Shown here piece after piece: positions 1 through 38,721 of a stretch of DNA of 38,721 bases (positions are counted from its first letter, which is position 1; every line of letters begins with the position of its first letter). A program made the translations under genes and the position numbers. Origin of the DNA: Muribaculaceae bacterium (GTDB lineage: Bacteria > Bacteroidota > Bacteroidia > Bacteroidales > Muribaculaceae); NCBI GenBank assembly GCA_022510445.1, contig JAFLTN010000007.1, positions 1-38,721 of the forward strand, given 5' to 3'. A model generated the notes under the pieces. The model was not told the DNA's origin. It ran no database searches and worked only from the letters and a program-made list of their open reading frames with translations.

Positions 1-2
1 GA

Positions 3-398
3 CTCGATGCTAACAGTGAAGAAGGTTACACAGTTTATTTCACCGGGGGTTATATCCTTGCAGCTGGTGGAGGCAACTCAGTTCCTACGAAATCCGGCTC
101 GACACAGCCTTTCGTCAGCGTAAATGCTACTGTAAACGCCTCAACCCAAGTTTCCATTGGAACATCTTCATCGACCATCTATACCTTCACGACCCCAGAT
201 GACCTTACCTCTGTGAATCTCGGAGGAAGCACAGGCAACCGTCCCGGTGGTCCAGGGGGTATGGGGCAAGGCGGTTCTTCTTTGCTTATCAGCGTACCCG
301 GCTTGACATCAGGCACATCATACACCATAAAGAGTGGAAGCTCGTCAACCACGGGAACAGCCAAACTCACAGGCTCAAGTCAAGGAGGTCGGCCATAA
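3..398 (+). CDS. Cthe_2159-like carbohydrate-binding domain protein, C-terminal part (5' end cut by window)
   Basis: The open frame enters from the window edge, so the ORF-track start at 213 is internal. The visible 131 residues begin LDANSEEGYTVYFTGGYILAAGGGNS, continue with Thr/Ser-rich beta-strand-like sequence, and end in a Gly/Pro-rich linker (GNRPGGPGGMGQGG) and a short beta tail. The GGYILAAGGG signature is typical of the secreted Cthe_2159 (formerly DUF4353) family, parallel beta-helix proteins reported to bind acidic polysaccharides. It is probably a surface or exported carbohydrate-binding lipoprotein, but the signal peptide lies outside the window. The family call comes from motif recognition only. 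The gene converges on the downstream minus-strand dehydrogenase. Confidence 0.7.
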   Translation, partial: LDANSEEGYTVYFTGGYILAAGGGNSVPTKSGSTQPFVSVNATVNASTQVSIGTSSSTIYTFTTPDDLTSVNLGGSTGNRPGGPGGMGQGGSSLLISVPGLTSGTSYTIKSGSSSTTGTAKLTGSSQGGRP

Positions 399-427
399 AT
401 CAGACAATCTCAATCAACCTCATTGTG

Positions 428-447
428 CCGAAATCACAATATTTCGG
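428..447. terminator. Weak hairpin between convergent genes
   Basis: A perfect 7-bp inverted repeat (CCGAAAT / ATTTCGG, 6-nt loop) sits in the 71-bp gap between the convergent stop codons at 398 and 470. Neither strand has a good T-tract after it, so terminator function is only inferred from position. Confidence 0.3.
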
Positions 448-469
448 GGAGATGGAAAAACCTCAATCA

Positions 470-1186
470 TTATTTTGAAATACGGTAAGACCATCCATTA
501 TCTCCATGATAAATCATCTGATGGGTCATTCCTCCGTCGATCACAATATTTTCACCTGTTATAAAACCGGCTTCATCCGAGCAAAGAAATAACACCATCG
601 AGGCTATATCATCGGGGGTTCCAATTCTTCCTACCGGTTGTTGCAGTTTATCCTCAGTCGAGGCTTTATAACTAACGGTATCTATCCAACCTGGAGAGAT
701 GGAATTTACTCTTATTCTTGGTGCTAAAGAAACTGCCAATGCGTGAGTCAAAGCTGAAATACCTCCTTTAGCGGCTGTATAACTTTCTGTTTGGGGTTGA
801 CTCATTCGGTCTCTCGAAGATGATATGTTAATGATAGAGGAGCCTTCCGTAAAATAATCTTTAAATAATTTGGAAAGGTAGAATGGGGCTGCGACTCCTA
901 CTTTCTGGGCATAAAGAAATTCTTCCCATGAGCACTGCTCTATCCCTTTCATTAGCGGCAAAGCATTATTTATTAATATATTTACCTTACCATACTTTTC
1001 TATAATAAAAGAGGCAAATTTTTCAAGCACTTCTTTTTCCCCTATGTCCCCAACAAACCAATCTCCTTCAGACTTATCGATAATTTCCACATTTCCACCT
1101 TCATTCCGGAATCTTTCCGCAATCTTCCTGCCAATTCCTTTTGCCCCGCCGGTTATTGCAATTACCTTATTTTTAAATCTTTCCAT
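470..1186 (-). CDS. SDR-family NAD(P)-dependent oxidoreductase
   Basis: This is a classical short-chain dehydrogenase/reductase of 238 aa, the usual size for the family. The Rossmann glycine motif TGGAKGIG is at residues 12-19, the structural NNA motif at 73-75, the catalytic serine in ISSS at about 122-124, and the catalytic pair Y136/K140 in YTAAK. SPGWIDT, the substrate-loop region, follows. The acidic residue D37 after the second strand favours NAD over NADP. The substrate cannot be told from sequence; relatives include 3-oxoacyl-ACP reductase-like and sugar or steroid dehydrogenases. It appears monocistronic, 125 bp downstream of the hydrolase gene, and is probably cytoplasmic. Confidence 0.88.
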   Translation of the reverse strand: MERFKNKVIAITGGAKGIGRKIAERFRNEGGNVEIIDKSEGDWFVGDIGEKEVLEKFASFIIEKYGKVNILINNALPLMKGIEQCSWEEFLYAQKVGVAAPFYLSKLFKDYFTEGSSIINISSSRDRMSQPQTESYTAAKGGISALTHALAVSLAPRIRVNSISPGWIDTVSYKASTEDKLQQPVGRIGTPDDIASMVLFLCSDEAGFITGENIVIDGGMTHQMIYHGDNGWSYRISK

Positions 1187-1215
1187 AAGATTTCAAGCTT
1201 AAATATCATACCTTA

Positions 1216-1223
1216 CAAATTTA
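1216..1223 (-). promoter_or_regulatory. Candidate -7 element (TAAATTTG) upstream of the SDR gene
   Basis: Read on the minus strand, TAAATTTG fits the Bacteroidetes -7 consensus TAnnTTTG and lies 30 bp before the ATG. No TTTG sits at the ideal 19-21 bp upstream (the nearest is CTTG at about 23 bp), so this is a half-supported promoter. Confidence 0.35.
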
Positions 1224-1311
1224 TATTTTTCTATCTTTGATAAGAACAAGATCTCAAACAGGGTTTTAACAATTTACGACAGGCAACCAATTTAAAACAA
1301 ACTAAAAAGAA

Positions 1312-2688
1312 TTATCTCATTTTATCTAAAGATTGAATGAAGAGCTTTATGTCTTCCAACACTTCGGGAGAAATAGTTTCCTCTATTTCTGCATATTCAT
1401 TTATTTTCCCACTTTTAGAATGTTGCATGAGATGATTTAACTCGGGATACACTTTTACGTTTATTCCGGGTATATTTTTTAATAACACCGGAACGTTTAT
1501 TGAAGGGGGAACCTGGGTATCTTTTTCTCCATAAAGCATAAACACCGGTACGGCAATATTTTTAATATCAAGGATCGGATCATAATTAATAAAATATTTT
1601 ATCCAAGGAGCCAAATTGGAAAAATTATCACGTAAGTTTTCAGCAAGTGGAGCCAAAACTGGATTAGAGAGATTTTCAGATGAAAAAATAGCATATTTAG
1701 CTTCATCAAAAGATACTGGACCCTTCTCCTTTTGACTGTCAAACATACCTTTCATTGCTTCTATATACATTGCTATGTATTCATCGGTCAAACCACCATC
1801 CTTTAACAAAAATTCATTTTGAAAAATCAAAATACTATCACCAGGAAGAGCAGGTCCACCCAATTCCACTATAAAATCAATAAGATTGCCATTGTTGGCA
1901 ATCTTATCTGCAATGAGACCTCCCTCGCTGTGTCCAATAATTCCGATTTTTGAGAATCCTTTTTCTTTTAAAAATTTTAAAGCTCCGACAGCATCCATCA
2001 TATTTTCATATGTAGTCGGATTCGGCATCAATCCTGTAGCCTTATCGAAACCTCTGTCATCATATCTTAATGATGCGATTCCGTTTCGGGCAAGATAATC
2101 AGCTATTACCGCAAAAGGTTTATGTTCAAATATTTCTTCATCCCGGTTTTGTAAGCCACTTCCGGAAACCAATAACACTACCGGAGTGTCATTATTGTTA
2201 TCATTGGGCACAGATAATGTTCCATAAAGACCGGCTCCGTCTAACGAAGATGGGAAACTGACTTCTTCAGTAGTATATGGGAATGGAGCCTTTGGAGTCT
2301 GAGGACGATTCAAACTGGTTACTTTTGGTTTTAATGTTAAAGGCAGCTTTAAAGGACCTTGAGAAAAATCTCCTTTTATAGAATCACCGATCAATTTTCC
2401 ATTATAGTTCAGCATTAATTGAGAGACTCCAACATTCAAAGAATCAGCGCTGATATAATCAACTTTCATCGGTATGCCATAGGCTCCTTGATCGGGAGAA
2501 TCCATAGTGACAACAGCATCTTCACCCTCAGATCCCGTTATATTGATCACTAATCTCAAGCCCATTTCAGGATTAATCATGAGTTTCCCTTCCCAACTTC
2601 CATCGAATGTTAATGTCCCGGCTATTGAAGAACCATAACCTATAATAATTAATGACAATATGGTTATTTTCCTGAGTAGTTTATTCAT
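1312..2688 (-). CDS. Exported alpha/beta-hydrolase (serine hydrolase)
   Basis: This 458-aa protein starts with a signal peptide (MNKLLRKITILSLIIIGYGSSIAG), so it is predicted to be exported, probably periplasmic. Residues ~25-140 form a beta-rich N-terminal domain of the kind seen in many Bacteroidetes hydrolases. The alpha/beta-hydrolase fold follows. It has a nucleophile elbow GHSEGG (serine near residue 252), a probable acid in YGEKDTQVPP (near 389) and a probable histidine in LNHLMQHS (near 417). The class includes acyl-ester hydrolases, acetylxylan-esterase-like enzymes and some peptidases; the substrate is unknown. It is flanked by 163 bp and 125 bp gaps and is probably its own transcript. 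Confidence 0.85.
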   Translation of the reverse strand: MNKLLRKITILSLIIIGYGSSIAGTLTFDGSWEGKLMINPEMGLRLVINITGSEGEDAVVTMDSPDQGAYGIPMKVDYISADSLNVGVSQLMLNYNGKLIGDSIKGDFSQGPLKLPLTLKPKVTSLNRPQTPKAPFPYTTEEVSFPSSLDGAGLYGTLSVPNDNNNDTPVVLLVSGSGLQNRDEEIFEHKPFAVIADYLARNGIASLRYDDRGFDKATGLMPNPTTYENMMDAVGALKFLKEKGFSKIGIIGHSEGGLIADKIANNGNLIDFIVELGGPALPGDSILIFQNEFLLKDGGLTDEYIAMYIEAMKGMFDSQKEKGPVSFDEAKYAIFSSENLSNPVLAPLAENLRDNFSNLAPWIKYFINYDPILDIKNIAVPVFMLYGEKDTQVPPSINVPVLLKNIPGINVKVYPELNHLMQHSKSGKINEYAEIEETISPEVLEDIKLFIQSLDKMR

Positions 2689-2851
2689 AATTGTTATCCT
2701 GTATTTATAATTTCTTTTTAAATTTCAACTCAGAACATGAGACATCACCGGTTCTCACGCTCATAAGATAAACAAATTTCCAGACTTTAGCAGATATATT
2801 AATTTTAAAAGGATGGGCACAAGATTTATTTTTTACCAATCCCAATCTCTT

Positions 2852-3796
2852 TTATCTTTCAGCCCGCATCGGATTTGAAAGGAAATCCTCATAGGCCATT
2901 TTGATTCCGTCGGCCAACTCTGTGGAATATGTCCATCCAAGACTCTTTGCCTTGCTTACATCGAGCAATTTACGGGGAGTTCCGTTGGGTCGGGTAGTAT
3001 CCCACCCTATTTTACCTTTATATCCGACAGTTTTCGCTACCATTTCTGTCAGTTCCTTAATGGTAATCTCCTTCCCGGTTCCGGCATTTACTGTTTCATT
3101 CCCGGAATAATTATTCATCAGGAAAACACATAAATTTGCCAAATCATCAACATACATAAATTCTCTGAAAGGAGAACCATCACCCCAACATATCACTTCA
3201 GGTAATTCCTGTTCTTTTGCTTCATGAAATCTTCTGATAAGAGCGGGCAAAACATGGGAATGTTCAGGATGGTAATTATCATTAGGACCGTATAGATTAG
3301 TAGGCATCACAGAAATAAAATCTGTTCCATACTGACGGTTAAGATATTCACAATATTTAAGTCCTGAAATTTTTGCAAGAGCATAAGCTTCATTAGTCTG
3401 TTCCAAAGAGGAAGTCAACAGACATGATTCCGGCATCGGCTGAGGGGCAAGACGAGGATAAATGCAAGAAGATCCGAGAAATTCCAATTTTTTTACCCCG
3501 TTTTTCCAGGCTGCATTAATCACATTCATTTCCAGCATCATATTGACATACATAAAATCGGCCGGAGCATTAGAATTCGCAATTATACCACCCACTTTCG
3601 CTGCAGCAAGAAACACATATTCCGGTTTTTCTCTCTGAAAGAAAAGATTAACCGCTGCCTGATCAGTCAAATCAAGTTCAGAATGAGTCCGTGTTACGAG
3701 ATTATGATAACCCTGGCGTTTCAATTCACGCACAATCGCAGAACCGACCATACCCTTATGGCCGGCTACATATATTTTAGAAGATTTTTCCATCAT
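2852..3796 (-). CDS. fcl: GDP-L-fucose synthase (GDP-4-keto-6-deoxymannose 3,5-epimerase-4-reductase)
   Basis: Fcl makes GDP-L-fucose from the Gmd product by 3,5-epimerisation and NADPH-dependent 4-reduction in the cytoplasm. The protein is 314 aa, full length for the family. Visible landmarks are the Rossmann motif [11 protein letters not shown] near residue 12, SSCIYP near 110 (catalytic Ser), and YALAK near 135 (the Y-x3-K pair). The family-typical [29 protein letters not shown] segment follows. It is the last gene of the operon from ugd, 50 bp after the aminotransferase and two genes downstream of gmd, which supplies its substrate. No clear terminator was found behind it. Confidence 0.96.
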
Positions 3797-3828
3797 AAAA
3801 CAGAAATAATAACGATAATATCTATTAA

Positions 3829-3844
3829 ACCGGAAACGGTTTTA
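3829..3844 (-). other. Small intercistronic hairpin between the aminotransferase gene and fcl
   Basis: AAACCG-GAAA-CGGTTT forms a 6-bp stem 3 bp past the aminotransferase stop codon. There is no T-tract after it in the direction of transcription. It could be an mRNA stability or processing element, or chance. Confidence 0.25.
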
Positions 3845-3846
3845 TG

Positions 3847-5133
3847 TTAACAGATAGACGACTTAATTGTCTCTACAATATATTTAACTTCATCTTTGCC
3901 AACAAAGGGTCCTGCAGGCAGGCAAATACCCTTTCGAAATAAGTCGACACTAACACCGTTTACATATGCCGGATTATTCTTATAAACGGGCTGAACATGC
4001 ATCGGCTTCCATAAAGGCCGGGATTCTATATTTGCTTTATCAAGGGCTACGCGCAACGCTTCCACATTAGGATCTGGTTCACAGTCAGTATGAGTGGTAC
4101 CGGCAGGATTAATTAAACCGGCGGCTCCCCCCACTGCCTCTTTCACCGGACTCAAATAAACCCGGTCTTGCCCTTTTATCTTAAGATCGGGATTAAGTAA
4201 AGCGGTGCATAACCAGAAATTAGAGTCATAATCAATTCCCGGGCTAATGTGCATGGTTATCCCCTCGACATCCCTCAACAACTCACAATATAACTGTTGC
4301 ACCATTTTATGATGCGCAATATGTTCATTAAGAATGGTCATCTGCCCTCGGCCTATTCCCGCACAAATATTGCTCATCCTATAATTGTAGCCTATTTTTT
4401 CATGCTGGTAATAGGGATAACCCTCCCGAGCCTGAGTGGCATAAAATAATATCTCCTTTTTTTCTTTGAGACTTCCGCATATAAGGGCTCCCCCTCCGGA
4501 TGTTGTAATCATTTTATTCCCATTGAAACTTAAGACACCATATTTTCCGAAGGTTCCGAGAACCCTACCTTTATATCTGGAACCGAAACCTTCGGCGGCA
4601 TCTTCAATAACAGGAATATTATATTTTCGGGCCACCTCCATAATTTCTTCAATCTTATAAGGCATCCCATAGAGAGCTACCGGTATAATTGCCTTAGGCT
4701 TTTTACCGGTTTGCAGAATTCGGTCTTCAATCGCTTTTTCGAGGAGTAAAGGATCCATATTCCAGGTTTCTTCCTCAGAATCTACAAATACAGGAATCGC
4801 ACCAAGATAAGATACTGGATGAGCTGAAGCACAGAACGTAAAACTCTGCACGATAACTTCATCTCCCGGGCCAACACCACAGGCCACCAATGCCAGATGG
4901 ACTGCTGCCGTGCCTGCAGACAGAGCAACTACAGACTTAGGGGGACATAATTCTGATTCAGTATGGATTTCGGGATTCAGAGATTTTTCTGAATTCACAA
5001 ATTTTTCCAAATCCTTTTCAAATCCATCAACATTAGGCCCGAGAGGAACTACCCAATTATCTGCGAAAGCCTCCTTTACGAAATCAATTTCTTTTCCCGA
5101 CAAGTGAGGCATGCAAAGAATGATACGCTCCAT
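3847..5133 (-). CDS. DegT/DnrJ/EryC1/StrS-family PLP aminotransferase (sugar 4-aminotransferase type)
   Basis: This is a fold-type I PLP enzyme of the family that aminates nucleotide-linked keto sugars. The internal-aldimine lysine is in SFNGNKMITTSGGG (near residue 206), a form close to PglE-type transaminases. SAGTAAVHLAL (phosphate cup) and PVIEDAAEGFGS (PLP Asp) are also clear. At 428 aa it is longer than the usual ~370-390. The extra length is a charged segment near residues 52-66 (LNPEIHTESELCPPKS) and a Gly/Pro-rich segment near 330-355. It lies between gmd and fcl, so a plausible substrate is GDP-4-keto-6-deoxymannose (giving a perosamine-like sugar). A UDP-4-keto sugar is equally possible. 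Substrate assignment is inference. Confidence 0.88.
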   Translation of the reverse strand: MERIILCMPHLSGKEIDFVKEAFADNWVVPLGPNVDGFEKDLEKFVNSEKSLNPEIHTESELCPPKSVVALSAGTAAVHLALVACGVGPGDEVIVQSFTFCASAHPVSYLGAIPVFVDSEEETWNMDPLLLEKAIEDRILQTGKKPKAIIPVALYGMPYKIEEIMEVARKYNIPVIEDAAEGFGSRYKGRVLGTFGKYGVLSFNGNKMITTSGGGALICGSLKEKKEILFYATQAREGYPYYQHEKIGYNYRMSNICAGIGRGQMTILNEHIAHHKMVQQLYCELLRDVEGITMHISPGIDYDSNFWLCTALLNPDLKIKGQDRVYLSPVKEAVGGAAGLINPAGTTHTDCEPDPNVEALRVALDKANIESRPLWKPMHVQPVYKNNPAYVNGVSVDLFRKGICLPAGPFVGKDEVKYIVETIKSSIC

Positions 5134-5165
5134 TGAAATGGTTTTTATGTCTTATAACAGCTTTT

Positions 5166-6257
5166 TTATTTGACGATGCCTTTTTCAAGATATTCAGCAA
5201 GATTTCGGGTGACGTGCTCACCGGCACGTTCCACTGCCACCTTTGCCATATCTGCCTCAACCATTAATTTTACCAGCTCTTCAAATGAAGTTTTTGCCGT
5301 AGGATCCCATCCAAGTTTCTTTTTGGCCTTTGTCGGATCGCCCAGAAGATTCACAACATCAGTGGGACGATAGAAATCCGGAGAAACTTCTATCAAAACC
5401 TTACCCGTTTTAGCATCCTTCCCGACCTCGTTTGCCCCTTCGCCCTCGAAAATGAGATCTATGCCTGCATGTTTGAAAGCCAAAAGACAGAATTCTCTTA
5501 CAGAATGTTGCTGACCGGTAGCAATCACATAATCATCGGGATAATCCTGTTGAAGAATAAGCCACATACATTCCACATAATCTTTGGCATAGCCCCAGTC
5601 GCGCATCGAAGATAAATTACCCAGATAAAGCTTTTCCTGCTTTCCTTGCGCTATACGTGCGGCGGCAAGAGTGATCTTGCGGGTAACGAATGTTTCGCCT
5701 CGTCTTTCGGATTCATGATTAAATAAAATTCCTGAGCATGCAAACATATTGTAGGCCTCACGGTATTCCTTTACAATCCAGAAACCATACAATTTGGCAA
5801 CAGCATAGGGTGAATAAGGATGAAACGGCGTGTCTTCGTTTTGAGGCACTGCCTCTACCTTTCCGTATAGTTCTGAAGTGGATGCCTGATAGAACCGACA
5901 GGTTTCAGCCAAGCCACATTGCCTGATACCTTCAAGGATACGCAATACTCCTGTGGCATCCACATCGGCAGTGAACTCCGGGGAATCAAAACTTACCTGC
6001 ACATGGCTTTGAGCCGCCAGATTATATACTTCGTCAGGCCTTACCTTGTTAAGCACCTGAATAATCGACATTGAATCACCAAGATCGGCATAATGAAGAT
6101 GAAATTTAGGATTATTCTCAAGATGGGCAATGCGTTCGCGGAAATCGACTGAAGAACGTCTTATGGTGCCATGTACATCGTATCCTTTCTCCAAAAGGAA
6201 TTCAGCGAGGAAAGATCCGTCCTGTCCGGTCACTCCGGTTATTAATGCTCTTTTCAT
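5166..6257 (-). CDS. gmd: GDP-mannose 4,6-dehydratase
   Basis: Gmd converts GDP-D-mannose to GDP-4-keto-6-deoxy-D-mannose, the branch point to GDP-L-fucose, rhamnose or perosamine. The 363-aa protein shows the Rossmann motif [15 protein letters not shown] at the N-terminus and the IRRSS NADP-binding signature. Family landmarks [12 protein letters not shown] (near residue 126) and [11 protein letters not shown] (Y-x3-K, near 150) follow, then the long [18 protein letters not shown] segment characteristic of Gmd. It follows the nucleotidyltransferase-kinase gene by 25 bp and precedes the aminotransferase by 32 bp in the same operon. Length and all catalytic motifs are normal. Confidence 0.97.
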
Positions 6258-6282
6258 TTTAATATTAAATTTTGATATATAT

Positions 6283-7440
6283 TCACATACGTCTTATCTT
6301 GATGGGAATTGCAGAATCAGGGATATTAACCGAATCATGGACAATCAACAAATGTCCCCCTCCTCCTGCACCGGTCATTTTCCAGGCTAAAGCTCCTTCT
6401 TCTTTAACTTTCCTTATATGTTGTTCAACCCCTTCCTGCATCATAGCAGGGAACATTGCTACCTGAGCTTCAAATGAATCTTGATAACCCTTTACGAAAG
6501 AGTCCAGATCTCTGCTCATAATGGCGTCCCAGGTTCTTTCCGCAGCATCTGTAAGTTTCCTTACTTTCTCAGCCGTGACATCTTTCCCTTCTACCACTGA
6601 TACGCCCGGCCTACGAGGAAACATCGGTACAAGAGCAAGATGCGATTCAAGCCAATCGAGAATCTGACTATTATGGACTCTTTCAATCTTTACGGGCCAA
6701 TAACCACCATCATAGAAATGGCGGGACAGCCCTGACAAACAGATGCCAATTGCATCCTGTGCACCAGAAACATGACCCTTATTATCTTCAGGATCATTTT
6801 CAAAACAGAAAAGAATCCTTGCCAACATTTCCTCATTGAATTCCGGCAACTGATATTTCCATATGGTCTGTGCCGCTTTTCTTGTTGAAGTAGACATTCC
6901 ACCCCTTTCCATGAATTCCATGGTGGGTTCTATCGAGGCTGTAATTGCCCATCCTGCTCCATGTTCCGAAACATATGGTTGATCAATCCAGGTTCCTGCT
7001 ATATCAATACGGTATGGAATTTGCGATTTAACTTCTTTTCGGAGAGATGTGGTTGACCGTGGATCCAATCCCGGTTCAGGCAATCTGTTCAATTCTATAT
7101 ATTCAATATTTCTTGCCTTACAGAAATTCCGTTTTTCTTCCGAGCCTCCATCACTGTTCACAATAAAGATATCCGGATTAACTTTTTCGATTGTTTCGAT
7201 GAAATCCATCATACCGGAACCTCTGTTGATAAACGCATCCTTTACATATCGTATGGCCTTGACCATATAAAGGCGTTCATTTTCTTTATTAATTGTTTTT
7301 CTGCCTTTTAACTCTTCTATAGTGGCATCAGACCCTATTCCTACATATAAATCTCCATATTGAGACGCCTCACGGAAGAACGCAACATGACCGGAATGAA
7401 GCATGTCGTAACAACCTGAAACAAAAACTTTCTTTGTCAT
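6283..7440 (-). CDS. Cytidylyltransferase-like / GHMP kinase-like fusion, putative sugar-1-phosphate-forming and activating enzyme
   Basis: This is a 385-aa two-domain protein. Residues 1-~135 are a nucleotidyltransferase of the RfaE/TagD type, with [14 protein letters not shown] (HxGH motif, residues 15-18), GIGSD and a closing STTSLR motif. Residues ~140-385 resemble a compact GHMP kinase: [15 protein letters not shown] at the start, GAQDA in the middle and [13 protein letters not shown] near the C-terminus. A standard ATP-loop GLGSS is not obvious; [11 protein letters not shown] may be its equivalent. I chose the start at 7440, not the ORF-track 7470, because it overlaps the fucP stop as ATGA. 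The neighbours FucP, Gmd and Fcl suggest it activates fucose or a related sugar, an alternative to Fkp. A heptose-type substrate is also possible. Confidence 0.75.
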
Positions 7441-8711
7441 TTTTCCGCACTTTCTGTGGTGATCTTGCAATAACTATATCTTGCGAATGCAAATATAATA
7501 ACAAAACAAATAGCTGGAATAAAGAATGAGAAAGAAATGCCCCGGATATCGGATACCAATGCCTGCAAGGGAGTTATCAAGGCTCCTCCAAGTATGGCCA
7601 TAATCAATCCTGAGGCTCCTATTTTGGTGTATCTTCCCTCCACATTGTTTAATGCTATCCCATAAATAGTAGGGAACATCAGCGACATCACAGCCGATAT
7701 TGCGATAAGACAAATTATAGAGAAAACACCACTGAAAAAAATTACAGCCATCGTGAGCATTATTCCACCGATAGATGCCCACAAAAGCAAGAGAGAGGGC
7801 TTATAATATTTCATGAGCCAGGTAAAAAGAAAACGGCAGCCAGTGAAAGCTATGATAGAATAGAGAAAAATCAGAGATGCGTCTTTTTCCAGGCTATTGG
7901 TCTCTGACATTACATATCTTATGGTAAAAGACCATACACAGGTCTGGACACCAACATAAAAAAACTGGGCAATTACTCCATAACGATAATTTCTATCTTT
8001 CCAAAGCACTCTGAAACATTCAGAGAGTGGGGCTGATCTGTCAGTATCTTTATCTTTGGGCATCTTTGCAAAAAAGATTATCAGGAAAAGTATTAATAAA
8101 ACACACCCGATAATCACATAAGTCCCGGAAATAGCATTCAATTCATGAGCCTGAACCTCCCTTAAGGCCTGACTGCTCATATTCTCCCTCTCTAAGGCAT
8201 CGGCAGAATGTAGCTCCGAAAGAATAAAATGACGACTCAGAAGTATTCCACAGATAGCTCCTATTGGGTTGAAGGTCTGTGCAATGTTTAAACGTCTTGT
8301 TGATGATTCCTTCGGACCCATTGAAAGGATATAGGGATTGGCTGTAGTCTCCAGGATTGAACAACCTCCGGCCATGACATAGATTGCCACTAAGAAAAAT
8401 GGATAGGATGCCGCCAAACCTGCAGGATAAAAAAGAAGAGTTCCTGCAGCATAAAGAATAAGACCTGTCAGGATTCCTGCTTTGTAGGTAAACTTCATTA
8501 TAAAAAGAGCTGCAGGCAAAGCGAAACAAAAATAAGCCCCATAAAATGCAAACTGCACAAGAGATGTCTGGAGATCTGACATTGACATTATTCTCTTGAA
8601 AGCAGCCAGCAAAGTATCGTTCATGTTGTTAGCCACTCCCCATAGAAGAAAGAGAAGACTGACAAGAAAGAAAGGCAGAAAAAGATTTCTTGGTATCGTT
8701 TTCAAGGTCAT
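7437..8711 (-). CDS. fucP: FucP-type L-fucose:H+ symporter, major facilitator superfamily
   Basis: This 424-aa integral membrane protein has about 12 hydrophobic segments and fits the sugar:H+ symporter branch of the MFS. The first helix carries LLWGVANNMND, with D32 at the position of the functionally essential FucP aspartate. The fourth-helix region carries GGCSILETTANPY, with E121 matching the essential glutamate. PTIYGIALNNV in the C-terminal half is also typical. It should import L-fucose or a similar hexose across the inner membrane. It sits 15 bp after ugd and overlaps the next gene by 4 nt (ATGA), so translation of importer and fusion enzyme is likely coupled. Substrate specificity is inferred from family and context. 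Confidence 0.88.
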   Translation of the reverse strand: MTLKTIPRNLFLPFFLVSLLFLLWGVANNMNDTLLAAFKRIMSMSDLQTSLVQFAFYGAYFCFALPAALFIMKFTYKAGILTGLILYAAGTLLFYPAGLAASYPFFLVAIYVMAGGCSILETTANPYILSMGPKESSTRRLNIAQTFNPIGAICGILLSRHFILSELHSADALERENMSSQALREVQAHELNAISGTYVIIGCVLLILFLIIFFAKMPKDKDTDRSAPLSECFRVLWKDRNYRYGVIAQFFYVGVQTCVWSFTIRYVMSETNSLEKDASLIFLYSIIAFTGCRFLFTWLMKYYKPSLLLLWASIGGIMLTMAVIFFSGVFSIICLIAISAVMSLMFPTIYGIALNNVEGRYTKIGASGLIMAILGGALITPLQALVSDIRGISFSFFIPAICFVIIFAFARYSYCKITTESAEK

Positions 8712-8726
8712 TTACATTTGTTGAGA

Positions 8727-10037
8727 TTAGTCACGTGAGAAAAGGTCTCTTGTATAAACCTTCGATTGCACATCAGAGAGGTCCGGACTGGTTCGATTTG
8801 CAAGAATAGCATCAGAAAGTCTTTTAAACTCATTCAAGTCGTTTACCACTCGGCTTCCGAAAAAAGTTGTTCCGTCTTCAAGAGCCGGTTCATAAATAAT
8901 TACAGTCGCCCCTTTCGCTTTTATGCGCTTCATAACTCCCTGAATGGAGCTCTGGCGGAAATTATCTGAATTTGATTTCATGGTAAGGCGGTAAACTCCA
9001 ATCACACATTCCTGCTCTGGGGCATTTCCAAATGTATTGGAAGCCGAGTAGTCATACCATCCCGCCATCTTTAGAACTTGGTCTGCTATAAAATCTTTTC
9101 TTGTGCGATTGCTTTCCACAATAGCCGACATCATATTCTGGGGGACATCGGCATAATTAGCAAGCAATTGTTTTGTGTCTTTAGGAAGACAATAGCCTCC
9201 GTAGCCAAAAGACGGATTGTTATAATGAGTGCCAATTCTCGGATCGAGACCGATTCCCTCTATTATAGCCTGAGAATCAAGACCCTTGACCTCGGCATAA
9301 GTATCCAGTTCGTTGAAGTAACTCACACGCAGGGCAAGATAGGTATTGGCAAAAAGTTTAACTGCCTCAGCTTCTTTCATACCCATAAACAAAGTAGGGA
9401 TATCTTTTTTTATCGCCCCTTGTTTCAAAAGACCGGCAAACTCATGTCCCGCCTTTTCCAGATATTCAAAATCAGCCAATTTGGCAATCGCACCGTTCTC
9501 TTCATTAAATTCATCTTTACCGATTAATTTCGGAATACCGACAATAATTCTTGAAGGATATAGATTATCATAAAGAGCTTTGCTCTCCCGGAGGAATTCT
9601 GGAGAGAAAAGCAGGTTGAGACGTTCCAATCCTCTTTTTTGATATTTGAGATAAAGAGATCTGCAATATCCCACCGGTATAGTAGACTTAATTATCATAA
9701 CGGCTTTTGGATTAACCCTAACTACAAGATCAATGACTTTCTCTACCTGTGAGGTATCGAAATAGTTTTTCACAGGATCATAGTTAGTGGGAGCTGCTAT
9801 AACTACAAAGTCTGCTTTACGGTAAGCATCTTCCGCATCAAGAGTAGCAATTAGATCCAGTTTTTTTTCAGCAAGGTAATGTTCAATATAATCATCCTGA
9901 ATCGGAGATTTCCTTTGGTTTATTAATTCCACTTTTTCGGGAATAATATCAACGGCAATGACATGATTATGCTGAGATAAAAGAGTTGCGATGGAAAGAC
10001 CGACATAACCGGTTCCTGCGATTGCTATTGTTGGCAT
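8727..10037 (-). CDS. ugd: UDP-glucose/UDP-sugar 6-dehydrogenase
   Basis: This enzyme performs the two-step NAD-dependent oxidation of a UDP-hexose to the uronic acid, classically UDP-glucose to UDP-glucuronate. The 436-aa protein shows an N-terminal Rossmann motif ([15 protein letters not shown]), [20 protein letters not shown] and the catalytic cysteine in [14 protein letters not shown] (near residue 282). A C-terminal UDP-binding Rossmann domain follows ([20 protein letters not shown]). The [13 protein letters not shown] form is typical of the Klebsiella/Bacteroides-type Ugd. It is the first gene of the sugar-nucleotide operon, behind a good promoter. UDP-N-acetyl-sugar dehydrogenases are related, but motif fit favours UDP-glucose. 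Confidence 0.93.
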
Positions 10038-10114
10038 TGTGATATTAATCTAACTTTAGCCGCTCCGAATTTTATCAAAAATTGAGGAACGGGGTATATA
10101 GGTATGTTGTTGAG

Positions 10115-10146
10115 CAAAATTAAGAAAAAAGGGTGACAGGAACAAT
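10115..10146 (-). promoter_or_regulatory. Promoter of the ugd-fucP-gmd-fcl operon
   Basis: Read on the minus strand, ATTG is followed after exactly 20 bp by TAATTTTG, a close match to the Bacteroidetes consensus TTTG-(19-21)-TAnnTTTG. Transcription would start near 10108, giving a leader of about 70 nt before the ugd ATG. The six genes downstream have no comparable internal gap, so this is probably the main operon promoter. Confidence 0.6.
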
Positions 10147-10169
10147 AAAATGATGATAAACTCTTATCT

Positions 10170-11360
10170 CTAAAGAATTGACGACAAAATCAAATCAGAG
10201 ATTGCAAAGCCTTCTTTAGTAAAAAAGAGATTGGAATCCTTCAAAGTGAGGTGGCCAGTATTAATATATTTTGAAGATAAATCCAGGAGAGATTTGACTG
10301 CCAAAGATCCGAAAGAGGCTTCAAACTCAGTCAGAGACAATCCCTTTGCAGTCCGAAGCCGCGTTAAGATAAATTCTTCCCTTCGTTCATTATCCGTTAG
10401 AATTTCTTCAATATAGAAATATTTGTTTTTCATCTTTTTATTCTGGTTCCCTATGATAGGAGAAGAGATTCGGGCATTTTGGATAGAGTCATCCACCATG
10501 AAAAAATTAAGATAAGATTTCAGGTCGGCGGGGTTACTTCGTCGCCGGCTGCCACCATCATAAGAGTGAGCTCCGGGGCCTAAACCAAGATATGGTTTCC
10601 CTGTCCAATAGGAGTAATTATGAATCGAATGTTGCTGAGGTAGAGCAAAATTGGAAATTTCATACCTTTCATAACCGGCCTGCCCTAAAAGATTGCATGT
10701 AAGGTCATACATAATCCCCCATTCTTCTTCTGAAGGAAGAGAAAGACGGTTCCGGCGAACAAGAACTTCAAAAGGAGTGCCGGGTTCCAACATCAAAGCA
10801 TAGGAAGATATATGCCCCACCTCGGTTGAAATTACTTTTTCCAATGTTTCCCGATAACTTTCGGGAGATTGTCCGGGAAGAGCAAAAATTACATCTGCCG
10901 AAATTTTAGGAAAATAATTCTTTGCTGTTTTCAATGCTTCAATAGCTTCAGAAGAGGAATGTCTCCTACCTATTTTTTTCAGTTCGCTATTGTTAAGCGA
11001 TTGTAAACCCATACTTAAACGGTTGACACCTGCAACTTTCCATATCTCGCAATTTTCAGCATTTACATCTTCAGGATTCACTTCCAATGTAAATTCTAAC
11101 CATTCTTTATTTTTACCAAGCAAAGAATTAATATCGCTGACAAATGAATTAAAAAAATTTGGTGGAATCAAAGATGGTGTTCCCCCTCCGATATAGAGTG
11201 TCGAAGGGACTTCCGGCAATTCTTCATGTCGATTTTCAAGTTCCAGCAGGATTGTTGCTAAATATTTTTCCCAATCAGCTATCCGAAGACCGGCTGAGTA
11301 AAAATCACAATAAAGACATTTAGACCTACAAAAAGGCACATGTAAATAAAGAGCCGTCAT
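10170..11360 (-). CDS. hemW: Radical SAM heme chaperone HemW (coproporphyrinogen III oxidase-like)
   Basis: HemW binds heme and a [4Fe-4S] cluster with SAM and delivers heme to target proteins; it is often misannotated as HemN. The protein is 396 aa. It starts with the radical-SAM motif PFCRSKCLYCDFYS (C11, C15, C18), then LYIGGGTPSLIP, VNPEDVN, NRLSMGLQSLNNSELKKIGR and ISADVIFALPGQSPESYRETL. A GAHSYDG segment and the C-terminal HemN-C-like domain are present. The extra N-terminal cysteine pattern of true HemN is absent, which supports HemW. It is transcribed away from the EF-G paralog across a 192-bp divergent intergenic region. Confidence 0.93.
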   Translation of the reverse strand: MTALYLHVPFCRSKCLYCDFYSAGLRIADWEKYLATILLELENRHEELPEVPSTLYIGGGTPSLIPPNFFNSFVSDINSLLGKNKEWLEFTLEVNPEDVNAENCEIWKVAGVNRLSMGLQSLNNSELKKIGRRHSSSEAIEALKTAKNYFPKISADVIFALPGQSPESYRETLEKVISTEVGHISSYALMLEPGTPFEVLVRRNRLSLPSEEEWGIMYDLTCNLLGQAGYERYEISNFALPQQHSIHNYSYWTGKPYLGLGPGAHSYDGGSRRRSNPADLKSYLNFFMVDDSIQNARISSPIIGNQNKKMKNKYFYIEEILTDNERREEFILTRLRTAKGLSLTEFEASFGSLAVKSLLDLSSKYINTGHLTLKDSNLFFTKEGFAISDLILSSIL

Positions 11361-11552
11361 TCAGGTTAGTTATTGAAGGGATTAAAGGGAGGAAATGTGT
11401 TTTCTAACATACGTAAGGAGAATGAGAATTTAAGATATTATTTGTAAATTGCACCGAATTTTAATAAGGTGTGATTTTAATCAAAATCATAACGATAGAA
11501 AATTACAAAATTTAGGAATACAAACAAAACCAAAATCATAAAATTCTAAAAT
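11361..11552. other. Divergent intergenic region hemW / EF-G paralog
   Basis: This 192-bp AT-rich spacer must carry promoters for both hemW (-) and the EF-G-like gene (+). I found no clean TAnnTTTG with a spaced TTTG in either direction. The closest is TATTATTTG on the + strand at 11436-11444, with one extra base. This would suit activator-dependent transcription but does not prove it. Confidence 0.4.
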
Positions 11553-13709
11553 ATGAAAATTTACAAAACATCGGAAATCAAGAACATCGCCTTGATTGGT
11601 TCCAAGGGATCCGGTAAAACCACCCTTGCCGAATCCTTGCTCTATGGAAGCGGCGTTATTAAACGCCGCGGCACAATTGATGCAGGGAATACAGTGTCTG
11701 ACTATTTCCCCGTAGAAAAAGAATACGGATATTCAGTTTTCTCAACAGTTTTTAATACAGAATTCAACGGAAAGAAACTGAATTTCGTAGACTGCCCGGG
11801 AGCAGATGATTTTGTAGGAAATGTTTACACAGCACTTGGTGTTTGTGACACAGGAGTGATTGTGGTTAACGCTGAATACGGCGTTGAAGTTGGCACGCAG
11901 AACATTTTCCGAGTGACCGAAAAACTTAAAAAGCCTGTCGTTTTTGCTCTCAATAGGATGGACGGTGAAAAGGTGGATTTTGATAATATGGTCGATCAGC
12001 TTCGCGAACATTTTGGAGCTAATGTTATGCCCGTTCAATATCCTCTGGATGCCGGTGCTAACTTCCATTCAATGATTGATGTTCTTTTAATGAAGAAATA
12101 TGAATGGGGTCCTGAAGGGGGAGCGCCCAAAGTTTCAGATATTCCTGCAGATCAACTTGACAAGGCTCAGGAACTTCATGATGCCCTCCTTGAAGCAGCT
12201 GCTTCTAATGATGAGGAACTCATGGAAAAATATTTTGCTGAAGAACCTCTGACAGATGACGAAATAAGAAGCGGACTTCGCAAAGGTCTTATCGACAGAA
12301 AGATCTATCCGGTATTTATTGTAAGCGCAATAAAAGACATGGGAGTCAGAAGGATGATGGAATTCTTAGGAAATATCTGTCCTTCGCCGGCAGAAGTTCC
12401 TGCACCTGAAAACACAGCGGGAGAAGAAGTTAAACCTGAGGCCAACGGTCCGCTCTCAATTTTCATCTTCAAGACATCTGTAGAACCTCATATCGGAGAA
12501 GTTTCATATTTCAAAGTTATGAGCGGCACATTGAAAACCGGTGATGATCTCGAGAATGTTTCTCGCGGAGGTAAAGAAAGGCTTGCGCAGATCTTCACTG
12601 TTTCAGGCCAAATAAGAAATGCAGCGGAACAACTTGAAGCCGGAGATTTCGGAGCTGCCGTAAAACTTAAAGACGTTCGTACGGGTAATACCCTTGATGC
12701 CAAGGGATGTGACTATCAGTTTGACTTCATCAAATATCCGGCACCGAGGTATATTCGTGCCATCAAGCCGCAATCAGAGAGTGATGCGGAAAAACTCATG
12801 GGTATCCTTACCCGTATGCATGAGGAAGATCCAACTATCCTGGTGGAACAGAGCAAAGAACTTAAACAGACCCTTGTAAAAGGTCAGGGAGAATTCCATC
12901 TGCGCACCTTGAAATGGAGAGTAGAGAATAACGACAAACTTCCGATTGAGTTCATAGAGCCTAAAATTCCGTATCGTGAAACCATCACAAAGGCTGCTCG
13001 TGCTGATTACCGGCACAAGAAACAGTCAGGAGGTTCAGGACAGTTTGGTGAAGTGCATCTGATTATTGAACCATACACTGAAGGAATGCCTGAACCCGAT
13101 TCATACAAATTCGGAAGTCAGGAATACAAGCTTAACGTCCGTGACAAACAAGAGATACCTCTGGATTGGGGCGGTAAACTTGTGGTTTACAACTGTATTG
13201 TGGGTGGTGCTATTGACGCACGCTTCATACCGGCAATAGTAAAAGGACTTATGGATCGTATGGAACAAGGTCCGCTCACCGGATCCTATGCACGTGATGT
13301 CAGGGTAATGATTTATGACGGAAAGATGCACCCGGTAGACTCGAATGAAATTTCATTCCGTCTTGCAGGACGTAATGCCTTCTCCCAGGCGTTCAAGAAT
13401 GCCAATCCAAAGATTCTTGAACCGGTATACGACGTAGAGGTGATTACTCCCGCCGACACCGTCGGAGACGTGATGAAAGACGTCAACGGTCGCCGTGGCA
13501 TTATAATGGATCAGGATTCAGAAGGTGGAATACCCAAACTCACAGCCAAAGTTCCATTAAAAGAAATGTCATCCTATGCCACATCACTGAGCTCAATCAC
13601 CGGAGGACGAGGATCATTCTCCATGCAGTTCTCTTCTTACGAACTGGTGCCGGGTGATGTTCAGGATAAGCTTCTCAAGGAATACGCAGAGACTTTGGAA
13701 GAAGATTAA
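11553..13709 (+). CDS. Elongation factor G paralog (EF-G2-like) with altered GTPase centre
   Basis: This 718-aa protein has the five-domain EF-G architecture. The G domain is in residues 1-~280. A second domain follows, then C-terminal domains with KQSGGSGQFGEVHL and PLKEMSSYATSLSSITGGRGSFSMQF. The G domain is strongly divergent. G1 reads GSKGSGKT (residues 16-23) where canonical EF-G has AHIDAGKT. Switch I has EKEYGYSV where RGITI is expected. G3 reads DCPGADDF, so the catalytic histidine after DxPG is A84. The G4 motif NRMD remains. Bacteroides EF-G2 has been described as an EF-G paralog that supports translation without GTPase activity, and this gene fits that picture. The canonical fusA is not in this window. 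Confidence 0.88.
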   Translation: MKIYKTSEIKNIALIGSKGSGKTTLAESLLYGSGVIKRRGTIDAGNTVSDYFPVEKEYGYSVFSTVFNTEFNGKKLNFVDCPGADDFVGNVYTALGVCDTGVIVVNAEYGVEVGTQNIFRVTEKLKKPVVFALNRMDGEKVDFDNMVDQLREHFGANVMPVQYPLDAGANFHSMIDVLLMKKYEWGPEGGAPKVSDIPADQLDKAQELHDALLEAAASNDEELMEKYFAEEPLTDDEIRSGLRKGLIDRKIYPVFIVSAIKDMGVRRMMEFLGNICPSPAEVPAPENTAGEEVKPEANGPLSIFIFKTSVEPHIGEVSYFKVMSGTLKTGDDLENVSRGGKERLAQIFTVSGQIRNAAEQLEAGDFGAAVKLKDVRTGNTLDAKGCDYQFDFIKYPAPRYIRAIKPQSESDAEKLMGILTRMHEEDPTILVEQSKELKQTLVKGQGEFHLRTLKWRVENNDKLPIEFIEPKIPYRETITKAARADYRHKKQSGGSGQFGEVHLIIEPYTEGMPEPDSYKFGSQEYKLNVRDKQEIPLDWGGKLVVYNCIVGGAIDARFIPAIVKGLMDRMEQGPLTGSYARDVRVMIYDGKMHPVDSNEISFRLAGRNAFSQAFKNANPKILEPVYDVEVITPADTVGDVMKDVNGRRGIIMDQDSEGGIPKLTAKVPLKEMSSYATSLSSITGGRGSFSMQFSSYELVPGDVQDKLLKEYAETLEED

Positions 13710-13733
13710 AAATCTATCCGCCATTGAAACTCG

Positions 13734-13759
13734 GGGGCACTTTTCAGTGCCCCTTTTTT
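13734..13759 (+). terminator. Rho-independent terminator of the EF-G paralog gene
   Basis: GGGGCACT-TTTC-AGTGCCCC forms a perfect 8-bp GC-rich stem followed by six Ts, 24 bp after the stop codon. This is a textbook intrinsic terminator on the + strand. Confidence 0.9.
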
Positions 13760-13783
13760 ATTCCTTTTGGAAAACGTCATACT

Positions 13784-13816
13784 AAAAAATCAGAGACATG
13801 GTAAACCATGTCTCTG
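13784..13816 (-). terminator. Rho-independent terminator of the glycogen operon
   Basis: CAGAGACATGG-TAAA-CCATGTCTCTG is a perfect 11-bp inverted repeat, 39 bp past the phosphorylase stop. In the minus direction it is followed by ATTTTTTAG. It faces the EF-G paralog terminator 24 bp away. Confidence 0.85.
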
Positions 13817-13855
13817 CCTATAATGATATAATGAAATGTATTTATCAAAAAATTC

Positions 13856-16423
13856 TTAGAACCAGCGGGTATAAGCGAAATCTTGGCGATGAGGGAGATC
13901 TTTATTCTTCGGATACATTCTTAAAGAATATCTGAAGGAACCCACATTCTCTACTTTATGATTATATTCATAAGTGAGGATATCACCATCACGGCTAACA
14001 ACTTTAAATGGTAAAGCTCCGACAAATTCAGCCACACCGTCAAGATCACGATATCTCACCAGTTCAACGCCTACATCCTCACCAAGACCCTTAGTGTCGA
14101 TAACACATTTAATCGAGACATTGTTACCATAATTTACGGCTTGTCCGGCATTCTGGCTATCGTTGATATCAACACTCAACACTTGAATCTCATTCCATTT
14201 AGAAGCGAAATTCTCTTTCCATGCAACAATGTCACGTGCTTTTGCAAAGTCATTTTTCTTAAGCTTTTCTGCTCTTTTGGATTCAGGAATATATAGCTTC
14301 GAAATGTAATCGTCAAGCTGCCGTTTCATTGTAAAATGGGGAGCTATATGTGCAATACTCCTCTTGATGCGATCAATCCATTCCGGACTATAACCCTTAT
14401 AGTTCTTCTTGAAATAGAGAGGAACAATCTCATTTTCAAGCATTGAATAGATAGTTGCAGCATCAAGACGGTCTTGCTGTCCCTGGTCGTTGAAAGTCCT
14501 CTTCTCGGTGAGGGCCCATCCGGCAAGTTCATCAAATTTATAACCCTCATACCACCATCCGTCAAGGACAGAGAAATTGAGAACTCCATTCATTTCAGCT
14601 TTTTCACCTGAAGTGCCGGAAGCTTCCAATGGACGTGTCGGAGTATTCAACCAGATGTCTACACCTGAAACCAAACGTTTAGCCACAATCATATTGTAAT
14701 CTTCCAGGAAAATAATCTTACCAAGGAACTGTGGCATCTTTGAAATTTCAACGATCCTTTTTATCAATCCCTGGCCCGCCCCATCAGCCGGATGGGCTTT
14801 TCCTGAAAATATGAACTGCACCGGATATTTATCGTTATTTACAATCTTGGCAAGACGATCAAGATCCGTGAAAAGAAGATGAGCACGCTTATATGTCGCA
14901 AAACGACGTGCAAAACCTATGATGAGTGCATCAGGATTAATTTTCTCAAGAATATTAACTACAGCACCCGGGTCTCCTTGGTTTTTGAGCCATTTTTCTT
15001 TAAAATCTCTCTTAACAAAATTAATGAATTTATGTTTGAGAGTCATTCGCATATTCCAGATTTCCTCATCAGGAACATTGAAAATCCCTTCCCAAGCCTT
15101 GGGATTGCTCTGATCATAAAATAGTTCTTCACCAAGATGCTCAGCATAGAAAGCTTTCCATTCAGAAGCCGCCCATGTCGGCATATGCACACCGTTCGTC
15201 ACATAAGTGACATGAGACTCATCTGGTCCGTAACCTTTCCAGACTCCGGCAAACATTTTTTTGGAAACTTCGCCATGAAGCCAGCTAACACCATTAGCTT
15301 CCTGACAAGTGTTAAGAGCGAATACACTCATAGAGAATTTCTCAGGTGTGTCGGGATTTTCACGGCCCATATTCATAAGGTCGGTCCAGGATATTCCAAG
15401 TTTTGCCGGATATTCTCCCAGATATTTCCCTAAAAGACTCTCTTCAAAATAATCATGTCCGGCAGGAACCGGTGTATGCACTGTATAAAGAGAGCTGGCC
15501 CTCACAACCTCTAATGCCACATTGAATGGCAGATGATCTTTCTGAACATAATCTACAAGCCTCTGGAGGTTAAGGAGAGCAGCATGGCCTTCATTAGCAT
15601 GATAGATATCAGTGTGAATACCTAAGCGATTGAGCATATAAATACCACCAATTCCGAGCAGATATTCCTGTTTCATTCGGTTTTCCCAGTCGCCGCCATA
15701 AAGTTTATGGGTAATGGGTCGGTCGAATTCGGAATTCATATCAAAGTCGGTATCGAGAAGGTATAAATTCATTCTGCCCACATTCACACGCCATACATGG
15801 CAATATATATTACGCCCGGGGAATGGCACCTCAAGAATCATTGGCTGGCCGTCTTCTCCCGTAACTTGCTCTATTGGCAATTGTTCGAAATTCTGCGGCT
15901 CATAGTTTGCCACCTGTTGCCCATCTATTGAAAGAGACTGAGCAAAATAACCATATCTATACAGGAAACCAACAGCTGTCATCCTGACTTTGCTGTCGGA
16001 AGCTTGCTTGATATAATCTCCTGCAAGAACCCCGAGACCACCGGAATAAATCTTAAGACAGTTACATAGACCATATTCCATAGAGAAATAAGCCACTGAC
16101 GGGATATCATTTCTCATAGGTTCTTTCATATAAGCCTTAAAATCTGAATAAACCTTCTTGATACGATCCATCATTGTTGGATCTTTCTTAACATCGTTAA
16201 GACGATTTGAACTGATTCTTTGGAGCAACATAACCGGGTTCTCCCCTACTTCACGCCAAAGATCAGGATCAAGATCCTTAAATAGATTTTTACCTTCACT
16301 GTTCCATACCCACCAGAGATTCTTGGAAAGATCTTCGAGGGGTTTTAATTCTTTGGGCAGGTTGGCGCTTACTGTAAGACTACGCCAAACGGGCTCATTG
16401 GTATTACTTACCTGTAGTTTCAT
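13856..16423 (-). CDS. glgP: Alpha-glucan (glycogen/maltodextrin) phosphorylase, GT35
   Basis: This 855-aa enzyme releases glucose-1-phosphate from alpha-1,4-glucans. The N-terminal DUF3417-type region ([19 protein letters not shown]) marks the short-form alpha-glucan phosphorylase group, not the classical E. coli GlgP/MalP form. Core landmarks are [62 protein letters not shown] and the PLP site [15 protein letters not shown] (lysine near residue 608). It follows the GT3 glycogen synthase by 22 bp, so synthesis and breakdown enzymes share a transcript. Length and active-site motifs look intact. Confidence 0.94.
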
Positions 16424-16445
16424 ATCTAAACTATTAGTTAGTTCT

Positions 16446-18104
16446 TTAGTATTTATTTATTCTTTGATTTCTCCTTTGTTCAGCTGTTGCAAAAGCTTGA
16501 TAATAATAGAGAATAAAATATTTCCAATCTGCTTTTTCTGCCGTTGATTTAGAAAGTTTCATGACTTCTTTCCTTACTTCTTCCGATGAAACGGCATATT
16601 TCTCTACCTGGGAAGATATTTCGCGAACGGCTTCATAATAATTGGAATCAGTTCGGGAAATCACCTTTACTCCGCTTTCATATAGCGAATCGGGCAAATT
16701 ATCAAGAATCCATTGACCGAATCCACTTTTGTCACTTGTGATTGTAGGTATACCAAATGCTATACTCTCGAGCGGAGTGTAACCCCATGGCTCATAATAA
16801 GATGCAAAAATTGTAAGGTCTACTGCAGGCAGGAGGTCATAATAAGAAATATTTATAACACCATCACCTCCATTCAAGTAACAAGGTATATAGATAACGT
16901 TTATTTGGTTATCTATATTATTTTCCGCCTTCAGGGTTTTGATTCTTGAAGCGATGGAATCAGAATCAATATTATGAAGCATATGGGTGATATAACCTGA
17001 ATCGGAATTTCCCTTATTTTTTTCGTCCGTTAGTTCCAAGGGATGACTTACCCAGGCCGGGACAAGTATTAAAGCGATAATATCTTGGGGTAAAGATGAC
17101 AGGCTTAACTGTGAGAGTGAGTCAAGAAACATATCCAGACCCTTATTTCTATACTCATTCCTTCCTGAAGTTGCAACAATAAGGGCATCTTCGTTAAAAT
17201 CTTTATTTTTAAGAAGTTTAGCTAAGGATAGTATTTTTTCTCTGCCGGCCTTCCTTAAGGAGGAGTATTTTTTGTCACCGGGAACAAAATCCGGTTCAAA
17301 CCCATTTGGAGTAACAACTTGCGGACGTATCCCCAACAGCTGCTGAGCCTCTTTCGCGGTCAGTTCACTCACTGCGGTGAAACAATCGGCGTTCATTGCA
17401 GCTTTCTTTTCAAGGCTGTGTTTTGCCTCCATATTCAGTTCAAAAGCCATTTGATCACCGTTATATCCTTCGAAATAATCGTAAAGTGGCTTGCCGTTTC
17501 CACAGATACTTCTGCCGATACTTGTTGCATGTGTCGTGAAAATAGTGGCTGCTTCAGGCATTATCATCTGAAGATAAAGGAGACCCATGCCTGTGGTCCA
17601 TTCGTTGAAATGTGCCGTTACATTAGCTCCTCTCGTTTCCGTAAAATCTGCCAGTCCCTTAATTACAAGAGCTGACGCCACAGCAAAGGCACAACCTTCT
17701 CGATAATCTCCATATTCATGCATTGAATCAACACCGAATCTTTCCCACATTTTCCCGAAAATTTCATCAAGATGCTCATAGACACCTGAGAATTTTATGA
17801 GGATTACCTGAGGAGATCCCGGTATTTTCCAACGCCCTGTTCTGACAGAGATATCAAAAATGCCTATCTGATGTTTATAAAATCCGTTGAAAAGTTTTTT
17901 ATCTTCTTTGAAAAAAGGTGATGGATTTTCCTTGCTCCATACATCCGGACCAATAAAAACCAGCTTATCTCCAAATCTTTCTTGAAGAACTCTGGCTTTA
18001 GTTGACAATACTGTATATATACCTCCGATTTTGTTACAAACTTCCCAACTTGTTTCAGCCAGAAGCCCTATACTTCCGAGATTTTGGGGCTGCACATCAA
18101 GCAT
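16446..18104 (-). CDS. Glycogen synthase, eukaryote-like GT3 family
   Basis: This 552-aa protein starts with [24 protein letters not shown], the donor-site signature of animal/fungal-type GT3 glycogen synthases, not the bacterial GT5 GlgA. Near residue 440 it has [28 protein letters not shown], the GT3 C-terminal catalytic segment with the retaining-glycosyltransferase E-x7-E-type pattern. [13 protein letters not shown] and [10 protein letters not shown] also match the family. GT3 enzymes of bacteria are known from Bacteroidetes and may use UDP-glucose. The regulatory phosphorylation tails of animal enzymes are absent. It is the first gene of the glycogen operon, behind a consensus promoter, with glgP downstream. 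Confidence 0.93.
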
Positions 18105-18184
18105 TATTAATGGTTTTAAATTGTAAATTCAATAGATTTAAGGGAACCACCAAAAAGACCTTAAATTACCTGATTTTTATTATG

Positions 18185-18215
18185 CAAAATTACAAAAAAG
18201 GGATTAAATACCAAA
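18185..18215 (-). promoter_or_regulatory. Consensus promoter of the glycogen operon
   Basis: On the minus strand TTTG is followed after 19 bp by TAATTTTG, a full match to the Bacteroidetes TTTG-(19-21)-TAnnTTTG promoter. The predicted start is near 18178, leaving a 5' leader of about 74 nt. The TTTG box overlaps the U-tract of the upstream terminator. Confidence 0.7.
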
Positions 18216-18246
18216 AAAGGTCGCTTGACTAACCAATCAAGCGACC
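18213..18246 (-). terminator. Rho-independent terminator of the BI-1 family gene
   Basis: GGTCGCTTGA and TCAAGCGACC form a perfect 10-bp stem with an 8-nt loop. In the minus direction the stem is followed directly by six Ts. It lies 22 bp past the BI-1 stop codon and closes the argS/BI-1 side before the glycogen operon begins. Confidence 0.88.
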
Positions 18247-18268
18247 AATATTTTGAATTCTTTACTAT

Positions 18269-18982
18269 TTAATCTCTGCCTCCTCCAAAGATTCTTAAGA
18301 GGAAAAGGAAAAGATTTATAAAGTCTAAATAGAGGTTCAAAGCTCCCATTGTGGCGAGCTTATCTGTCATCTGAGGATCAAGGTTGGCAGCTGCCAATCT
18401 TTTGACTGTCTGGGTGTCCCATGCTGTCAGGCCTGTGAACAAAAGAACCCCTACAATTGAGATTATCCATTCCAGTGCACTACTTTTAAGGAAGATGTTC
18501 ACTACTATGGCAATGATTAATCCCCATAGAGCCATCACAAGGTATGTGCCAATCTTAGAAAGATCCGATTTTGTGAAATAACCATAGATCGACATGGCTC
18601 CGAATGTACCGGCTGTTATAAAGAAGGTATAGACTATTGTTCCAAGTTTATAGACTATAAATATCGGAGCGAGCCAAACACCCATAACAGCAGAAAAAAT
18701 GCAGAAAAGTAGCAGACATGTGGCTGTGCTCATTCTGGTGAGACGAGCTGGAATCATGAAAGCCATCACAAGCATTCCGATGAATAGACCCCAGAATACA
18801 ATCTGATTGCCAAAAATAAATTGCATAGCTGCCTGACTTGAGGCAACACCCAACGCACAGAAAGCTGAAATCAACATCCCTATGAACATTCTGACATAGA
18901 CACGTTTCATTACAGAATTTGTCTGTGTTGTCACTGCATTCTGCCCGTAATAAGGCGGAGGTGTCATGTTTTTGTATTCCAT
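18269..18982 (-). CDS. Bax inhibitor-1 / YccA family membrane protein
   Basis: This 237-aa protein has about seven transmembrane segments. It opens with a short Pro/Tyr-rich cytoplasmic tail (TPPPYYGQNAVTTQTNS) followed by VMKRVYVRMFIGMLISAFCAL. The family-typical GLTAWDTQTVKRL segment and the C-terminal ALNLYLDFINLFLFLLRIFGGGRD are both present. Relatives (BsYetJ, E. coli YccA/YbhL) are inner-membrane proteins; some act as pH-dependent calcium leak channels and YccA modulates FtsH. Its role here is unknown. It follows argS by 80 bp with no visible promoter of its own, so it may be co-transcribed with argS. Confidence 0.92.
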   Translation of the reverse strand: MEYKNMTPPPYYGQNAVTTQTNSVMKRVYVRMFIGMLISAFCALGVASSQAAMQFIFGNQIVFWGLFIGMLVMAFMIPARLTRMSTATCLLLFCIFSAVMGVWLAPIFIVYKLGTIVYTFFITAGTFGAMSIYGYFTKSDLSKIGTYLVMALWGLIIAIVVNIFLKSSALEWIISIVGVLLFTGLTAWDTQTVKRLAAANLDPQMTDKLATMGALNLYLDFINLFLFLLRIFGGGRD

Positions 18983-19062
18983 TTTTTATTAGATTTGTTA
19001 ATCGTTGAATCGAAATTTGTTTTTATATTAGACTGCAAGAAGTGTGCCAGGTTTATTTTTTA

Positions 19063-20838
19063 TCACATTCTCTCCGGCATTTCCATTCCTAAAAGAGAGG
19101 CTGCTGTCTTAAGGGTTCTTCCCACAACCTCCGAAATCAAAAGTCTAAGATACTTGACTTGTGTATTTTCTTCTTTTAAAATCGGATAATCGTGATAGAA
19201 CTGGTTGTATTCTTTGGCAAGATCATAACAATAATTTGCAATTAAGGCCGGAGAATAATTTTTTCCTGCCTCTTTTACTATATTGGGGAAATCTGCAATT
19301 TTTTGAATCAGAGCTGATTCCTTTTCATTTGGAAGAACTCCGGCCTCTACTTCCGGATTATTGATTCCTGATTTCCTTACAACTGAACGGATTCTTGCAT
19401 AGGTATATTGCAAGAATGGCCCCGTATTTCCATTGAAATCTATTGATTCTTTGGGATTAAAGAGCATGTTCTTCTTGGGATCAACCTTGAGCAGGAAATA
19501 TTTCAAAGCACCGAGACCTACCATTCTGGCTATTTCTGAAGCTTCTTCCTCTGTCATATCTACAAACCTTTCGGCCGAAGCCTCCTTGGCATCGCTGATC
19601 ATTTTATCAATAAGGTCATCGGCATCAACTACTGTTCCTTCCCTCGACTTCATTTTCCCCTCCGGAAGTTCTACCATTCCATAAGAAAAATGAGTCAGGT
19701 CTTTGCCCCATTTGAAGCCCAGTTTGTCTAAGATAAGAGCGAGAACCTGAAAATGATAATTCTGTTCATTGCCGACAACATATATCATTTTGTCTATTGG
19801 GAAATCCTGATAACGGAGTTTGGCGGTTCCAATATCCTGGGTCATATAGACAGAGGTTCCGTCGCTTCTTAAAAGCAATTTATGGTCAAGACCGTCCTGT
19901 GTAAGATCTGCCCAGACAGAACCGTCCTCCTTACGATACATAATACCTTTCTCTATGCCGTCCAATACAAGATCCTTGCCTTCCAAATAGGTGTCTGATT
20001 CGTAATAAATCTTATCAAAATTTACCCCGAGTCGGCCATAAGTTTCATTAAAGCCCTCATATACCCAGTTGTTCATAGTTTCCCAAAGTTTTCTTACTTC
20101 AGGATCGCCGGCTTCCCATTTTCTCAGCATTTCACGAGCCTCAAGCATAAGAGGGGAGGAAGATTCAGCCTCTTCTTTGGTCATTCCCTTAGAAATCAGT
20201 TCTTCTATTTCTTTTTTAAAATGTTTGTCAAATTCCACGTAAAAATCCCCGATCAGGTGATCTCCTTTTTTCCCTGAAGACTTAGGAGTCGCTCCGTTTC
20301 CCCATTTTTTCCAGGCAAGCATCGACTTGCATATGTGGATGCCCCTATCATTGACAATGTTAGTCTTGACTACTTTTTTTCCGTTAGCCTCAAGAATTTT
20401 TGAAAGTGAATATCCCAAAAGGTTATTTCTTACATGTCCGAGATGCAAAGGTTTGTTTGTATTCGGAGAGGAATATTCCACCATTACCAATTCTGAGTCT
20501 TTATCAGCGGCCGTAATGCCGAAATTTTCATTGCCGGCAATAGTTTTTAAAATATTCACCCAGTATTCCGGATTAATTGTGATATTCAAGAAACCTTTCA
20601 CCACATTGAAGCTCTTGACTGCCGGCTCATTTTTTACAAGCCGTTCACCAATTTCTGAAGCTGTGGATTCCGGAGATTTTCGTGAAACTTTGAGAAAGGG
20701 GAAAACAACAATTGTGAGATTTCCCTCAAATTCTTTTCTTGTGGCCTGCGGCACAATTTCTGATTCTTTCACATCTGCTCCGTAAAGCGATTTTAATGCA
20801 TTACTTACACCTGCTGAGATAACCTTTTCTATTGCCAT
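19063..20838 (-). CDS. argS: Arginyl-tRNA synthetase
   Basis: ArgRS charges tRNA-Arg with arginine, a class I synthetase acting in the cytoplasm. I place the start at 20838 (MAIEKVISAGVSNAL, 591 aa) because family homology begins there; the ORF-track start at 20877 adds 13 unlikely residues. The N-terminal additional domain covers residues 1-~110. The HIGH motif appears as LHLGHVRN near residue 133, and KMSKS as GKMKSREG near 394. The anticodon-binding DALR domain ends the protein with LGMEMPERM. KMSKS variants are common in this family and do not imply loss of activity. Confidence 0.96.
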   Translation of the reverse strand: MAIEKVISAGVSNALKSLYGADVKESEIVPQATRKEFEGNLTIVVFPFLKVSRKSPESTASEIGERLVKNEPAVKSFNVVKGFLNITINPEYWVNILKTIAGNENFGITAADKDSELVMVEYSSPNTNKPLHLGHVRNNLLGYSLSKILEANGKKVVKTNIVNDRGIHICKSMLAWKKWGNGATPKSSGKKGDHLIGDFYVEFDKHFKKEIEELISKGMTKEEAESSSPLMLEAREMLRKWEAGDPEVRKLWETMNNWVYEGFNETYGRLGVNFDKIYYESDTYLEGKDLVLDGIEKGIMYRKEDGSVWADLTQDGLDHKLLLRSDGTSVYMTQDIGTAKLRYQDFPIDKMIYVVGNEQNYHFQVLALILDKLGFKWGKDLTHFSYGMVELPEGKMKSREGTVVDADDLIDKMISDAKEASAERFVDMTEEEASEIARMVGLGALKYFLLKVDPKKNMLFNPKESIDFNGNTGPFLQYTYARIRSVVRKSGINNPEVEAGVLPNEKESALIQKIADFPNIVKEAGKNYSPALIANYCYDLAKEYNQFYHDYPILKEENTQVKYLRLLISEVVGRTLKTAASLLGMEMPERM

Positions 20839-20912
20839 TACTTTGTAGAAATTAATTCTCTTTTCTTTGAACCTCATTCCATAATGAAGTTAATTCCATG
20901 AGGACTTAGATG

Positions 20913-20920
20913 CAAAGTTA
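20913..20920 (-). promoter_or_regulatory. Candidate argS promoter -7 element (TAACTTTG)
   Basis: TAACTTTG on the minus strand matches TAnnTTTG and lies 75 bp upstream of the chosen argS start. The only upstream TTG-type box is at about 24 bp, longer than usual, so support is partial. Confidence 0.45.
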
Positions 20921-20983
20921 ATCAAATTCCTTCTATCAGGAAGCCAACATTAGATTTTTCCCAAAAAACTTATTATTTGTCAC

Positions 20984-21020
20984 AAAAAATTAAGGGTGTA
21001 TCAATTTTGTTGACACACCC
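20984..21020 (-). terminator. Terminator of the HU gene
   Basis: GGGTGT and ACACCC pair around an inner CAA/TTG stem with a short internal loop. In the minus direction the hairpin is followed by TTAATTTTTTG. It lies about 24 bp after the HU stop codon. Confidence 0.7.
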
Positions 21021-21043
21021 CATTATCTTTAAGATAATAACAA

Positions 21044-21307
21044 TTATTTCCCAAGTTCAGCAGCCGGTTTGAATTTAACAACTTTACGTGCCTTGATCTG
21101 AATTTTCTCTTTAGTTCTGGGATTGATGCCGCTTCTTTCAGGTTTTTCAACCATTGCAAATGTACCGAATCCGATAAGTCTGACAGTGTCGTCGTTTGCG
21201 AGCGCCTGCTCAATAGATTCGAGGCATGCGTCCAAAGCAGCTTTTGCAGCAACTTTGTTTAATCCTGCTTTAGCAGCGATTTCGTTGATAAGATCTCCTT
21301 TATTCAT
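21044..21307 (-). CDS. hup: HU-family DNA-binding protein
   Basis: This 87-aa histone-like protein has normal HU length. It begins MNKGDLINEIAAKAGLNK, the dimerising helical part. It contains the family signature GFGTFAMVEKPERSGINPRTKEKIQIKA, where the RSGINPRT arm inserts into the DNA minor groove, and ends KVVKFKPAAELGK. It should act as a nucleoid-compacting homodimer or heterodimer. Which of the several HU paralogs of Bacteroidales it represents cannot be told. It is monocistronic, with its own terminator and a candidate promoter directly upstream. Confidence 0.95.
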   Translation of the reverse strand: MNKGDLINEIAAKAGLNKVAAKAALDACLESIEQALANDDTVRLIGFGTFAMVEKPERSGINPRTKEKIQIKARKVVKFKPAAELGK

Positions 21308-21331
21308 GTCTGTTAATTTTTAAAAGTCTGA

Positions 21332-21339
21332 CAAATATA
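21332..21339 (-). promoter_or_regulatory. Candidate HU promoter -7 element (TATATTTG)
   Basis: TATATTTG on the minus strand fits TAnnTTTG and lies 24 bp before the HU start codon. No convincing TTTG sits 19-21 bp further upstream in the very AT-rich flank. Confidence 0.45.
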
Positions 21340-21616
21340 CAACTATATTTTTTATTCTTTATAATTTTTCCTACATTTTTATAAAAATTATATACAATTT
21401 AACTTTCTAAACTTTCTTTAACTATAATGACGGAACTTGGTAAAATTCACCGAGAAACAATCTCTTTATGAAAAAAATAAGAAATGGAAGGGTCTTGAGA
21501 AACATCGGACTCATTTATTCAGATATGTGTAATGAGTATGGAATGTAGCCTAAAGCAGAGAATAAATCTTTAAGAAATTTGAAGAAAAGACCCACAAAAT
21601 TCTCCTTCATGTTAAG

Positions 21617-21624
21617 TAACTTTG
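21617..21624 (+). promoter_or_regulatory. Candidate promoter -7 element (TAACTTTG) of the DUF3109 gene
   Basis: TAACTTTG matches TAnnTTTG and places the transcript start near 21631, 14 nt before the ATG at 21645. This lies downstream of the ORF-track start and so helps decide the true start. No good TTTG was found 19-21 bp upstream. Confidence 0.45.
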
Positions 21625-21644
21625 CATTCATAAATTCAATAGAT

Positions 21645-22229
21645 ATGTTTCTCATCAAAGACACGCTGGTTTCCCTGGATCTTATTGAACGATTTTTCGT
21701 GTGCGATCTTGATGTTTGTCTTGGTCAATGCTGCGTAGAAGGCGATGCCGGAGCTCCCTTGCTGGAAGAAGAACGAGACAATATAGAAAAGAACCTCGAT
21801 AAAATTTTAGAGTTGCTTACCCCATCAGGAAAAAAGGCTGTGATTCAGGACGGAGTTTCCTATCTCGATTCGGATGGGGATCTTGTGACAATGCTGATTG
21901 AGGGTTGTAATTGCGCATATTCAATTTTTGATGAAGAGGGAAAATGTCTTTGTGCATTGGAAAAAGGATATCGTGAAAACAAATTGCCTCAGTTAAAACC
22001 ATCTTCCTGCCATCTTTATCCTGTTAGATTAAGTAAAATCGGAGAAATGACGGGGGTGAACCTACACAGATGGAAAATTTGTAAGGCCGCAGAGAAAAAA
22101 GGTGAAAAGTTAGGCATTAGGGCTTATGAATTCCTAAAGGAACCTTTGATAAGAAAATTTGGCATTGAATGGTATGAAGAATTATGTAAAATAGCAAAAG
22201 AATGGCTTGCACAGAAAAAAAATAAATAA
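21645..22229 (+). CDS. DUF3109 family cysteine-rich protein
   Basis: The protein is 194 aa from the start I prefer (MFLIKDTLVSLDLIERFFVCDL). This matches the conserved family N-terminus and follows a candidate -7 element; the ORF-track start at 21579 adds 22 non-family residues. Cysteines occur in clusters typical of the family: CDLDVCLGQCCVEGDAGAP, CNCAYSIFDEEGKCLCALE, SSCHLYP and WKICKAA. The pattern is related to YkgJ-type metal or Fe-S binding domains, so metal binding is likely. No biochemical function is known to me. It converges on the cardiolipin synthase gene with only 11 bp between stop codons. Confidence 0.9.
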   Translation: MFLIKDTLVSLDLIERFFVCDLDVCLGQCCVEGDAGAPLLEEERDNIEKNLDKILELLTPSGKKAVIQDGVSYLDSDGDLVTMLIEGCNCAYSIFDEEGKCLCALEKGYRENKLPQLKPSSCHLYPVRLSKIGEMTGVNLHRWKICKAAEKKGEKLGIRAYEFLKEPLIRKFGIEWYEELCKIAKEWLAQKKNK

Positions 22230-22240
22230 TTTTTTATTTC

Positions 22241-23686
22241 TCAAAGTATCGGGGAAACAAGTCTTAATAAAGATTCGAGAAAACGATGAGATAATGGTCT
22301 TTTCCTCCATTTCTCCTTCTGAAGCTTTTCACACTGTTTCATATCTTCATAGAAGATATCCCTCATTTTACTATTTACTTCCGAGTCCAGAATAAACAGA
22401 TTACATTCAAAATTGTTTTCAAAACTTCTGAAATCAAAATTTGTGGAACCGGCTGTCACCAGGTCATCATCTATTATCATTGCTTTAGCATGCAACATAC
22501 CGGGCTGATAAAGGTAAATCTTGATTCCGGCAGCAAGGCATTGAGTTATATAGGAAAAAGAGGCATAATGCAGCAAAAGGCTGTCAGTATGAGCCGGCAT
22601 CATTATCCTCACATCAATATTCGAAAGAGCCGCCGCCTGGAGAGCGTTAAAGAGGGCATCTGTCGGAAGGAAATATGGTGTCTGAATCCAGATCAGACGT
22701 TTCGCAGAAGTTATTGCCTTAAGGAACATCAAGGAAAGATTATCCCATTTACTAATGGGACCCCCAGTGACTAACTGGATACCTCTTTCATTTTTTTGTT
22801 CCTCTTTCGTGTTTTGCAGCGATGGAATATAGGGTTCCTTTTCTTGAAAATTCCAATCAACAAAAAACGAATATGTCAAAGATTCTACTATGTCGCCTTT
22901 TACCCTGAAATGGGTATCTCGCCACACTTCAGAGGATGGCCCCTGACCATAAGCATAGCGGTCTGCGATATTCATTCCTCCGATATATCCGGTTTCCTCG
23001 TCAATTACAACTATTTTACGGTGGTTTCTCCAATTTATCCTATTGGCAAACTGGGGAAAATTAACTCTGAAAAAAGGACGCACTTCAACTCCCCCCTCTC
23101 TCATTTTTTTAAAAAATTTATTACTTGCCGAGAAACTTCCTACATGATCATAGATAACCTTGACATCAATCCCCTCTCTGGCTTTTCGTATCAATATATC
23201 AGAAATTTCGCTACCAATTTTATCGTCAAGGAAAATGTAGTATTGAAGATAAATAGATCTGACTGCTTTATTCAGATCAATTTTTAAAGATTCAAACTTT
23301 GAAGGACCATCTGTAAAGATGTTGATTTCATTATTATAGGTCAAGGGGTAACCTCCAACTTGTGTACCTAATATTACAAGGTTTTTCTGCTTTTTATTAA
23401 GATTTGTATCCTGCAGTTTAACTCTGGAGGTCTGGACAGAATGTTGAAGGCGCCTCCGGTTTGCTTGAGAGAGCATTTCGCCCCTCATGCTCCTTCCGAA
23501 AAAAAGATAAAAGATTAAACCGATACCGGGAAGAAAAATCAAAGCAATCACCCATGAAAGAGCACGGATAGGATTCCTGTTTTCCCGTAGCACAAGCACA
23601 ACGGATGTAATTACAATAACAAAATACAGAATCACAACCAGAAAAATAAACCAGCTGCTTAAATGTATCGTTTCAGGTATGTGCAT
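22241..23686 (-). CDS. cls: Cardiolipin synthase (phospholipase D family)
   Basis: The enzyme makes cardiolipin by phosphatidyl transfer between two phosphatidylglycerol molecules at the inner membrane. The 481-aa protein has two N-terminal membrane helices (residues ~10-35 and ~40-65) with the PLDc_N linker RNPIRALSWVIALIFLPGIGLIFY. Two HKD catalytic motifs follow: NHRKIVVIDEETGYIGGMN near residue 222 and LHAKAMIIDDDLVTAGSTNFD near 398. Length and topology match ClsA-type enzymes. It is apparently monocistronic and lies just downstream of the ribosomal operon terminator in the same orientation. Confidence 0.95.
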   Translation of the reverse strand: MHIPETIHLSSWFIFLVVILYFVIVITSVVLVLRENRNPIRALSWVIALIFLPGIGLIFYLFFGRSMRGEMLSQANRRRLQHSVQTSRVKLQDTNLNKKQKNLVILGTQVGGYPLTYNNEINIFTDGPSKFESLKIDLNKAVRSIYLQYYIFLDDKIGSEISDILIRKAREGIDVKVIYDHVGSFSASNKFFKKMREGGVEVRPFFRVNFPQFANRINWRNHRKIVVIDEETGYIGGMNIADRYAYGQGPSSEVWRDTHFRVKGDIVESLTYSFFVDWNFQEKEPYIPSLQNTKEEQKNERGIQLVTGGPISKWDNLSLMFLKAITSAKRLIWIQTPYFLPTDALFNALQAAALSNIDVRIMMPAHTDSLLLHYASFSYITQCLAAGIKIYLYQPGMLHAKAMIIDDDLVTAGSTNFDFRSFENNFECNLFILDSEVNSKMRDIFYEDMKQCEKLQKEKWRKRPLSHRFLESLLRLVSPIL

Positions 23687-23733
23687 TTATATTCTGACAA
23701 TAGTAATACAACGCTAATTTATAAAAAATAGAC

Positions 23734-23767
23734 TAAAAAAGCAAAGCGACAGCCATTGGCCGTCGCT
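23734..23767 (-). terminator. Terminator of the ribosomal protein superoperon
   Basis: AGCGAC-A-GCC / GGC-C-GTCGCT forms a strong stem with one mismatch and a 3-nt loop. In the minus direction it is followed by TTTGCTTTTTTAG. It lies 24 bp after the rplQ stop codon. Confidence 0.85.
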
Positions 23768-23791
23768 CTATTATTTTTGAACATTAGAAAC

Positions 23792-24337
23792 TTATTCTTT
23801 TGTTTCTTCTCCTGCAGTTTCAGCTTCCGGAGCAGGAGTTTCTTCCTTAACTTCCTGAACCTGAGCTTCAGCCTTAACAGCTTCCTCTGCTTTCGGAGCA
23901 GCATCAGTGTTAGTTTTCTTTTTACGGCTTCTGCGGGTGGTTTTCTCTTTCTTGGCCCCTTTAGCTTCAAGCATGATATCATTGAAATCAACAAGTTCAA
24001 TCATTGCCATTTCAGCATTGTCACCAAGACGGTGAACTGTTTTGAGGATTCTTATATATCCTCCGGGACGTTCAGCAACTTTTTCGGCAACCACGCCAAA
24101 AAGTTCCTTAACAGCTTCTTTGTTTTGCAGATAACTAAAAACAAGACGCCTGTTGGCCATATTGTCTTTCTTACAACGTGTGATAAGCGGCTCTGCGAAT
24201 ACACGTAAGGCTTTAGCCTTTGCCAAAGTCGTAAAGATTCTCTTATGGAGAATGAGAGAAATAGTGAGGTTAGTTAAAAGCGCCTCACGATGAGCCTTCT
24301 TACGACTTAGGTGGTTGAATTTTTTATTATGTCTCAT
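23792..24337 (-). CDS. rplQ: 50S ribosomal protein L17
   Basis: The L17 core (residues 1-~125, [24 protein letters not shown]) is complete and lines the exit side of the large subunit. The 181-aa protein carries an extra C-terminal tail of about 55 residues. The tail starts basic ([12 protein letters not shown]) and becomes Ala/Glu-rich and acidic ([17 protein letters not shown]). Such extensions are common in Bacteroidetes L17 and are probably disordered. It is the last gene of the operon, 6 bp after rpoA. Confidence 0.97.
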
Positions 24338-24343
24338 CGTCGG

Positions 24344-25342
24344 TTATTCTTTGTCTAATTTATATTTTGAAATGTCCATTCCGAAACTCAGATTGTGATT
24401 TGCTAAGAGTTCATCAAGTTCCGTGAGAGATTTCTTGCCGAAGTTCCTAAATTTCAACAAGTCGTTTTTATTGAAGACCACGAGCTCAGCAAGAGTCTCC
24501 ACTTCAGCACTTTTCAAGCAATTCAAGGCTCTCACTGAGAGATCCATGTCGGTAAGCTTGCTCTTCAGGAGCTGACGCATATGGAGCACTTCTTCATCAA
24601 ATTCATCAACTTCGTTTTCAGTTGGAGTTTCAATGGTTATCTTCTCGTCACTGAAAAGCATAAAGTGATGAATCAGGATTTTGGAAGCTTCTTTTAGGGC
24701 ATCTTGGGGCAGAATTGATCCGTCGGTCAAAACTTCAATTATGAGTTTTTCATAATCGGTCTTTTGTTCCACGCGATAATTCTCAACTGTATACCTCACA
24801 TTCTTGATTGGAGTATAAATGGAATCAATCGCAATGAGCGTCGGATCAGAGTCGCCTAACATCTCGCGGTTTTCATCAGCAGGAACCCAGCCTCTTCCCT
24901 TGTTAACGGTAAATTCCATACGGAAACCGGCTTTTGGGTCAAGACGGCAGATTTCAAGTTCAGGATTCAAGACTTCAAAAGCTGTAAGCACTTTACCAAG
25001 ATCTCCGGCACGAACGATATCAGTTCCGGAAACTTCAATTACACCTTTTTCAGAGTCCTGGTCGGAAACTTTCTGTTTAAACCTTACCTGTTTGAGGTTC
25101 AGAATGATATTTGTTACATCCTGTCGCACTCCGGGTATAGTGTCAAGCTCATGATTAACGCCATCGATTTTAATTGAACAGATGGCATAACCACCGAGCG
25201 ACGACAGCAATATCCTACGCAAGGCATTGCCTATGGTCTGCCCATACCCCGGCTCCAAAGGCCTGAACTCGAATTTCCCGAACTTGTTGTCCGCTTCGAG
25301 CATTATCACTTTGTCGGGTTTCTGAAATGCTAATATTGGCAT
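24344..25342 (-). CDS. rpoA: DNA-directed RNA polymerase subunit alpha
   Basis: The alpha subunit nucleates RNA polymerase assembly. The 332-aa protein has the N-terminal dimerisation domain with [24 protein letters not shown], then a linker. The C-terminal HhH domain ([40 protein letters not shown]) contacts activators and upstream DNA. Length is normal. It lies 16 bp after rpsD and 6 bp before rplQ. Confidence 0.99.
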
Positions 25343-25358
25343 GGGTTTCTATTGTTTT

Positions 25359-25964
25359 TTATTTAGAATACAATTCGACGATCAACTGTTCCTTAATATT
25401 CTCAGGGATATCTTCACGCTGAGGAACATGGAGGAATTTTCCGCCTTTTACGCTCTCATCCCATTCAATCCAGGGATATTTGCTATGATTGAAGCCTGCC
25501 AATGCATCGGCAATCACTTCAAGAGATTTTGATTTTTCTCTCACTGCCACTACATCTCCCGGTTTAACCTGGTAAGACGGGATATTGACTACTTTTCCGT
25601 TTACAGTGACATGTTTGTGAAGAACAATCTGACGAGCTGCAGGACGTGTCGGGGCGATACCAAGACGATAAACTACATTATCAAGTCTGCTTTCGAGGAG
25701 CTGAAGCAAAACTTCACCCGTAATACCTTTAGTTCTGGCTGCCTTATCGAAAAGGTTTCTGAACTGACGTTCGAGAACCCCATACATATATTTGGCTTTC
25801 TGTTTTTCACGGAGCTGGGTTCCATATTCAGAAACTTTTCTCCTGCGGTTTTGGCCATGCTGACCCGGTGGATAATTTCTTTTAGCAAGTATTTTATCCT
25901 CTCCGAAGATAGCTTCGCCGAATTTTCGTGCAATTTTGGTCTTTGGACCTGTATATCTTGCCAT
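25359..25964 (-). CDS. rpsD: 30S ribosomal protein S4
   Basis: S4 is a primary 16S rRNA binder and, in many bacteria, the repressor of its own operon. The 201-aa protein starts [20 protein letters not shown] and lacks the N-terminal zinc-binding cysteines found in the C+ form. The S4 RNA-binding domain follows ([31 protein letters not shown]). A 122-bp gap, the largest in the cluster, separates it from rpsK and carries an inverted repeat. Confidence 0.99.
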
Positions 25965-26021
25965 TGTTTTGTGTGTTTAATTAAAGTGGGCCATATTTAT
26001 CCTTTTCCTTAGCGCAGCCGC

Positions 26022-26050
26022 GATCATCGAGAGAAAGGTGTGTGATGATC
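26022..26050 (-). promoter_or_regulatory. Inverted repeat in the rpsK-rpsD spacer (possible leader structure)
   Basis: GATCATC and GATGATC pair perfectly across a 15-nt loop in the 122-bp spacer before rpsD. Position suggests an mRNA structure acting on rpsD translation, perhaps an S4 autoregulatory site. The role is inferred only from place and shape. Confidence 0.35.
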
Positions 26051-26086
26051 TTTCGCATTCAGAAAAGGCGCTCCTGGCTTTTATTA

Positions 26087-26476
26087 TTATACTCTTCTTC
26101 TTTTAGGGGGACGACATCCATTATGTGGAAGCGGAGTAACATCAACTATCTCTGTTACTTCAATACCGGCACCATGCACTGTGCGGATTGCACTTTCACG
26201 TCCGTTGCCCGGTCCTTTCACATATGCCTTAACCTTTCTCAGGCCGAGGTCATAAGCGACTTTTGCACAATCCTGAGCTGCCATCTGAGCTGCATAAGGA
26301 GTGTTTTTCTTTGAGCCTCTGAAGCCCATCTTGCCTGCTGAACTCCAGGAGATAACCTGTCCTTCGCTATTGGCAAGACACACGATGATGTTGTTGAAAG
26401 AGCTATGTACATGAAGCTGACCGCTTGCGTCAACTTTGACATTCCTCTTTTTTGCTGCGACTGTCTTTTTTGCCAT
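26087..26476 (-). CDS. rpsK: 30S ribosomal protein S11
   Basis: S11 forms part of the 30S platform beside the E site. The 129-aa protein shows the core [21 protein letters not shown] and the highly conserved C-terminus [17 protein letters not shown]. The basic N-terminal stretch [15 protein letters not shown] is usual for the group. It lies 9 bp after rpsM. Confidence 0.99.
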
Positions 26477-26485
26477 ACTTTAATT

Positions 26486-26866
26486 TTATTTAGTAGCTTT
26501 CTTCTTATTTGCAACCGTCTTTTTACGTCCCTTTCTGGTACGTGCGTTGTTCTTTGTGCTCTGGCCACGAACCGGCAAACCGATACGATGTCTGATTCCA
26601 CGGTAACAACCAATGTCCATAAGGCGTTTAATGTTCAATTGAATTTCTGAGCGGAGGTCTCCTTCTACTTTATATTCATTCTGAATAACCTCACGCACTG
26701 CTGCAGCTTCAGCATCTGTCCAATCCTGAACTTTTGTGTCAAGATTAACTCCCGCCTTGTTCAAGATTGTCTTAGCAGCACTTCTGCCTATTCCATAAAT
26801 ATAGGTCAAGGCAATTTCTCCTCTTTTGTTTTGTGGCAAATCAACGCCAACTATTCTTACTGCCAT
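26486..26866 (-). CDS. rpsM: 30S ribosomal protein S13
   Basis: S13 sits in the 30S head and forms intersubunit bridges. The 126-aa protein starts [27 protein letters not shown] (helix-two-turn-helix region). It contains the signature [26 protein letters not shown] and ends in a basic tail ([12 protein letters not shown]). A 39-bp gap with a possible internal promoter element separates it from rpmJ. Confidence 0.99.
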
Positions 26867-26891
26867 ATCTGGTTTCTAATGTTTTATTTTG

Positions 26892-26899
26892 CAAAGGTA
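26892..26899 (-). promoter_or_regulatory. Candidate internal promoter element (TACCTTTG) before rpsM
   Basis: TACCTTTG on the minus strand matches the Bacteroidetes -7 consensus and lies 26 bp before the rpsM ATG, in a gap longer than most in the operon. No TTTG is found at the ideal distance upstream. Confidence 0.4.
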
Positions 26900-26905
26900 A
26901 TGAAA

Positions 26906-27022
26906 TTATCCTTGACGTTGTTTAAATTTAGGGTTCTTCTTGTTAATTACGTATAACCTGCCTTTGCGGCGCACTATCTTACAGTCTGCGCTGCGCTTTT
27001 TAATTGATGCTCTTACTTTCAT
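26906..27022 (-). CDS. rpmJ: 50S ribosomal protein L36
   Basis: This 38-aa gene is too short for the ORF track. The reading frame gives [20 protein letters not shown] and ends [12 protein letters not shown], a clear L36. Only one cysteine remains (C14); the other metal ligands of the zinc-binding form are absent, so this is the zinc-independent C- form. It lies 14 bp after infA and 39 bp before rpsM, the classical position. Confidence 0.97.
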
Positions 27023-27036
27023 TATTTTGTTGTTTT

Positions 27037-27255
27037 TTATTTATATCTGAAAGCTATTCTTCCTTTGCTGAGATCATAGGGGCTCATTTCCACCCTTACC
27101 TTATCTCCGGGAAGTATCTTGATATAGTGCATCCTCATTTTGCCTGAAATATGGGCTGTTATCTCGTGCCCGTTGCTCAATTCAACTTTGAACATCGCAT
27201 TTGATAAGGCTTCGAGGATCACTCCGTCTTGTTCTATTGCTGCTTGTTTTGCCAT
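27037..27255 (-). CDS. infA: Translation initiation factor IF-1
   Basis: IF-1 is a 72-aa single OB-fold protein that binds the 30S A site during initiation. [41 protein letters not shown] and the C-terminal [15 protein letters not shown] are typical. Length is exactly that of the family. It lies 22 bp after map. Confidence 0.99.
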
Positions 27256-27277
27256 TTTATTTTACTGTCTTTTATTT

Positions 27278-28075
27278 TTATCGATTTAATGTTTCAACAG
27301 CTGTCTTTGCTAAAGACTCATCTATATAATTAAATGTGGTGAGAATTTCGGGGTCCCCCTCCGTTATTAAAATCGTATGCTCGAAATGAGCTGAGGGTTT
27401 TCTGTCTCTTGTTCGACATTCCCAGCCGTTTTCTTCAAAAACAACTTTCTTCCCACCAAGATTAATCATAGGTTCTATCGCGATACACATCCCCGGTTTT
27501 AAAATTGGTCCGATTCCCCTTCTTCCATAATTGGGAACTTCAGGGTCTTCGTGCATATTCTTTCCAATACCATGTCCGCACATCTCCCGGACAACATTAT
27601 ATCCTGCTTTTTCGCAATATGTCTGGATTGTATTGGAAATATCACCGATTCTTTTACCAGGAAGGGCAACCGATATACCTTTATATAGGCTTTCTTTAGT
27701 CGTTCTGAGTAAATCGAGAGTCTTCTCATCTACTTTACCCACGGTGAACGTATAGCAACTGTCACCATGAAAGCCGTTGAGCTCAACTACACAATCAGTC
27801 CCTATTATGTCTCCCTCTCTCAGAGCATAGCCGGAAGGGAATCCATGTACCACTGTTTCGTTAACCTCAATACAGAGAGTTCCGGGGAAACCATGATAAC
27901 CAAGACAAGCGGGTTTACCCCCGTTGTCGAGGATAAACTCTCTTGCCACATTATCAAGTTTGCGGGTTGTGATTCCGGGTTTAACCCAAGAAGCCACTTC
28001 TCCCAGCGTGCGACTTACGAGGTCACATGCCTTACGCATTCCTTCTATCTCTTCAGCTGTCTTAATATAGATCAT
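27278..28075 (-). CDS. map: Type I methionine aminopeptidase
   Basis: The enzyme removes the initiator methionine from nascent proteins. The 265-aa M24 peptidase shows the expected metal ligands: the two aspartates in GTDCVVELNGFHGDSC, the histidine in MCGHGIGKNMHEDP, and the glutamates in AIEPMI and HFEHTILITE. YHGFPGTLCIEVNETVVHG, containing the conserved substrate-binding histidine, is present. It lies 19 bp after secY; the adk gene found between them in many bacteria is absent. Confidence 0.98.
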   Translation of the reverse strand: MIYIKTAEEIEGMRKACDLVSRTLGEVASWVKPGITTRKLDNVAREFILDNGGKPACLGYHGFPGTLCIEVNETVVHGFPSGYALREGDIIGTDCVVELNGFHGDSCYTFTVGKVDEKTLDLLRTTKESLYKGISVALPGKRIGDISNTIQTYCEKAGYNVVREMCGHGIGKNMHEDPEVPNYGRRGIGPILKPGMCIAIEPMINLGGKKVVFEENGWECRTRDRKPSAHFEHTILITEGDPEILTTFNYIDESLAKTAVETLNR

Positions 28076-28094
28076 TAATCAATAATAATGACAG

Positions 28095-29432
28095 TTAGAA
28101 AGCTCCGCTACCTGTTGTGCGTCCCTTAATACGGCCCTCTTTCATAAGACCGTCATAATGGCGCATAAGGAGATGGCCTTCAATAATTCGAAGTGTGTCA
28201 AGGATAACACCCACCATAATCAAAAGTGAAGTACCTCCGAAGAAAGCTGCGAACTGACGATTAAGCCCTACAACATGTGCAATTGCAGGTAATATAGCAA
28301 CAATACCTAAGAAAATGGAACCCGGCAATGTGATACGAGACATAATTGTGTCAAGATATTCAACAGTCGGTTTTCCCGGTTTTACACCCGGGATAAATCC
28401 ATTGTTCCTCTTCATGTCTTCAGCCATCTGAGCCGGTCTAACTGTGATTGCAGTGTAGAAGTAGGTGAAGGCCACGATCATGATGAAATATACGAGGTTA
28501 TACCAGAATCCGTAAAGGTCGGTCATCGCTCCGAAAAATCCTGAATGATCCGTTGTGAAACCAACCATAGTCACAGGTATGAACATGATAGCCTGAGCAA
28601 AGATGATAGGCATCACACCGGCAGCATTTACCTTCAGTGGAATATACTGGCGTGCACCACCATATTGACGGTTACCTTGGATTCTTTTAGCATATTGCAC
28701 CGGTACTTTTCTTGTACCCTGTACCAGGAGCACAGCACCTGCAATTACTGCAACCAGAATGATAAGTTCAACAAGGAATATAACGAGACCTCCTCCTGCA
28801 GAGTTCATGAGGCGTCCGGTGAATTCCTGTATAACCGCTTCCGGGAAACGAGCCATAATACCGATAAGGATTATAAAAGAGATACCGTTGCCAATACCTT
28901 TCTGGTCAATCCTTTCTCCAAGCCACATAATGAACATGGAGCCGGCAGCCAAGACAATAGTCATAAAGACTACGGTCCAGAAATTCATTTCTATTATGCC
29001 GCCTGCAGCCCTGACCTGATACTGGAGATTAAGCAGATAAGCCGGTCCCTGTACAAGCAGGATAAGAACAGTGAGATAACGTGTGTATTGATTAAGTTTC
29101 ATACGTCCGCTCTCACCCTCTCTCTGCATTTTCTGGAAAGCCGGTAGAACCATTCCTAAAAGCTGAATCACGATCGACGCCGTGATGTAAGGCATGATTC
29201 CAAGGGCAAATATCGAAGCCTGAGAGAATGCTCCTCCGGAGAACATGTCCAGAAGCTGCATCAATCCGTCGCTCGTGAAATTTTTCAGAGCCATAAGATC
29301 ATCGGGATTGATGCCCGGAAGGACAACATAACAACCGAAACGGTACACTATCACAAGAAGGATAGTGATACCGAGTCGTTTGCGTAGGTCATCGACACTC
29401 CAGATATTTTTTACTGTTTGTGTAAATCCCAT
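28095..29432 (-). CDS. secY: Preprotein translocase subunit SecY
   Basis: SecY is the channel subunit of the inner-membrane Sec translocon. The 445-aa protein has about ten transmembrane segments. The plug/TM2 region reads MFSGGAFSQASIFALGIMPYITASIVIQLL and a cytoplasmic loop has MQREGESGRMKLNQYTRY. EDMKRNNGFIPGVKPGKPTVEYLD and the C-terminal MRHYDGLMKEGRIKGR are typical. Length is normal. It lies 10 bp after rplO and 19 bp before map. Confidence 0.99.
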   Translation of the reverse strand: MGFTQTVKNIWSVDDLRKRLGITILLVIVYRFGCYVVLPGINPDDLMALKNFTSDGLMQLLDMFSGGAFSQASIFALGIMPYITASIVIQLLGMVLPAFQKMQREGESGRMKLNQYTRYLTVLILLVQGPAYLLNLQYQVRAAGGIIEMNFWTVVFMTIVLAAGSMFIMWLGERIDQKGIGNGISFIILIGIMARFPEAVIQEFTGRLMNSAGGGLVIFLVELIILVAVIAGAVLLVQGTRKVPVQYAKRIQGNRQYGGARQYIPLKVNAAGVMPIIFAQAIMFIPVTMVGFTTDHSGFFGAMTDLYGFWYNLVYFIMIVAFTYFYTAITVRPAQMAEDMKRNNGFIPGVKPGKPTVEYLDTIMSRITLPGSIFLGIVAILPAIAHVVGLNRQFAAFFGGTSLLIMVGVILDTLRIIEGHLLMRHYDGLMKEGRIKGRTTGSGAF

Positions 29433-29442
29433 TTTAAATTAT

Positions 29443-29889
29443 TTAGTTTTTAGATACTGATCCTCCTGCAGCCGTAATTGCATCTTCGGCTTTCTTAGAG
29501 AACGCATCAGCATGAACTTCTATTGCTTTAGTAACAGCACCGTTACCAAGAACCTTTACAAGACATCTTTTGGGTACAAGACCGGCCTGTCTCATATCAT
29601 CGACAGTGATCTTTGCCAAATTCTGGGCTTCAGCGAGAGCCTGGAGAGCATCAAGGTTGATGGCTTTATATTCCACACGGTTGATATTTTTGAAACCGAA
29701 TTTGGGAACTCTACGCTGCAACGGCATCTGACCGCCTTCAAAACCGATCTTGCGTTTGTAGCCGGAACGTGATTTAGCGCCCTTATGACCTCTTGTAGAT
29801 GTTCCGCCGGTACCGGCTCCCGGACCGCGGCCTACTCTTTTGTTCTTTTTGTTGCTGCCGGGTGCCGGCTTAAGATTATGTAATTCCAT
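29443..29889 (-). CDS. rplO: 50S ribosomal protein L15
   Basis: L15 is a late-assembly large-subunit protein. From MELHNLKPAPGSNKKNKRVGRG the product is 148 aa and matches the family N-terminus. An alternative ATG five codons earlier (29904) overlaps the rpmD stop as TAATG and could also be used. The signature GGTSTRGHKGAKSRSG is present. It lies 10 bp before secY. Confidence 0.98.
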   Translation of the reverse strand: MELHNLKPAPGSNKKNKRVGRGPGAGTGGTSTRGHKGAKSRSGYKRKIGFEGGQMPLQRRVPKFGFKNINRVEYKAINLDALQALAEAQNLAKITVDDMRQAGLVPKRCLVKVLGNGAVTKAIEVHADAFSKKAEDAITAAGGSVSKN

Positions 29890-29903
29890 TGTGTGTTCTT
29901 TCA

Positions 29904-30083
29904 TTAAAGTTTAGTCACTTCCACAAGATGATGCACAGCCTTGATCATTCCTCTGATTGAGGGACAATCTTCATGCACCACTGTATGATTCATCTTCCTG
30001 AGACCGAGGGCATCGAGAGTGCGTTTCTGCACTGCCGGGCAATTGATTCGGCTCTTAATCTGTTTGATTGCTATCTGTGCCAT
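29904..30083 (-). CDS. rpmD: 50S ribosomal protein L30
   Basis: This 59-aa gene is missing from the ORF track because of its size. The frame reads MAQIAIKQIKSRINCPAVQK, then LDALGLRKMNHTVVHED and RGMIKAVHHLVEV, the short prokaryotic L30. It sits between rpsE (11 bp) and rplO, the expected position in the spc operon. Confidence 0.97.
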   Translation of the reverse strand: MAQIAIKQIKSRINCPAVQKRTLDALGLRKMNHTVVHEDCPSIRGMIKAVHHLVEVTKL

Positions 30084-30094
30084 TTCTGTTTCAA

Positions 30095-30613
30095 TTAGCC
30101 GTTAAACACTTTTTCTACCGATATACCTCTACCCTTTGCGATCTCAGCCGGGCTTCTCATCTCACCAAGCGCTTCAATAGTCGCCTTCACAAGGTTGTGA
30201 GGGTTGGATGAACCTTTACTCTTGGCAAGCACGTCTTTAATGCCGGCACTTTCAAGAACCGCACGCATAGCACCACCGGCTTTTACTCCGGTACCTTCTG
30301 ACGCTGGCTTCAGGAATATTCTTGAGCCGCCGAATTTAGCGTTTTGTTCGTGAGGGATAGTACCGTTATGAACCGGAACTCTGATAAGGTTTTTCTTAGC
30401 AGCTTCAACGCCTTTTGCTATAGCTGCTGTCACTTCATTAGCTTTTCCGAGTCCCCAACCGATAACACCGTCTTCATTTCCAACAACTACAATTGCTGCA
30501 AAACTGAAGGCACGTCCACCTTTAGTTACTTTAGTAACCCTATTGATGGCAACCAACCGGTCTTTCAGTTCCAAGTCGTTTGTTGACTTTACTCTATTAT
30601 TTCTTTTTGCCAT
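30095..30613 (-). CDS. rpsE: 30S ribosomal protein S5
   Basis: S5 contributes to decoding accuracy and mRNA unwinding. The 172-aa protein has the double-stranded-RNA-binding-like N-terminal domain ([39 protein letters not shown]). The C-terminal part has [26 protein letters not shown]. It lies 7 bp after rplR and 11 bp before rpmD. Confidence 0.99.
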
Positions 30614-30620
30614 GACCTAA

Positions 30621-30962
30621 TTAAAATTTAAGACCGGCCTCGCGTGCTGCATCGGCCAATGATTTAACCCTGCCATGAAAGAGATAACCGTTTCTGTCAA
30701 AGACAACCTGAGTTATGCCTTTATCTATGGCTTTCTTTGCAATATCTGCACCCACTTTGGCTGCAATTTCAGTCTTGGTGCCACCTTCCATACCTTTAGA
30801 AGATGAAGCGACCAATGTATTTCCGGCCAAGTCGTCGATTATCTGTACATAAATGGCCTTATTGCTACGGAAAACGCTCATACGCGGACGTTCGGCAGTA
30901 CCCGAAATCTTACCGCGGATGCGAGTTTTGATTTTATTTCTTCTTGCTATCTTAGATACCAT
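30621..30962 (-). CDS. rplR: 50S ribosomal protein L18
   Basis: L18 binds 5S rRNA with L5. The 113-aa protein contains [27 protein letters not shown] and ends [27 protein letters not shown], the conserved family C-terminus. It lies 17 bp after rplF. Confidence 0.99.
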
Positions 30963-30979
30963 AGTCTTCCTTATTTTAA

Positions 30980-31534
30980 TTATTTAGCATTAGCCGACTT
31001 GCCGGACTTACGTCTGATAACTTCACCGACAAACTTGATACCTTTACCCTTATAAGGCTCAGGCTTACGCAATGAGCGGATCTTTGCACACACTTGTCCT
31101 AAAAGTTGTTTATCCGAACTTTCGAGGATAATAAGCGGATTTTTGTTCCTCTCAGATTTGGCTTCTACTTTTACTTCCGGCGGAAGCTTGATATAGATAG
31201 CATGTGAATAGCCTAATGAAAGTTCGAGAACCTGACCGGTAGCATTAGCTCTGTAACCTACACCAACAAGCTCCAATTCTTTCTTGTAGCCTTCTGAAAC
31301 ACCAACCACCATATTGTGAATCAATGCTCTGTAGAGGCCATGCATGGCTCTGTTCTCTCTGGAATCGTCCGGACGTTTGATTTCCAGATGATTACCTTCC
31401 TGTTCGATAGTGATGGCAGGATTAATTTCCTGAGACAACACGCCTTTCGGACCTTTTACTGTCACAACGTTGTCTTTTACCTGTACTGTTACGCCTGCAG
31501 GTATCTCTATGGGTGCTTTACCTATTCTTGACAT
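30980..31534 (-). CDS. rplF: 50S ribosomal protein L6
   Basis: L6 lies near the factor-binding centre of the 50S subunit. The 184-aa protein has the duplicated alpha/beta fold, with [17 protein letters not shown] at the start and the signature [23 protein letters not shown] near the end. It lies 18 bp after rpsH. Confidence 0.99.
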
Positions 31535-31552
31535 ATCGATTACCTCCTTTGA

Positions 31553-31951
31553 TTAATAAACGTAACATAAAACTTCACCACCGATCTTGCGTGCCTTAGC
31601 TTCCTTATTGGTCATTACTCCCTGGGGAGTTGTAAGGATTGCGATACCGAGGCCATTCAAAACACGAGGCATATCCTTGTAGCCGGTGTATTGACGTAAT
31701 CCCGGTCGGGAAACACGCTGTAAGTCTTTGATTGCGCTTACATTGTCAACAGGGTCATATTTAAGCGCTATTTTGATTGTACCCGATGGAGTGGGACCTT
31801 CAATGAACTTATAGTTCAAGATGTAACCCTGTTCAAAGAGGATCTTAGTGATCTCTTTCTTCATTTTCGATGACGGGATGTCAACCACACGGTGTCCCGC
31901 GCGGATGGCATTCCTCACTCTTGTCAAATAATCTGCAATTGGATCTGTCAT
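31553..31951 (-). CDS. rpsH: 30S ribosomal protein S8
   Basis: S8 is a primary 16S rRNA binder and the usual autoregulator of the spc operon. The 132-aa protein starts MTDPIADYLTRVRNAIRAGH and ends GIAILTTPQGVMTNKEAKARKIGGEVLCYVY, the conserved RNA-binding end. A 63-bp AT-rich gap to rpsN precedes it. Confidence 0.99.
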   Translation of the reverse strand: MTDPIADYLTRVRNAIRAGHRVVDIPSSKMKKEITKILFEQGYILNYKFIEGPTPSGTIKIALKYDPVDNVSAIKDLQRVSRPGLRQYTGYKDMPRVLNGLGIAILTTPQGVMTNKEAKARKIGGEVLCYVY

Positions 31952-32014
31952 CTTTTTTGATTGTTAAATTGATTCAGATTTTCCGAACAATATTTAATTC
32001 TCTCTATATAAATT

Positions 32015-32317
32015 TTACCAGCTTGCTTTCTTAACACCGGGGATAAGACCGGCAGAAGCCATTTCGCGGAACACTATCCTGGAGATACCGAATTGTCTCA
32101 TATATCCCTTGGGACGTCCTGTCATTGAGCAACGGTTGTGAAGACGCACTTTAGAAGCATTTTTTGGAAGCTTCTGCAACTTGGCCAATGCTTCATAATC
32201 GATATTGCCGTCGGCATCAGCAAGGGCAGCTTTCTTTAAGGCAGCTTTCTTTGCGGCGTATTTCTCAACCATTTTCCGGCGCTTCACTTCGCGCGCCTTC
32301 ATTGATTCCTTTGCCAT
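32015..32317 (-). CDS. rpsN: 30S ribosomal protein S14 (zinc-independent form)
   Basis: The 100-aa protein is the long S14 form without the CxxC zinc ribbon. It starts [24 protein letters not shown] and has [21 protein letters not shown] before the conserved [10 protein letters not shown] end. Only one cysteine is left in the former ribbon region. It lies 5 bp after rplE. Confidence 0.99.
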
Positions 32318-32322
32318 ATCTA

Positions 32323-32871
32323 TTAATTTTCTCTTTTGAATGGGAGACCGAATTTCTTAAGGAGTGCGAATCCTTCTTCATCAGTGGGAGCTGATGTTAC
32401 GAAGGTGATGTTCATACCCTGAAGTTTCGGAACATTATCAATATTAATTTCCGGGAAGATTATCTGTTCGGTGATACCGAGAGTATAGTTACCTCTTCCG
32501 TCAAGTTTAGAATTAATACCCTTGAAGTCACGGATACGAGGGAGAGCCACTCTTACGAGACGTTCCAGGAATTCATACATTTTATCCTTACGGAGAGTCA
32601 CCATGGCACCGATCGGCATTTTCTTTCTTAACTTAAAGTTAGAAATATCCTTCTTGGAAAGAGTAGGAACTGCCTTTTGGCCGGTGATCGCAGTGAGTTC
32701 ATTGAGAGCAGTCTCAATAATCTTCTTATCCTGGGTAGCACCGCCAAGACCCTGGTTGATAACAATCTTCTCCAGCTTAGGAACCTGCATCACGCTGGAA
32801 TAATTAAATTCCTTCTGAAGTTCGGGAACAATGTTCTCCTTATATTCTTTTTCGAGTGTTGTCTTGCTCAT
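32323..32871 (-). CDS. rplE: 50S ribosomal protein L5
   Basis: L5 binds 5S rRNA and contacts S13 at the subunit interface. The 182-aa protein shows [40 protein letters not shown] and [15 protein letters not shown]. Its ATG overlaps the rplX stop by 4 nt (ATGA), which suggests translational coupling. Confidence 0.99.
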
Positions 32872-33191
32872 GACTTAATCTCCTCTCCTGATTTCTTTGA
32901 ATAACGTACAAGTTTCCCGGCATCATTACGTCTTCTACCTATACGGGTAGGCTTACCGGTCTTGGGGTCAACCACATTTAGATTAGAGATGTCAACCGGG
33001 GCTTCCATCTTTACAATACCACCCTGAGGATGTTTTGCATTAGGTTTCATGCTCTTTGAGATGATATTGACACCCTCTACAAGTGCCTTATGCTTTTTAA
33101 CAAGCATTTCAAGCACTCTACCGGTCTTACCTTTGTCGTCACCGGTATTGACATAGACTATGTCGCCCTTTCTGATATGAAATTTTGCCAT
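32868..33191 (-). CDS. rplX: 50S ribosomal protein L24
   Basis: L24 starts 50S assembly and sits near the tunnel exit. From [27 protein letters not shown] (KOW motif) the protein is 107 aa. The ORF-track start at 33242 would run into rplN and has no family support, so I use 33191. It overlaps rplE by 4 nt. Confidence 0.98.
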
Positions 33192-33213
33192 TTTTCTGTT
33201 TCTTTTTAAAAGA

Positions 33214-33579
33214 TTAAAGAACTTCAGGCGCGAGCGAAACAATCTTCATGTTGGTGTTACGAAGCTCGCGAGCCACAGGACCAAAAATACGGGTACCGCG
33301 GATTTCACCGGCATTATTTAATAACACACAAGCATTGTCGTCAAAACGGATATAACTACCGTCAGGGCGGCGCACCTCTTTCTTAGTACGAACTACTACA
33401 GCCTTGGAAACTGTACCTTTCTTAACATCAGATGAAGGAATGGTGCTCTTCACTGTCACCACTATAATATCACCTACTGATGCATATCTGCGGCCTGTAC
33501 CGCCAAGTACATGAATACAGAGAACCTCTTTGGCTCCACTGTTGTCTGCTACCGTGAGTCGTGATTCAGCCTGTATCAT
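33214..33579 (-). CDS. rplN: 50S ribosomal protein L14
   Basis: L14 forms an intersubunit bridge and contacts L19. The 121-aa protein starts [27 protein letters not shown] and ends [24 protein letters not shown], both family hallmarks. Only 2 bp separate it from rpsQ. Confidence 0.99.
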
Positions 33580-33581
33580 AA

Positions 33582-33842
33582 TTACTTAACTTTTTCGATT
33601 ATTTCTACGAGTCTCCATCTCTTTGTTTTGCTCAGAGGACGGGTCTCCATTAATCTCACTGTATCACCGATTGAACATTCGTTCTTTTCATCGTGGGCGT
33701 GATACTTCTTTGTTTTATTTACAAACTTGCCGTAGATCGGGTGTTTTTCTTTCCACTTGATCTCGACTGTGATGGTCTTGTCGCACTTATTGCTTGATAC
33801 GACACCAATCCTCTCTTTTCTCAAATGACGTTTTTCTTCCAT
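33582..33842 (-). CDS. rpsQ: 30S ribosomal protein S17
   Basis: S17 is an OB-fold primary binder of the 16S 5' domain. The 86-aa protein contains [33 protein letters not shown] and [26 protein letters not shown]. It lies 19 bp after rpmC. Confidence 0.99.
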
Positions 33843-33861
33843 CTTTTTCTTAAATTAAGGA

Positions 33862-34083
33862 TTAATTCTCTGCGGGAGCTGAAGCTTTCTGAGCTTCGAG
33901 TTCCTTTAAGCGCAACACAGTCTTCAAGCGGGCAATTTGACGGCGATCTTTTGTAATTTTCGCCGGATTGTCGATGGGAGAGATCGCGTGCGCTACTTTC
34001 AATTCACGATAAGCCTTCTCGCTCGCCTCTATCTGGGCGCGCAATTCCGGAATGCTTAATTCCTTGATTTCTTCCTTTTTCAT
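33862..34083 (-). CDS. rpmC: 50S ribosomal protein L29
   Basis: L29 is a small helical-hairpin protein near the tunnel exit. The 73-aa product starts MKKEEIKELSIPELRAQIEASEKAYRELKV and contains KITKDRRQIARLKTVLRLKELE. It ends with a short Ala-rich tail. It lies 28 bp after rplP. Confidence 0.98.
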   Translation of the reverse strand: MKKEEIKELSIPELRAQIEASEKAYRELKVAHAISPIDNPAKITKDRRQIARLKTVLRLKELEAQKASAPAEN

Positions 34084-34111
34084 TGTTTAAATATCTAATT
34101 GATAATCTCTT

Positions 34112-34543
34112 TTATACGTTCTGGCTTGCGTCGTAGTCACGTCTAACCACAAATTTAGTAGTGACCGGAAGCTTCTGAGCGGCAAGTCTCAACGCCTCTT
34201 TAGCGATATCGTATGGAACACCTTCCACTTCAATGAGAATACGTCCCGGAGTTACAGGTGCTACGAAACCTTCAGGATTACCTTTACCTTTACCCATGCG
34301 GACTTCTGCCGGTTTCTTTGTAATGGGCTTGTCAGGGAAAATTCTGATCCAGATCTGGCCCTGACGTTGCATATGTCTTGTGACTGCTACACGGGCTGCT
34401 TCAATCTGACGACCTGTAATCCATTTTGATTCGAGGGTCTTAATGCCGAAAGAACCGAACGCAAGCTGGTGACCCCTCTGGGCCTCCCCTTTCATACGTC
34501 CCTTTTGCGAACGACGATATTTGGTTTTCTTTGGTTGTAACAT
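34112..34543 (-). CDS. rplP: 50S ribosomal protein L16
   Basis: L16 helps position the A-site tRNA. The 143-aa protein starts [24 protein letters not shown] and contains [39 protein letters not shown], the family signature. It lies 14 bp after rpsC. Confidence 0.99.
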
Positions 34544-34557
34544 TCTTCTAAGTCAAA

Positions 34558-35289
34558 TTAGCGGTTGTTGTTCTTCTTGTTTCTGAATCCACCTTTACGG
34601 TTTCCTCCTTGTGCACGTGAAGTTTCCTTCTGTCCTATTGCATAGGAAGGAGTAAGTTCTTTTTTACCATAAACTTCGCCACGGCAAATCCAAACTTTTA
34701 TACCAATGATACCGACCTTGGTGAGAGCCTCAACCATAGCATAGTCGATGTCGGCACGCAGAGTGTGAAGAGGAGTTCTTCCTTCTTTGAACATTTCGGA
34801 ACGAGCCATTTCAGCTCCGTTCAATCTTCCGCTCACCTGTACCTTGATACCTTCGGCACCCATTCTCATGGTGCTTGCGATAGCCATCTTGACTGCTCTT
34901 CTGTAAGCCACTTTGTTCTCAATCTGACGAGCTATGTTGGTAGCCACGATTTCAGCATCAAGTTCCGGCCTTTTAATTTCATGGATATTGATCTGAATAT
35001 CTTTATCAGTCAGCTTCTTCAAAGCATCCTTAAGGATATCCACATCTTTACCACCCTTTCCGATCACCATACCGGGACGGCTTGTGCAGATTGTCACGGT
35101 GACGTTCTTCAAGGTTCTTTCAATAATTATCTTAGACACGCTTGACTTTGCCAGACGGGTGCGGAGATACTTACGGATAACGGAATCTTCAAGAAGAGTT
35201 TCACCGTATTTCTTACCTCCGAACCAGTTTGAGTCCCAACCGCGGATCACACCAAGACGGTTGCTGATTGGATTTACTTTCTGTCCCAT
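34558..35289 (-). CDS. rpsC: 30S ribosomal protein S3
   Basis: S3 forms the mRNA entry tunnel. The 243-aa protein starts [28 protein letters not shown]. It carries the KH motif [15 protein letters not shown] and the C-terminal domain [12 protein letters not shown]-type segment ([33 protein letters not shown]). A basic Asn/Gly-rich tail ([16 protein letters not shown]) ends it. It lies 13 bp after rplV. Confidence 0.99.
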
Positions 35290-35302
35290 CTTTTAAAGCT
35301 TA

Positions 35303-35698
35303 TTAATTGTTTTTCGTGTCGACATACAAAGTCACGTGATTAGAACGTTTTCTGATTCTGTAGCCTCTACCCTGTGGAGCCGGACGGAGACGTTTGAGCA
35401 TCGGAGCGCAGTCAACAAAGACTGTCTTTACATAAAGCTCGTCAGCTTCAGCCTTACGTTCATTTTTTTGTTCCCAGTTTGCAATTGCAGAGCGAAGCAG
35501 TTTTTCCACTCTTCTTGCTGCCTCCTTATTGGAGAACTTGAGGATACCGAGAGCCTTGAAAGCCTCCTGACCTCTGATCATATCAACCACGAGGCGCATC
35601 TTGCGGGGAGACGAAGGCACATTATGCAGCTTAGCAAAGTATTGGCTCTTGCGAGCCTCTTTAATGGCGTCGGCTGCTTGTCTTTTTCTTACACCCAT
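35303..35698 (-). CDS. rplV: 50S ribosomal protein L22
   Basis: L22 lines the nascent-peptide tunnel through its beta-hairpin. The 131-aa protein contains [43 protein letters not shown]. The hairpin region [27 protein letters not shown] is present. A 50-bp gap separates it from rpsS. Confidence 0.99.
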
Positions 35699-35748
35699 TG
35701 TAAATTACTTTCTGTTTTTTAGACTTTAATTATCGCGTTTTGACGCCA

Positions 35749-36018
35749 TTATTTCTTTTTATTTCCGGCATGGCCACGGAAGGTTCTTGTCGGGGCAAAC
35801 TCCCCTAACTTATGACCTACCATATTTTCAGTGACATAAACCGGTATGAATTTGTTTCCGTTATGAACCGCGAAAGTGTGGCCTACGAAATCAGGAGATA
35901 TCATGGAGGCGCGGCTCCAAGTCTTTATAACTGACTTTTTCCCGCTTGCGTCCATATCAGCTACCTTCTTTTCAAGCTTAACACTAATGAAGGGTCCTTT
36001 CTTAAGCGAACGACTCAT
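35749..36018 (-). CDS. rpsS: 30S ribosomal protein S19
   Basis: S19 sits in the 30S head with S13. The 89-aa protein starts [19 protein letters not shown] and contains [53 protein letters not shown], the full family signature. It lies 22 bp after rplB. Confidence 0.99.
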
Positions 36019-36040
36019 ATCTGTCTTCTTTTAATCAAAT

Positions 36041-36910
36041 TTATTTTTTCCTTCTCTCAATGATATACTTCGAAGAATGTTTCTTCGGTGAGCGAGTCTT
36101 GAGACCCTTAGCATACAAACCTGTACGTGAACGCGGGTGACCTCCTGACTGACGACCTTCACCACCTCCCATCGGGTGGTCATGAGGATTCATAACAACA
36201 CCACGGTTATGAGGTCTACGGCCTAACCAGCGTGAACGTCCTGCCTTACCGCTCTGTTCGAGTGCATGGTCTGAATTGCCGACAACACCTATAGTGGCAC
36301 GGCATGTGAGCAACACCTTACGGGTCTCGCCTGAAGGCAATTTGATTATCGCATAGTCACCTTCTCTTGATGTGAGCTGAGCGAAAGTTCCGGCTGAACG
36401 AGCCATTACAGCTCCCTGACCTGGACGCAATTCTATGCAGTGGATAAGAGTACCTACAGGGATATTAGCCAAAGGAAGTGTGTTACCTACTTCCGGAGCC
36501 ACATCTGCACCGCTCATAACTGTCTGGCCTACTTCGAGACCATTAGGAGCGATCATATAAGCCTTTTCTCCATCCTTATAGTATAGAAGCGCGATTCTTG
36601 CAGAACGGTTAGGATCATATTCTATTGTCTTTACCGTTGCCGGAACTCCGTCTTTATTCCTTTTAAAGTCTATCAGACGCAATTTTCTCTTATGTCCACC
36701 TCCACGATAACGCACTGAAAGCTGTCCTGAAGTGTTACGTCCACCGGTGGAACGTTTCCCGGCTGTAAGAGATTTCTCTGGTGTGATCTTTGATACTTTC
36801 TTCACAGAGGCAGTGCCGTCGCTATTTGTTACAGCGATCTCATTGCGGAACACACCAATAACCTTGTGTCTTTGCCCGGGTGTAACGGGCTTGAATTTCT
36901 TTACTGCCAT
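36041..36910 (-). CDS. rplB: 50S ribosomal protein L2 with N-terminal insertion
   Basis: L2 supports subunit joining and the peptidyl-transferase centre. The 289-aa protein is about 15 residues longer than the usual ~274. The extra length lies between KVIGVF (residue 21) and [16 protein letters not shown], in the segment [22 protein letters not shown]. The rest is canonical, including [31 protein letters not shown]-type C-terminal sequence with the conserved histidines. It lies 5 bp after rplW. Confidence 0.98.
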
Positions 36911-36915
36911 TTCTA

Positions 36916-37206
36916 TTAAATGTTGCTAAAATAGTCAATCTTCTGTCCTTCGGCCACTGTTACGTAGGCTTTTTTGAAACTCGGTTTCTGACCCTTTATG
37001 AGGCCCCCTTTTGTCCAGCGCTGTTTTCTTTTTCCTGCATAGAGAGCAGTGTTCACTTTAACTACGCGAACATTATAAAGCTTTTCAACGATATCCTTAA
37101 TCTGGAATTTATTAGCCTCAGGAGAAACTGCGAAAGTATAGCAATTTTGCTTATCACTGTAAGCGTTGGCCTTCTCTGTCACGATAGGTCTGATTTCTAT
37201 TTCCAT
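36916..37206 (-). CDS. rplW: 50S ribosomal protein L23
   Basis: L23 is the docking site for trigger factor and SRP at the tunnel exit. The 96-aa protein starts [53 protein letters not shown]. It ends [25 protein letters not shown], typical of Bacteroidetes. It lies 18 bp after rplD. Confidence 0.98.
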
Positions 37207-37224
37207 GTCTGTTTCTCTTTGAAG

Positions 37225-37860
37225 TTAGAAATTCTCGTTAATTAATTCTACGCTTCCCTCGGTCATAAGAATTGCATCCGTGTTAAGAACGCTGTAAGCA
37301 TTCAGATCCTTAGCCTGCATCATCATGGCATTGGGTACGTTGCGAACTGAAAGAAGGAGGTTATCGTCATAACCGTTCATCACAAGAAGAGTTTTCTTTG
37401 TTTCCACCTTAAAGCTCTTCGCAATTTTCATCCAGTCTTTGGTGCATGGTTTGTCGAAGCTGAAGTTTTCAACTACGATGATCTCACCTTTTCCCGACTT
37501 GGCTGTCAAAGCGATCTTACGTGCAAGTTGTTTCATCTTCTTGTTAAGCTTGGTGCGATAGTCTCTCGGACGCGGACCAAACACGCGGCCTCCACCTTTA
37601 AGAAGAGGTGAGTTGATATCACCACGACGAGCACCGCCACCACCTTTTTGACGGCCAAGCTTTTTAGTAGATCCGGAAACTTCACTTCTTTCCTTGCTCT
37701 TGTGAGTGCCTTGACGTTGGTTGCCCAAATACTGTTTAATATCAAGATAAAGGGTATGATCCGCGTTGCCTTCGGTCAAGTCCCGGCCAAACACCTCATC
37801 GTTAAGAGTTACCTTACGTCCGGTGTCTTCTCCTTTAATGTTATATACTGCTGCTTCCAT
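37225..37860 (-). CDS. rplD: 50S ribosomal protein L4
   Basis: L4 helps form the exit-tunnel constriction and autoregulates the S10 operon in some bacteria. The 211-aa protein has the tunnel-loop region KLGRQKGGGGARRGDINSPLLKGGGRVFGPRPRDYRTKLNKK. Its ATG overlaps the rplC stop by one base (TAATG), so the two are probably coupled. Confidence 0.99.
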   Translation of the reverse strand: MEAAVYNIKGEDTGRKVTLNDEVFGRDLTEGNADHTLYLDIKQYLGNQRQGTHKSKERSEVSGSTKKLGRQKGGGGARRGDINSPLLKGGGRVFGPRPRDYRTKLNKKMKQLARKIALTAKSGKGEIIVVENFSFDKPCTKDWMKIAKSFKVETKKTLLVMNGYDDNLLLSVRNVPNAMMMQAKDLNAYSVLNTDAILMTEGSVELINENF

Positions 37861-38477
37861 TATTTCTCAACCAAAACAATTGAACCTTTATGGCCTGGTA
37901 TCGACCCTTTGATTACTAACAGATTGTGTTCAGGAAGAACCTTAATCACCTGAAGATTCTGAACTGTGACACGGTCATTGCCCATATGGCCTGCCATGCG
38001 AAGTCCCTTGAACACTTTTGCGGGATAAGAACATGCACCGATAGAACCCGGAGCACGGAGCCTGTTATGCTGACCATGAGTTTGCTGGCCAACACCGCCG
38101 AATCCATGACGTTTAACAACACCTTGGAAACCTTTACCTTTGCTTGTGCCGATCACATCGACAAATCCACCCTCCTGGAATAAATCAACTGTGAGGGTGC
38201 TTCCAAGCTCCGGTGTGGTTTCAAACGATTTGAACTCAGCCAAGTGTCTCTTGGGGGTCACTCCTGCCTTGGCAAAATGTCCTGCCTCCGGCTTGCTGGT
38301 GTGTTTTTCTTTTTTATCTTCAAAACCAACCTGCACGGCTTCATAACCGTCTTTCTCAACGGTCTTCAGCTGAGTGACAACACAAGGACCAACTTCGATA
38401 ACAGTGCACGGAATATTTTTTCCGTCGGCACTGAAAACGGATGTCATTCCGATTTTCTTTCCTAATAATCCTGGCAT
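37860..38477 (-). CDS. rplC: 50S ribosomal protein L3
   Basis: L3 contacts the peptidyl-transferase centre early in assembly. The 205-aa protein starts [34 protein letters not shown]. The core loop has [51 protein letters not shown]. The gap to rpsJ is 62 bp and contains a perfect hairpin. Confidence 0.99.
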
Positions 38478-38506
38478 TTCTTTAATGGTTTAAAACTATT
38501 TTTCTA

Positions 38507-38527
38507 TTGCCGGAATTTATCCGGCAA
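38507..38527 (-). other. Hairpin in the rpsJ-rplC spacer
   Basis: TTGCCGGA-ATTTA-TCCGGCAA is a perfect 8-bp stem in the 62-bp spacer between rpsJ and rplC. No T-tract follows on the minus strand, so it is not a standard terminator. It may be an mRNA processing or regulatory element. Confidence 0.4.
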
Positions 38528-38539
38528 AAATTTCTCTGA

Positions 38540-38721
38540 TTATACTTTAATGCTGACGTCTACGCCACTTGGCAATTCCAACTTCATCAAAGCATCTACT
38601 GTTTTGGTTGTAGAGCTATAGATGTCTATGAGTCTCTGATAAGAAGAGAGCTGGAACTGCTCACGGCTTTTCTTATTCACGAAAGTTGAACGGTTAACCG
38701 TGAAAATACGCTTGTGTGTTG
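38540..38721 (-). CDS. rpsJ: 30S ribosomal protein S10, C-terminal part (5' end beyond window)
   Basis: The frame entering from the window end reads [20 protein letters not shown] and ends [22 protein letters not shown], followed by TAA. This is the C-terminal ~60 residues of S10, which also joins NusG/NusE transcription complexes. It is not in the ORF track because its start is outside. It is the first visible gene of the S10-spc-alpha cluster. Confidence 0.97.

Follow-up and report, generated by a model that had tools for sequence, protein, structure and literature searches.

GDP-fucose salvage by gut Bacteroidales is commonly taken to mean Fkp, the L-fucokinase/GDP-fucose pyrophosphorylase of B. 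fragilis; in HldE, the heptose 7-phosphate kinase/heptose 1-phosphate adenylyltransferase, the kinase is of the ribokinase type and lies at the N-terminus. Smith et al. favour one fusion event as the source of every known FKP, and the trees of this 2025 survey of FKP evolution were built from FUK, GFPP and FKP models (PMC12732313). A term search of that paper found no mention of GHMP fusions or of nucleotidyl- or cytidylyltransferase fusions, and the open-access literature searched for the architecture reported here or for fucose salvage in these bacteria yielded no description of it. The protein that we describe is, with a probability of roughly three in four, a compact two-function enzyme for fucose salvage that takes the place of Fkp.

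Its gene lies in the window, by which we mean the whole 38,721-nucleotide stretch analysed, from a contig of a Muribaculaceae bacterium. It occupies positions 6283..7440 of the minus strand (ATG at 7440, stop at 6283-6285) and encodes, with no internal stops, a compact and putatively bifunctional protein of 385 aa in which an HxGH nucleotidyltransferase is fused to a GHMP-type sugar kinase. The preliminary description had read this frame as an HSGH nucleotidyltransferase joined to a compact GHMP-like domain, overlapping the stop codon of fucP and followed 25 bp later by gmd; the frame is intact, both folds are supported, and both junctions were confirmed from the frames. The TGA of fucP (7437..8711, L-fucose:H+ symporter; TIGR00885 437.6 bits, cut-off 280.4) overlaps the ATG of the fusion gene (ATGA), and a gap of 25 bp separates the fusion-gene stop from the start, at 6257, of gmd (5166..6257, GDP-mannose 4,6-dehydratase; TIGR01472 514 bits, above cut-off). 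Farther on are a DegT/LegC-like aminotransferase recognized by profile matches (3847..5133) and fcl (2852..3796, GDP-L-fucose synthase; NF047922 477 bits, slightly below the 500-bit cut-off), and all five genes run in one direction on the minus strand. An amino sugar might be made from the gmd product by the LegC-like aminotransferase. The region from 22244 to 38477 is ordinary chromosomal housekeeping sequence (ribosomal proteins, secY, map and rpoA among others).

The linkage to fucose genes recurs elsewhere. Genes within 5 kb were counted at 86 non-redundant loci, all flanked on both sides by 5 kb or more of sequence: FucP was found at 37 loci, fcl at 32, gmd at 31, an L-fucose/L-rhamnose-type mutarotase at 26 and a manC-like gene at 9, the last two being searched with seeds from locus L150 that we take, from their sequence, to be a mutarotase and manC. 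At least one of these five genes was present at 64 of the 86 loci, and no tested fucose gene was nearby at the remaining 22. The gene order varies among the loci, which come from many families of the order, so the arrangement is not one inherited block. When 19 Fkp loci were treated similarly, gmd and fcl were found at none and FucP at one, where fucP lies directly upstream of Fkp (G090). Locus L150 contains a divergent copy of the fusion gene (L150:7982-9115, 39% identity) whose motif 3 has become SGSGGG and which adjoins FucP, the mutarotase and manC; the same genome also carries a copy with 49% identity (L151).

Fkp and the fusion protein are nearly mutually exclusive. Among 297 genomes of the same family, 46 have Fkp, 72 have the whole or a large part of the fusion protein, and one has both against 11.2 expected (Fisher p 2.2e-5, ancestry not fully corrected). 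In 295 order-wide genomes the counts are 24, 43 and zero (hypergeometric p 0.02, or 0.035 when six sister-clade genomes are left out, ancestry again not fully corrected). The two proteins also alternate within genera whose sizes are only partly known: Fkp and the fusion protein occur 6 and 16 times in genus g7 and 5 and 1 times in g3, never together, and 4 and 28 times in g9, once together. The only sampled genome with both, G105, has the cluster fcl-fusion-fucP-mutarotase-gmd (L165, G105:C89). FucI was found in 25 of the 72 genomes with the fusion protein, 36 of the 46 with Fkp and 10 of the 180 with neither; both proteins therefore mark fucose users. Neither Fkp nor FucI was detected in the genome of the window, absences that are provisional because this genome is 89.5% complete, and a GT11 fucosyltransferase is encoded on another of its contigs. 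Since FucP is present and the isomerase was not found, fucose that enters the cell lacks an evident way into the FucI pathway, and salvage is indicated.

Full-length homologues with 47-75% identity occur in many Bacteroidales, so the fusion is no chance event. The protein is frequent in this order, and in a sample of 297 genomes from across the phylum only three others had it. A plasmid- or phage-borne gene was rejected: a plasmid search gave no match to the fusion protein, and a phage search matched two phages in the nucleotidyltransferase domain only. A sister clade (L145, L146, L147, L148, L149, L152 and L153) has proteins of ~450 aa that combine these two domains with a similarly short spacing between GHMP motifs 1 and 2. 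Its motifs PRGSGLSTSTA and GRQDQ are nearer the canonical GHMP form, and its loci have no evident fucose genes nearby.

The N-terminal half (residues 1-137; 7030..7440, minus strand) matches PF01467, CTP_transf_like, with an E-value of 7e-14 (52.5 bits, gathering cut-off 21) and contains the HxGH motif as HSGH (residues 15-18; 7387..7398), in which S16, G17 and H18 are invariant and H15 nearly so in 57 homologues. In a PDB search the structural matches to this half were TagD, HldC and related HxGH enzymes, the nearest folds being those of TagD, HldC and a T. volcanium LPS-core protein. The score against TIGR02199 (HldE / RfaE domain II) is 54.9 bits, below the cut-off of 181.5 bits. The GFPP pyrophosphorylase domain of FKP is absent from this half and the PF01467 HxGH fold stands in its place, in agreement with the earlier view that the nucleotidyltransferase is unrelated to the pyrophosphorylase part of Fkp. 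A second motif, RSTT (residues 128-131; 7048..7059), resembles the RTxGISTT motif of cytidylyltransferases. In three homologues (L079, L080 and L081) the interdomain linker is longer and LLNSG(H/Q) replaces MLHSGH, so that HSGH is altered while the kinase half is intact. The HxGH enzymes of known specificity among the matches use CTP or ATP, and use of GTP on sugar phosphates is not known for any HxGH-type enzyme; fucose could thus be salvaged as proposed but released as CDP- or ADP-fucose. This product is unlikely, given that genes for GDP-sugar enzymes (manC, gmd and fcl) repeatedly lie nearby, that Fkp, a GDP-fucose maker, is apparently replaced, and that the genome encodes a GT11 enzyme.

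The rest of the protein (residues 138-385; 6286..7029, minus strand) is a shortened GHMP kinase domain, assigned from its predicted structure and a PDB structure search. Profile scores are low: GHMP_kinases_C matches this half weakly (20.6 bits, cut-off 21), HddA (NF049969) scores 23 bits against a cut-off of 600, and FKP (NF009948), run against the whole protein, gives 20.1 bits in a C-terminal stretch only, with a curated cut-off of 721. Modelled alone, residues 138-385 reached a pLDDT of 92.9 and a pTM of 0.91, and the model matched WcbL (4usk; E 5e-11, query TM 0.78) and the FKP fucokinase (9iip; E 1.2e-8), with HddA, mevalonate kinase and galactokinase also among the fold matches; the GHMP fold anticipated for this half was thus found. 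By family profile, the nearest GHMP chains in the PDB are FKP (1.8e-9) and then HddA (3k85; 7.5e-7). The kinase half is thus related to Fkp, no GHMP chain in the PDB lying nearer to it by sequence profile than the Fkp fucokinase.

This kinship extends to the sugar site. In FKP, fucose is held by Arg592, Trp599, Asp601, Thr602, Gly759, Gln761 and Asp762 (Lin et al., PMC11982464). The counterparts of R592, W599 and D601 are R144, W151 and D153 in GHMP motif 1 (residues 142-155; 6976..7017, minus strand), and those of G759, Q761 and D762 are G226, Q228 and D229 in the catalytic-Asp segment (residues 211-229; 6754..6810, minus strand). Both proteins space these residues in the same way: R, +7 W, +9 D and G, +2 Q, +3 D. 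These six residues are invariant in 57 homologues, with Q154 at the position of FKP Thr602, and are among only 16 invariant columns in 70 GHMP domains that include the sister clade at 24-25% identity; the counterpart of FKP Glu751 is E214 or E218, the loop length being different. The R, D, Q and D of this site are common to the heptokinase WcbL (R13, D22, Q162 and D163; PMC4691232), so only W151 is fucokinase-like, and its position is G in HddA homologues from genomes of the same family. A protein of the same design could act on another sugar (D-arabinose, a heptose or mannose), just as heptose is handled by HldE or by HddA together with a partner transferase: the nucleotidyltransferase domain resembles HldE domain II and HldC, WcbL is the top fold match of the kinase half, and Fkp itself also accepts D-arabinose (PMC12732313). 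We regard another sugar as improbable, as the fucokinase-pocket residue W151 does not vary in this family whereas HddA has G, the scores fall under the HddA and HldE cut-offs, and the loci are linked to fucP, mutarotase, gmd and fcl. A plain HldE or HddA is ruled out by the scores, the fold and the W/G position.

The kinase half differs from known GHMP kinases in the segment between motifs 1 and 2. Motif 2, the phosphate loop RGGMSTSTR (residues 179-187; 6880..6906, minus strand), lies 35 residues beyond motif 1, compared with 45 residues in the sister clade, 99-100 in HddA and 121 in Fkp; about 65-85 residues are thus missing. The spacing was taken from the motifs because a global hhalign alignment of the kinase half against Fkp paired motifs 1 and 3 correctly and went wrong between them. 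Motif 3 (residues 352-362; 6355..6387, minus strand) was identified by a profile match and homologue conservation. The preliminary description was right that the kinase half is short and that its ATP loop is non-canonical, since the phosphate loop is kept in an altered form that departs from PxGxGLGSS, but the partial degeneracy that it suggested is unlikely: dozens of homologues keep the motifs unchanged or almost so, which, together with the intact frames, rules out a decaying gene. The adenine pocket of IspE, a GHMP kinase, is formed mainly by residues 53-85, between motif 1 (9-14) and motif 2 (87-98) (PMC2655357). The corresponding segment appears to be largely gone from the fusion protein, so the phosphoryl donor would be held differently or would be a different one, and ATP-dependent kinase activity is not assured. 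It is possible, though rather doubtful, that the protein represents a new GHMP sugar-kinase branch lacking the usual adenine pocket, in which the neighbouring nucleotidyltransferase domain holds the donor, or the donor is something other than ATP, combined with an HxGH-type guanylyltransferase for sugar 1-phosphate. The missing adenine-holding region would also suit a GHMP half that merely senses or binds fucose or fucose 1-phosphate, leaving an active nucleotidyltransferase to use a phosphate made by another enzyme, but this reading is improbable, as the catalytic Asp, the Arg and key phosphate-loop residues, which a pure sensor does not need, are invariant or nearly so in 70 sequences.

We therefore return to a bifunctional fucose-salvage enzyme. 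The preliminary description had proposed a compact salvage enzyme for the FucP substrate, and that proposal is supported by the GHMP fold, the conserved sugar and catalytic residues, the repeated presence nearby of fucP, mutarotase, gmd, fcl and manC, and the pattern with Fkp, which is undetected in this genome and nearly excluded across genomes. For the kinase and nucleotidyl-transfer steps, with fucose as substrate and GTP as nucleotide, we infer the following route. L-fucose would be imported by FucP, and its anomers would be interconverted by the mutarotase where present. The C-terminal GHMP domain would then phosphorylate C1 to give L-fucose 1-phosphate, with D229 as the base and the sugar surrounded by R144, W151, D153 and Q228. 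By transferring a nucleotidyl group, most probably GMP from GTP, the N-terminal HSGH domain would make GDP-L-fucose, which would enter the same pool as that formed de novo by way of gmd and fcl and would feed fucosyltransferases. If this is true, many gut species scored as lacking fucose salvage do have it, and the same two-step enzyme was invented a second time with a different transferase half. An enzyme of 385 aa might also be a handy tool for making GDP-fucose, a costly compound, and the shortened kinase half would put to the test what minimum of the GHMP fold suffices for a kinase.

Among known systems, TagD, a glycerol-3-phosphate cytidylyltransferase, shares the fold and HxGH motif of the N-terminal domain, but it is a stand-alone enzyme using CTP and glycerol phosphate, whereas the domain described here is joined to a kinase half. 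The heptose 1-kinases HddA and WcbL share the GHMP sugar-1-kinase fold and the R, D, Q and D residues, but they are single-domain proteins with a full-length motif 1-2 region and G where the fusion family has W. HldE likewise combines a kinase with an HxGH nucleotidyltransferase to make an NDP-sugar, and the fusion protein scores far below the HldE cut-off. Fkp is a close parallel: two activities are expected in one chain, transferase followed by kinase, the GHMP kinase half has the same fucose-binding residues, and the near mutual exclusion suggests the same role. Fkp differs in its size of about 950 aa, in a transferase half that is a GFPP domain with a beta-helix rather than an unrelated HxGH domain, and in about 85 residues between motifs 1 and 2 that the fusion protein lacks. 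The fusion protein most likely works like Fkp while standing outside the FKP family, because the defining pyrophosphorylase half is absent, and it would represent a fusion event separate from that of FKP.
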